This document shows, piece by piece, positions 1 through 64,000 of a stretch of DNA of 64,000 nt. Under the pieces are notes generated by a model that ran no database searches, had not been told where the DNA came from, and worked only from the letters and a program-made list of their open reading frames with translations. Source of the DNA: Grammothele lineata (taxonomy: Eukaryota; Basidiomycota; Agaricomycetes; Polyporales; Polyporaceae); the NCBI GenBank assembly GCA_002150815.3, contig NDFF03000041.1:1-64000 (forward strand), given 5' to 3'. Every line of letters begins with the position of its first letter. Within the stretch, counting starts at the first letter, position 1. The position numbers and the translations under genes were made by a program.

Positions 1-108
1 GAGGAGGTCTTCAATCTGCATGCTCCAGACGGGCCAGTTCTGCGCCGTCTCGAGTGGCTCGATCTTGGCGCGCGCGAGGTGTGACGTGCTGTGGGAGGTG
101 TCGACCAT
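1..108 (-). CDS. Copia-type retrotransposon gag, N-terminal fragment
   Basis: An open frame runs from an ATG at 108 to the window edge and encodes 36 residues including LETAQNWPVWSMQIEDLL. The pattern of a short linker followed by N-W-x-x-W-x-x-[KQ]-[MI]-x-x-L is typical of the start of the gag polypeptide of Ty1/Copia elements, which forms the virus-like particle coat. The frame lies about 60 nt downstream of a primer-binding site and an LTR in the right order for the 5' end of a minus-strand element. The rest of the element lies outside the window, so whether it is intact is unknown. Confidence 0.75.
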   Translation of the reverse strand, partial: MVDTSHSTSHLARAKIEPLETAQNWPVWSMQIEDLL

Positions 109-169
109 GGTGGCGTGGTGGTGTGCGAAGTCCGTGTAGTGTGAGTGTGTACTGGCTCAGAGCGCCGCA

Positions 170-181
170 GGGCTCATAACC
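170..181 (-). other. Retrotransposon primer-binding site (initiator tRNA-Met half-molecule type)
   Basis: Directly after the LTR end, the minus strand reads GGTTATGAGCCC. This is complementary to the anticodon stem-loop (..GGGCUCAUAACC) of initiator tRNA-Met. Copia elements are known to prime reverse transcription from an internally cleaved half of this tRNA, so position and sequence agree. Confidence 0.7.
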
Positions 182-404
182 TGATAGAAATCAGGCGGGG
201 AGGGGAGGGATAGAACGATGGATTACATGTAGCGTAGCGTAGTGAATATATACATGATTCGTAACAAAGGGCTAAGTGATTGCCTCACCAAAGACGTTTG
301 GTGAGGCGAATACAAAGAATGATACATAATCTAATCTAAAGAGTCCGTTAATCAGTCATTGGCCGTGTTATCTAATCTAAGGCGCTAGAGCGCTATCTCC
401 AACA
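182..404 (-). mobile_element. 5' LTR of the Copia element, about 223 bp
   Basis: On the minus strand the segment starts TGTTGGAG at 404 and ends TCTATCA at 182, i.e. TG...CA, immediately followed by the primer-binding site. A TATATA stretch lies near 247-252 and would suit the LTR promoter. Inside is a perfect hairpin: 11-bp arms 282-292 and 297-307 with loop GACG. The outer boundary at 404 is inferred from the TGTTGGA start, and the target-site duplication cannot be tested because the other end is outside the window. Confidence 0.65.
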
Positions 405-666
405 TGACTGGTATGTGCAAGGATGGGAAAGATGTGTTCTCTGAATATATACTCGGCGTGCTCGCTGAACCAAATAGCGCCCTGTGGGCATGGCAGAGAG
501 GATGAGTTCGGAAGCCGGGCCATGAACATGACTATCACGTGATTGGGATTCGGCAGGCTCGGCCATTGCCGAACACTCCGCGATTCATGACAGGAAGTTG
601 AACATCATCACAACTTCCGCCTCTTCTACCATTGCTCCCCTTTCAACGCGCACTCGAACAACTATC

Positions 667-2086
667 ATGGCAGTTACCACTAGAAAACGCGCTAGAGAAG
701 CTGCGATGCCCTCGTCGGTTTCTCCTAAGCAGCCTCTTCAAGTTCTCAGACCCGCTCCCCCAATGACGGGGACCACCGCTCAAGCACAAGACACTCGCAC
801 CGTAAAGAGAAGAAAGATAAATGTACACACTAAGAAGTCCTCGTAAGCGTTCGGTTCACTTGCTCATCAACACATTAGCTGAGCTATCCCGTTCCGACTG
901 CAGTATTCGGAAATATCCTATGGTAGAAGGAGACCCCCTTCGGGAGCTGGATACGGCATGCTCCGCGTTTAGCAACTTCGCAAAGATTATGGTGCGTTCT
1001 CTGGTTGCATCAAACGACTATTCTGTCTGACGTTTTGAGCAGGAAACGTAAGTGTTCTGACCACCCGCAACTTGCCGCGACTCACGTCATTTCGGCCAGC
1101 TACGGAGGCGACAACCCCGATATGGTTAAGATTGTGAATGAGAGATTGAAGCAGATGCGGGAACTTTTGGAGACGGTGAGTGTCTGCCCTCTATTTGGAT
1201 GCCGCGCACTGAGGCATATATGTCAAGACATCTCGAAAGACCGACAAAATGTTATGCCCGACCGAGGCGATCCCACCTCAGCAGCTGCCAAGTCCGACAT
1301 CTTCCGCCCCATCGTCCGGAGCGAGTGATCATAACGCCGCTACCGAAAACTTCAAGCCTGGTAAGGCCCAGTCTCCCGCCATAGCCTCGACGAAGGATCC
1401 AAGTGCGGGAAAACCCTCCACATCCCAATCGCGTTCGCCATTGATGGCGGGTGAAGCTTTGCCTCCGCGTTCTGCTCCCTCCGACCCTCATATTCAACCT
1501 CTAGTTTCCACTCGCCCCGACGTCCTTGTCGACATCTACCTTGGTGGCTTCGTCTTCTCAGAAGACATGATAGCGCGCTTATGTATGGACGCCTTCAGCT
1601 ATACCCAGAAGGCGGTTGACAATGCTGGGGCGATTGATCTCGCCGCAATGTACTTCGAGGAACGCACGGCCATCGACAGTCCGAACTTCATTGAGATGAG
1701 CGTGCGCTACAAGCATCAGCCGAATGTCGATCAAACTGTTTGGGTTCTCCCTTGTAGGGTCGGGATCGTCAACCGCGGCAAGCCGCAACCCAATCTCCCT
1801 TTCGACGAGGCGGCCGAGTCGTACGCGGACTACTGGTTCCCGCGCCACCTTCGCGAGTCTCCGGCGTTCAGACACGCGAGGTACGTGCAGTGCCAATTCC
1901 CCCGTGACACATACAGTGCGTATTCCCTTATCGATCTGGTACAAACAATTCGCTCACGTCCCCACGTCTTGGTATCTAGCAACCGGTTGCATTAAGCGCA
2001 AGATGTACGAGAATCACAAGCAAGTGTGCCTGAATCGAGAAAAAATTGCTCGTGCGTACGCGAAGCACATGAAAATGGAGGTGTTG
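667..2086 (+). CDS. Family A member A1: micro-exon cassette plus GFVF/LPCR/WFPR domain, unknown function
   Basis: I do not recognise a named family; identity rests on paralogs between 27 and 58 kb. Exons: 667-842 (MAVTTRKRAREAA start, then KRRKIN), 904-991 (GDPLRELD), a 5-nt exon GAAAC 1043-1047, 1100-1175, 1240-1915 and 1980-2086. All phases agree and the coding sum is a multiple of three. The first 47 nt match exon 1 of the paralogs, but the following intron (714-749) would be only 36 nt and stays open if retained. The large exon carries GGFVFSEDMIARLC, the IDSP motif, LPCRVG and YADYWFPRHLRES. The 1980 exon carries TGCIKRKMYEN. A terminal exon probably starts at 2176 after ctag, but lacks the stop of the sister genes and reads open to 2535, so the 3' end is uncertain. 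The basic start suggests a nuclear protein (inference). Confidence 0.7.
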
Positions 2087-3688
2087 GTGCGTATTTGTGA
2101 CAGGCATTCTTCCCCTCGCCGTCCTGATGTCCTATTCAGCCGCCACGTCTTCCTACCACGTATATCCTTGACTAGTCACATTGCATTGCCCTCTTCTGGT
2201 ACGTCACTCGGCGTCGTTGGCGTGTCTACTGGCTGATCCCGAACGAACGTTTCCAGCGTCATTCAATCATTCTGCTCTGTGTTCTATACCGTGTATCTCT
2301 AGTAATTTCATTGTATCTTGGTGCGTTTTCCGTCGGATACCCCCTTATACCGCACGCCGTGTTGCGCGTCGAAGGTGAGTGCCACTACGTCGCCTTCGCG
2401 CTGCAAGCGTCTTCCTTCTTCTCGCCTAACACGCTCTCGGATGTTCTCCTCCCTTACCCTTACCTTCCCGCGTCCCCTGCTAGGCGTGGTTATGTTGCGC
2501 GCGGAGCTGCCATTCGCGTCCATAGTGGAGGGTAAGGACAGGGACGATGATGACACACCCGCCCATTCTCGCGCTCACGTAGCTGTGCACCTGAACAGTG
2601 ACGGTACGCTGTGCGCGCGAACTTAGATATTGCGTGCGCTAAGTACTCGGTAACTCGATTGCCTCATCGTCTCCTCCAAGCCTTTGGTCGTCGCTTGCCG
2701 GGCCGGTGCTCATCCTACCTCTGACGAACATCCTTGCGCTTCCCCGGCTTCGCGCCGCGATGCCGCGTGTGCAAGACTTTGGTGAGTACGGAGACTTCTC
2801 TTTAGGGAGAACCAACTCTGATTTTCCTATAGGGGTATCCCTGGACGGGTTCGGATATGAAGTGAATTTGCTGGCGGTGCGTGATGGTGTAGTGTTGTCA
2901 GTGTGCTGGAGCTCATGCGGCGTGCGAGTGGACAGGTGGTATTTTCCGCGATGTCTATCATGACGAAGATCATGACAGAAAAGTGGAACTCAAATCGGTC
3001 GTCTATGCACTTCGATGACTAGCTGCTTCCCGCGGGCCTGAGAAAGCACCTTTCTAGCACGTGCTCAATCCCAGAGCCACGCTCTCTCCTCCAGACCTAG
3101 GACGCTTTTCCTTTCGACAGTAACACAACACGGGTCCGCCATATTTCATGTCAAGATGCCGAGGAGAACCACCCATCCATTTCCCGCATTTCCTGCCTCC
3201 GTCAATGCCTGGACCTTACAAAGCACACCGCGGGCATTTCCAGCGCCCGGGACACTCTAACCCCGCGAATCCCCAGCGGCCTGCGCCGCGCCGCGCCTCG
3301 CCCTCCCACCTCTCCTTCACCTACGGACGTCTTTTCTTCCTAAATGAACCGCGCTCTCGCGCCCATTCATGCACGGCATTCGACCCCCGGAGAACTTGGC
3401 CCGACCTAGGCACGTTCTGTGACGCACGGGAGGGGTTCAACGTTCCGGGCTCGTGCGTGCGCCGCTCGGACCTTCCCCGCGAAGCGTCGGCGGTCGACGC
3501 CTGGCCTGTGAGCACCGTCATTCTGGAGCCTTCGCTTTGAATGCTTGCATGAGTCGGTGCTTGGACCGGGTGTCGGCTTTCTGCATATATATACATATAA
3601 GGCAGCAGAGTGGATCTCTCGACCTCGCTCGTATACTCGTCCACACGCACCCGCCCCCAGCCACCTCAATCCACACTCGAGGCTTCAG
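2087..3688. other. Intergenic, no gene supported
   Basis: This contains the possible A1 terminal exon (from 2176) and the promoter of the secreted-protein gene at 3689. Open frames here overlap on several strands and frames, lack splice-consistent extensions and show no recognisable domain. Confidence 0.4.
3586..3593 (+). promoter_or_regulatory. TATA element of N1
   Basis: TATATATA lies about 96 bp upstream of the N1 ATG. N2 has a similar element at a similar distance. Confidence 0.45.
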
Positions 3689-4274
3689 ATGTTATTCCTC
3701 TTCGCAATCGCACTCTTCGTTGCCGCCACGTTTGCGCAGCGCATCGCCATCGGGGCTCCGGCCGAGTTCTCTACCGTCTCTCCAGGGAGCAATATCACGG
3801 TCCGAGTCGACCGCCCGGTACGTCTTCTTTTCCTCTTCCTCCTCCACTCCCCTATTCCACCTAACCGCATCGCGCTGACCCGTGCCTCGCACACACATAG
3901 CTCTCCCTCACCGGTTCGGACGACGTCGCAGTCGCGATCGGGATCTTCCCCTGCTCAGGCCCCTGCGCATCCGAGGACGTGACGGACGTCCTAGGAGACG
4001 TGCTCTACCGCGGGCTGTACGCGCCACAGCTCGTCGACCACGAGGCCCCGCCATTCCAAAACTTTACCATCACGGTCCCTGCGCAGTTCAATGTAAGCGA
4101 AGTGAGCTTGAACGTGGCACACTTCGGGCTCGTTGGGGTGAGTGACTCTGTTAAGCGGTCTTACATGCGGATCCTGCGATGAGGCTCATGCGGAGTCGTT
4201 ATCGTGATGGTTTTCAGGCTGGCTTCGAACCGTTCCTGGATGTTGCGAACATCACTCTCAGGCTCTCGCAATGA
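3689..4274 (+). CDS. N1: small secreted protein, NIS1-like
   Basis: Three exons (3689-3817, 3901-4137, 4218-4274) encode 140 residues. Residues 1 to about 16 are a signal peptide ending AATFAQ. The mature part starts IAIGAP, then SPGSNITVRVDRP, a VAVAIG strand, two Cys (FPCSGPC), an L-Y-x-G-x-Y-x-P motif, FTITVP and LNVAHFGLVG. This order matches the secreted NIS1-type effector family (known from Colletotrichum, where it acts on plant immune kinases, and conserved in basidiomycetes). The assignment is by pattern only. The exon 1/2 break after the D-x-P motif and the exon 2/3 break after LVG are identical in all six copies here. Its role in this fungus is unknown. Confidence 0.8.
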
Positions 4275-5285
4275 AGGGGTCGTCCTCTGTCTCTTGATTC
4301 TCTTGGGATATTAGTACACAGACTTTGGAAACCGGACATCTGGTCAGGATTGCCAAGTTCTAGCCCTGCCATATCGATAACGGACGATGAATGGTTCTTA
4401 CCACTACGTACCTGTGCATACGTTTGTAGTACATCGGCTTATGTACTTCGAACTTCACCTTGAAAATTACGATTAGCTCTTTCTGCTAATAGTGTCCAAT
4501 GTCCATGTGAAGGACGATGGTCCGAGTCTCTGTTTATAAGTAACTCCGGTTTCAGCGGTCGTAATAGGCTATGACGTCATGGCTAGCCCCGGACCAATCA
4601 TACTGCGTGAGAAAGCCGCCAACTCTATTCTGTACTGCTCACTGCAGCCTGTCAGGCTGTCACCAACATTCCGACCAAAGCCTCTTCCGCCTTTCTTTAG
4701 CTTCCGCGCGCATCACACGAGGACGCCTCGTGAATGGACCAGGGACTGCCGGACGCATAATTTCACTAACTTCCTCTCGGCCGGGCATGAAGACGCTGAA
4801 ACTTAAGATGCCGTGCCGTCGGACTTGCAGCGGCCGCATGTCCAAAGTCGCTCCACTCCACCATCGGCCCCCACTGCGAACCGTTTTCACCGCTTGTCTT
4901 TACAGCATCCTCGATGTCCAGACTTTGCTGCCAAGATCTCCTGGGGCCTAGATGATTTGCAAGTAGAAAAGCCTGGCTTGTCGCCTCTTCGGCCGGTCGG
5001 CAGTTTGAAGCGACAAGATGCACGAAGACCGTTCGAAAGGGGTATTCATGACATGTAATAGGCCATGACGTTCAAGCTGTCATCTGCCCGCGGCAGCGAT
5101 CGGGGACTCAGGCGCTGCTTCCTCAACAAATTAGCCTTTGTCCCGCTTCCGAGTCCCCTCGACCTCGATATATATATTCCCCCAAAGCGTCTCTTGCGAC
5201 ACCAACTCCACCCGCGGCGCCCTCGTCCAACTTCTCTCCGAATCCATCCTTCACGACCACGACCACAACTACGACGACGACGAAC
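4275..5285. other. N1-N2 intergenic region with a CRE-like palindrome
   Basis: No gene is seen. A perfect 10-bp palindrome ATGACGTCAT (CRE/ATF-type bZIP site) lies at 4571-4580, preceded by TAATAGGCT. A related TAATAGGCCATGACGTT stands near 5058, consistent with a duplicated promoter segment. Confidence 0.4.
5169..5178 (+). promoter_or_regulatory. TATA element of N2
   Basis: An alternating TA run, TATATATATT, lies about 110 bp upstream of the N2 ATG, mirroring N1. Confidence 0.45.
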
Positions 5286-5918
5286 ATGAAGACTTTCTTT
5301 GCCCTTGCCTGCCTCGCCGCCTCCGCGTTCGCCCAGCGCATTGCCATTGGCGCGCCCGCGGACATGTCCACCATCACCCCAGGGAGCAACATCACCGTCG
5401 AGGTCGACAAACCCGTACGTCTCCCTCTTCTGCTTCTGCTTCGCCCGTGCATGTGTTGAGAGGCCTCTCGCCGTCCTCGCCATCTCCTCCCCGTCATTCC
5501 CGGCGCACCATTCGCAGAACTCGCTCACGGGCTCGACCGAAATCGCGCTCGCAATCGGCTTCTGGCCGTGCGGCGACGTGCCCTGCGCGGAGACCCCCGC
5601 CAACGAGGTGCTCGGCACCGTCGTCTACAGCGGCCCCTGGGACCCCGAGTACGACGACGCGGACCGGTCCAAGCCCCCTCACCAGAACTTCACGGTCACC
5701 GTTCCGGCGGAGTTCACGAGCGGGCAGGTCAGCCTCGGGGTCGTTCATCTTTCCGTGGTTGGGGTGAGTCACTGTTTCGTGTTCGTGATCATCTTGGAGT
5801 TGGTTCACCTCCGGGCGTGGGTTTGAACTTTCGATGGGATGTGCTGATGGGTTGGTGTTGGCAGGCGAGTTCGACCCCCTTCACCGAGATGGTGAACGCT
5901 ACCCTCGTCATTCCGTGA
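5286..5918 (+). CDS. N2: small secreted protein, NIS1-like
   Basis: Exons 5286-5414, 5518-5763 and 5865-5918 encode 142 residues. A signal peptide (MKTFFALACLAASAFA) precedes QRIAIGAP, which is nearly identical to N1. Next come PGSNITVEVDKP, LTGSTEIALAIG, the Cys pair WPCGDVPC, FTVTVP and VVG. N2 is the closest relative of N1, and both lie on the plus strand while the other four copies lie on the minus strand. The conserved exon phases and the position of the exon 3 tail (..NATLVIP) fix the model. It is expected to be exported. A contribution to host or substrate interaction is inference from the NIS1-like pattern. Confidence 0.8.
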
Positions 5919-6233
5919 AGAAGTTATGCTCGGACCGTATACCCCATTGCTACGTGGACTATGCTGTGGCCATTCCCCTCGCGCGCACGAACTATCTGGA
6001 CATTGATCTACGAAACACGCTCATTCCGTTCGTGTATGATACATTGTGGTCTAATGTTACATGTACCGCACATCGTGCGATTTCATCCAGAGAGCCTCGT
6101 GTCGGTCAGCGCATGAAACACCCAGGGTGTGCTGGGCATGCTTCTATAACATCCAAACTCAAGGGAGCAATAGCACTGCAATGTGTTCAACAGCCCAGAA
6201 CACCGACCGCACCCTGAACAACGAACTTCATCG

Positions 6234-8157
6234 CTATCCCTCCTGTTCGCCCTTCTTACGCCCGCCCGCAGCCTCTTCTTCTTCGTTGGCGGCATCGTCA
6301 TCATCCTGATTGTCCTCAGCGCGCCGCGCGTCCTCCTCCCTCGCCCTCCTCCCCGCTTCCGAAGCCTCCTCCATCCTCCGCCTCTCCCTCTCCGCGTCCT
6401 CCTCCGCCGCCCCAACCGCCTCCCCATCCTCGCTGAACGCGCTCGATTCGCTCGAGCTCACGCTCGCCTGCCTCACCACCCCCACTCTCCCGCCCCCATC
6501 TGCCCCCTTCCCGCCCCCTCCTCGCGCCGCGCGCTTCTCCTCCGCCCTCTGCTCTTTCCACTTCTTGAGGCGCTCGTCGAACCCGTCCATCGCGCGCACG
6601 CGCCCGAGCGCGCCGAGGTTGTCCGGGTGTGCGAGGAAGCTTTCGAGTGTGGGCAGGAGATCCTTTTGTGGGCGGTAGGTGCCCGAGTCGTTGTCGATCA
6701 CGAGCTCGAACGCGGAGGGCGGGAGGCGCGTGGGGTCCTCTGGGTCTTCTCCTGCTTCAGAGTGGTGGTCAGGCGTCGCGCCGTCGGCGTTCGCACCGTT
6801 TGTATCCTTCTGCGCGTTCTCGTTTGCGTCCTCGTGCTCGCGGTCTGCGTGCGAGCGACGCACGCGCCGGACGAAGAACTCGCCGCTGAATGCAATCTCG
6901 AGGGCGACATCCGAGTGCATTGTGTGCTTGCTGAGGAACTGGATCGCGAACTCCTCCCCCGTTTCCTGCGCGCCGGGGCAAGACAAGGAAGAGAGATGAG
7001 TATATGCGCGCCACAGGAGCGCGAGCGCGACATAGACACGCACCGTGAACCGCCACTCGCCGTTGAGCATAATGACGTACGTGTACACGCGCCCCTCCGC
7101 GCCGTACTCGACCATCTCCAAGAATTTCCTCGCCAACGCCTCGTCCCCACGCGTCTCCTCTTTGCTCCCTCCTCCCGCCGTCTCGAGGTGGCCATCGACG
7201 TGCGCCGCAGGGTCCTCCTCAACCACGCCCCACACAGTATTCTTATCGCACTTGTATATACACCGGTGCTGTTTGTGGAGCGCGCGGTTAAGGATGACGC
7301 CCTCGATCCCGCGCGCGCGGAACATCGCCTTCACGAACGGCCTGAAGCCGACGTACCGGTGCCGCAGCGCGGTGGGGACCGGGCCCGCAAGCTGGATCCG
7401 GCTAGCCTTGAAGGACTGGACGGCGGTGAGGCGAGTCGCGAGCGGGGAGAAGTGGCGCACGAAGACATCTGTGCGCGCCCTCCTAGATTAGTGCAATCCG
7501 AGGAGCGCGCCAGAGAAGAAAACACGTACGCGGACCAAGGGTGTAGACCCCGCCACTCTCTTCGCCTTCGGGGAGGGACGGTGTGAGCCCGAGGACGCGC
7601 ACGCTGAGCACGACGCGCACGCGGTGCCCGACCCGCCCGCGCGAGAAAGCTTTCGCGACGTACGTGCCCGCGCGCGTGCGCAAGCTCCCGTGCCGTTTGT
7701 GCACCTTGTACTCCTGCTCGCCGGTCTCCCATCCCTCCTCCAGGTAATGTTGAACTCCTTCCACCACCTCCTTTTCTTTTCCCTTCCCGCTCGCAGCGGG
7801 TTCAGGGAAGCGCAGGACAGCCTTACCGAGCCGGTCGTCGTGGTCGCCCGGGTCCTCATCCATGAGCGCGAGGACGAGCACGAAGCCTTCACGGGGCACG
7901 CCCGAGACGACCCAGCGCGCGCCCTCCCAGACGGGGTTCAACGTCCTGCGTGCTGTCGGGGTGCGGAACGCGATCGAGTTCGAGGCATGGTGACTATTAG
8001 GGGCGGCCCCGCCGAGCGGGGCGAGGGTGGCGAGGATGTAGGGGTCGGAGGCGAGGGTGTTGAGGTCGCCGAGCGGGACGTTGGTCGCGCCGTGAAAGAC
8101 TATCTCGCAAGTGTAACGTGGTGACGATGGCTTGGCAGAGGGTGTGGAGGAAGGCAT
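6234..8157 (-). CDS. C2-domain protein, 594 residues
   Basis: Exons 8157-7530, 7468-7044 and 6965-6234 sum to 595 codons. The first exon holds a C2-like beta-sandwich: YTCEIVFHGA, an Asp-rich loop LASDPYILATL, NPVWEG, then MDEDPGDHDDRLG. These acidic loops are typical of Ca2+/phospholipid-binding C2 domains. The second part (FVRHFSPLATR, YTYVIMLNGEWRF, HSDVALEIAFSGEFFVRR) is a conserved-looking block I cannot name. The C-terminal 120 residues are low-complexity, Ser/Glu/Arg-rich and probably coiled coil. The 78-nt second intron is in frame without stops, so a retained form is possible. Likely a membrane-recruited scaffold or trafficking protein (inference). It converges on N2, splitting the secreted-protein array. 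Confidence 0.75.
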
Positions 8158-8493
8158 GAGTGTGATTGAGCTTGAAGAACGCGAATGCGTGAGGGTATGA
8201 ACGACGACGTGGGGTATGACGTCATTACTGCCTGTGGAGGAGACGGTCCGGATCGCGAGCGCTACCACAGCGGCTGCTCCAATGTGTATTATTACTCAAG
8301 TCGGTGACATCGTCTGTATATATATAGTGCGCATAGTAGTACGTGAGGGAAGGCTGAAAAGTATACATCATCCAATACTAAGCCGGGTGAGTCCATGATC
8401 AATCAGTCCGAAATACCAATGAGTACGGGAGTCCGAATACTGCACATCGCGATATGCTACATTATCATATCCTTGAACTTCGGGATAGCTCGC
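8158..8493. other. Promoter region of the C2 gene with a second CRE-like palindrome
   Basis: A perfect ATGACGTCAT stands at 8216-8225, 59 bp upstream of the C2-gene ATG. The remainder holds the 3' flank of N3 and no further gene. Confidence 0.45.
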
Positions 8494-9072
8494 TTATTGG
8501 ATGTAGACGGTCTCATTCAAGACCTCAAGATATGGCCAGAACAGCGCCTGCACGGTAGCCACCAATCAGTACACTATCTCCACAAAATGATCACTTGAAC
8601 CGGCGAACGTACCCCAACAAGGCTGAAGTGGGCAACAGACAGCGCAGCGGGGCCTTGCTGGAACCCCTCGGGTACCGTCACCGTCCAATTCTGGAAGAGT
8701 GTCGTGCTTCCCGGATGCAGCTGTGGCGTGTACGGCCCCGCATACAGAACAGAGCCAAGCTCCTCTGTGGTGCTGAAGCCATCACACGTCCCCGGGGGTG
8801 CGCGCCCAACGCAGCTGATGAGGCCGACCGCAACGGACACTTGCTGAGAGTTTGTAAGGCTATCCTGAAAGTGGAGAAGAGCAGGTCAACAATACGTTGT
8901 CGGAACACGTCGAGAGACGAATACACCGACGTACGGGGACATCAACCTCGACGAGGAAGCTTTGTCCGGGACTGAACGTGGATTGGGAACGGGGAGCACG
9001 GATGACCGCGTTCTGGGCTGTCGCAAGTGTGGACAGAAGAGCGACGACGAGGGCTGATTTTGTGAAGAGCAT
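8494..9072 (-). CDS. N3: small secreted protein, NIS1-like
   Basis: Exons 9072-8935, 8864-8613 and 8547-8494 encode 147 residues. A signal peptide (MLFTKSALVVALLSTLATAQ) precedes NAVIRAP. Family motifs follow: FSPGQSFLVEVDVP, VSVAVGLISC, a second Cys in PPGTCDG, VLYAGPYTPQL, WTVTVP and VAHFSLVG. The CVGRAPPGTCDG block is shared with N4, marking these two as a closer pair. The terminal exon ends NETVYIQ, with an Asn glycosylation sequon as in N1, N2 and N4-N6. Function as for N1, not known here. Confidence 0.8.
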
Positions 9073-10281
9073 GTTATGCTGGATGTCGCTTGGGTGTGGC
9101 GCTTATAGCTGGGTAGTTGAACAGCTCTCTGTTTTCCGCTTCGGCCTTAAATCCTTCTCAAGTGACGCCCTATTGAAGGGCTGTGGCAGAGCATGAACAG
9201 CCATGGCCGAAGACCTTGCTCAAGACCCAGAAGGTTGCCGGTCGATCTTTCTAGGTCCTACGCGGCCCAGAGCCATGAAGGCACTGTCGCCGACCGGGCA
9301 TAAAGTACCGACCAATAGCTGGAAGCCGCAGAAAGTCAGAAGTGCGAACGACGAACCAAGCCGGTACTCACCGAGACTCACTTCGTCGACGGCGTCTCGG
9401 CGTAGCAGACCCGATGAGTGAACGGGACGGGCTCTAGCAGCACTCCATTCTTGGGTCCAGGCTCGGCGTTAGAAGGCGGGTGCAGACGCCAGTCGGTTCT
9501 CTCGCTCACGTAAACACAGCGTAGGCTCCGCCCGGCCGGGCTCGTTCCAGGGCGCGTGCTCCGAACAGGCACGAGCGAAGACGGGAAGGCGGGGTCTGTC
9601 GCGGAGCCCAACTTGTACGTGGATGGCGTGCTGGTCGGCGGAGGAGAACCGAGTCCGTGAAGGCGTCATAACGAACGTTGAGGGTGCACTGAAAAAGTAC
9701 CATGGATGGCGAATCCGGGCGTGCTAGAGGTCGAAGGTCGAATGTGAACACGATGCTGGCGCACGTTGCCCATCATCACGTTCACTTGCTGCGTCATGAG
9801 ATGAACGTCATGGCGATACGCTGCCCGAGGAAAGCGTACGAGGAGATGAATGCACGGGACAGTTGAATGAAAAGGCGGTGCCGGCGAACGCTGCGCTTGT
9901 ACATGCATTTTCATAATACTCCAGGAGCTAGCACGGCGACTCGCCGATGAGTGTGACACAGGGTGCGCCGAAGGCTGCGGAATGCTAAGCACAGAAACGC
10001 TCGAGCTCTCGGGTAGGCGCAATTCAGAACCTGTGTAGTATCTGCAGTCGTGCGTGAGCGAAACAACACTTGGACATTAGAAGAGCAACCTACCTTCGAA
10101 TCGGTGGGTTGGGCCACAGTTGTGGCACACCAGCTGCACATCATGAGCATATGAATTGGCATGGCTACAGAAGTTCATTTCCAGGTAATACACATGCACG
10201 TAGGCAACCCATACAAGTGTCATGTCCGTCAATGTCCACCATAAGTGTAAAGTCCTGGTCAGAAGTCGCCAAGCCCATGAT
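9073..10281. other. Intergenic, no gene supported
   Basis: Only overlapping short frames are present. An AT-rich TATA-like motif (minus strand, CTATAAG near 9100-9106) could serve N3. Confidence 0.35.
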
Positions 10282-10849
10282 CTACTGGATGATCACGGTC
10301 TCGTTGTGGACGTCGACATCGGGGAAGAACAGCGCCTGAACAAGTACTCATTAGTCCTCGTCCACATCATACCGCTTATGGTGGCCTAACGAGATTACTC
10401 ACCCCAATGAGCGCAAAGTGCGAGACAGAGAGGGCCGCCGGACCGGATGGAAATCCATCCGGGACAGTGACAGTGTAGTTCTGCTTCAGCGAAGCACTTC
10501 CACTGCCCGGGATGAGCACGGGATGGTACGGGCCTGCGAAGAGCACAGCGCCGATGCCCTCCGAAGGGTCGACACCGTCACAAGTCCCTGGAGGTGCGCG
10601 GCCAGCACAAGGGAGCAGACCGATCGCGACGGAAATGTCGAGTGAGTTGGTCAGAGTGTCCTGGAGAATAGAAATCAGATGTGGCGCCAAATGAAGTAGT
10701 GAAAGAAGAGAGCATACAGGGCGGTCGACCTCAACAGTGAAGTTTTGGCCGGGTGAGAGCGTCGTGTTCGCGGGAGGATCGAAAATCACGACCATCTGTG
10801 CAGTGGCGACAGTGGCACAGAGTGCAGCAACGAACAAAGACTTCATCAT
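10282..10849 (-). CDS. N4: small secreted protein, NIS1-like
   Basis: Exons 10849-10718, 10660-10403 and 10335-10282 encode 147 residues. The signal peptide is MMKSLFVAALCATVATAQ (a second Met follows at codon 2). Motifs are SPGQNFTVEVDRP, ISVAIGLLPCAGRAPPGTC, VLFAGPYHPVL, YTVTVP and VSHFALIG, with a terminal exon ending NETVIIQ. Exon phases are identical to N1-N3. The gene looks intact and is expected to be secreted. Confidence 0.82.
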
Positions 10850-12225
10850 TAGTGAAGGACGTGAAGGACGAAGCTGCGGTCGTAGGAATTAAAGGGGATG
10901 GGGTAGCGTCAAATCGGAGCCCCTAAGGGTGAGCTGTACACTGAGGATATGCAGCCATCGCACCCATTGCTATATAGGCCGCAGTTAGTAGCGCCGCCGA
11001 CGCGCGTCGGAGACGGTAGCTCATCCCGGCTCCTCGCTACCCGAAATACGAGCAGGACTATTCGCGAGCACACCAAACATAGAGGGGAGCGGCGTCGGCG
11101 TGTCCGTGAAAGCGATGCCTTTACGGCCACTGAATCGGCGAAGTGCAATGGAGAGCGGGAAGGCGTACTCAGCCGCGTCGTGCGAGGTTCCCTCGCGGCG
11201 TGCATCGCACCCCGTAAAGGGATAGAGAGGAGCCGAAGTGGACAGAAACGAAAAGACTTGCCGCGCTACTGCTGACTGCTGCATATGCAGCTATTGCCAC
11301 TACTCCCCAAACGGCAGGCCCAGAAAGAAAGAACGCCCCTAATGCCCCTAATGCTCAGCCCCGCAAGGGTGATGGTGGCGAATGTGAATGGTGACCTAAG
11401 GTCATGAGCCATGACATAGATGTTTCATGAGGCCGCGCAGTGGGACCACCCGGCATGTAGTCCGCCGCTTGCGAAGTATTACTACAGCTGAGAGCGCCAT
11501 TCATTGACGACAGCCGATGACTGAGTCAGCACAGGAGAGTGACAAGATGCGAGGAAACGTACGTCTCTATTCCAGACTTAACCGGGTGCATGGAATAAAC
11601 GGAAAGAAACGGCCGTGCACGTCGAGAGCCAGAGCGGCAAGCAACAATCGTGGCCTAAAGAACGCGCACCAGCTACTCCGAGCGTTGACGGGCCTCATCG
11701 ACACTTGTATGTGAGTAGGACACAGCACTGAACGTCGGCCAAGAGTTTGGAACACGGGGCTCGAAGGGTACAATCGAAGAGAACGGGCTGCCAGCGAAGG
11801 ACGATAAGAGCGTTGTTACTATTAGCAAGTGGACGCAGTTGTCTGAGTTTGAAATGAAACGAAGGAGGTGGGCGGAGTCTCAATTCAGTCTGATGAACGC
11901 GGCATCAGAAGTGAGAAGTTCAGCCTTCAAGTAACTTCCGATCCGCGCACTGTGGCCCAGTGTACAACCAAGCTCTTACTTCAAACCAAGTATACGCTCA
12001 AACGCTGTGAGTACACTATGAGACTTGAAAAACATCATTCACTAGGTCGAATATATTAGCTCGGATTATCCAAAAATTAAAGCACGACAGTCCTCTAGTC
12101 GAGATATCCCGCTGGGCCGTACACCGCGTCAGTGATAGTACTATGTCCGTAAGGATTGCAGTCCAAAAGTTCCTCCAGTCGCTGCAGGATCAAGATAGCA
12201 GGTATCTAATTGATCAGATAAACGT
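10850..12225. other. Intergenic, no gene supported
   Basis: No frame here has splice-consistent extension or domain similarity visible by eye. The segment next to 10849 should contain the N4 promoter. Confidence 0.35.
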
Positions 12226-12849
12226 CTAAGACTGGTTGATATTGATAGTGACGTTGGTTTTCTCCGTGTCGTAGTCGAAACCCTGACGTGCGTGCAGAAC
12301 TCGTCAGCCTTCCGTTTAACACAGCCAACAGCATGCATATGGGTACTTACAGTACCAGCGTTGGTCAGCGAGAAGTGCACGATGGACAGGAGCGCGGGAC
12401 CAGGCTTGATGTCAGACGGGATTTGGACGTAAAGTGTCTGCCGGAGGTCGGATGAGCGACTGTCAACTTGCTGGGGATTGAAGGGGCCGGAGTAAATGAG
12501 GAAGTCGCCCAGTGGGGGAAGCGACGCTGTGGCCCCACATGTCGCCTGCTTTCTGAAACGGCCAGACGAGGGCATGGGTGCTCCACAGTTCTGGATGCCC
12601 ACAGCGACAGAAACGTCCGTCCTGTGAAGGCCCATCAGAGGCTGTTTAATCCATCAGAATAGTGAGCTTCGTGATTTGAATATGCGGAAAAGAACAGATA
12701 CTCACAGTGTAATCGAGTTCCAGGGTGAAGTTGTGACCTGGCCAGAAGTCTTCGTTAGGCGTAGGCGCCACAATGTTCAGAACATTGAGCCCATGCACCA
12801 CGGATGCCAAGGTGGCTAGCGCGACAACGGCAGACTTGAAGAAGAGCAT
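12226..12849 (-). CDS. N5: small secreted protein, NIS1-like, diverged
   Basis: Exons 12849-12706, 12641-12351 and 12282-12226 encode 163 residues. The signal peptide MLFFKSAVVALATLASVVHG is close to that of N6. The mature part has WPGHNFTLELDYT, VSVAVGIQNCG, a longer insert with a second Cys (RKQATCGA), LIYSGPFNPQ, VQIPSDIKPG and VHFSLTNAG. The second exon is set to start at 12641 because only that acceptor keeps the phase. N5 and N6 form a distinct subgroup (LELDY.., ..IGxQNC). Confidence 0.78.
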
Positions 12850-12978
12850 GGCTAATGTAGGGAGTGGAAGGGTGAAAGGTAGATTGAACAAGAGTGTTCT
12901 ATAGAAGAAGAAGAAAAAGAGGGAGTGTTCAGAGGAAGAATGTACCTCTGTTGACTCGTTGAGTGTACTGAACAACTC

Positions 12979-12986
12979 CTTTTATA
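12979..12986 (-). promoter_or_regulatory. TATA box of N5
   Basis: TATAAAAG on the minus strand, about 130 bp upstream of the N5 ATG. Confidence 0.45.
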
Positions 12987-13509
12987 GGGTGTCGGAGGAT
13001 AGGGCCCACACAGCACGACGCTCGTACGCAGTGCGCTGGTTGCGTAATGGATGGGTGAGCGCAAGTTACGGGCAACTGTATGCTCTCGACGTCTGTGCAG
13101 ACTACAAGAGATATCAGCGCGCAATCATACAATGTGTCCATGTAGGCGTAGACATCATCATGGGCGTTGCGAAGCGGAAGAAGGGGTAGGTATCGAGGAC
13201 CCATATACTCGCGATTGAAGAAAAGAAGACTCATCAACATACAGCGACCTTCGGCACATCTATGGGATGCATCGTCAGTGACCTAGGTTACTTCTCTCGT
13301 ATACCTTGAAGTCGGGCAACTCCAGCGACCGTGCCGCGCTGATGACCTTCTGGAAACCATGATCATCACGATAACACACCATTAACGAAGAGCGCACTCT
13401 CTCGAGCGCATGGCTGTGACTTGGGCGCGGCCGAAATCAGTCCGAATTTGAAGGTCTGCCTGCTTCAGACTGAGGACGGTACGGACGTCCGACCGCACAC
13501 AGCCTTCCC

Positions 13510-13825
13510 CATGAATTGCCCGGAACATTAAAATCATTATCAACATTCAAGTTGCTTTGCCCATTAGTTTGTGTTGGATATAGGCGTTTGAGCTCGGACT
13601 ATCGGACTTTGTATAGGTTTGATAATCGCTTTCTCGTGTTTGTTTACTTCGCTACAGTTGCTTTATCTACCTTGATAATGCCTCTTGTAGTTCGTTATTA
13701 CTCTACTTTACATAGCTCTGTGTATCCCTTGTGGTACTTAATAGCTCTCGCTTGTAGCCTCTCAATCAAGTGGTTTCCGCCTCATCTCTCCCGCTCGCCC
13801 GTATTTCCAACAGTTTGCGGCTAAG
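13510..13825. other. T-rich, strand-asymmetric segment in a gene-free gap
   Basis: Within the gene-free interval 12850-14055, this stretch is much richer in T on the plus strand than its surroundings and has few C/G-rich codons. One frame stays open for 102 codons but shows no domain. It could be a degraded transposon part; nothing more can be supported. Confidence 0.3.
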
Positions 13826-14055
13826 CGCGAATACCATGCCAAGGGCACCGAAAAGTAATTGGGACCCAAGATATGAAACGCACACGAACAATTAAAGAAC
13901 CATTGCACTTGAAGGGCTATAGCGTATACACTAAGCGTGAACGTGGTACGAATAATTGGAGTAGTCCGTAAATGTCCGGGAGTCCGATTCCATACTGCAC
14001 TATCCGCCCGGCCTCGTCATAGGGCCTAGAAACCATGAAGCATACTACACAAGAA

Positions 14056-14633
14056 TCACTGGCCGATGTTGAGGGTCACGTTAACTGTCTCGAGGAGCGG
14101 CGAGAATCCCTACGCCGGGAACAACCGCGTCAGCGCCTCATTTTGACAAACGAGTCAGTCATAATACCACTCACCGCAGCCGACCGGCCAAGGAAGAAGT
14201 GCGAGACGGTGAGGATCGCAGGGCCAGGCGTAAGGTCCGCGGGGACCTGAAGGTGGAAATCCTGCACTTTGTCCGTCATGCCGCTCCCGGGGATCATCTC
14301 CGGCGCAAATGGCCCCGCGAATAGAATTTCGTTCCCGAGAGCAGAAGCCACGCCGTCACAAGTGTTGCCACTGAACTTGGCAGAGGACGGGCAGTTCTGG
14401 AGGCCGATTGCCACGGAGACGTCCTGGGTGACGCTCATGCCGGGCTGAGGGAAGAGATTAAGTACATCTAATGAACGCGATAAATAGAAAAAGAAGACGT
14501 ACACGGTAGTCGAGCTCCAAGACAAACTGCTGGCCGGGTGTGAGGGTGTCCGTGCTATTGGGAGAGTGATCTGGAGGCCGCACGCAGCGGAGGCGAGAGC
14601 GGCCAGGACAACAACAGCAGACTTGAAGAACAT
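14056..14633 (-). pseudogene. N6: NIS1-like gene with a frameshift in exon 1
   Basis: Exons 14633-14503, 14444-14175 and 14109-14056 align with N5. Exon 1 is 131 nt, whereas it is a multiple of three in all five sisters. The start frame gives MFFKSAVVVLAALASAACG, but the family motif LTPGQQFVLELDYR is read in another frame, so one base is missing (or two gained) between the signal peptide and that motif. Exons 2 and 3 are intact: VSVAIGLQNC, NTCDG, LFAGPFAPEM, LTVSHFFLG and NVTLNIGQ. Either a recent pseudogene or an assembly/sequencing error. Confidence 0.7.
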
Positions 14634-16379
14634 GGCGAAAGGGGAGTGAGGAAAGGAAAGGGGTAATGCGGAACGGCGGGGGGTTTGAAGGAAGGTGCGA
14701 TGGAAAAGACACAGACGTGACACAGAGAAGTGCACCTCTGGTTTTCCGGAAGGCTCCCTGCGTCTTCTTATATGCCTCTCTCCGGCCCCCATACACCTGA
14801 TGCGACACTGCACGGAGGCGGGCAGCGGCGGACTGCGCACGGGTAGTGGCATACCAACAGACCTCCGCTCCCACTAGGAGACTCGGCAGCTGTACGGGGA
14901 ACGTGCGACCGCGCCTCCTCTGTGCTAGCATATGCTGTGCGAACGTAAGCGGCGGGATGATGAGACCGCAGGGACCGAAACATACCACCGCTCATCGAGA
15001 GACCTTCCCGTGACAAGCAAGAAGACGTAGCTTGTTATAAAATGCTTGAGGCGTTAACTTTCAGTCACTTCATTGTACGACACCTAGAAGTTCCCAGACT
15101 CAAAGGAGCTTTGTAAGGGAGTGTTGAGCCATGAATAGCATCACGCACCGTCAATATGTTGGGTGTTGGGGTCCGAAAAGCGCGGAGATACCGCCTTACG
15201 GTCCAAGAACCTTCACGAACTTCGGCCCGGCTTGATGTATAGCGCGCTTGATATCTTCAGCGGCTCGCGCTACAGCAGCTCTGGCGGTGCTTGCGCGGAG
15301 CACAAATACGCAACCACATCCCCCCTTGCGGGCGTAAAGCACACTTGTCAAACAGGGAGTCTTACAATCTTCGAGCGACAACGCTCACGTAGGCGTGATC
15401 TCCTTGAGCTAAACGTGAGCCATTGTCTCCAGACATGGCCCGGCCCTCTAAAATCAAATGTATGTGAAGAAGATTCGATTAACGTCTCATACCACCGCCC
15501 GCCAGCGATGCACTCACCGCACAGTGGATTGACGCGGAGCTACGCGCGCCAAACACGTCACCGAAGTTGCCATCCTCGACCGGCAGTGCACAGATGCGCA
15601 CATGTTGCGCAAGAATGTGGACCATGTACTTGGCAAAGTACTACACTGGCCTTGGCGGATGAGGTTAGAGCATTGCCTAGGGGCACATATTCCTGCCGCC
15701 AAACAGTTTCTGTTCAGTTCGCATGCATACACGGGGTTGATTGCTGTAACTGTGGCCTGCTAGGAGATGGATATTTTGCCATCTCCGAGGTCAGTGTATC
15801 TCGTCTGCATTCGATGTTGGACAACTCACCGCCGAGTTGACAAGTCGTTGCTCGTGTACTGGCCCTGGGGTCTCTAGTTTTTCGACGCCTCTGAACCATA
15901 GGTAGTCCTAATCAGCGTCGCGTCGAAACATGTATATCAGACCAGTCGAAACGAGTTGGGGACAAGGGCGACGGGCTTCCATGACGGTTATTTTATAATC
16001 GAATTTGAAGATGTCGGAAGGAGGAAAGAGAACGACACTAAGCGGGGCCCCCTTCAGCTACTTGGATTACGTAGCGCCCTGATACCTGTATCTGCCATTT
16101 CTCTCTTCAAAGATATGTATGTATTAGCTCGAAGCTGCGTGTGATGGTTTGAGCGTATTCATACACTTGTTACGCAGCGAAGAGCGAGCAAACTTCTCTA
16201 TAGAGACCAGTGGCATGAAGGTCGGAAGGAAACAGCGCTTTTCACACCGATTCACCATCGAACCGCCCGCCCACCCTTAAAGCTGACAGATTCCCAGATC
16301 GAAGGCGGCACCGATGAGACGCAGGGATAACTAGGCGTCACCGCGGTTATACGAACAGAGTAGATCTGCTGCGATCAGT
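14634..16379. other. Intergenic, no gene supported
   Basis: A 225-codon plus-strand frame (15163-15840) has no start context, domain or splice support and is probably chance. Short CTCACCGC words near 15510, 15828 and 16427 recall the duplicated block upstream of the membrane-protein genes, suggesting decayed copies of that sequence. Confidence 0.35.
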
Positions 16380-18092
16380 CAGATACCGAAGCCACTAGAG
16401 TCGATCTTTACAAGTAACTGCTCACCGCCACGCAGTTTTGAGGGACCCCTAGGCCGGGAGCCCGTCATGGAGAGCTGCGCGTATTGCTCAGTCTCAAGGC
16501 TTACAGACTCGTTGAGACGTCGGGCCGCGTCGGCGGAGGCACGGCCCCCGATTCACCACGCCCTACGATTCACGAAGTGTTCAGCGTTCAGCCCCAGGCG
16601 AGCTCGCGAGGGACTTGTCAGCGAGATAGCGAGGGTTGACTAAATAGCGGAGGCACCTCCGAGGCTAAAGAGGCCAAGAGCACTCGATGGCGGGACGCAG
16701 CATGGGCTGCGGATCGAAGCCTAATCGAAGACGCGTCCAGCCCTTCCCACGGGCGCGTCGAGCCAATGGCGACGCGTACCGCATTCGACGCGATCCTGAT
16801 GGCGCGCAGGGAGTGCATTCTAACGTGCCTCGTCACCGTTGCGCCGCCGTGCGTAGTGTAGGCTAGGCTCCTCATGTCGTGCTCGTATATGAGCAAGGGC
16901 GGCGAGCGGGAAAGATGTTTCTTTGTTCTTGTCCTCGCTCGCGCACCGCCCATAGCGTATCTTGAACGTGTTCTGCCTCCAAGACCACCGCCTCGAGCTC
17001 CGAGTCTCGACTTACCGCGCATACATCCACATCCACACGCAGTCACGTCCTCGCACAACCAAGAGATCCATTTGAGGTGAGTTACACATCTACGCGCCTT
17101 CAAGCTCGCTGTTAACGGCGTGTCTTCCGTAGTAATTGATCGTGAAACAACGCGCACCCGCCCATTGCTCCTTTATTCGTCCCTACCCTCACATCCCCTA
17201 CACCATGATCTCCGGCGTCGGCATCAACAACGAGAAGCTCCCCAGACTCGAGCGCGACAATGCGAGGTTCAATCCACTAGTGGACCCGCCCGCGTACTCC
17301 GAGCGCGAGCCGCCGGTCCCTGTGGGCTCCTCTCCCGACGTGCCCTTCTCACCCGTTCCTAGGCCTAGGTCGTCCTCGCCCTCTATCCTTGCGCCCGCAC
17401 CTGTCCTTGGAGAGCAATTCTCTACGTCCCCGCCCACCGCCTATGCGCAGCTCGCGCACGTCCATCGGTACTCCTCCGCATCCTCCTCCACGAGCCCCTC
17501 ACCCTCCCGCGCATCCTCCTTCTCTTTTTCCTCCCCTACCCGTCCTTCCGTCGTGCCCAACTATAAGCCCTCCCGCTCCCGCGGCGCCAAGGTCGGCCGC
17601 GCGGTAGGCGCGGGCTTCCTCGCAGTCGTCATCCCACCCATCGCGATCTCCGCCGCACTCGTCTACGGGACCGGCAAGTTCCTCGAAGGCGTCGTCCGCG
17701 GTGTTTCCATCACACCCGAGCTGACGCTCAAGGCGTACCGCTCGAAGAACGCGAGGAAATTACGGCGCGTATTCGGGGAGAACCTGAGCGCGGAAAACTT
17801 GACTGTCGGGGGGAGCGCGGCGGGAAAGCACTGGTACGGAGACTGGCACGAGAGGATTGACGATGCGCCGCGCCCGCGCCCGCGTGCGCGCAGCTTGGAC
17901 CTCAGCCCCCGCCCATACACCAGCCTGAGCCGCGGCCCGCGTTCGCCCGTGTCGCCCCTCTCGTCGGGCACGACGCGCCTTGAGTGGGTGCCGCCCGCGT
18001 CATCTCCCAAGCGCGCGTACACGGACCAGTCGTCTCCGACCCGCCTGACGAAGGCGAGCACGGTATCTGCGGAGAGCCCCTCCTCTGCCTAG
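16380..18092 (+). repeat. Tandem duplication, copy 1 (upstream region plus membrane-protein gene)
   Basis: Sequence from about 16380 resembles that from about 18810: shared words include CGATCAGTCAG, CTCACCGCCACGCAG, GACGCGTCCAGCCC and the leader before the ATG. A 5'-UTR intron occurs in both copies (17077-17132 here). The unit length is about 2.4 kb. The duplication thus includes promoter and leader, not just the coding region. Confidence 0.7.
17205..18092 (+). CDS. S1: PPAY-motif single-span membrane protein, 295 residues
   Basis: Single coding exon. The N-terminus reads MISGVGINNEKLPRLE, followed by DPPAYSEREP (PPAY at residues 28-31). A Ser/Pro-rich disordered region runs to about residue 125. 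A basic patch (PSRSRGAKVGR) leads into one hydrophobic segment, about 133-156, then a conserved juxtamembrane block LKAYRSKNARKLRRVFG and a disordered Ser/Pro/Arg tail. PPxY motifs bind WW domains of Nedd4/Rsp5 ubiquitin ligases, so an Rsp5 adaptor or client role is possible (inference). A leader intron at 17077-17132 precedes the start. I do not recognise a named family. Confidence 0.75.
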   Translation: MISGVGINNEKLPRLERDNARFNPLVDPPAYSEREPPVPVGSSPDVPFSPVPRPRSSSPSILAPAPVLGEQFSTSPPTAYAQLAHVHRYSSASSSTSPSPSRASSFSFSSPTRPSVVPNYKPSRSRGAKVGRAVGAGFLAVVIPPIAISAALVYGTGKFLEGVVRGVSITPELTLKAYRSKNARKLRRVFGENLSAENLTVGGSAAGKHWYGDWHERIDDAPRPRPRARSLDLSPRPYTSLSRGPRSPVSPLSSGTTRLEWVPPASSPKRAYTDQSSPTRLTKASTVSAESPSSA

Positions 18093-18800
18093 TACCGGGA
18101 CGCTGCGTGTGCACCATCGTTCTCCCGAGCCTCTTTGGCTCGTGCCTACCATTCCTCTTGCTCTTTCGTTCATGTCTCCCTCGCCTTCGCTCGCGCTTCC
18201 TGCGGGTGGTGATCACGGGCTTGGTTTATTAGGTTTCTGTTGTATGCAGTCTCTTGTATGTTCCGTCGTGTACTTTAGTAGCGTCAGGACAATGACAATC
18301 TAGAACAGCAGTGACGTACATAAAACTTGCTTCGTCGACTTAGAAAAGACGTCTAAAGAAGAAAGACGCCGAGCAAGCTTCCTCACCAACTCCTTAGGAC
18401 ATGTTGCTCTCCAACACCTGCATCGTTCACTTGACGTGTCCGTTCATCATTCAGGTAGGTATGTCGTGACGCTCCCTCAGTCCGGTTAGCGCGATTTTCT
18501 TAGAGGCGGCCCGCTCGCTATCCTGAAGAATCTATACGACTGCTGCGTAGCGGAAGATGAGCAATCTCCTTAAACACCGGCGACGAGTCCTGAGGTCTGA
18601 CGGCGCCTCTGCCTAGGGACCTAGCAGGACAGAGGTCAGAACGTTATACACCAGTTCAGCGTCGAACGACTCGCCCACACTTCACACTGAGACGTTTCCA
18701 AGTTGGAGCCTGGATCAGTGATAATGAACAGGAACAACCGAGCATAAAGACACATCAAAGCCGCACGAGCAGTGACGGCGCCGCTCAAGGCCACACGAAC
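18093..18800. other. Intergenic between the two duplicated units
   Basis: No gene is seen. The first 200 bp are the 3' flank of S1. Confidence 0.35.
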
Positions 18801-18809
18801 TGAATGGGA

Positions 18810-20691
18810 AGGCTGCGATCAGTCAGAATCCGGAGCTACGCGTAGTCGATCTCGTACGTACTCACCGCCACGCAGTGTCAAGCGATCCCTATCGTAAGAG
18901 ACCGTCGCTGTGAGCTGCGAACTGCCAGCCCGCGCACTGCTCGGTTTGAAGACTTACGGCCTCGTCGGACGGTTGGGATACCAGAGCCCCCTCTCGCCGC
19001 TCTGTATCTCGGCGCAAGGTTTCAGATCTTCGAGCGAGAACGCTCAGCACAATAGCAAAGAATGCGAGCGTGCTTCCGAGACAACGAGGCTGAAGAAGGA
19101 ACGGCGGCATCACACGTGAGCGCGAAGATGCCAGATGGCAGGACGCAGCAAAGGCTGCGCGTCGAAGACGCGCTCCTCGACGCGTCCAGCCCTTTCCCAC
19201 GACCGTGTCCAGCCAACCGCGAGGCGCACCGCCCGCGACGCGCCGCTGCGCATCGATGGTGCGCAGCGAGCGCATTGCAGTGCATTGGCAGCGTGCCTTC
19301 GAGCTGCCGTGTGCGGCGCAGGCTGGGTTCCCCACGATGTGCTTGTATTTGAGGGAGGGCGGTGAGCGAGGGTAGTTTTCCTTGTTTTCGTCCTCGCTCG
19401 CTCACTACCCTCACATACGAGCGAACTTATCGAGTCCGAGTCTCGTCTCGTCGAGGACTACCAAGGCGCATACAACCACCAGCACCCGCGCTCGCATTAT
19501 CACACAAGCAAGCGAAATTGCGCGTCCACTTAAGGTGAGCTGCCTATCCGCACGCCTCGAGTCAGCCACTGACGGCTATCCTCCATAGGAACCGATCGTG
19601 ACACAGCGCACACTCATCCGCCACCTTTACCTCTACTATACACCATGATCTCTGGCATCGGTATCAACAACGAGAAGCTCCCCAGGCTCGAGCACGACAA
19701 AGCGAGATTCAACCCAATGGCAATGGACCCGCCCGCGTACTCCGAACGCGAACCGCTCGCCCGCGGCTCCTCCCTCGCCTCGCGCTCCCTCGACGCGCCC
19801 CTCCCGCCCGTCCCCGGGCCCTCCTCCCCCTCCACCTCTGCGCCAACACCTGTTCTCGGAGGACACCTCTCCGCATCTCCTCAGATGGCTCACGCGCAGC
19901 CTGCACACCTCCACCGATACACTTCCGCGTCCTCCTCCGCATCCTCCTCCACGGGCCCAACCACCTCCCGCCCCTCCTCCCTCTCCTCCTCCGCCCGCCC
20001 CTCCTCCCTCTCCTCCTCCGCCCGCCCCTCCCCCTCCCCCAGCCCCAGCCCCAGCACCAAATCCAAGCGCTCCCGCTCCTCCGGCTCCAAAATCGCCCAC
20101 GCGATGGGCACAGGCCTCCTCGCGCTCGCCGCCCCCCCCGTCGTGATCGCAGGCGCGGGGATCGCCACCTCCGCCGCGATCCTCTACAGCTTAGGCAAGC
20201 TCCTCGAGGGCGTCGGACGCGGGGTGTCCGTCGGGCCCGAGATGATGTTCAAGGCGTACCGCTCGAAGAAGGGGAGGAAGATGCGCAGGGCGTTCGGGGC
20301 GAACGTCAGTGCGGAGAGTTTGGACGTTGGGAGGAAACACAGGCATGAGATGGCGAACGCGAGCGGCGCGCCTCGCTCGCGCCCGCGTGCGCGTAGCTTG
20401 AGCCCGGGGTGCGGGTACAGCCCGCGCGAGCCCCTCTCGCCTGTCTCGTCGGGCCCGACGCGCGTAGAGCCGCCGTCGCCCTTGCGCGCGTACCAAGTCC
20501 AAGACCCAACACTGAGCCCGACGCGCCTCTCGAAGCAACGCCCGGTCCCCGCCCGCCCGTCCAACGGGACGCTGCAAGCGCACCATCGTTCTCCTGCGCC
20601 TCCGCTCCCCGTGCCTGCTATCTTCCCCGTTCCGTCTACCTCGTCTCCCTCGTCTGATTCTGCTCCTTCGTCGCATCCGCGCGGGTGGTAA
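18810..20691 (+). repeat. Tandem duplication, copy 2
   Basis: Matches copy 1 in order: diverged upstream block, leader with 5'-UTR intron 19535-19588, and coding exon. Substitutions and small indels are frequent upstream but fewer in the coding ends, so the duplication is not very recent. Confidence 0.7.
19645..20691 (+). CDS. S2: PPAY-motif single-span membrane protein, 348 residues
   Basis: Paralog of S1. MISGIGINNEKLPRLE starts the protein, and PPAY is at residues 29-32. The hydrophobic segment is about 153-182 (MGTGLLALAAPPVVIAGAG..), and the juxtamembrane block is MFKAYRSKKGRKMRRAFG. It is longer than S1 mainly through Ser/Pro-rich expansion, including a tandem repeat of RPSSLSSSA (two units, 27 bp each) near residues 109-127. 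Conservation of both ends and of the membrane segment, against a freely diverging linker, indicates that the PY motif and the membrane-proximal basic block are the functional parts. Confidence 0.75.
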   Translation: MISGIGINNEKLPRLEHDKARFNPMAMDPPAYSEREPLARGSSLASRSLDAPLPPVPGPSSPSTSAPTPVLGGHLSASPQMAHAQPAHLHRYTSASSSASSSTGPTTSRPSSLSSSARPSSLSSSARPSPSPSPSPSTKSKRSRSSGSKIAHAMGTGLLALAAPPVVIAGAGIATSAAILYSLGKLLEGVGRGVSVGPEMMFKAYRSKKGRKMRRAFGANVSAESLDVGRKHRHEMANASGAPRSRPRARSLSPGCGYSPREPLSPVSSGPTRVEPPSPLRAYQVQDPTLSPTRLSKQRPVPARPSNGTLQAHHRSPAPPLPVPAIFPVPSTSSPSSDSAPSSHPRGW

Positions 20692-22596
20692 GCAAGGGCC
20701 TGCTTCGTTCCGTTTCCGTCTTCGTTTCTGGTCTCTTGTGGAATTGGATATCGCAACACCCTCCTTTGTATGTATCATGGCGTATTGAATCCCGGGTTTC
20801 CTTCCGGTGTATAACAGGACAGGACTTTCCTCTCGGACTATAACTCTCCTGGATAGTAGAGCGCAGTTTTAGTAGCTACATAACAGTCGCTCCTTATATC
20901 ATTTCTTTCACCGTCGACCACCGAATGAGCGCATACAGCCACTGGCACACAGGAAGATCCTCCCGTCGGAAAAAAGAAGACGAGTTTATATGCTGTGCCG
21001 CCTGAGAAGCTCGCTTGTCCTTGCGCCTCCTCGATATCCCGCCATGGCCAAATCAGGTACATGCCACGATCCATCTCAAGCCATGCGGCGTGAGGTTTGG
21101 CAACACCAGGCAACACCCGAGCGAACACGACGGGACGCCGATCCTTTCGCCGCTTTTGTCTATCGATGCAGATTTAGATTTAGCAGACGTCGAGAAGCGG
21201 CTGGAGGAGCTCCCGGCTACTCAAGCGGCCGTGCGGGTCTGGGAAGGCAGCTGCGTGAGCGTGGGGCCGCTGCTGCTGCGCAGTGAGTTGGCGAGTTGGG
21301 TGGGATCTTCGGCGTTCGCGCCAGGCGGCGACCGTCCTGGTAAAGACGCTTCAACAGGTCAGCTCGAGAGTCGACGGCCTCGAGTCTCGACCGTTAGCCT
21401 CTGACATACTAAGTAAACGTACCGCGAGTGTCGGGGTTTCAGCGCTTCAGACGTCAAGAGGACGTCGGTGTCCGAGCTGACAGTAGGGCCACACCGGTCG
21501 GACCGACACTAAGGCAGTGGCAGGAGTCCGGCAATGGTACAGGCGGAGGGAACGTGTGCGGAAACTTACGCCCACTCTATCTTAGTTTATTGGCTAACCG
21601 CTAGCCAGGCTAAGTAAGAATGATGGCGATGTATAAGATCAACATTTCCCTTGGGCGACGTTAGCCACTATCCAGTACGAGTCAGCCGTTTCATAGCGAG
21701 ATCTGCGGGGGAAGATGACCGCCCTGACATTTCCCGACGTCCTCGAGGGGCGCAGACGCCGCCGCACGCCAACATCCGCCAGTAGACCGACATCGAGCGG
21801 GCGGGTGTCCGGATAAGTCCTGAGAAGACAAGAAGTGATGGTGGAGCAGCTCAGGGGCCGCTGCCTCAATCGAGCTGGAGATGAGGCACGCCCGCCAGTC
21901 GCGCAGGGCGCATTATGCTCAGCACTGTGGCGCTCTTGCGTCGACGGTTGCGTCAAGAGGGAGCCACGCTGCGTGGCGCTTCGCCGTGCGACAAAACGTG
22001 CAAGGGGCACTCGCCCAGCCTGGCCATGCAGGAGCCAGGTTACGACCTCGTCCGAAACCTACATACACCGGGGACATACGAGCGGACTTGGATGCCGACG
22101 TATGCGGAGACAATGTCGGCGCAAACACGGGGTCTGGGGAGGACTGGAGGGGGCGATGGCCATCTGGGGCCGGATCGCGGTGAATACAGGGGAAAGGGCG
22201 AAGAAGGCAGCGCACGCTGCCGGCGGCAGAGTCAGCAGGGGCCCCACGCCATTGAGAAGCGCGTACGTCGATGCTGGCGCGCGGACTGCGCGTGCCTGCA
22301 CGCGTGCCCCGTGGGGTCGTCGCGGGTGCGCTGTGCGGGCCTGGGGAGGCTGAGCGAAGCGAGGAGGCGAGGGCGAGGCTGGGGGCGGGGCCGCGGCGGA
22401 CGAGTGCGAGCGGGACACAGGGGCAGGGGCGGGCGGAGGCGGGGCGGACGTGCGCCGGGGCCCACCGGGAGGAGAGATGGAGAGAAAAAGAGGGCGCGCG
22501 TGACCCCGAGGGTGGGTCAAAAGAGGGAGCGGCCCCTCGGTGGTGAGTTTGCTTCCTGCCTTCACCGCCTGAACAGCGCACGACGCTCACGACACG
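20692..22596. other. Intergenic, GC-rich to the right
   Basis: Open frames around 21.8-22.6 kb occur in up to five frames at once and reflect high GC content, not genes. The last 100 bp should be the leader of the next gene. Confidence 0.4.
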
Positions 22597-24415
22597 ATGT
22601 CCGGCCGCGGCGAAGACCTCGTCCGTCGACAAGGTGAGCCTTCCGTGTCTTATCGGCTGGTCGGGGGCGTGGCTGGCGGCGGGGGGCGTGCCGAAGGGCC
22701 GGGCGATTAGAATTGTAATCCGACGTGGGTAATGACGCGCTCGCCCGGACGCGCTCCTCCCTCCCTCCGTGCGCCCACTAGGGGCCCCGCCTCTTTCTTC
22801 TCCCCCTTTTCTTGTCTTGTCTCGCTCTCTTTCTGATTGCTCCCACCGCCGTCCATGTCGTCTGTGACCCCGACAGACGATCCAACGGCATCCGACTCGC
22901 TGTCGGCCACCGATTCCACGTCCTCGCCCGCACAGGGTCCGTCTTCGTCCTCTGCTCCTCCCTCGTCCTCGTCCTCGCTCTCATCCTCCGCATCAGGCTC
23001 TGTTTCAGGTACTGACTCGTCCTCTTCAGCAACCGACAGTGGCTCTACCTCGGCCACAGACTCCACGACCGCCGCCCCGCCGGCCTCGACTTCTACCACC
23101 ACCACTGCCCCCACTGATACAACCACCACCACTCCTCCCACATCCACCGATAGCAATACATCTGCCCCAACATCGGCCTCGGACACCGGTGCGTCCACCG
23201 CAACAGGGTCCGACACTTCTGCCTCTGCATCGTCGGCATCTGCAACCGACGCCTCGAGTACCGCCGCTTCATCTTCATCATCCACCACCTTCCTCTCGAC
23301 ATCGACCCAGACAAGCACATTCATGTGTGTAGCATTTTCCTTCTCTTTCCTATCCTTACTCAAGCTCCTGCAGCGGCACGAATGCTCAAGGGTCTACATT
23401 CACCTCCCTGATCACATCCACCGTCACCTCTTCCGCAACAGCTGGAGTTGACGCCTCCGGAAATGGCTCATCCTCCTCTTCCTCCTCCTCACACACCGGT
23501 GCAATTGTCGGCGGTGTCGTCGGCGGTGTGGCGGGCCTAGCCATCCTCGCTACCCTCCTCTTCTTCTTCTGCCGCCAACGGCGAAAGCGCGACGAGTTCG
23601 ATGGCAACTTCGATCCCGACCGCGTGGTCGGCCTCTCGGGCGACAACCGCGGTACCCTCCCGGACATCGATCTCGCCGCGGACAACATCACCCCCTATTC
23701 CTACACTCCTGGCGGTGGGATGTCCATGCCCATGCCTTCCCCCGCCCCACCTCCCAGCGGGGCGCCCAGCATGCAGCAATATGGTGGCCACGTGCCGTCC
23801 TTCCTCGCCGGGGGAGTCGCCGGAGCGGTGGCGGCGGGTGCGATGAGCCAGCATGGCCGGCCCACCTCGCCCCCCTCCTCGTACTCGCAAACCGGACAGA
23901 CGCAATCCCACTACTCGTACGGCACCTCCGACCAACAGCACGGCGCCTCCGCCTACCCGGATTACGCTGCCTACGCCGCCTACGCGAACGCGCCCGCCTC
24001 CTCCGCGGGGCACGGCAGCGGGAGCTCCCCCACCTCGCCCTCGTTCGGCCCGCAAGTCGCCGCCGTGCCCGGGCGCGACTTCCGGCACCCCTCGCCCGGA
24101 CCCTCGCTCGCGCACACGTCCTACACGTCCCCGAACACCGGCCCCCCAACGGAGGGCTCTGTCTCGGGCTCCTCGAGCGGCCCCACGGGCGCGGGCGCTG
24201 GGATGGGGGTGCTCCCGAGCAACAAGGAGCGCGAGGCGATGGCGTACCGCCGGGGAGGCCCCGCACCCGGTAACTTGTCCGTAGCGAACCCGGATGGTGG
24301 ACAGGGCTCGGGGGTGCTGCAGCATATGGACGGGGGGAGGCTCGACGCGACGCCTGAGGACGAGGAGCCGAGCGAGGTCCCGCCGCGGTACGACACGATC
24401 CCGCACGACCGGTGA
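22597..24415 (+). CDS. Ser/Thr-rich single-pass surface protein, 508 residues
   Basis: Exons 22597-22633, 22877-23324 and 23374-24415. The short first exon (MSGRGEDLVRRQ) joins in phase to DDPTASDSL; without it, translation could start at 22855 inside the 243-nt intron. About 180 residues of nearly pure Ser/Thr/Ala/Pro are expected to be heavily O-glycosylated outside the cell. A glycine-rich lead-in (GAIVGGVVGGVAG) and one membrane span LAILATLLFFFC follow near residue 210, then a basic stop-transfer RQRRKRDEF and a 280-residue Pro/Gly/Tyr/Ser-rich tail. This layout matches Mid2/Wsc-like wall-stress or adhesion proteins, but lacks a WSC domain or clear cleavable signal. Confidence 0.75.
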
Positions 24416-25643
24416 GCGGTGAGCGGCGCGCGCGGGGGTTCCAAGTCGGGCTGCGCAGCGCTCCGCTCCGCAGGCGCAGGCCCCGCCGGAGGAACAGGAC
24501 AGGCTTGTGGGAGGCGGGCGGTGGCGGCGACACATCCGGAATTAGGCTTGAGGCTTGCAATTGCACGGGCGGCTGCGATCGGCCGAACGGTGGCGTCCCG
24601 CACGCCCCGTCGCCCCTCTTGCTGCGGCTGGCGGGGCGCTGGGAACGCGGGCGTCGGTGTGCTCGTCGTGTGAGCCGTGGCCATCGTCGTCTGCGTCCGC
24701 TTCCGCGTCCACGTCCCTGTCAATTGTCATTGTCAAGTACGGTGCGCCGCCCGTCGCTAGAGACGGGGCAGCGTATTCTTAGAGCGTGCTCCGGCCGTCT
24801 GCACATATGCTTCTTCCAATTCACGCGTGCGTCTCGTCTTCCCGTCTGCGCATGCCAGCCGGTCCTGTCCTCCCTTTGTCTGCTTCTGCGTTTCCGCTTA
24901 ACTTCGACTGCTCGTGTTCATTTCACTTCCATTTCCCTCCCACTTTTCCTTATGCACGACCTCCCCCATCCCCCGTAAATGACCTCACGACCGTCCGCTA
25001 ACGATCTACTCCGTTGATGATACCGTACAAAAATCCCCACTAGTCCCCGCCCCTACCTCGAACTTCGACGCTCGAACCTCGAGGCTCCTCGTACGACCCC
25101 GTCCACGCTTCACGCCTCCGCCCACGCGCACGGACTATTTACTTCCCCACTTGCCCGCTCTCCGCTTCCGCTTTCCTTCCGCTCTCACCACTACCTACCG
25201 CCGCCACACCCGCACCTGCAGCGGCACTGTATCTTTGCATATGTATCCCCTATTCTGTACGTACACCCACGCCCACAGCTACAATGACTACCTATCTACT
25301 TATCACCCTTCCGAATCGACCCGGCGGCGTTCGAGCCGCCGTTTGTACCTACATTAACATAGAAGAAAGAAGAAAGAACCTATCCGAAAAGTTGAGTTCC
25401 GTACTCGGCAGGCCGAGCGACCGATGTCCGCGCAGTCACCCTTCCAGTCCTCCCTCGCTCAAGCACGCGTCCTTCACGCTGCGGCGATCGAAGCTCAAGC
25501 TCCTCCCCCACTCTACACTCGACCATCGTGCTCGTTGCTTAATTTGGCGGCTTCCTCGGCGCGGAGATGAATCGAACGTTGAGTGAGCCTCGGCCGTAGC
25601 GCTAGCATAAGGACGTGAGCGTTGCGCGGACAAACGCGTACGG
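24416..25643. other. Intergenic between convergent genes
   Basis: Holds 3' flanks of the surface protein (plus) and the hydrolase (minus). C/T-rich stretches give long but domain-free frames. Confidence 0.4.
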
Positions 25644-27019
25644 TTACACGACTGCAGCGAGCAGCCGCGCGAACTTCTCGGGGTCTTCCCAGTGGATCTG
25701 GTCACGAACGCAACGGTAAGTTCACAACCGAATGGGTCAGTCCCATACGCATATCCCCCCTGGCTGGAGGCTCGAGTCGAAGACAGACGTACGAAGTGGT
25801 TCCCGCCCGCGACAGTGTGCACCTCGAGCGCGCGCCGGCCGTCCTCGGGCGCGTCGGCATGCCCAGCGCGCACGACCGCTGCGGCCCACGCGGCCGCGCC
25901 GACGGTCATGTCGCACCAGACGAGCTGCGCGCGGGCGCGCGGCCACGCTTTCACCTTCGCCTTCTCCTCTACGCTGGTCTGGTCCGTAGAGGATACAGAA
26001 GGGAGGATCCGACAGTCGAACAACGCGCGCCCAAGGTTCTCGCGCGCGGCAGGACGGAGCGTCGCCGCCCATATCCTAGGCTGCACGCGCTCCAGTATAG
26101 GCGGGTGCGTCATCGCGCGCACCTCCCCCTCCGTCATCTTGCCCCTGTCTTTGCCCTCCGTCGTCGGGGCGAAGCGCGGTTCCGCGCGCACGACGTCCGC
26201 GGGGAGAGGGGGCCGCGGGAGGGAGAGGGCGTCCCAGGGTTCTGGGGGGAGGACCGAGGGGAGGGTGTAGGGCGGGTAGAAGGAGGAGACTTGGCGCGCG
26301 AAGGTGTGCACTTGGGCGGGGAGGGGGAGGGTAAGGTCGATGTTGATGCCGCTGAAGCCGCGCGGGGTGGGGACGCCGATGGAAGTTACGCTCGGGTCTG
26401 CGTGTGGGGTGTAAGCATGTGCAATAAAGGCGTGCGCCTGTTGGAAGGCAAAGGCGGAGACGTACCGTAGAGCACGATTGTGCGCATATACCCATCCAGC
26501 AGCGTCCGCGTCTCCTCAGTGAGCTTGTCCACATGCGCGAACATCGCGAGCGTCGGTCCGTTCCCGCCCGACCACCCCAGCACCGAGATCCCTCCAGTAC
26601 GCCTTCCGCCTTCGAGCTCTACCAAGGGAGGAATCTCCCCTTTCTCGACAAACCACCGCAAGAACGCGGCAAGCTCCAACCCGCGCACCTGCAGCGCGCT
26701 ATCGGGATCCTCCACGAGCTGCTCGATCTCTTCGTCCGAGTACTCCGTTGAGCCAGGGTAGCCGTGCTGGTTGACGAGGACGAGGCGCAGCCCGAGCCTA
26801 GGAGCGAATGGGATGAGGGGCCTGTACGTCGCTGGAAGGAACGGGAAAGGAAGTCCGATAAGCACGCGAAGGCAGGTGGAGGCGGACCGAGGACTTACCC
26901 CCGTGGAAGCACGTGCCGTGGACGAGGACGAGGGTGGTGTAGTCGGCAACACCGGGGGGCGCGCCGCTGTCCTCGTAGTAGAGGGCGGAGCCGTGGTCGT
27001 CGACGGGGGCGGTGGGCAT
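25644..27019 (-). CDS. Alpha/beta-hydrolase fold protein, 381 residues
   Basis: Exons 27019-26899, 26831-26466, 26397-25793 and 25697-25644; phases agree. LVLVHGT near residue 34 is the oxyanion-hole strand/HG motif. LGWSGGNG supplies the nucleophile elbow G-x-S-x-G. GGNHF near the C-terminus offers the catalytic His, split from the last exon WEDPEKFARLL, which is typical of the end of this fold. The region between, with many Pro/Arg residues, is a lid-like insertion and I see no clear catalytic Asp. Substrate unknown: probably an esterase, lipase or epoxide-hydrolase-like enzyme (inference). Confidence 0.8.
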
Positions 27020-27483
27020 CGCGCTGGGTGAGCTGTGTGGGTGAGATGAGTAAGACGTTAGGAAGAGAGATGCGTGGGGGTTTGGAGGGGTGTAAGTAGT
27101 CGGTGCCGAGCGTGCTCACACGGCCGGACCCTTTTGTATACGCCAGGGGCGCGTATATGGAAGTTATGTTTGGCGCGTGAATGTGTGAGACGCTGCAGCT
27201 GACTTCCTCGAGACTCACGAAAGAGCGAAGTGCGAAGATGCGGGACGGAGGGAGCCCGCAGAGTCGAGTATCTCAATGCATAAAGAAAACAGGAGGTCTG
27301 TGTCAATAATGTTCTACACTACACCGTACAAACGCGACATCGTTGTCGACTAGGGCATCATTTGAGGAGATATGTTGTAGGGAGTGGAGGTGGCTACAGC
27401 AGTGCATTAGACGGGGGCCGCATCTGAGATAACTCTAAGCTCACCATAGGTACTGCACCCTTGCCTTTCTCAGCCTCCTCGTT

Positions 27484-29053
27484 TTACATCCAACGCAGGG
27501 TATCTGCCAAGCGGTTCACACGTACCGACTCGATGTATTGCGTGGCCTTACGACGGATACATTCCACAGCTGTAGACGCGTAAGCACTTCGTCCCCGGTC
27601 GAATAATATCGCCAACTTGAATGCCACGTACGTTCGAGATTACGCGGGTACCGCATCTGGACATACTGCGCGTTCTTGAGGTCCTCGTCGTACTCTCGCA
27701 CCCCGCGTGGGATCCAGTAATCCGCGTAGGCCCGGGCCTCAGCGTCGAGAGACAAGTCCGGCTCTGGCGCCCCAGGCTTGACGAACGCAATCCTGCATGG
27801 AAGGATCCACCCCTTCCCTCTGGGTTTTTGCCCCTTAGGCGGCGCCCTTCGCGAAGCGGCAACCTCGATCAGATTCGGGGCATCGATGTCCCGGAGTTCC
27901 GCAAAGTGCTTTTCTGCAACGGCTGCGGGGCTGCCGTACATGAACACGGACCACGGGGGCCAGTCGTAGCCTCTCCAAACCAGGGTGGTCAGCGCTGACG
28001 CAGGGGTGATGAGGTAGCCTGCGACGTAGATGTCGACCTCGAGCTGGTGTAGTTGGATTGTGCGGGTGGTGGTGACCGTGAAAGGTACGCGAAATACACG
28101 GTGGCCAGCTTGAGTGGCTAGAGGAGGCACGCAGGGCGCAGCAGCTGGGGACGAGGCGGGAGCTACCGGGGGGACGGTCGTAGCGGGAGCGGCTGCAGTG
28201 CTACCGTGTTGCCGTAGAGAATGGGGATTAAGAACATCGAGTTGCTCTACAGGGGTGGCCTGCGTTTGGTGTTCGGAAAGGGCTGATGCAACAGGATTGT
28301 CGATGGTGGGCAATTGGGGGGTCTTCTCCTGGATCTCCCCAGAGGGTGAGGGTGACGGTCTCTTTTGTTCGGCCTTTCCAGTCGTGCCCGACGCTGGTCC
28401 TTCTTTACCCTCGGGAGCGTGAGACTTGGCGATCTCAACTTTTACATTCTGAGGACGGAGAGCAGTATGAGCATCGCTCGCCTCAATACAAGCACGTATA
28501 AGAACCTGACCTGGGCCGGTAGCAACACGTCTCCCTGTACTTCCGTATGAGACCTCGACGCATTGGCGTCTCCAGCAGTGCTGCAAGGAAAGGATGTAGT
28601 TAGAAGGCGCAATACAGTCGATATACAGGGTGGAACGCTGGTCTAAGTGCTTACTTCTGCTGAGAAGAGGGTGGTCAGAGTATGTATAGCACATTATCAG
28701 CGAAGAGGCATACCGTAGGTCTTTCACCGTTTGTCTCGGACGCTGCGGGCCCTCCATTCGCATCTGTCCTGCCAAGTGCCCCTTCTAGGACAGAAGGGCT
28801 AAAGAGAGACCTCGTTCAACAGCAGAACACGGAGTATCCGAAACGACAAATCCTCACAGGGGAGCTTGAGCCTTGTTATGTAGATGTTTTCTCCTCTTGG
28901 GACCACCACCTTGAGCTCGGCGCTCTTGAGGGTACTCAGAGACGTCAACGGACCTGTCGACGTCATGGATTAGCGTTGACAAGCAGATCGACTCGAATGA
29001 GCTTACAACGCGATGCCGTTATCCCGAGCGCGTTTTCTTGTAGTGACGGGCAT
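27484..29053 (-). CDS. Family A member A11, most diverged intact copy, 401 residues
   Basis: Exons 29053-29007 (47 nt, MPVTTRKRARDNG), 28953-28858 (PKRRKHLHN), 28798-28714, micro-exon CAGAA 28659-28655, 28580-28511, 28448-27632 and 27569-27484; the total is a multiple of three. The third exon has lost the DPLxEL motif but keeps length class and phases. The large exon carries a Pro/Ala-rich linker, VDIYVAGYL, IDAPNLIEV, WILPCRIAFV and YADYWIPRGVRE, i.e. substitutions at positions otherwise constant (GF to GY, SP to AP, WFPR to WIPR). The last exon (ECIRRKATQYIES) ends earlier than in sister genes. TGACCACC precedes the micro-exon here rather than following it. Function unknown; basic N-terminus suggests nuclear. 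Confidence 0.7.
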
Positions 29054-29655
29054 GGTGCTTTGAAGATGATGAAGGGTAGAAACGAGGTAGAAGGGGGATG
29101 GAGGGCGTTCGACCTCAACCGAGTTGAACTACCGGCGCTGAGGGGTCCGAACTGATCCGCCGGCACACGGTCCCGCTCAGAACAATGGGCGCAGAGGCTT
29201 GATGCATACCCTTAAATGGACGACAATACACCACCGCTCGAGCTTGGGATGAACGTTCTAGCGATTATGTTGTCTTTTGCGTTCTGCCCAATTTTGCTAC
29301 GCGATCAAGCCCCGTCGTACCTCTCATGACGAGATTGTTCAGGTGATAAACTGATCTGAATTATGCAACAGCGAACTGCATTGGTCCGAATTCACTGTGA
29401 ATTCACATCAGCGAATGCCTTGGTCGTTGGCATATATGGAACGGGAGCGAAGTGGCAGACGATGCACTAACACTTACCGTGGTTGCAACGCGCAGATCAG
29501 AGTGCAGCAGAAAGATGAAAAAAAAACTCCAACAGAAGCAATGAGATACAAGATAACTACTATAGATACATAACAGGATGCAGATGGTATGATCGATGAC
29601 GATGAAATGACGCTGAAAATGTTCCAAGGTTACTTGATGGTCGTCCTAACGATGG
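29054..29655. other. Intergenic between A11 and A2
   Basis: A11 promoter and A2 3' flank. No gene is seen. Confidence 0.4.
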
Positions 29656-31200
29656 CTAGTAACGCACCAGAAACTGAGAAATGTGCCGTAACTAGTCGAA
29701 GAGATACATCGTGGGGAGATTTGGCGGCTAGCCTCAAAATATGAGTACAGGCAAGGCGACGGTGCGCGTCATGAACACGCACCAACACGTCGATCTTCAT
29801 CCGCTTTGCGTACGCGCGAGCAAGGTTATCCCGGTTTATGCGCTCTTGCCTCTGGTTCTCGCACATCTTGCGCCCGATACATCCCGTTGCTATACGGGAA
29901 AGATGTTCAGGTATGAGCGAACCGTCCAATCTGAATGTCCATGGGCACACGTACTAAATTCGTCACGCGGGAAGTGGTACTGTACGTACTTGGCGTGTCT
30001 GAACGCCGGCGACTCGCGGAGACGACACGGGAACCAGTAGTCTGCGTAAGACTCTGCTGCCTTGTCGAAGGGAAGATTTGGTCGTGGCTTGCCGCGGTTG
30101 ATGATCCCAACCCTACAAGGAAGAAGCCAAAGCGTTTGCTCGGCGTTCAACTCGATAAAACTCGGGCTGTCAAGCGGATAGCGTTCTTCGAAATACATAG
30201 TGGCGAGGTCGATTGGCCCAACATCGTCAACCGCATCCTGGGTGTAGTTATAGGCGTCTATACAGAGGCGTGCAATCATTTCCTCGGAGAGAACGAACCC
30301 GCCGACGTAGATATCGACCAAGATATTGGGACGAGTGCGGAGTGGACGTGTAGGGGCAAGAGGAGCAGAACGTTGAGGCAGAGTCCCGACCTTTCTCGAA
30401 GTCGAAGGCAGCTGAGACGTAGAAAGCTGGTCCGCGTACGTCTCGTCTGCAGAGGGTCTGACGGCGGTTTGCGGACTGCGACATTTGTGGTCGTCAGCGG
30501 CAGTAGTGCGAGCGCCCACTTGAGACGATGGCGCGGATGATGCTGGGCTTGGTAGCTGCACGGAGGGGATAGTGTTTTCCGGAGACGGGTCTTTCTGGTT
30601 GACTCGGGCGGTTGTGATCTGAGGCCTGGTCGGTATACAACATACGGTTGAAAGAGCATCCGACTCACAGCGTCAAGAAGTTCCTGCATCTGCTTCAACC
30701 TTTCATTCGCGAGGTTCAGTACGTTGGGATTATCACCTTCATAGCTGAGGAGATAAACGCGTGAGTAAGTCAAAGTTGAGGGTGGTCAAGTCACGTACGT
30801 TTCCTGGTAGAAACTTCAGAAGTTGTAACTATGATATGAGCAGAAATATAACGCACCATAATTTTCGCGAAGTTGTCGAACGCTTTGTAGGCCGTCTCCA
30901 GCTCCTTCAGCGGATCTCCTGGAGAGCCTTTCCGAGTGCTGTGTCCGAAGACGCCGCCACTCAGCAAGTGCGCGCCATAAGCAAACAAAGGAAGCACTCA
31001 CGGAAGTTTCTTAGATGCCATGTCTATCTTTCTCCTTTTACTTGAGCGAGAGCCTTGGACAGGAGCAGCGGTCCCCACCACTGCAGCAGCCGCGGGTCTG
31101 GAAGAAGTCACGACTTAACGAAGAAGAGAGGCGTTGACACGAGAAGGGCGTACGAAGGCATTGCAGCTTCTCTTGCGCGTTTCCTGGTGGTCACTGGCAT
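29656..31200 (-). CDS. Family A member A2, intact reference copy, 362 residues
   Basis: Exons 31200-31154 (47 nt, MPVTTRKRAREAAMPS), 31097-31002 (SSKRRKID), 30938-30857 (GDPLKELE), micro-exon GAAAC 30803-30799, 30744-30669, 30594-29955, 29889-29783 and 29691-29656; 1089 nt in all. The large exon carries a Ser/Pro linker, VDIYVGGFVLSEEMIARLC, YNYTQ, IDLATMYFEER, LDSPSFIEL, LWLLPCRVGI, LPFDKAAESYADYWFPCR, LRESPAFRHAKYVQ; then TTGCIGRKMCEN and a short hydrophobic end FLVRY. Every junction has GT-AG and keeps frame only with the micro-exon. The gene lies in tandem with other minus-strand copies. The domain is not one I can name. Confidence 0.8.
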
Positions 31201-32385
31201 GGTGGTTGTGCGAACGGATGTGGGAAGTGAAGATGATAGTAGTGGAAGAGGTGAAAGCAGCCTTGGTTCGACTTCCAGCGCCATCACACTATTCTCGGCA
31301 ATGGCCGAGGCGCCAAAAACCGTCCAAAACCGTCCACGTGATAGTCGCGTCGACTTGTGCTGCATCATGATGGCGGAGCGCTGGGCGCTGAAGCTTGAGT
31401 AGGATTTACTCGTATGAAGAATTCTGCACTCGTAATGTCGTGTCATAAAATCCTTGCGAGGTTTGTGCCGGAGGAGATTCGCCACAGTACGGACTGTGAA
31501 CTCACGATTCGGTCTTTGGCAAATCCCTTGCAGTTAAACGGACACTGCCGGTCAGCCTGAGTGCCTCCTAGTAGGTTCAACTTATGACATCACCGATTTC
31601 CCGAAATGATGAGAGCTGCGGCTCGGAGTACAGCTGACAGCTTGAGGAATAAGTATATATGGATCTCAGAAAACGCTGGTGCCCGTCCCAGCTCAGCGCA
31701 ACCCTACCAATGCGTGTGAGCACTACTAGTAGCCTTTACTTCAATACACTGGCACTAGCAGAATGGTGTTTACAGCTGCCCGGGCACTCCAGTATCTCCC
31801 AAAAGCATTGAGATCAGTGACTATGCACCTATACACCATATACTATGTAGCGTTGCTACTCATAACTGATTGCGAGCGAAGCGGGCATTTTTCAGTGCCT
31901 AGCCTGGGGCGTCCGCGGAGCACTTCCGCCGGACAAATACAACGACCAAACATGCGCTACAACGGGGTATTCGGCGCCGAAGAGCGAGTGAAGGCATTAA
32001 GTGCTCTCCATACGCACGAAGCACCCAAAATGCACATTACTGCTCGCGAATGCCGTTCCAGTGCGCACAAAAAGTTTGATGAGGCTGGGTGGCCTCCTTC
32101 GCAGTGCTCGAGGGCAACATCGTATTAGGCGCCTGTCCTCACGGTGGTCAAGACCCAGGGGGGCATGATTCCAGTTGTAAAGCACCGCAGGTTTAAAGGA
32201 ACAATATGATAGAAGACAGTTGAATGCGCATAACAAATAACCTTGCCTCATACTTTAGTCAGGAGTCTACGGAAGAGCTCGAGTGCTGAGTGGTCACTGG
32301 TCAACCTTTCCGAAGTGCCACCACTGCCAGTGGCAGGCGGCTTAGCTCACTTATAGCAAGCTTGAAGCTTGAAGTTCACTTCTAT
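31201..32385. other. Intergenic between A2 and the MITE
   Basis: Divergent spacer: A2 runs left, B1 runs right. No gene is seen. Confidence 0.4.
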
Positions 32386-32387
32386 TA

Positions 32388-32656
32388 CTGTCGCGATCAG
32401 ACCATAGCGGCGCGTCACGCGTCACAGGACCCGCCGCCGCGCCGCTATCCGCCTTTTGTCACCGGTCACAGGGGCCCCCCGCCGGACGTGACCGGCAGCC
32501 GTGGGCTCGTTTTGGGCGCTTTTAGTACCCAAAATGGAAAATTTCCGCCGCCTACGGCGGCGGCGTCACACCTCTGGGGCCTCCCCGCCGCCCCACCGGT
32601 TCAACGGGGACGTGTCACACCCTCGACCCCCCGCCGCTATGGTCTGATCGCGACAG
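32388..32656. mobile_element. MITE with perfect 25-bp terminal inverted repeats and TA target site
   Basis: The left end CTGTCGCGATCAGACCATAG.. (32388-32412) is the exact reverse complement of the right end (32632-32656). Both ends are bordered by TA (32386-32387 and 32657-32658), the target duplication made by Tc1/mariner-type transposases. The 269-bp element is strongly GC-rich in AT-richer surroundings and has internal palindromes, e.g. CCGCCGCCTACGGCGGCGG near 32549-32567. It encodes nothing, so it would need a transposase in trans. Perfect ends suggest recent insertion. Confidence 0.85.
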
Positions 32657-32909
32657 TACTACCCACAGAAGCGTGCACACCATCACGCACTCGGACTGCG
32701 AAGCGAGCTAGTCGTGCTGACGATGGCTAGTACGTATTGACGAGCCCAACAGATAAGCGTCTAAAGAACGCGCCCCCGGGGCCCCCGACCTCGACTGGCT
32801 GCCGCACGTGATCGCGTCACGAAGCACTAGAGCACAATAGGACTGTCGGAGTAGTACTCGGGGGTCCTGACACTTTGAACTTGAACACACTCCTCATGCT
32901 ACACATCCC

Positions 32910-34978
32910 ATGGATACACGCAGTCGAAATCGTGGGCGGAATGCTCCGGGTCACCTTGCGTGAGTTTGTCTCTAGCCTCGCGCAGAAGCCTCGGTGGCTG
33001 AAGAGCCGTGCACTGATGGCTACGTCCTTGACCACTCACGACAGGCCTCCAAAGGAAGCGTTCTTAGGATCTCTACAGCCGCTGCAAGTGTATAACTGTG
33101 TATCTGATTACCTCATTCTCTGACGCTCATTAACAGCCCCGATCTCCATGAACAGCCGCTTGGGCATCCACTGAGTGAGCTCGAAAGTATGGAGCGGGTA
33201 TTGGGACGGTACTTGGCACTTATGGTGGGTAATTATCAATGTTTTATATGAGAACACTACTGAGAAACGTTGGTGTAGCGCGAGTGAGTTTTGTTTTTAA
33301 GGGTCGAGCACCCTAGCGAGGCTACAAGTATCTTGACCACCTCTGTTGACCACCTCGATATGGAAGAGCCAATGTCCGCCATCAGGCTGTATCGACAATC
33401 AAGTCTGTGCTAGACAGGCTTAGTGCGTACAAGGAACGAGCTGTTGGAGAGGTGGTGGGTAGAAACTACGACAGTTCTTCTCCCTCCAATAACTAACATC
33501 TTCATAACTTTCAAGAACGCACTTGAATCAGCCGTGGCAGAGCTAAGAAGAGTTGAATTGGACCTCGAAAAGGAGAGAGAAAGACGTACCAAGGCAGAGG
33601 AAGCACTGAACGCTGCTCTCTCGCATCAACCTAACAGAGCGAATCCCGTGCCTTCATTCGTGTGGGAGAAGCTGTTATGCTTGGACGATCCCCGTTACGA
33701 GACTTCCGTGGATGCCGCCATCATCTGCCTGCTCTCGTCGTACTTCTCGACGGCGGGAACATTCAGCGTGGTGTCACAATACAGGCTCTGTGAGGAAGTT
33801 AAGCTCACCGACGATCAAATCCGGACGTACATGGAGCTCCTTGTCGATAGATGGAAAGAGAGAGCTAATAAGGAGCCATTCCTCGCAAGTAGTACCCCGC
33901 CGCCTCCCAAAATCCCTTCCACTATCCCCAGTCCGGCGGAGTCATCTGCGAAGCCAACCACCCCAGTTTCCGCAAAAGCTGGTCCCGAGGGGGATGTCCC
34001 GAGGGACAGTACTTCTGATGAAGGGAGCCCACATCAACTGGACCAACACGACTCCATCAGCGGGGTGTTAAATAATATGCGCTTCCCTTCGCCCACGACA
34101 TCTACCAGACAGCCATCCTTTGCAATCCACCCGAAGGATTTCGAGACAGATAGTCTCATAGAATCGCAGCGTCCAGCTTGTGGTGATCGGCGCTCCGAAG
34201 GGTTCAAGGCCAACGATGGAATACCGAGTACGCATGAATCGGACGCTCTCGACGAAGAAGAAGCCCTCCCAGAGGATTGCCAGGAGACTGATGTACACAT
34301 CGGCTCAGAAGGGTAAGCGGTTTCTCCTTGGAAAAAGTTACAAGATCGGTTGCTAACTCTCTGTCGTCTACTAGCGGCGAGCTCAACGTAGAACCAGATC
34401 GAGTCGACTCAGTGGACGTCCCCGGGTCTGCTAGATCTGATATTGATGACCTTTCTTGCCGTGCCTCAGCGGGTGGAGCCCAGTCCAATATCCAAATGTC
34501 TAGTGAATGCCGCCCAGAAGATCCTGGTAACTGTTCTATCGACTCTTTCGGGCGCTTTGTTCCGAGTAGAAAGAGAGGTGGTTTTGCGAAGACCGGAATT
34601 CCTGATCTCATGGTGATCCGGGCTGGCATCAACGGCGAACCAGACAACGTACTCATCATTGTTGAGAACAAGCTGAAGAAGAATCCATTCAACCAATTGT
34701 GTGGGTATATACAGCTCTTTCCCAAATCCCTCGATATCATCGGACTTGGATGTCGCTTGGTTAATGGCAAGGGTCCAGGGGTTGAATTCATGATCGTTCG
34801 GCGAGATAGAGATCGTGATGAACACCCCCTTGTGATCGTTCGCCCCAAAAACAACCCAAAAGCTGCGTTCCACCCTTCCAATTCCGCCTACCTCCATAGC
34901 ATTCTACGCGATCTTGCCCGACGGGAATGGAGAGAGGCCCAGTATCCCAACATCGAGACTATTTTGGTAGAGGCTTGA
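32910..34978 (+). CDS. Family B member B1: micro-exon cassette plus PD-(D/E)XK nuclease-like domain
   Basis: Secure exons: 33137-33224 (HPLSELE, 88 nt as in B2), micro-exon CGCGA 33279-33283 (identical to B2), 33367-33451, 33516-34312 and 34375-34978. The basic start MDTRSRNRGRN at 32910 is the likely first exon, but the second exon could not be joined in phase, so the 5' end is unsure. The large exons hold a short coiled coil (LRRVELDLEKERERRTKAEE), a block shared with B2 (FVWEKL, PRYETSVDA, LLSSYF, SQYRL), a disordered Ser/Pro linker, and a C-terminal domain: GIPDLMVIR .. LIIVENK .. QLCGYIQ. PD, E-x-K and the following Q are the signature of PD-(D/E)XK nucleases. Probable DNA/RNA-cleaving effector domain; substrate unknown. 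Confidence 0.75.
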
Positions 34979-36242
34979 CGTATATTTCTCATAGGTCCTG
35001 CAGGTTGTCCGTACAGATCATCCTAATGGATGATCCCCCGGTATTTCTAACTATTCCTGCACCTTCGACACCATGTACTGTATGCATGGCGTATCAATAT
35101 GCCCCTATGTTTTATGTACCTCTATGCCGGTAGTATCCGCCCGTGTACTCTACTCATCGTCATTCATTGCTCGACGGCCGTGTGCCATGCTTGACATTTG
35201 GTACTTACACCCACGGTGGTCTGTGTACTATGTCTAGTTTGGAGAGTGATAGAGATCCTCCGTGATAGTCATTCTCGAATCAGCATAGATGTCAGGGAAT
35301 GTGTCCCTTGTTGTGCCTTGCACTGTATTTTCCATGTTCTTAAAGTGTCGCTTCTTGAACGGCGAAGACGGCTTTCGCAAATCAAATTATGAGATTCTAA
35401 GCTGGTGCTTGTTCTGGAAGACGAGAAATCAGTGCTATATTCACTCTGAGGGCCATGTTACACAGGATGAGTGTGTGTGCCGGAAAACGTCACACTTTTG
35501 CACTTCAGTTATTGCCCTCTTGACCGAGACTCCAAACCGCCATGATTTAAAGGGTCGGGAACATTTAACAGTTAAACAATGCGCGCACAATGTTCCCGCG
35601 CGTGTGCAAGGAGCAGTGTCGTCGCCAAGACGAGAGACTGGACGCAGCGACTTCAGCAGGTACAGTATTTGCTAAGGGCATCCGTGGGAGTACGCGTAGC
35701 GATATCGCACACGGCAGGAGTTGCACCAGCGTGTGCCCTGAGACCGGCGACTGCCAGCGTCCTCGTGAGTTGGCAGTGCTCAACATAAGTGCGGCGATGC
35801 ATGCAAAAGACGAGGGTGGAGATGGCGCGGGTACTCGCCATCTTTTTCGTACTCCCTATCTCTTCCTATTCGTGGGCTTCTAATCATCTGCGTCCATCTG
35901 GAGGTTCGGACGCGGAAGCTAGACACTCAGGGGCGGCGCGCCCAGAGTAGTAGCGAAGATAGAGGCTAACGAAACTCCAGGAGAGCTTACATGGGACAAC
36001 TTGTGAGATACTCTACTGTCGTCGTGCCTCACAGCGATGTATGCGCATCCACCTCGTCGGGGAAGCGAGCGCGGTCTGCGCCAGTCTGGAGGGTGTCGGA
36101 GCTAAGTAGCCAACACGTCTCACTAGCGGCATCTAGCAACGGGCTGAAAGCAATATACATGATATGAGGTACATTGTAGGGATACATGGTGGCTGGTCGA
36201 GATATTAGTACGGGTACAACAGCGCGCGTCATCGGCACGTAC
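34979..36242. other. Intergenic, no gene supported
   Basis: B1 3' flank and spacer before pseudogene A3. Small overlapping frames only. Confidence 0.4.
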
Positions 36243-37676
36243 CAACGTGTCCGTCTTCATCTGCTTCGCGTAAACACGAGCAAGTTCCTCGCGATACAGG
36301 CGTAAGTGCTTGTGATTCTCGTACATCTTGGGTCCAACGCATCCGGTCGCTAGACAAGAAATGTGTCTGGGTGTAAGCGAACAGTTCAAATGGGATCTGC
36401 ACAAACATACGCACTATACTTGACACGCGGGAAATAGCAATGCACAGACTTGGCGTATCAGAAAGGCGGCGACTCGTTAAGAAGACGAGGTAACCGATAA
36501 TCGGCGCACAATCGCGCAAAGGAAGATTAAGTCGCGGACTGCCGCGATTGACGATCCCGAGTCTACAGCAAGGAACGCAGACTATTCGATCGACGTCCGG
36601 CTGATGCTTGCGGCGAACGCTCATGGCGCACGCTCATCTAAAGGAAATTGGGACTGTCGAGGGGATATGGCTCTAGATCGAAATACATATCGGCGAGAAC
36701 GATTGGCCCAGTGTTGTTGACTGCATTCTGGGTGTAGTCACAGGCCTTCTATGCAAAGGCATGCAATCATCTCTGAGAAGACGAAGCCATGGGCATGGGT
36801 GTAGATAGAGACAAAGACGTCCGGACGAGGAGCAGGTGAGGCGGGTGGTGCGGTCGTGGATGCAGAACGCTGACCCGAAGACAGTCGAGAAGTGGAAGAC
36901 ACGGTGCGCGAAGAGACCTTCGCAGAAGATTTGAGGACATGTTGAGGCTTTACGAAGCATATCGGCGACAGTGATGCGATCGCCTGGCCTGGACAGTAGC
37001 GCGTCAGGCATGTGTCGGCCCTTGTGGACGTCTTGACGTGAATGCCATGAGTACTAAGCGACATCCAATCCATGAAACATGCTACTCACAAACTCGAGGA
37101 GCGCTTGTATCTGCTTCAACCTCTCGTTCACAATGTCAGTCACCTTAGAAGTGTCACCAGGTTTGTAACTGACTCAACGGTTATGTGAATCGTCCGAGCT
37201 CATAAGTGGTCAGAAGACTTACGTTTCCTATTCAAGACGTTAGACTTCACAATCGCGCCATGAGTACGAGGGAAACGCACCATGATCATTCCGAAGCGGC
37301 TGAATATTAATGCTGCGTACGCCGTCTCCAGTTCTTGCAAAGGGTCCACCTAAGGGGAGCCTTTGCGGTTACCGATTCGGAATGGTGTAAGTCAACGACG
37401 GTCCGTCGCGAGTAGGTTGATGAAGTACTTACGGTGGCTTTCCTAGTTCTATGCCAATCTTTGTTCTGTCTGGAGCAAGAATCTCGGGCATGAAAGGTGG
37501 TCGAGGGCGAGGTAATGGTCGCAGCGCGTGGGGCGGCAACAATGGAGTATTGCTCGAAAGATTTTCTGCTTGCCGTGTTGTGTCGCTCTACAGGGGCGTA
37601 GATCGCATATGTTGGGGGATGATCCATGGGCATGGATGGTACGGCAAGGGTACTTACTTGTAGTGAAGGCACGCAT
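36243..37676 (-). pseudogene. A3: decayed family A gene
   Basis: The order of family exons is kept: a start region near 37676, an exon ending WHRTRKAT, 37349-37281 (VDPLQELE), micro-exon GAAAC 37227-37223, an exon VNERLKQIQALLE, a large exon with PRPDVFVSIY and HGFVFSEMIACLC, and 36349-36243 (TGCVGPKMYEN). The large exon is broken: the frame shifts after CLCIEG (about 36745), a stop follows the PLDSPNF block, and further shifts separate HQPDVDR from the WFPR region, which is unrecognisable. The micro-exon and its splice sites survive, so decay postdates the shared gene structure. Confidence 0.8.
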
Positions 37677-39285
37677 GCTGGGGATCAGCAGAAAAAGAAC
37701 AAGTCATGGCGCTTTTCCCGCCTACTCTTGCAACCCGTTAGAGTCACTCATCCCGGTACAGGGGCAGAGAAATTGACACATGCGCCTCAATCAGTGACGA
37801 AGACAGATTCTAGCATATCTTAAGGGACCTGGAAAGTTGCAAAGAAGTACCGCGTACCGACATTCCAACGCCCAACCTTAGCTCTCCTGGAGTGTCGACA
37901 CAATAACAGACATATCTCCGTCGCGAGAGGAAGCCTGTCATGGACTTCTGAGGTTGATTGGAGGAGCGACGTGATGAGCAACCAAGGGAATGGCTTGATG
38001 TGCTGAAGTTTTGGACGCGATGATGTCGAGTCGGAAGAGATGGCTTGAACCAATTCGGCTTTGTTGACGGATCTCGGACACGATCTTCCCAAGCTTGAAG
38101 GGCTGTCATAAAGTGATAGTATAGGACACAAGGTTACGGGCGCACAAGGGGCCGAAAGGTCCAGAGGAAGATTAGCAGTCTGAGATCGGCGGGTACGCTC
38201 GCGAGTACAAGTTTACAGCCTCTGAGACGAGTTCGTCACGTGAGGTCATCCTTAGCTTGCTCAGGCAGCGGTTGATGCGCTGTCAGGCTGATGACCTGGC
38301 ACTGCTAGGTGATGGCGCGTCCGTGCCTTGAGGCGACAAGCCGCCAATGCATGTGAATGCCATTGCGCTCAGGCGTGGTGGTGTAATGTGGGAGACAAAA
38401 ACCTCACGTCTCGACCAAACGGGCGTTGAGATTTCGGCGAACCGCTGGAGAGGACGAGGAAAAAGTCGCTAGCAATACGTAGCACTTGTCTCTTGAGCGG
38501 CGCTGAGGCGCCCTGGGTTCCGATTCTTTCGAACATGGAGCGGGACTCAAGGCGACCAGAGTTGCGTGTGCGTAAGACTACAGGTTCACATTCTGGGCAT
38601 CTGGTATCCATCCCGATACGTCCTCCCGCTGCCGCTCTTGCTCAAATACACTCTCGGGCACACGAAAAAGGACGGAAATTGCAGACTCCACGAAGGACGC
38701 GCGCCAGACACCGTCGCTTCGCGGACGAACCAAGGCACACTCGCACAGCACTGCATCCATCGCGGTGAGGTGGATGGGGGCAGGCGCCCCATGAACTGCT
38801 TTGAGTTGACCTTGGTCGTGGCGTCGTAAAGGGGGAAGTGTAGTCGCCAGGGTTCGCAGTGAGAAGCGGGTGATGATCTCGGGTAAGGTCCGCTCACTTG
38901 GTCAGACGTTATACCTGTCAGGGAGACACGCAACTCGGCGATCTTAGCCAGCAGCGCTTGAGCGCTGTCACCTGTGCGAGCATTTCGCTGTACTTGCGGC
39001 CGTTGAACGCAACTTGCAGCGAGGGTGGGACTCAGTTTAGACGCTTGCCAGCGAAAGTCACGTGCAGCGAGGCTTTGGGAATGGCCTTCAGTTTAGACGC
39101 CTGCCAGCGAAAGTCACGTGAAACGCGAAATTTCCGGTATAGAACACCGATTCTCTTTAAAGAATCGGAACGTTGGTAGCATCAAGCAATCTAATACTGT
39201 ACAAAGAAATCTAGTAGTCGTACGGAAAAGACTAAATGCACGGGTAACCCAAGAGTATATCCGGATACTGGGTTTTGTCAAGACA
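37677..39285. other. Spacer 3' of A4, partly duplicated 3' of A5
   Basis: Parts resemble the spacer at 41.9-42.4 kb (e.g. a GGGCCGAA..AGATTAGC..CTGAGAT block near 38150 and 41967; and the 39160-39285 flank against 42290-42434), showing that A4 and A5 were duplicated with their 3' flanks. No complete gene is seen. Frames near 37810-38131 might be decayed gag-like sequence, not supportable. Confidence 0.45.
39014..39120. repeat. Two-copy direct repeat, about 58 bp
   Basis: GCAGCGAGG..TCAGTTTAGACGC-[CT]-TGCCAGCGAAAGTCACGTG occurs twice in direct succession (about 39014-39063 and 39064-39120) with a few differences. Confidence 0.6.
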
Positions 39286-41111
39286 TCAGCGGAATGTCAA
39301 ACAACAGGTACTACTGAGGATACATACCACAAACGGACTGAGGCCTGTGCCGATGCTAGTCTAGGAGGTATGTAACCGGCAGGCGAGGTGGCTGCAGGCG
39401 CTGTCAGCGAAAAAGAGGTCTGATGAAAAGAGAGACTTACTGTGGCGACATCCTTCAATTTATTCTCTTCCATCCATTCACGCGCAAGCTTCTCCCGCTT
39501 GATACGCACGCACTCATGATTCTCGACCATCTTGCGACTAATGCAGCCAAAGACTAAACGCGCAGATGTTAGTCAAACGCCGTTCCGATCATCGAGGCGC
39601 GTTAAGACATACCTTCGAGATCGTGTGGATACTCGCGCTGCAGATACTTCACGCCCCTGTACGTAGCCGATTCACGCAGTCGTCGCGGAAACCAGAAATC
39701 TGCGTATGCCTCTGCCTCCTTGTCGAGAGGAAGATTTGGACGCTTCTTGCCGTGCCGCACGATGCCCACCCTGCATGGAAGAAGCCAGCCCTCGCCGTCA
39801 ACGTCAGCGCCGTCAGTTCTGTACCGAACGGGTACCGGAATCAGGTTGGGGCTGTCGATGGGGTACCGTCTTTCGAAATACATAGCCGCGAGATCGAGGG
39901 GCCCAACTTCCTCAAGCTCGACGGTTCGGTAGTTGTAAGCCTCGACGCAGAGGCGTCCGATGGTGTTCTTGGGGAATACAAACCCCGCTACGTAGATATT
40001 GACTTGTACTGCAGGCTGAGCGGGATCTGAGGGTAGACGATGCGCTTTTGGTCCACTAGATTGGGGGTTCGGGTAGTGGTTGCTGGCGAGCTGAGCCAGC
40101 GTGGTTGGCTTGTTGCTCGGTTTCTGTTTCCGGACATCTTCCTCTGCTTCCCGATCGGCATGTTTGGATGGTGGTGCGGAAGACGGTGGACTGTGTACCT
40201 GAGGTGAGGCTTCTTCTGCGCCTGTCTGCTGCGTTTCGGATGTCTCTCGGTTCACCTACTAAAACGTTTTCATACTCGATCAAAGCCTCGAGCCCGGGTC
40301 TGCTCACCTTTTCTGTTGTCATTTGTTCCTTCAATTTCTTCAGCCTCCTGCTCGCAAACGCTAGTAGGATGGTGTGTTCGCCCTGAATGCTGATCGATGA
40401 AGTGGTTAGCCGTTCCACGGATCAGTTCTAGAGTGGTCACTTACTCAATCTGCAGCCAATGTAAGTATACTTATACGAAAATGCGGGGATACGACGTACC
40501 AGAAGCTCTGCGCACTTATCTAGTGCGGTAGAAACCTCTTCCAGCTCCTCCAGTAGGTCTGCAAGTGGACGCTCCTGAATATGAGGGCTAGTGGCAGGGG
40601 ATCTCAATGAAAACGTTACAGCAGGAGAAACAATTGCGCTCACGAGTCACTGCTTGTTTGCATGTCGATCTTCCTTTTCTTCCTAGACCTGGCCTCCTGC
40701 GGTGCGGGGTCGTCTGGACGAGTAGAAAGGAGAGGAGTAGGGGCGAGTGAGGTCGTGGATCGTTGAAGAAGTGCGTCGACTTTTCTTGAGGACGAAGGTG
40801 GCCGAGGTACAGCAGAGGAATGTTCTCGTGTAGCAAATTTGCGGGCCATGTCGTGTTGCTCTACAGGGCAGGCCGACGAAGTGTGTTGAGAGACGGTCGA
40901 TGCGGCGGGATCGTTGTCAACGGGTGGTCCGGCAGCATACACCACGATATCGCGCGAGCGTAGGCCTGGCTGCACCGGGTCCTGCCCAGCCGTTGTTGAA
41001 CTACTCGCGTCATGAGTCAACAGCGGCGAGCAGAGCAACCTATTGGCAACCTAGGCCGGCTTACGGGATAGTGCAATTTTCCCTAGCGCGTTTCCTTGTT
41101 GTGCCGGCCAT
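39286..41111 (-). CDS. Family A member A4, 470 residues
   Basis: Exons 41111-41065 (47 nt, MAGTTRKRARENC), 41003-40644 (long, 120 codons, ending SRKKRKIDMQ), 40587-40500 (RPLADLLEELE), micro-exon ATTGA 40449-40445, 40389-40308 (RRLKKLKEQM), 40255-39613, 39553-39441 and 39360-39286; total 471 codons. The large exon has VNIYVAGFVFPKNTIGRLC, IDSPNLIPVPVRYR, GWLLPCRVGIVRHG and ADFWFPRRLRES. The next exon carries FGCISRKMVEN and KREKLAREWM, and the last is hydrophobic. A4 and A5 share the long GDxLDL/GPLDL variant and flanks, and are sister duplicates. The expanded second exon is unique among the intact copies. Confidence 0.75.
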
Positions 41112-42434
41112 GTTCCTGTAGGTGAATAGAGCGGAAAACGGTTGCGAGTGGGGCGGTGATATCTGTTGTATGAATATGGATGTCCTGGCGCGGAGGCGGT
41201 TCAATTTCAGCGAAATCGAACCTCCAGTACGCCAAAGACCGAACTGATCCGCAGGATACAATGGGCTCACCGTGGAGAATGGATGGAGACTTGACGCATA
41301 TCATATCCTTAAATAGGCGACAATAGATACTGACTAGGTTTGGATGGTCGCTTCAAAGGAAGAAAACATCTCCCAGACATGCTATAATGGCGCGTCTGGG
41401 CAAGGATAGTGCGAAGACTAAGTGGTCAGTAAATCCCGTCTCACTGGGGCAGACCCTTTGACACACATCCTCGCCCTCGAAGGCCGGGCCCATGGATGTT
41501 ATTTCGTCGATTTGCGCGTCAGGAGTTCAGGGCGCGTGTGGGCATTACAGACGTGCAAATGGCCTTATTCACGGCGAAGGGATACAACAAGGGTATACGA
41601 AGCGTGTGTACGCGTATTGGTGACCAAAAGAGAGGACAGGACCTACCACTTCCGCTACATATGACTGACAGCTGCCCCAGTTACTTATCCCCGTACGTGT
41701 GCAGCCACGACGCGTGGCGGCGACTCTGACACACATTAAGAGCACGAATAAGCAGCAGAGAAGTGCTACGCACCAATATCCTAACGTCCAATGCCAACAC
41801 AGCTTCAACCTAGACATGACAATAGAGGTGTCTTGTCTCAGCGTCGCACTGAGGGGATCCCTGGCTTGCGTGCTTGAGGTTCGCGACGCGGATAGACCCC
41901 GGTCATGTTTGCCTTTTAGGTACTGTCGCAAGGCCGCGGCAGGGTGCACGGGTTGACTAGCGTATGACGGGCCGAAGGGATCAGAGCAAGACGTCCAGCA
42001 GCCTGAGATTAGCGGGTGAGCTCGTAAAGTGCTCATAAGCAGACAAAACATGCTCTGGGCCGCCGAGCAAGACATAATGATACTAGGCCTCGGCGTTCAA
42101 CACGTGACTTCTTCTCAGTCAGGCCTTTCGAGCCGTCGCCCCATTATTTGGTGAACGAAGTAATCGACAACGTAAACACCAACGCACCCAGGAGTAGCAG
42201 GTTACGGTGGGACACGTGGCGTTTCAGCGCGAACTCTGGGCAGACTGCTAGAAAGGACGAGGATATGGCCAGCGATGCGTGGCGCTGCAGTACTATTAAA
42301 CAATCTAACGGAACGTACAAACGTGACAAAGGAATCTAGTAGGTACAGATGGAAAGCATGGAACAGGTAACACGAGGGTATTCCCGGGTACTGTCTTTCG
42401 TCCAGACGTCAGCTACGACGTCAAACGTGGCGGT
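41112..42434. other. Spacer 3' of A5, diverged copy of the spacer 3' of A4
   Basis: See the 37677-39285 spacer. No gene is seen. Frames around 41569-42075 lack domain or splice support. Confidence 0.4.
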
Positions 42435-43988
42435 CTAAGACACATACCAGAGACAAAGGAATACGCCGACGTTAATCTAGGAGGTAAGTAGTTGGAAGTC
42501 GAGGCGGCTGCAAGCTTTGTCAACGGAAAGAAGTTTGGATGTGGGGAGGCAAACGCACCGTTGCAATATGCTTCAGGCCATTCTCCACCATCCACTTGCG
42601 CGCGAGCCCCTCCCGCTCGATACGCACGCTTTCCTGAATCTCGAACATCTTGCGACGGATGCAACCAAAAACTGAACGCGTGAATGTGAGTCAAACATCT
42701 GCTCGGTCGAGTCGCCGTCTCAGGACGTACCCTCGAGATCGTGCGGATACTCGCGTTCGAGATACTTCACGCACTTGTATCCGGCCGATTCACGTAATCG
42801 TCGCGGAAACCAAAAGTCCGCGTACGCTTCCGCTGCCTTGTCAAAAGGGAGGCTCGGCCGCTTTCCGCCGTGCCGCACGATGGCTATCCTACATGGAAGA
42901 AGCCACCCTCCTCCTTCTATCTCGCCGCCCTCGGTCCTGTATCGGACGGGTACCGAGATGAAATCGGGGCTGTCGATGGAACGTCGTTCCTGGAAATACA
43001 TGGTAGTGAGGTCGAGAGGTCCGACGTTCTTCACATTCGCGGGAAGGTAGTTGTATGCTTCTACGCATAGGCGTCCGACCGTGTTTCTGGGGAAAACGAA
43101 TCCCGCTACGTAGATGTTGACCCGCACATCCGCTTGAGTCAGGGCTTGGGAAATAGTGGGGGGTAAACGGCGCGATTTGGGACCACTGTACGGGGGAGTT
43201 GGGTAGGACTTCCGAATCATTTGAGTCGACGTGGTTGGTTTGAGGTTCGACTCGGGTCTCTGAGTGTCACCGACATCCTTCTCGGTGTCTCGATCGACAT
43301 GTTCAGACGGCGATGCAGAGGATGTCGGGGTTGGCAGCGAGGGGGAAGCGTCCTTTGTATTGGTTCGCTGTGCTTCCATCATTGCACTATTCGTCTGTCG
43401 AGGACTCTTGAACACCCCGCGAGAGGTTCATACAAAACTGGCTCACCTTCTCAACCACCATATATTCCTTCAACTTCCTCAACCTTGTGCTCGCGAACTC
43501 AAGTAGGGTGGCGTGCTCGCCCTTGACGCTAATTGGTTGTATAATTGGTTGTATACTTAGCTTCTGCGCGCACTAATCCGACAACGGTCACTCACTTATT
43601 CTGTTGCAACATTGCAATGATAAGAGTATGCATATACCACGAACTGGGATACAACGTACCAGAAGATCGGCGCACTTGTCCAGCACGGTGTAGACCATCT
43701 CCAACTCTTCCAACGGGTCTCCAAATGGACGTGTCTGTATATGAGAGCTAGCAAGAAAAAATGTCCATAAGGTTATGGTATAGAAATGCGCGTAGCACGC
43801 TTACAAGTCATCGTTGGTTTGCATGACAGTCCTTCGTCTCTTCCTGGACCGAGTCTCCTGAGGTGTGGTGGTCATGACCGGCTCTGAAGGGCTGAAGTAG
43901 TTATGAGCCTAGGAAGAAACAAGGCTGTTTGGAAGACGTACCCAGCTAGTTCTACATCCCTAGCACGCTTTCTAGTCATTACAGGCAT
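42435..43988 (-). CDS. Family A member A5, 375 residues
   Basis: Exons 43988-43942 (47 nt, MPVMTRKRARDVE), 43891-43805 (SRKRRRTVM), 43747-43660 (GDPLEELE), micro-exon AATAA 43600-43596, 43528-43447, 43394-42731, 42671-42559 and 42476-42435; 1128 nt. The core reads VNIYVAGFVFPRNTVGRLC, LDLTTMYFQERR, IDSPDFISV, GGWLLPCRIAIV, LPFDKAAEAYADFWFPRRLRES and VFGCIRRKMFE. The final 14 codons end in hydrophobic GVFLCLWYVS. Ser/Pro/Thr linker of about 80 residues before the core. Intact by every phase check. Nuclear location is inferred from two basic exons. Confidence 0.8.
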
Positions 43989-44656
43989 GGTGATTGTTGG
44001 GGGACAGTCGAAGATGGTGGCCGTAGTCAAAGTGGGTTCGGATTTCCGGATAGGGCGGATGGGCGCCTCAGCCTTGGTTGTGAATGACCGGACCGGGCTC
44101 CTTGATCGGCGCTCTAGCTGAGTGTAGCACGTGAGCATTTCCAGCGTTCACAATCAGGGAAGCGCCGGAGGAACTCGGTCAACTCGGCGATACGCACTCA
44201 AGTACGTACCCTGCCAGCCGTGTAATTTGCTTCCATTGTAGCCGCAAACATCAAAGGTTGTATGAGTACTTGAGCTCAGTGAATCTACTAGACGGCTCTA
44301 TCCCAAGGCGCTTGTTGTGCTGCCGCCGGCACGCCCTCACTGTTATGCTATTCACACTCGTGCCAATGAGTCCGCCAGCGCTAGGTAATCATCCTTTGTG
44401 AACAATCATGCTACTATCGGATTAGAGGTGATCAATACAACACGGTACGAACAACCATTTGATATGCAGATTTGACGGGGACATGATCATACACAGAGGC
44501 ATAGTACAACATTACAGTAAAATTGGACTCGGAGGAGATAAGTACATAGCGTGAGGAATGGGTGTACTAAACACCGAAAGGAGTACTTGCATCTGTCTCG
44601 TGAGTTGTACGATGAGAGCATCCACCATTGTCGCACTCAGATAACATCTCTTCCTT
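43989..44656. other. Spacer between A5 and B2
   Basis: A5 promoter and B2 3' flank. No gene is seen. Confidence 0.4.
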
Positions 44657-46841
44657 CTACGGTGCCTGAAGAACATCCTCGGTATAAGGATACTGAGCTT
44701 CTCTCCACTCGCGTTGTGCGATGTCGCGTAGTGTGTTGTGGACGTATAAGCTACTAGCCGGCCAATAGGGTTCACCTAAGCCGCGTCCCGGGGGCAGGAT
44801 TGTTACAACCTGATCGTTCTCCTGGGCCCTGTCTCGGTGAGCAAGCATAAACTCAAGACCAGGACCATCGCCGTTAACCGACCGGCACCCTAGGCCTAGG
44901 ACTTCGAGGTTTCCAGAAAAGCCCTCCAAGTACCGGGAAAGTTGGCCAAGTGGATCGTCCTCGACTTTGTCCTCCACCACAATCAATGGTTCGTCCGGTG
45001 CACCATCAATGCCAACCCTGACCACGATGAAATCGGGTATGCCGTGTTTCGCGCGACCCTTCCCTCTTCCGGGAACCACGCGCCCGAAAGAGTCCTCGGA
45101 TTCATCGCCGGAAGGGGCCTGAAAGGTGGATACCTCCAGTAGAGATCCCTTGCTTGCAACCTCACTGGAATGAAACTTGTGAAAGCTGCTGACGTCCAAT
45201 GTGTTATCAGGAACGTCGGAATGTGTGTTTGGATGGGTTATTGGAGCTGGGACGGGCGATGATCCTCCTAGTCCCTCGGGAGACTTCAAGGGAGGAGGGG
45301 AGAGCTTCTCTCTGACCACACGAAGATCGATACCATCCAGCACCTTGTTGCCATTTGACTCAGAATTCCCGTCCGTCGCTCTGGAGCTTTCGTGGGCGTC
45401 GCGAGATTGACCTTCATCCGCACAGGCCTTGTCGTCGTCTTCGTGCCACACAAGGCTGATGTTTGCGTTAAACTCGGGATCAGCGGCGACAGATCTCCCC
45501 GGGATAGGTGTCGAGCAGTTAGGTATGTGGGCATGAGTGGGGATGCGGCTGGGTGTCTGATTGCTCTCGTCGATCCACGCAGGCTCTGGAATATTGGAGG
45601 GAAACTGTCCCGGAGGTGACATAGGCAGTATTTCCGAGTCTTGTGCATCTGTGCTGAGAGAAGACGTATGGCAGTTGTCGGTGTCGGTAAGGAGACGTGG
45701 AGTAGCTGCATGGTTGGGACTGGCATGTTTCTCTCGATCCTTCCAGTGTGCGCATATGTAGTCCCAGTACGTGACAATGTCTTCTTCCTGAACACGCACT
45801 TCGTCTCGGAGACGATATTGGGCCACCACCTTGAACATTCCACGAGGTGGGAAGTACGAAAGAAGAAGAGTGAGTACCACGGCATCGATTGAGCACTCAT
45901 AGCGTGGTTTCTTCATCTTAAACAGTTTCGTCCATACAAACAGCGGTACAAGGGACGTCCTGGCACGCTCATCTTCGGCCTTCTTCTGTTTGTCTTCTTC
46001 TTCGAGACGCTTCTCTTCGTGCTTGCCAAGGTCGACTCGCGCAGAATCCAGCTCCTCCCGAACATTTTGGAGTTCTGCGCGCGCCGAACGGAGGTCCTCC
46101 TCAATTTCCTCGCGCCCGCTCTCTGCTTGAGAAAGAGCGTCGACTGCGGCCGTACGCTCCGCCACCGCTGTCGTCCGTTCTGCCACCGCTTCTTCCAACT
46201 CACCCTAATGTCAAGTCAGTTTTAGGCCAATTAAGATCGCACCTAATTCGGAGATCAGTACGCACACGCTCAATTGATGCCTTCCTCCTTAACTCCTTCA
46301 GCCGATCTCCAACAGACTCTACAATCTCCAAGAAATCCTTCCGAACTCCTCGTATGCTGATATTCGTGCAAATTTGTGGTCAGCGGCTGATTGATTAGAA
46401 GTAACAATTGTTTTCCAGACACTCACTCGCGCTAGACACATCGGTGGTCAGCATTGACATCCGTAAGTACGCGCTGTAAGCTCTGCACTCACCATGAGCC
46501 TGACACTCGACTTCAGAGTATCTTCCATTTCCTTCAACTCCTGTGTTGTTTCCCGCAACGGTCGCTCCGTGGTGGTCGGGCTACGGAACCGCTGTAGTTC
46601 AGGCTCATGTGCTCATCATCGAATTCCAGAGAACTCACAGAGGCTTGATTGATAGGGGTATAGGCTTGCGTGCCTTTCGCGCTGGTTCCCTTTGCGACCC
46701 CGAGGCACTGAAGGTGGTCAGGACCGCGACCACCCGACCAGAATGGCAAGAGGAGCCATCAGCGAGTTTCGAACGAGATGGTAGGTAAATACTCTCTCAC
46801 CCATCTTGATCTGTGTCTCTCTTGCGTTTCTTGGGTGGCAT
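44657..46841 (-). CDS. Family B member B2: micro-exon cassette, coiled coil and PD-(D/E)XK nuclease-like domain, 613 residues
   Basis: Exons 46841-46801 (MPPKKRKRDTDQDG, SV40-type NLS), 46707-46639, 46580-46493 (RPLRETTQELKE), micro-exon CGCGA 46431-46427, 46356-46266 (VRKDFLEIVE..RLKELRRK) and one large exon 46204-44657; 1842 nt. Next come a long coiled coil (AVAERTAAVDALSQAE.. to about residue 180), then FVWTKLFKMKKPRYECSIDA, LLLSYF, VVAQYRLRDEV, and a Ser/Pro/Asp-rich linker. The C-terminal nuclease-like domain has GIPDFIVVR .. PLIVVEDK .. GQLSRYLEGF, then GLGCRSVNGDGPGLEFM and DIAQREWREAQYP. PD, E-x-K and Q are catalytic-core residues of the PD-(D/E)XK superfamily. Lies directly 5' to family A genes that share the cassette. 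Confidence 0.82.
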
Positions 46842-48559
46842 TGAAAGGTCTTGTGTGGCGCTAGGTGGGTGGACTGAACAGAGAGTGGTCGGGTCCCTAT
46901 TGTCGTCGGAGGGGTAATAACATCGCCGTACCGGGCCGAGCACTGTCGCACTGTCTCGATCACGTGGTCTAGGTGGTCGGGAGGAAAGCTTTCGAGTTCG
47001 AGTTATCATCGTGCAATGACATCTCTGATACAATAAAAATGAGATTTTCTGAGAACAGAAGCTCAGGTATACATGAATGTACCTTGAGGGGCGATCTATC
47101 ATTCCAGTAAGGATACTGTCTATTCAGCACCGTGACTAAAACTGCTAGCCCCGCACCGTGGAACAGCTCAATACATTTGCTATGTCACGTCCTTTAGCGT
47201 CGGCCTGTGTTCAATCACTCCATCTATGAGAGTGGCAAGCTTTCTGTTTTTTTAACTGTGGCAATGACTGGTGAGAAAAGGGTCTCGATATCACGTTCCG
47301 TGAAGATATCCAGCGTTGCCTCGGGCTGGGGTGAACGCGATAGCGGAGGTCTGCAGACCGTCATCGTTTATTTCTCAGTTCTACCTCTTTCATCGTTTGC
47401 AAGTAATATGACAAGGATGAACGAGTCACAACCATAGGCGTACATTCCGCATACCGCCAAGGCTGACGAAATACGTGATGCTACCTGACGTTTCGATTAA
47501 CGCCTTCGGAAGAACAGTCACAGGCTGAGTGGGTTGAGATAGAAATCAATGGGCTTCAGGAATTCAGGAAATTAATATAGCGACAGTCGAGATGCCGTTC
47601 ACACTAAGACGTGCCGGTGGAAGGATCTCCAGGTAAGAAGTCAGCATTAAAAGTGTGGAACGCGCGACGGAAAGCTCGCGCTAGGAGAAGAAATGTGAGA
47701 GAAGCACGAAAATTGGGAATGACGTTGGGAAGAGAGAACATACCATATGTTTGACATGATACTAGACCACTCCTCTGCGAGCCACGCCGTCGCGACGCGC
47801 ATTCACTTTTCGAAGGACGCGTCGGGATATCCCGAAGGATCAGTCTCCTAACTTCCAAGGAATCCAGGCGACGGAGGGCACACGGTACCGGTTGCGCAGA
47901 TGAACACTCTACATGTATCGAGCTTTCCTGTACACTCCTGGCACCACAGATGGTGGGGATCCATCCACTCCACTAGACGGATCCTTGCCGCCTCATACCT
48001 GACGCCCGTAATGTAATGCCCATATATATACCCACGACAATGTCGCGCACGGTAAAGGTTGCTCTGAAGCCGAATTGCTATGACCAATTTGCTGGCGCCC
48101 CAGCCAGAGACGACACGCCTAGAGGGTGCAGCTCACAGGCTGCTGCGTGCGATGCTCCCAACGAGAGCGCGATGTCGAAGTGAGACACCCCAGCGGTTGT
48201 TCCCCATCGATGTCGATAAAGGTGTACCAGAATGGCACGGCGTGCGAGAATGAGCATTGCGAGTTATCGCATCCTTCACCAAACGCCTAACCTCGAAACC
48301 GCTGCGCGTCGTGACACCGACAACTTGACAGAGCACCTGGCACGCCGGCGCATGATGAGGTATGACGCGCCCGCAACGGTCATCTAAACAGAGGGTCGTA
48401 AAGCTCAAGGGAGACTCACACGAGGCGGCACAACTGACATCATCTCTCACAACAACGTCCTGCACATCCAGGATGCCGTGGAAGAGGATGAGGTCCACAC
48501 CAGCCTGGTCCGCGACCCGCTCTGCACGGTCCTAACCGTCTACGCTATTGCCCAATGCT
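46842..48559. other. Spacer between B2 and duplicated segment D1
   Basis: B2 promoter side. A TATATATA run near 48023 and short minus-strand frames (47604-48087) might belong to an unrecognised gene, but no consistent exon chain was found. Confidence 0.35.
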
Positions 48560-49400
48560 GAACTTAGTTGAGATGGTGAGCGAGCGGCAACGGCTCCTTA
48601 CGCCGTGCCGGGAGAATGCTGAGTGCGTTGGTGGGCATATGGCAAACGTTCCTCAGCGTAGATGTGATTGAAACGGAGAGGCCAGGACGGAAAAGGGGGG
48701 ATATAGAGGTGGCATCAATGTAAGATGGCGTAAATCGAGACTCACCGGAAAACGCTAACACGGGATAGGATGAGACGAGCGCAGTTGCACTCTGGGAAAG
48801 ACACGATAGTGAGCGTAGCATCTGTAGATTAAGGCAATGAAAATGACCACGTATCGTGTCCCGTATCCTAGCCACATCGCTTCTATCCAGCTCCTGAGAG
48901 CGGGAAAATATTACCGGAGTAGCTGAACAGCTCGCATGGAAGACGCAAGATGCGGCAATAAAAGAGCGAGGGAGACGTTGTGGAGGGCAAAAGCAAGCGA
49001 GGGAGAATACCTCCGAGCTGGTGCTTTGAGGTCGGGTCAACACTTCACTTTGAACCTCCGCAAGCGAGGAATTTGCCGTTGAGGATGTCTTGGTACGGCA
49101 TGCCAGGCAATGAGGGGGCGTAGACGTTGCGACCTTGGGGCGGTCGAAGGGAGAGCCCAGCAGGTACGATGGATCGCGGAGCCATACACACGGAGCAGCG
49201 TCCGTCGAGCGAGGAGTATTGAGCTCGGGTGAGGTCTCAAGATCTCAGCTGAGTAAAAGACAGAGGCGAGTGCATGGAAAAAAGGTGGGAAGGGACGGCG
49301 TTGCGCCCCGGCCACGCGAGCCTACGCCCAGGGGCGCTTGGGCGCTTGATGATCGGTAATGCATCAATCCGAAGTACATCTGAGCGTTGCGGCATTTGGA
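48560..49400 (-). repeat. Duplicated segment D1 (3' of A6)
   Basis: About 0.8 kb related to 51450-52230. Shared blocks include GATAGGATGAGACGAG, GCATCTGTAGATT, AGATGGCGT..ATCGAGACTCACC and GAGCTGGTGCTT. Minus-strand reading suggests a possible exon (..VARIRDTIRGHFH..) with a GTGAGT donor, matching ..IARKRDTIRSRLH.. in D2. Elsewhere frames do not agree between copies, so it may be a dead gene or a noncoding part. Confidence 0.6.
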
Positions 49401-49644
49401 GACGCTAGCTCCTCGTTCGGTGATTATCTCGCAAGCCGCATGCTCGTTTCCACACGTCGCATGACTCAGATCTTAGCTCTGAAGCCCAACACTCCCGTCT
49501 TTCGGGTAACGGGTAAGTATTCAACTGCCCGTACCACTGCGAGCCTCAGTGAGCTTGAATGCGACGACGGAGATCTGCCAGTGGCCGGCCCAAATCCTCG
49601 TGCTCGACCTTCCCGGATAGAGACTGGATTGTCCAGCAAACCGA

Positions 49645-51275
49645 CTAATAGTACAAAGAATCCAACATGAAGTCATTGGCAAGGGGGGATTTAAATCTGA
49701 CATTATGACGATGCGGCGGAACGCTGTTAATGTATGAGATCAGAGAGTGCAGAGCATATAACAGAAAGCTCTTACCATGGCACATATACAGAAGATGGAA
49801 CTAGTCAAAGAGGTACAGCGTAGGTAGTGGAGGGGGCTACGGAGATGATATCAGGACACAAGATTGATCACGATGTACTCGGAGAACGCACCATAATTTG
49901 GACATTATTCTGTTTCATCCATTCCCGAGCGAATTGCTCACGTTTGGCAAGCACTGATGGGTAACACTCCCTCATTTTACGAAGAACGCACCCCGTGGCT
50001 GGCATCCACGCGTAAGCCAAGGAACGCAAGGAAAATGAGTAGAAGATTCTTACGATATTCATCGCGGGGATATTCCCACTGGATATACCGCACTTTCCTA
50101 AATGCGCTCGACTCTCGCAGACTGCGAGGGAACCACCGATCGGCATATGCTTCGGCATGCTTGTCGAAAGGAAGGTCGGGCTGCTTTCCACCAGCGCTCA
50201 CGATTGCCAATCTACACGGGAGCAACCAGGCGGCATTTTCATCGTCTGGCTCGGGTTTGTAGCTCCCGGGAATCTTGATGAGGGTCGGACTGTCGATGGC
50301 CCGACATCTTTCGAAGTATAGGCAAGCGGCGTCAATCGATGACAGCCCACGGAGCTCGCTTTGGGGGAGGTGGTAGCCCTCGAGGCAAAGACGGCCGACC
50401 ATGCTCCTTGTGAAGACAAAGCCAGCAACATAAGCGTCAGCAGTTAGCTCGCAATCTCGCGGGACACGGGTGGGAGGGGTAGGTCGATAACTCGGGTTCG
50501 GTGAGGGGTCTGGGACAGGTGAAGGTGATTTCTCAGCAGCTTGTACCGGTAACGCGTCTTGACTTTGAATGACGGACGGGTCGGGTGCTTTCGAGGATGG
50601 TCCGGGAGCGGGAGATGTTGGTGGCTGTTGAGCTGTTGACTGCTGTTCCGTGTACAAATGGATGGGTGTAAGTCATAAGCACCCTTTTGACACGAGAAGT
50701 AACATGTCGCCCACCTGCTCCTGCTCAAGCATAAATGCGTCCCTAACCTCCTTCAGCCGTGAACTCGCAGCTTCAAACACGTCGGAATATCCACCCTCAA
50801 GCCTAGCAGAAAGAAGCACTAAATGACACCGAAGCATGACGTGGGTGGTCAAGGCACTTACTCCCGCTGCGGAAAGAGTCAGACAGCAGAAAACGCAATA
50901 TTTGAGATGGAAAACATACCATAAGATCTGCACAAGCGTGCAAGCCTTCATAGACATTCTGCAGTTCCTTCCATGGGTCTCCAAGGGGTTCGCCGTGGTT
51001 GAACGAGGGGCTACACAAAGGTATGCTGAGTATACGGCCTACTTCGCTAAAGTAGAGAATCACTCACAGAGAGGCTGTAGATTTTACGTTTACCTTCTGC
51101 TTCTTCCTCGAACGAGGGTTTCGCGCTCGGGTGGTTGTGGTGGCTGCTGCCTTGGGCGGCGCGGGGCTGTCACCAGGGTTATCTGGCATAAGCAGACTAA
51201 GAGAGAATGAGATTGCAAATGAGCTTACGCTAGGTTTTCGGCTTCACGAGCGCGCTTCCTCGTTGTCACCGGCAT
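49645..51275 (-). CDS. Family A member A6, about 392 residues
   Basis: Exons 51275-51229 (47 nt, MPVTTRKRAREAE), 51166-51068 (PRSRKKQKVNV), 51010-50920 (GDPWKELQ), micro-exon CGGGA 50866-50862, 50802-50715 (SSRLKEVRDAFMLE), 50639-50054, 49998-49892 and 49800-49645; phases agree. The core is ADAYVAGFVFTRSMVGRLC, CLYFERCRAIDSPTLIKI, AAWLLPCRLAIV, LPFDKHAEAYADRWFPR, LRESSAFRKVRYIQ and TGCVLRKMREC. The terminal exon may itself be spliced after its first 25 nt, since A7 keeps the same GTAAGAG sequence there. A6 and A7, with D1 and D2, form a tandem pair of about 3 kb units. Confidence 0.75.
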
Positions 51276-51449
51276 TCTGTGTGAGGGATGCAAGAATGAA
51301 TCGAAGACGCTTCCAAGTCGACAAAGTTTCAAGTTGAACTGAGTCGGCGTTTAACACCGTTGTTCGGGATTCAAACTCCGCTATGGCTCAGCGTCCTAAT
51401 CTTATCTGTCTTCTTAAAGGAGGCGCTTATTCTCGGGCGTCGCACTCAG

Positions 51450-52230
51450 CCGCGTTGCAGCGGCAAACGTACATAACTCAGCGTAAACGTGTTTACAACG
51501 GGAGAGACCGGGATGGAAAGAAGAGGATAGGCATGTAGCCTCAACGTAAGATGGCGTTGATCGAGACTCACCAGAAAACGCCAACATGGAATAGGATGAG
51601 ACGAGGGCAGCTGCACTCTAAAAAGATAGGATAACTTGAATGGGCGCACGGCATCTGTAGATTGATGCGATGGAGACGACTACGTATCGTGTCTCGTTTC
51701 CTAGCTATATCATGTCTATCCATGTCCGGAGCGCGGAAAACTACTACCAGAGTAGCTGAGTAGCTTACATGGAATGCGGACAGTAGAGGAGCGAGAGAGA
51801 CGTTGCGGAGGGCAAAAGTGACTCAACGAGGGAGGATACCATCGAGCTGGTGCTTCGAGCTCGGTTCGACACTTTACTTCGAGCATCCGCGAGCGAACAA
51901 CTTATTATTGAAGGCGTGGTGGTATATCTTGGTATGATATGCTGAGCAATGGGCGAACGCAGAGGTAGTTGCCTTGAGGCCACCGAAAGGAAGAGCCCAA
52001 TAGGTACGATAGATCGTGGAGCGATCCACGCCAATCAGTGTGCATCGAACGATGAGTGGTGGACCCAGGCGAAGTCTCGTTATCTCAAGAGTAGAAGACA
52101 GGTGAGTACGTGGAAAAAGGTTAGAAGGGACAGGACGTGTGCCGTGCATGTGCGGCAGCGTGAGCGATTGGGCGCTTAAGCATCAGTAAATCTACCCGGC
52201 CGTTCTGCACAAGTTCTGCACGTGAGCGAG
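51450..52230 (-). repeat. Duplicated segment D2 (3' of A7)
   Basis: Copy of D1 in the same orientation and the same position relative to its family A gene. Frequent substitutions and small indels. Confidence 0.6.
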
Positions 52231-52474
52231 CCTTCGTGAATGCCTGAATGCGACGAACGTGGAGATCTGGCCGGAGACCCGCTGTCTCGATCTTCGTGAA
52301 GAAATGACCACATATTAACTAGATTGTCCAGCAAACAGACTAAGAAGACAGAGAATCCAACATAGCGCTATTAAACAACTGGGATAGATCCAATATTGCG
52401 AAGATGCAACGAGAGGCTGCCAGCCTTTAATGCACAAACTTGTTAAAAAGAGTGTAGGGCGTATCATGGAGCTC

Positions 52475-54505
52475 TTACCATGACACATACGACAGAAGAC
52501 AACGCTAGTCAAAAACGTAGAGTGTAGGTAGTGGAGGAGGCTTCAAAGACAATGTTAGGAAATGTGATGAATCGTAGTGCGAACAACACACCATGTGTTT
52601 GGTGCCATTCTGAATCAGCCATTTCTGGGCCTGCCGCTCACGCTCGGCACGTACTGCTGGGCGGTACTCCCTCATTTTCCGAAGAACGCACCCCGTTGCT
52701 GGAACACCCAAATATGAGCCAAGAGGAATAGGGAAGCTTAGTAGAAAACTTATGCTCACCATCCCCATCGCGAGGATACTCGCATTGTACATACCGCACC
52801 CTTCTGAATGCGTCCGATTCTCTCAGGCAGCGGGGGAACCACACATCAGCATAAGCCTGAGCGTCCCTGTTAAAAGGTAAGTCGGGCGGCTTTCCACCAG
52901 CATTGACGAACGCGATTCTGCACGGAAGCAGATAGGCGATGTGGTAGAGCCGTAGGCTCTACTCGCGCTCGCGACCAAGTGCGAAGCGCCCAACACCGCC
53001 ACTGCCGCATGTATACCGTCCGCCGTGCTCGTCCCGCTACTATAGTTCTACCTAGCGCTCCTTAGATCTACGTTTCCTTGTTTCTATTTACTTACGCTCG
53101 TTTACTTATTAGTTCAGCCACTGTCACGGCACGTTACTATATTCCGACTACACGCGACTGCGTCTCGCGCGTCACGTCTCAGCCTCCGTGAAGTACTATA
53201 CAGTTCCTACTATAGAGTTCATCCCGATCCGGACTGAGAAGGGCGCGCCCGCCGTCCGACGTGTAGACAGATTAGGCAATCCCGTTGTATTCAGCACGCT
53301 ACGCTACTACATCCGACTACTAGACATCGAATCCACCCTCTCATCAGCTGTCTACCTGCCTCGCACTCGACTCAGCGTTCGACACGCGCCCGAGAATTCT
53401 GTCTACGGAAGATACGAGTCAAAACTCTCTTCTACGACAGCGACTTCGTCGACATCCGGTGCATCTGTATGAGATATTGGGATGGGTATGAGGGTAGGAC
53501 AGTCGATAGGGCTACATCTTTCAAAGAACAGAGTAGCCATGTCGATCGGTCCATAAGTATCGAGTTCACTTTGGGGACGTTCGTAGCCCTCTATGCAAAG
53601 ACGGCCTACCAAGCACCTTGTAAGGACGAATCCAGCTATGAAGGCGTCGACGTCACGAGATCTCCTAGAGGGAGGAGGTCGTGCGAAAATGTCGAGAGGG
53701 GAAGGAGGGGTAGGCTGAGTAATGGAAGGAGGTGGAGGCACAGTCGGATTTTCGACAGCTTGTCCTGAAAGCTCGTTATAATTCCGAGTGGCGGGCGGAT
53801 TCTGTGCTTCCGAAATTGGCGCTACAGAAGAGAGTGGGCCTGGTAGGCCCTGATTTTGCATTGGCGACTCAGGCTGCTCGTGTACGAAGGCATATGTGTA
53901 GTTCATTAGAACCATTAAATACACCTGAAGGCCAAGTTATTCACCTTCTCAAGAAGGAGAGCGCTCCTGATCTCTTTCAGCCGCAAGCTCGCTGATTCGA
54001 TCGCATCAGCGTATCCGCCCTCCAAGCTAGTCATGGGGAAAGAAGTGCTTAACGAGACCGAGGCACAACGCGGGTGGTCAACATACTTACTGTCGCTGAG
54101 GGAAGGGTCAGACAGCAGAGACGCAGTACTTGATATGAGAACATGCCATGAGATTCGCACAATCCTGCAACGCTTCATAAACGTTTTGTAGTTCGTTCAG
54201 TGGCTCTCCTAGGGGACGAGCCTTGAACGAGGGGCTACACGAAGACACGATAAGTCTACTATATCCCATGCGATAGAACAAATTTGCTCACAGAGCAACC
54301 GAGGATTCCATGTTGACCTTCCTCTTCTTCCTTGAGCGAGGGTCTCGCGCTCGAGTGGTACTAGTGGCCGGCGCCGTTATCTTCTCGGAGGGCACGACGC
54401 TGCGAGACACGTCTCCGATTGAAGATTCAGAGAAGACAATGGAAGATTACAAGCTTACCTTGTTCTGTCAGCTTCTCGAGCCCGTTTCCTCGTTGTAACC
54501 GGCAT
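52475..54505 (-). pseudogene. A7: family A gene split by a solo LTR
   Basis: Exons 54505-54459 (47 nt, MPVTTRKRAREAD), 54399-54292 (PRSRKKRKVNM), 54234-54147 (GEPLNELQ), micro-exon CGACA 54095-54091, 54026-53945, a large exon from 53876, 52698-52592 (TGCVLRKMREYR) and 52504-52475. The intron after the third exon starts with GC (GCATGT), a GC-AG type. The large exon (DAFIAGFVLTRCLVGRLC, FFERCSPIDCP) is interrupted at 52940-53439 by a 500-bp insertion and resumes at YLLPCRIAF and ADVWFPRCLRES. Apart from the insertion the frame is undamaged, so inactivation is recent. As it stands translation stops inside the insertion. Confidence 0.8.
52940..53439. mobile_element. Solo LTR, 500 bp, inside A7
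   Basis: The insertion begins TGTGGTAGAG and ends CTTCTACGACA, so it has TG...CA ends within imperfect short inverted repeats (TGT[G/C]GTAGA). GCGA flanks both sides (52936-52939 and 53440-53443), a 4-bp target duplication. No primer site, polypurine tract or coding region is present, as expected after LTR-LTR recombination. It does not resemble the Copia LTR at 182-404. Confidence 0.75.
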
Positions 54506-54654
54506 TCTGTGCGAGGGGCTCAAGGGGTCGGAGGTGCAAGGTGAACCCAGCGTTCAACATGATCGTTCAGTCAGTATATAAACTCCGCTGAGCTCCTGAG
54601 CGCCATTGAATCTTAGCGCGCATGTTGAAGTCTATTTGTTGACACTCCGCAGAA

Positions 54655-55260
54655 TACGCGTGAATCATTCATTCTCGAGCCACTTGCTCACGTTCGACGC
54701 GCACTTCTGTGCGGTAAGCCCTCATTTTCCGGAAATCGCATCGCATCGCTGGCACGCCAGGCGCGATCAAGTCACCCTCAAAAGAAGTAAGTCCACTAGC
54801 TACAAATCACTGTCCTCTAGTACGCGGGGGTATTGGCGCCGTTTGCCATACTACATTCTCCTGAACGCAGAACTGAAGTTGCGTACACGGCGTGGAGACC
54901 ACTGATTAGTAGGTGTTTCCGCATCCTTGTTCAAGGGCGGGCTGGGCGACTGCTGACCAGCGCTTAGAAGCACTACTGCACGGCTCCAGTAGCTGGCAGG
55001 AGACGTCAACTTGACAGCAGTCGGTGTGTGCTCGTAATGTGCTCGAACGAGTATAAGCACAGACCTATCGCAAGAGTAACATCTTTCAAAGTGCATGATG
55101 GCGAGTCCGACCTACCTAGCCCGTCCGAGCTTGCTTTACTAGACGCAGTGGTAGCTCTCGAAGCAAAGATGCACGGCGGTGTTTGCTATGTGAACAAAGG
55201 CTTCAACATAGGGCCGCGTCAACGGGTATTCCGGGTCGTGGAGGAATAGGTCCTGCACAA
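54655..55260 (-). pseudogene. A8: 3' fragment of a family A gene
   Basis: Only remains of the two large 3' exons are seen. One frame gives YVEAFVHIANTAVHLCFESY (compare the GFVF..RLC block), then AIMHFERCYS and SPRRVRNFSSAF (compare WFPRRLRES). A later piece has DFRKMRAYRTEVRVEREQVARE followed by a stop. In-frame stops and shifts separate them. No 5' cassette precedes it; A9's 3' flank lies there instead. Confidence 0.7.
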
Positions 55261-55647
55261 AGGAGTATTGGGGAAGAAGGAATCATTGGATGAGTAGGCC
55301 AGCGTGGAGTCAAGAGCCTGAACCATATACAATCAACTCATCGACAACTCCGTTCGATGGTCGCTCGTTCTAGGGACAACGAGTGATTGAGCAGTGAGAC
55401 AACTAATGGTACAAAAGTCCAACAAAGCAGTATTGACACAAGAGATGGCTGAGATGCTATGATTCTGAGATGCGGCGGAAAGCTGTTTGTATATTAACAG
55501 TCAACAGTCACATTCAAGGGCACAGGGAAACACGCTTACACGACACGTAAGACGAGATAAAACTAGTCGACTAGGTAGACGGTTGGAAGTCGAGGTGGCT
55601 AAATACAACATGAATACGAAGAATATGAGCTAACCCAAGACACGCAC

Positions 55648-57052
55648 CATTATTGCAACATTATTCTGTACCATCCGTCTGCGTGCGGACTGCTCGCGCC
55701 CGACACGAACTTTTTTGGGGTACTCGCTCATCTTCCTGAGAACACAATCGAAGACTGAACGTTCGGACGTGAGTCAAGCGTCTTGCGCGGAAGCATCTGG
55801 TACTGACCATTCTGATCGCTTGGATACTTGCATTGAATATACTGCGTCCTCCTAAATGCTTCCGACTCCCGAAGAAGACGTGGGAACCACTCTTCCGCAT
55901 ACGCCTCTGCGTCCTTATCGAAGGGTCAATCGGGCTGCTTCTGGTCACTGGTGACGGTTGCTACCTTGCATGGAAGGACCTAGGTTACACTGTCGATATC
56001 TGGTTCGTGTTTGTAATGCACTGGAATCGGTATGAGGTTGGGGCTGTCGATAGGCCGACGACCTTCGAAGTGCATGGCAGCGAGGTCGATCGGTCCACAT
56101 TCGTCGAGGTCGCGTTGGGTGAAGTTGTAGGCGTCTAAACAGAGGCGTGCAACTACGCTTCTAGTGAAAACGAACCCAGCGATGTAAACCCGAGCTGGCA
56201 TTCCTATGGGTTTAGGTATGGGATGCATGACAATGTCGTCAACTGCGGGTCGTCCGCTACGCGGATTGCTAGGACACGGCGGGGGAGCGACATTGTGTGG
56301 ACAATTTGACTTGGCGCCGTAGGTCTTGAGACGTTCGAAGAGCGGGCATGTTCGTGGTTCTGAGCGACAGGAGTATCGACCACCTGAGACGATGGAGCTG
56401 AGGAAGGGAGTGCTAGGAGGAGGTGAGCCGCTAGCGAGTTGTCCGTGGGCGACACGTTCTTCCATATAACAAGTTGTCAGTATGTTTACCAGAAGGAGGA
56501 GAGAAACTTACCAGTTTATGCCAGAGCACCCCACGGACCTTTCCTAGACGCAAGCTTGCTGATTCAATTGTGTCCGCGTGTCGCCTCTCCAAAGTGGAGA
56601 AACGGAACGGTCAGAGTTGCGGGTATAATAGTCCGGTGGCCAGAGTACTCACTTACGCTGTCAACGCAATCAGTTGGTGGGAACAGCGAGCATCAACTAT
56701 TGACGTACAAGGTGGTTCGCACAATCCCGCAAGACTTCATAAATGGCCTTGAGCTCCTCCAACGGATCGCCGACGGGCCGATTTCTGAAGCAGCGGCTAG
56801 CGGCACACATTATGGTCTAAGAGACAACGATGGACACAGAATGTGCTCACATATTATCTACAGATTGCATGTTTACCCTCCTCTTCTTCCTGGTTTGAGA
56901 AGCTTGTGTTCTACTCGTTGTGGCTACCGCGGCGAGAGGGTCCTGTGCGGGACTACAATAGTCAACGTGAGATCAGGACCCGGAGAACGTGCTATCTGGG
57001 CTTACGGTGCATTTTCCGCGACCCGAGCGCATTTTCTGGTAATCACTGACAT
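55648..57052 (-). pseudogene. A9: family A gene with nonsense codons in its core motifs
   Basis: Exons 57052-57006 (47 nt, MSVITRKCARVAE), 56952-56851 (TRKKRRVNM), 56784-56709 (GDPLEELK), micro-exon CGTAA 56657-56653, a coiled-coil exon, a large exon and 55754-55648 (FDCVLRKMSEY). The large exon is otherwise well kept (YIAGFVFTRSVVARLC, IDSPNLIPIPVHYK), but the Trp of the W-x-LPC motif is TAG (55980-55982) and the Leu of PDLPFD is TGA (55926-55928). The acceptor after the micro-exon also seems altered (ACTTTGG where sisters have a CTAG), which would break phase. No longer coding for a full product. Confidence 0.82.
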
Positions 57053-57299
57053 TTTGTCTGTGAGCGAAGAGATGAAGGAAGATGAAGGTGGCGGTGAAGG
57101 TCAAGGACGTGATTCGAACCATGATTCGGTCCGATCGCGAGTCGGCGCTTCTCGCGGACCGCGAAAGGCGCACGTGCCCGGAACCTCAAGCTCAAGTGAA
57201 GGTGTATTGCCTACCATAGGGCTCGGCCCTCAAGGGCAATAAACGAGGATACCAAAAAAAAAGTGAAGGTGTACGGTACGTGGCAGCAGATCCCTCCAG

Positions 57300-57809
57300 T
57301 GAGCATGTCTCAGTTTTCTCCTTGAAGCTTGGCCTACTATCCCGAACTGGTGGGATATAGTTTTTAGGACAAGCACGGCGACGTGAAGTGGTCAGGACAC
57401 TCACTTCCGCTGCGAACATGATCAGATGTTTAGACACACGTATAAAGCATGAGTAAAACATACCAGAATTTTACACATTCGCGCAACGTTTCATACACTA
57501 CCTGCAACTCTTTCACCGAATCTCCAAGGGGACGGTTCATCATGCTGGGGTGAGCGGCCCTTATGAGACCTTGGCGTTGCGAGTTCTACAATTTGACGAT
57601 GAATGAAACTCACATTGGCCTCACGCTCCCAGTATCTAACTTCCTCTTCTTTCTAGACTTAGTGTCTCGTGTCCGAGCGGCTGTACTTCTCGCGGCCAAA
57701 GGCCCGAAGCTACAACAACTGTACATTAGCGAAAATCAAACGCAGGTGAAGAAGCTTACAGTGTGCCTTCTGCTTCGCGAGCACGCTTGCGGGTGCCAAT
57801 GACCGCCAT
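57300..57809 (-). pseudogene. A10: 5' fragment of a family A gene
   Basis: Start exon 57809-57760 (50 nt, MAVIGTRKRAREAE), a basic exon (SRKKRKLDT), an exon with RPLGDSVKELQ, and micro-exon CGGAA 57409-57405. A base is missing before the donor of the third exon (VKF where sisters read xxLM), so the phase is lost. Beyond the micro-exon only a coiled-coil-like trace remains, and the gene is cut off near 57250, next to a run of nine A on the plus strand. The GTGAGTGTCCTGACCAC intron start is preserved. Confidence 0.75.
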
Positions 57810-58080
57810 TTCTTCACGCGAGAGGCAGTGGGATGGATTGCTCTAGAGTCAAGGGGGCAAATGGTGAAAGAGAGCGCTGAGCGCTGAACGGCCAATTGCG
57901 TCACGCGACGCACTGTCGGCGATCTGGATCTGGAGACAGAGACGCGCCGCACCAGGCTACCCCTTGCTTGAGAGGCATGGTGCCTCACGCCGTTCCCCCC
58001 CTACCCCCCACGCCTGCCCCGCTCAATCTCTATAACTCCCAGAACTATCATCCTGACATTCTAATGCACCTCTCGGCGTA
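57810..58080. other. Boundary between the family cluster and single-copy genes
   Basis: Divergent spacer of A10 (left) and MATH-BTB (right). No gene is seen. Confidence 0.4.
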
Positions 58081-60576
58081 ATGGCCACAAGTCTCTCTAC
58101 GAGTATGAAAGAGTCCGAAGGGAAGGAGAGCACGACGATCCGATTTGAATGGACGCTCCGGGGCCTTGCGAACATCTTCGAGAACAGGTACGCATACACC
58201 TCGAATGTTCCTTCTGCATGCTCTTATGCATTTATAGCAAGGGAGATGCGAAGTCAAAGGTGATCAAGTCCCCGCGGTTTGGCGATGGTCGATGGCAAGT
58301 CAGTCTTGCGCTGAGGGCTCGTGGGAGGTGCGAAGTTCAGTCCGTGCGCAGATCCTGTTCTATGCGAACTCGGGGAACGTCGGAACGGACGGGCAGACGT
58401 TTGTTAGCCTCTATCTATGGTGCGAAGTAAGTTCATCAGCATGTACACCCGGAGTCGCCTCCTTTGACCTCGTGGTGCAGCCGACGACTCAGGAGAAGGA
58501 AGCCGCAATCAATGGAAAGTGGGTTCAATATTGCTAAACTCACAGCATATTGTTGAATTTATACATGTATGCTATCGAAGGTGGTCTCGGGAGGGCTTGT
58601 TCAACTTTGGTTTCGAGATTCGAAAGTAAGCCCTATCAACCTTTCTTTCTACACACACCTCTAACGCATGGAACATGCGTAGTCTGACCAAAACCATGGT
58701 TTACAATCACAAAGAAGCTCACGACCATGCTTTCTATCATCCTGGGGTGAGTCCAGTCTTGTTCACCTCGCCCAACTCTCACAGAATGCTGAGTACATTA
58801 TAGGCGCAGAACTGGGGATGGGCACAGTTTGCGAAACGAGAGATGGTATACTACCAACCTGCCGCCGTCAAACAGAATGATGCCTTTGTGATAGTTTGCA
58901 CTATCACGTCCGCCCCCACACCCCCAGGGCCGGTACCTGCCATACCCCGATACGTCGTGTCCAAAGATTTCTTGGATTCTATAGGAGGGCTTCTTGACGA
59001 GTAAGTTCTGTGTCGCCGTATAATGAATGCCTCTCATGTCTTTACAGCCCATTATATTCGGACGTCGAGTTCATACTACCCCGGCGTGGAAGTGCCCTGC
59101 CACGCAAGATATATGCGGCTCGAAAGCTGCTCCAGCGGGTCGACTACTATGATGCGAGTCCGTGCTTCTTGCCCGAGCACGCAGGAGTCCGACTCACGTT
59201 CGTGCAGTGTTCCACTCTGGATTCGCCGAAAGCACTTCAGATCTTGAATCGTTCCGAGACGTCAATGTGCCCGACGATGCTAGCGTCTCTGACGTGGGCG
59301 CGTATGCGCAGCACTTCGACGATTCCGACGCCGAAGACGACGATACGTTCTATGTCGACCAAGACTTCACCAATGACGACTCGGAGCCACATGAAGACTC
59401 ACGGATCGACTATAGGCCGCCGCAAGCAGATCCTCCGACTATCAGGCCAGTTTCAATGTGTGTCGATGATAATCCAGAACACCGGCGGACTGACGAAGAC
59501 GACGAGGAAGGTCGTAACACGCGGCAGAAAACTTCCCACCCGTCGACTCCGCGCGCGCGGGAACTAGCGCTGGAACAGCTCGAGGCCCGGTCAGTCAATG
59601 CGTCCTTATTGGATGCTGGGCCCGATCAAGCCGATACCGACGTCCCTGGCCCAAAGAAGACACGCGTGCTCGTCAGAGATGTGGCATATACCACCTACCG
59701 CGCTGTGTTATACTACGTACGCTCCGTCCCTCCGTGTCTCCTCTTCGTTGCTAGCTAACGCTCTACCTGCGCATATATCCAGCTCTACACCAATACCATC
59801 GTCTTCGCGCCCCTATCATCCTCCTTCCTCACTTCCACCTCCGTCTCCGCGCCTACCGCACTGTCGTTCTCCGCTTCCGCGTCCGGCACGCCTGCGGCGC
59901 TCGCCGAAAGCCAGCACAATCACGCACACTCCAACTCGCACGCGTTCGTGGGCTCGCGCGTTTCGGAGGTGCCTATGGCCGCGCTCCTCGGCCCACGATC
60001 GCGTCGGGAGTGGATGACGGATTGGGAACGCGCAAACCCGGGGCGTCCCCGGCCCCCATCAGCAAAGAGCGTATACCGCCTCGCGGATAGTGAGTGCACC
60101 CCTTCTTCTCCAAGGCTCGGGGCGCGCCGTAGGCATGGGCTGACCACAGCACTTGCCTGTAGAGCTCGGGCTGCAGGAGCTCAAGGAGCGCGCGTTCCAG
60201 CACATCGTCAAGTCGCTTACCGTTGACAACGTCACGCACGAAGTCTTCTCTGCGTTCTGTGTCGCGTTCGAGGACGTGCGCAAGGTGCGATTCTTATTCT
60301 CGCCGTCGCTGTCAACTCGCTGATCTGGCTGTAGGTGGAGCTCGACTACCTGTTCGAGCACTGGAAGGATGTGCGTAAGGGCGCGATGCTCTCGATCGGG
60401 CAGCAACTGCGGTTGGGCAGGTTCCCCGGGTTCGAGGAAGGTGTGTATCCCATTCAAATTTCGGGGCTTGAGGCTTCTCGCTCATGATCTATAACGTAGT
60501 GTGGCCCATGATCTTGCAGAATCTCATGACGGAGGACAAGAAGAGCGAAAATGGAGACGCTGCCAGCGTCCGCTGA
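58081..60576 (+). CDS. MATH-BTB domain protein
   Basis: About 13 exons with consistent phases, starting at 58081. The N-terminal MATH domain begins FEWTLRGLANIF and continues with SPRFGDGRWQ, FVSLYLWCE, GKWSREGLFNFGFEI, HAFYHPGAQNWGWAQF and FVIVCTI. The BTB/POZ domain starts DPLYSDVEFILP, then YAARKLLQRVDYYDAMFHSGFAE. A long acidic, disordered insert separates this from the rest of the BTB (YTTYRAVLYYLYT and YRLADKLGLQELKERAF). The C-terminus (DVRKGAMLSIGQQ..) resembles a BACK-like end. MATH-BTB proteins are substrate adaptors of Cullin-3 ubiquitin ligases. The very large BTB insertion is common in basidiomycete members. Confidence 0.85.
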
Positions 60577-61221
60577 TGACGATGCTCTTGCCGTCCCTAC
60601 AGGCGGCATATCTCAATGTCTTGCTATCTGATGCTTGCTGTCGCGTCCCGCACCGTTCTTTGTACGTTGTCAATGTTGCTGTGTTTAATTGGGCGCATAT
60701 AGTCTCCTCTTGATATCATCGTACTTCACGACCGGTTTGGCGATCTGTCGAATCGTTGGCTGTGAGTGGAGCATGGTGCAAGATTATACGGAGATGTTCT
60801 CGTGAGTGACGTGACCAACTTGAATTTGGACAGGCCATGATGGCTGTTCCCAAAGCTTCAAGGCGAAGTACGAAGTTAACGCAAGATCCGCCAGATCTAA
60901 ATTCCTAAAACACATGGAAAGTGGTGTTACCCACGTTGGTACGACATCTAACGACTTTCATTGAAAGCTTGTTTTATGTGCTAGTCATGAGAACGCGGTC
61001 CCACCCCCCGCTTGCGTTTTTCAGTCCCAGCCGCCCGAAGCGTTACTGAGTCGTGGAGAGCGTTCAAACTTTCCGGCTCCGTGTATCCCCGCCAGATGAA
61101 GACGCCATTACCCATATACCATAGCAGTACGCCGCAGGCCAACGCCTGATCGGCACCTCTCACTGAGATGCGCAAGTGACCTCGCGAGTCGCCCTGATCG
61201 CTGTTTCTCAATCGAACCACC
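60577..61221. other. Intergenic, no gene supported
   Basis: 3' flank of MATH-BTB and leader of the hydrolase. Minus-strand frames are shadows. Confidence 0.4.
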
Positions 61222-62526
61222 ATGTCCTCCCCATCTTTCTCTGAGACCTGGCTTGACGGTCCCGGCCTCCACCGCTTCTACACACGCACATACCATGTGC
61301 CTCAGGGTACACCGCCCAAGGCCATCGTCGTCTTCGTTCACGGCTTCAACGACCACATCTCGCGCTACGAGGACATCCATACATGCTGGGCACAGCGCGG
61401 TGTCGCCGTCTTCGCGTACGACCTCCGCGGGTTCGGCCGCACCGCGCTCGATGCTGAGCATCGCAGCCCGAACGCGGCGTACGGCCGCACGAATCGCACG
61501 CAGGAACTGCGCGACTTGGAGCACTGGGTGGGACACGTGGCGCGCATGTTTCCGGGCACGCCGCTCTTCGTCATGGGGTACTCCGCGGTGAGCTTGGCAC
61601 GTCCGATTGAATCGGCGGAGTACTTATGTCTTTCGCACCGAATGTCATGACATTGGACGCGTTTGAAGAGCGGCGGGCTAGCGCTGTCGTTCGCGACGCG
61701 CGCCGAGGGGCCGCCTTCCTGCACGACCGTATCAAAGGTATCTGGGATCATTGCTCAGGCACCGCTCATACGCTTGGGCTACGAAGAGTCACAACTCACG
61801 CTGTGGTTTGTGTGGTGCGCCAGCAAGATTGCGCCCAACCTGCCTATTCCCTCCGCCGCGATGGAAGAGGCAAGTCCTATCCGCATCCTTCGATGATCGC
61901 GCGTTGATGCGGACAATGAGTAGTTCTACACTCGAGACAAGGACGTTGTCGAAATTATCAAGAAGGACCCGTTGCGAAGAATACAGGGGACCGCGCTGGG
62001 GATTGAGGATATGCTATCTCGGGTGCGAAGACCCTCTAGCCGCCTGCAATTTGGTGGTTCAGTGCTCACCATCTGCATTGATTTAGAACGCCGAGCTGCT
62101 TACCCACGAGGAGTACAACCGTTGGCCCAAAGATCTTCCGGTGTGTGCAAGTACGAGTCGCTTCGTTGGTTCAAGCTCACGCAGCATGATCCTCGACGCA
62201 GCTCTTGATGGCATGGGGCACGGCCGACGTCGTGAGTGCGCAAGAACCTCGACAAAGTTCAGCTTGCTGACGACCTCGTGTAGGTGACTTCTCCGAAAGC
62301 TGGGATCGAGTTCTTCAATAAGGTCGACATTCCGGACAAGAGATTAGCCCAGTACGAGGTGAGCCCGGGATGCCTCGCGTAGAATTGTGGTCCTCATGTA
62401 TGACTGTGCACTTCTCGACAGGGAGCGTTCCACGACCTTTTGCATGACGCTGAGGGCGTTCCGGAGAAGGCCACCGACGACTACATCTCCTGGATAGAGG
62501 CCCATATCCGCAGGCCGACGGCCTGA
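61222..62526 (+). CDS. Monoacylglycerol-lipase-type serine hydrolase, 309 residues
   Basis: Exons 61222-61587, 61669-61869, 61924-62022, 62087-62140, 62202-62231, 62284-62358 and 62422-62526. AIVVFVHGFNDH holds the HG oxyanion motif, and YDLRGFGRT is the typical D-x-x-G-x-G-x-S/T block. The nucleophile elbow is split by intron 1 and reads MGYSASGG. GTADVVTSP carries the acid, and GAFHDLLHD carries the His followed by the E/D-G block. This triad layout is that of monoacylglycerol lipases (Hydrolase_4 family), which release glycerol and fatty acid. Two oddities: the second intron begins with GC (GCAAGT), and the elbow has Ser instead of Gly at its last position (G-Y-S-A-S). Probably cytosolic or lipid-droplet bound (inference). 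Confidence 0.85.
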
Positions 62527-62659
62527 CCCAAGCGCGCGCATTCAACTCGCTACACCAATTGCGCTGTAGATAACACGCCTAGCCATTCTGAGGTTCATTG
62601 TACTAATACATGAAGATGGAGCACATACGAATCGTAGACAAATGAACACATATGAACCA

Positions 62660-64000
62660 TCACTTCCCCCCCATAAGCATTTTCCGGAAATCATCCTGAC
62701 CCTTCCCGGCACCTCCGTCTGTCGTCTGGGGAGCAGCAGCAGCCGAGCCGCCAACAGTGGAAGAACTTGCGCTCGCAGCTGGCTTGAAGCCCAGGCCGCG
62801 CTGCTTGCTTCCCAGGCCGGCACGCGGGCGCGAGGCCGCTGCACGGGGAACAAAGAGCCCCGCATTCGCGGTAGGAGGCGCGATCGGTCGTGACGATGAC
62901 GCTGATGGGCCTGGTGCGCCTTCGGCGGCGACGATCGTGAGCGTGGCGCCATTGAAGACAATGGAATCAGGCCGGAGAAGTAGCTTTCCTGCCTCCTGGA
63001 GGGCGTGCGCAAGACATTAGAGGGAATAGCGGTAGTGCAGAACCTAAAGACTTACCGCTGCATTTTCGAGTTCGACCTCTGCTTCGTTGAGATCCTGGAA
63101 GACTTCGACGCGCTTGACCTGAGCATGCTTCTCAAGAGCCTGCTGAAGGAGGCCCTCTTGCGTTCTTGCGGGGAGGTTGCGCACCCGGACAGAACGGTTG
63201 CGAACTTCTGCGCGATACCCTGGCGCCCTTTAACGTCTGTCAGAAGTCGCTCTTATGCTCACAACATAAGAAAACTCACTTGTTCTTTCCACGAACGCGT
63301 GAATCAGCAAGTGTTACAGCCATACGCCGCTTTTTGAGCTCATGATTGTTAGCGGCAAGAGCTGAGCGCGCGTCGTCCTCGTTTTCGAACTCGACGAAGG
63401 CAAAGCCCTTGGAGCGGCCTTTATCATCCAGGATCATCCGCACGTCTTTCACCGCTCCGTACTGGACACCATCCCAGTGAGTATACGATAAAGGTACGTC
63501 TCACAATGACTTACCGTCTTAAACACATTTTCCAGGTCTTCTTTCGTCACCATCTTGCTAAGGCCGGCAACGTAGACCTCGCGATCGTTCGCATCGCTGT
63601 CCGTGCGCTCCTTCTTGCGCTCGGGGTTGGAGATGTACACAGACATCTTGTGGCCGTCGTCCATGTCAGTCCCGTTGAGCTCCAAGGCGCTTTCGGCGGA
63701 CGTCTGACACAGAGATCAGCATGTGAACACGAAAGAATAGATGAATGACATACTGGGGAAGTGTACTGCACATAGCAAAATCGACGCGTACTCTTGAACT
63801 TCTTGCTTGGCCAGCGCACGTCGAAGATTTCACCGTACTGCATAGAGATGAGTAATGCTCTCGAATACCTGAACAGTAACATACCTTGCCGAACAGTGTC
63901 CGGATGAAGGTGTCGTCTGCCTTCTCAGGGAAGTTCGTGATGTAGAGCGTAGACCGCCATGCAAGATGAACGGCGATCTCCTTGCCACGGACTCGCTTCT
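62660..64000 (-). CDS. PRP24/SART3-type U4/U6 snRNP recycling factor, 3' part
   Basis: Reads through the window's right edge. In order: an RRM with STLYITNFPE (RNP2) and RRFCYVQY (RNP1), a second RRM with EVYVAGLSKMV and KGFAFVEF, a further RRM-like unit starting SVRVRNLPARTQEG, a low-complexity Ala/Ser/Gly linker, and the C-terminal GQDDFRKMLMGGK. This last motif matches the LSm-interaction tail of Prp24/SART3, which binds the LSm2-8 ring on U6 and promotes U4/U6 annealing. The splice join near 63250 is unresolved: the obvious GTGAGT donor gives the wrong phase, while a donor 11 nt earlier would fit. Nuclear. Confidence 0.85.

Follow-up and report, generated by a model that had tools for sequence, protein, structure and literature searches.

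A common 5' exon cassette joined to a putative nuclease or to an unnamed domain in a gene array of Grammothele lineata

Why should genes that begin with the same series of small exons end in quite different proteins within a single region of a fungal genome? An earlier note on this DNA had described two families, A and B, with a common 5' cassette and unrelated C-terminal domains. We asked which parts of that description hold and what the two families might do together.

Gene models and the shared cassette

The window is the whole stretch analyzed here and covers the initial 64 kb of contig C39 (98,859 bp), in an assembly of 41.8 Mb and 252 contigs. The abundance of short introns and of genome matches to the fungal kinase family PF17667 (at least 117) would be in line with an agaricomycete. 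Gene models were obtained with a purpose-written protein-to-genome spliced aligner, in which stops were impossible and introns were accepted in all phases; it was run on the A-like places, and exon 2 was then corrected by hand in A0, A1, B1, and B2. When given the protein of one A gene, the aligner recovered the 5-nt exon of another. Ten stop-free models resulted, namely, A0, A1, A2, A3, A4, and A10 on C39, one A gene on contig C120, and B1, B2, and the third B gene, B3, which lies on contig C54. The genes and gene remains of the window are as follows.

32910..34978, plus strand: B1 gene, 556 aa, stop-free model
32910-32959, 33045-33083, 33137-33224 (88 nt), plus strand: B1 exons 1-3
33279-33283 (micro-exon CGCGA), 33367-33454, 33516-34312, 34375-34975 plus stop, plus strand: B1 exons 4-7
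44657..46841, minus strand: B2 gene, 613 aa, stop-free model
46841-46801, 46707-46639, 46580-46493 (88 nt), minus strand: B2 exons 1-3
46431-46427 (micro-exon CGCGA), 46356-46266, 46204-44660 plus stop, minus strand: B2 exons 4-6
667..2172, plus strand: A0, intact A gene, 381 aa, stop-free model
27500..29053, minus strand: A27, divergent gene with an A core and a start like exons 1 and 2, exons 3-5 unrecognizable, 3' limit approximate
29695..31200, minus strand: A3, intact A gene, 370 aa, divergent neighbor of B1, stop-free model
36166..37349, minus strand: A36, decayed A copy with recognizable exon 3, 5-nt micro-exon, and core parts
39359..41111, minus strand: A1, intact A gene, 456 aa, stop-free model
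42475..43988, minus strand: A2, intact A gene, 373 aa, 0.67 kb downstream of B2, stop-free model
49804..51275, minus strand: A4, intact A gene, 360 aa, stop-free model
52508..54505, minus strand: A5, A copy with a readable cassette and an interrupted core
55566..57052, minus strand: A6, damaged A copy with a readable cassette and stops in the core
57400..57800, minus strand: A6b, fragment with exons 1-3 and the micro-exon only, limits approximate

The common cassette proposed in the earlier note for B1, B2, and family A was found in every model. The cumulative phases of exons 1 to 5 were 2, 2, 0, 2, and 0 in all ten (seven A and three B), exon 3 was 88 nt long in eight (82 nt in A3 and 91 nt in A4), and exon 4 was a 5-nt micro-exon in 10 of 10. 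The micro-exon was also present in six damaged copies where these were readable (A36, A5, A6, A6b, and the copies C54:350k and C212:45k), and its letters were identical across the three B copies. A genome search with the micro-exon splice pattern gave four extra matches, two of which were read by eye and looked chance-like. Downstream of the cassette, A genes continue with a core exon, an exon of 107 or 113 nt, and a last exon of 33 nt, and B genes continue with one or two long exons. Some models depend on particular splice choices: B1 relies on a GC-AG donor after exon 2, A0 relies on a first intron of 36 nt, and exon 2 of A1 is enlarged to 357 nt. Moreover, better in-phase donors for exon 5 are present 6 nt (A0), 21 nt (A4), and 9 nt (A10) upstream, so that the length of exon 5 is uncertain in these three genes while its phase is certain. 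Stretches rich in K and R that resemble nuclear localization signals (NLS) occur in 9 of the 10 intact models (7/7 A and 2/3 B, B1 having none), in keeping with the suggestion that these proteins may act in the nucleus.

Homology of the cassettes was assessed by three comparisons. For exon 3, the peptides of five A copies (A1, A2, A10, the C120 gene, and damaged A5) were scored ungapped against those of the three B genes; A0, A3, and A4 were omitted because they needed gaps. The scores averaged 43.2, whereas the column permutations averaged -24.3 (sd 9.2; z = 7.4), and none of 20,000 reached the observed value. For exon 5, with six A and three B sequences and with A0 and A3 left out, the observed score of 22.6 exceeded the largest of 1,000 shuffles, 15.1 (z = 6.7). 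In a profile-profile comparison of exons 3 to 5 with hhalign, in which A0 and A3 were included (eight A versus three B), the match reached 96.7% with an E value of 3.5e-10 over 56 columns. By these sequence comparisons, exons 3 to 5 are homologous between A and B. The micro-exon, which A and B have at the same place and in the same phase, is evidence independent of the homology scores. A genome search with a blended B-type exon-3 query returned an A gene as its third match, a weak one (E 0.047). Further cassette families were absent from two exon-3 genome searches of limited sensitivity, each of which missed known members: one gave A copies in 9 of 9 rows and missed A0 and A3, and the other gave two B genes and one A gene in its three rows and missed B2.

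The C-terminal ends of the two families

That the two families differ after the cassette was likewise borne out. Comparisons of the A core with the B core gave hhalign values of 0.3% and 0.2%, and the idea that they are the same domain was rejected on these values. The A core was modeled by AlphaFold as an alpha/beta domain with a pLDDT of 89.9; the A1 example used for structure prediction is as follows.

39614..40012, minus strand: A-core domain of A1

Fold searches with this model gave no convincing match, and no recognized nucleic-acid-binding fold was found in the A core. The tail that follows it is conserved in the form PPxLPTxY, with the first x or the T varying in some copies. According to the model, A proteins therefore end in an unnamed, confidently modeled alpha/beta domain and a conserved C-terminal tail. 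A-like sequence occurs at 20 places in the genome (21 rows, two of which are one gene). Seven places are intact with a cassette, five are damaged with cassette exons (A5, A6, A36, C54:350k, which has an in-frame stop in exon 5, and C212:45k, which has a frame break in exon 3), and two are fragments. At the place on C231 the start is too near the contig end for a cassette to be judged, and A27 shows just a start resembling exons 1 and 2. A6b, a cassette fragment lacking a core, comes in addition to the 20 places. At four further places (C96, C54:282k, C212:38k, and C212:19k), no cassette was recognizable by eye or with the aligner, and at C96 there is little room for one before the upstream gene. 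The existence of A cores without a recognizable cassette suggests that the core has a role independent of it.

B sequences occur at three places in the genome, all of which are intact models. The C-terminal parts of B1 and B2 are as follows.

34517..34975, plus strand: C-terminal part of B1, carrying a PD-(D/E)XK-like motif
44660..45142, minus strand: C-terminal part of B2, carrying a PD-(D/E)XK-like motif, IPD-x19-E-x-K and then QxxxY

The motif IPD(F/L)...LI(V/I)VE(D/N)K, with a Q eight residues past the lysine, is present in 3/3 B copies. The pattern IPD-x19-E-x-K matched 3 of 2,404 open reading frames (ORFs) of at least 60 aa in the stretches fetched, these being the B genes alone; as the pattern was written after the B genes had been seen, the count indicates rarity and not function. 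An AlphaFold model of B2 from an alignment of four rows had a mean pLDDT of 42.8, with the nuclease part below 50, except that residues 2 to 83 of the exon-6 ORF formed one long helix (block means, 74 to 90). The long helix is probably a coiled coil. Because the model is poor outside this helix, it is from the motif, the order of parts, and the spacing that the B C-terminal end is called a likely PD-(D/E)XK-type nuclease. Profile matches of B to the PDB were at chance level, the best being isocitrate dehydrogenase (E 0.38), followed by HincII (E 0.9-1.2).

Family-library profile searches on A and B likewise gave chance-level matches only, in keeping with the view that the families were previously undescribed; the PADLOC and PHROGs scans covered B. 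The Pfam scans gave no match to Crinkler at E values up to 1 (scanned in A4 as a whole and in B1 and B3 in their N-terminal parts), none to a P-loop NTPase in the pieces scanned, and none to NACHT/NB-ARC, HET, or HeLo-type domains in the A and B exons and models scanned. Several weak matches were disbelieved, namely, Salyut in one of 15 A cores (E 0.015), DpdC (E 0.017) and cobalt-precorrin hydrolase (E 0.049), each in one of the three B C-terminal parts, and, in the helical part of B1 and B3, HAUS-augmin3 at E 0.029 along with Halogen_Hydrol at E 0.12.

Linkage, exchange, and selection

The final 506 bases of C39 recur without a mismatch, in reverse orientation, as the final 506 bases of C54. 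This overlap most likely makes A10 and B3 neighbors of each other and of the damaged copy C54:350k, and gives the region from A0 to C54:350k a span of about 105 kb, so that the array in one region, with several decayed copies, was upheld. The densest A/B stretch is at 27.5 to 57.8 kb of the window, and none of the A or B matches listed fell between 57.8 and 96.5 kb of C39. Within the ~105-kb region, an intact A gene adjoins each of the three B genes: B1 and A3 are divergent with starts 1.7 kb apart, B2 and A2 are in tandem at 0.67 kb, and B3 and A10 are in tandem at about 1.3 kb across the identical contig overlap. A second A-type neighbor also lies beside B2 and beside B3. Since the region is largely made of A genes, A neighbors are to be expected, and the adjacency is weak evidence. 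No RNA families reached gathering scores in the window.

The earlier note had further called the ends exchangeable and proposed to look for signs of balancing or positive selection; neither exchange nor diversifying selection was supported. Two kinds of end only were found. In a tree of the cassettes, A and B formed separate groups with weak support (71/54), and no B cassette was nested among A cassettes; the joins therefore look old, and ongoing exchange is unsupported. The arrangement nevertheless invites comparison with modular systems. CRN/CR effectors are described as having a common N terminus with differing C-terminal domains, one of them restriction-endonuclease-like, and a nuclear location (PMC5289972), whereas A and B have an exon-encoded basic, helical-looking cassette instead of the ubiquitin-like header, and two ends only. 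Bacterial polymorphic toxins are described as combining a constant part with varying C-terminal domains (PMC3482391); they differ from A and B, in which two ends only were found and stand-alone toxin cassettes were not seen.

Selection was gauged from the ratio of nonsynonymous to synonymous divergence (dN/dS) by the Nei-Gojobori method on paralog pairs, a comparison that is uninformative on polymorphism and in which several A dS values exceeded 1. The ratio was 0.16 to 0.27 for whole A proteins in 5/5 pairs and 0.13 to 0.18 for the core part. Among B genes most dS values were saturated; the nuclease part gave 0.29 (dS 1.4) and 0.11 (dS 3.6, unreliable), and the cassettes of B2 and B3 gave 0.80. 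The paralog ratios were thus purifying rather than diversifying. At the level of these sequences, this argues that the A proteins are maintained by purifying selection and argues against strong diversifying selection at this depth.

What the two families may do together

That A and B, otherwise unrelated, have the cassette in common suggests a partnership, possibly of a weapon and its control. We tentatively favor, with rather less than even confidence, the reading that the region encodes a nuclease/regulator pair for intracellular conflict whose members are coassembled through the cassette. The shared N-terminal module would supply the basic NLS-like stretches and two helical-looking segments (exons 3 to 5). 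To this module B would add the long helix, then a small middle region that is conserved, a linker that looks disordered, and the C-terminal PD-(D/E)XK-type nuclease, and A would add a linker, the alpha/beta domain, and the short conserved tail. The module would join A and B into mixed oligomers in the nucleus, where B may cut nucleic acid and A may restrain or target B, the conflict being defense against mobile DNA, a nonself reaction, or selfish drive. Such a pair would be comparable to SPOK or wtf in logic and a member of neither. In favor of this reading are the homologous cassettes with their identical phases and micro-exon, the unrelated cores, the motif in 3/3 B copies, the long helix in B2, the NLS-like stretches, the A neighbor of each B gene, the low dN/dS of A, and the precedent of SPOK. 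Against it weigh the low-confidence model and chance-level library matches of the nuclease part, the expected presence of A neighbors, the A cores without a recognizable cassette, the mostly saturated dS values of B, and the want of an NLS-like stretch in B1. Given that one family is nuclease-like, that the other, linked to it, is nuclease-free, and that both share a basic, helical-looking cassette, a mixed assembly in which A controls B appears the simplest reading. If A and B do cooperate, a toxin-like nuclease and a nuclease-free relative would share an assembly module down to its exons, and nuclease killer or defense systems such as Podospora SPOK would extend to a basidiomycete, under another principle of control. 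If they do not, the A core is still a domain without a name that is modeled confidently and occurs at 20 places in one genome.

The strong rival to a nuclease/regulator pair is a plain history of two unrelated fusions, in which a cassette for nuclear targeting and dimerization was joined once to each core and duplication followed, the products now serving separate functions such as DNA repair (B) and regulation (A). The existence of two ends only, the weak A/B split of the cassettes without recent exchange, and the purifying selection on A all accord with such a history, for which the A cores without a recognizable cassette may be precursors. It leaves unexplained, however, why B genes persist next to A, and close linkage with repeated copy decay is commoner in conflict or redundant families. 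We regard this history as somewhat unlikely.

Selfish killing is a further alternative: B would be a toxin that acts in the nucleus once meiosis or cell fusion has taken place, and A an antidote that protects by coassembling with it through the cassette. The linked B-A pairs, the many nuclease-free A copies, and the copy decay would fit, and there are partial precedents. In Podospora, SPOK is described as a nuclear protein that carries a coiled coil and a PD-(D/E)XK domain, the latter required for killing, with DNA as the likely target (PMC6660238, PMC9972908). To judge from published descriptions, from which the likeness is drawn, SPOK has an N-terminal coiled coil where B has a long helix, and in both there follow a further region, an unstructured linker, and a PD-(D/E)XK-like motif; the D...K spacing is 21 residues in SPOK3 and 22 in B, and Q-x3-Y follows in both. 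The Q, however, comes 54 residues after the lysine in SPOK3 and 8 after it in B, and the Y is H in B3. In its order of parts, B resembles the half of SPOK that does the killing, minus the kinase. B has no kinase domain, the C-terminal part that gives resistance in SPOK: Pfam gave no kinase match in the B2 ORF and the B C-terminal parts, and B proteins stop after the nuclease-like part. A SPOK-type kinase nearby was also ruled out among the Pkinase_fungal (PF17667) matches listed, since none of these matches, at least 117 in the genome (36 of 143 candidates unscored), lay on C39 or C54. B differs from SPOK, too, in that its N-terminal cassette is common to a separate, nuclease-free family. In the fission yeast wtf system, toxic and protective products are reported to have sequence in common, and an antidote-only paralog can protect, suppressing the driver by mimicry (PMC6283613); there, however, a single gene is reported to make both products from alternative starts, whereas A and B are modeled as separate genes that share the N terminus alone. 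Against a killer and its antidote stand the missing kinase, the purifying selection on A, and the A genes on C120, C231, C212, and C96, contigs on which no B gene was found; we consider this alternative unlikely. A more specific version, a two-gene nuclear toxin/antidote system with mutual recognition through the homologous exon cassette, specificities that arise as the modules diverge, and a new fold as the antidote core, seems to us slightly less likely again.

Genome defense would have B act in the nucleus on mobile DNA, cutting it as it invades or replicates, while A recognizes the target or restrains B. The NLS-like stretches, the nuclease-like motif, and the multiple divergent A proteins are in line with this, but the A core has no recognized nucleic-acid-binding fold, and there is no sign of diversifying selection among A paralogs; we judge such a role improbable. 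That A and B are remains of a mobile element and not host genes would account for copies that are dispersed and decayed, some of them near contig ends, but is very improbable indeed, because no inverted repeats of at least 40 nt were found in 28 to 54 kb, intact A genes are spliced and have low dN/dS, and the repeat spacings of 2.7 to 3.2 kb are consistent with tandem duplication. Whichever role applies, the constancy of the 5-nt micro-exon makes it well suited for testing how fungi recognize micro-exons.

Extent of the duplicated units and continuity of the contigs

Sequence repeated around the A genes, which carry the shared five-exon 5' cassette and an alpha/beta core, was found upstream of two copies and downstream of two others.

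Window 31866-32390 and C39 (NDFF03000041.1) 98270-98789: repeated flanking block upstream of intact genes A3 and A10, 75% identical
Window 48641-49296 and 51462-52131: non-A block that recurs downstream of intact gene A4 and of A5, whose core is interrupted, 73% identical

The downstream block belongs to the tandem unit. Recurrence of the upstream block 5' of A3 and A10 suggests that the duplicated unit exceeded a single gene. The ends of C39 (98354-98859) and C54 (356470-356975), another contig of the assembly, overlap perfectly over 506 bases in opposite orientation, and C39 and C54 are most likely continuous at this point. On contig C212, a perfect 759-base tandem duplication (43099-44615) lies 5' of that contig's damaged A copy and represents either a very recent event or an assembly artefact. 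The window also holds a tandem pair of paralogues that are not A or B genes, at 16686-17897 (MISGVGINNEKLPRLE...) and 19134-20400 (MISGIGINNEKLPRLE...).

Enlarged second exon of A1

Window 40644-41000: exon 2 of intact gene A1, 357 nt

This exon compares with 66 to 99 nt in the remaining intact A genes. It includes a stretch that, judged by eye, is similar to the pre-core linker of other A genes, as if it were a copy derived by recombination.

An octamer and the 5-nt micro-exon

The window contains 14 copies of the octamer TGACCACC versus 2.0 expected, and none of 100 shuffles yielded as many as 14. At least 2 of these copies are in coding exons; copies also lie in introns of A genes and of B genes (cassette plus PD-(D/E)XK-like C-terminal part), and intron examples are as follows.

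Window 50844-50851: TGACCACC
Window 30781-30788: TGACCACC
Window 54073-54080: TGACCACC
Window 1058-1065: TGACCACC

The motif (Y)TGACCAC is possibly a splicing signal for the 5-nt exon. It was located directly 3' of the micro-exon, at constant spacing, in 8 of the 12 A copies examined and was changed or displaced in the other 4, while in the B copies (n = 3) it lies deeper in the intron than in the A copies.
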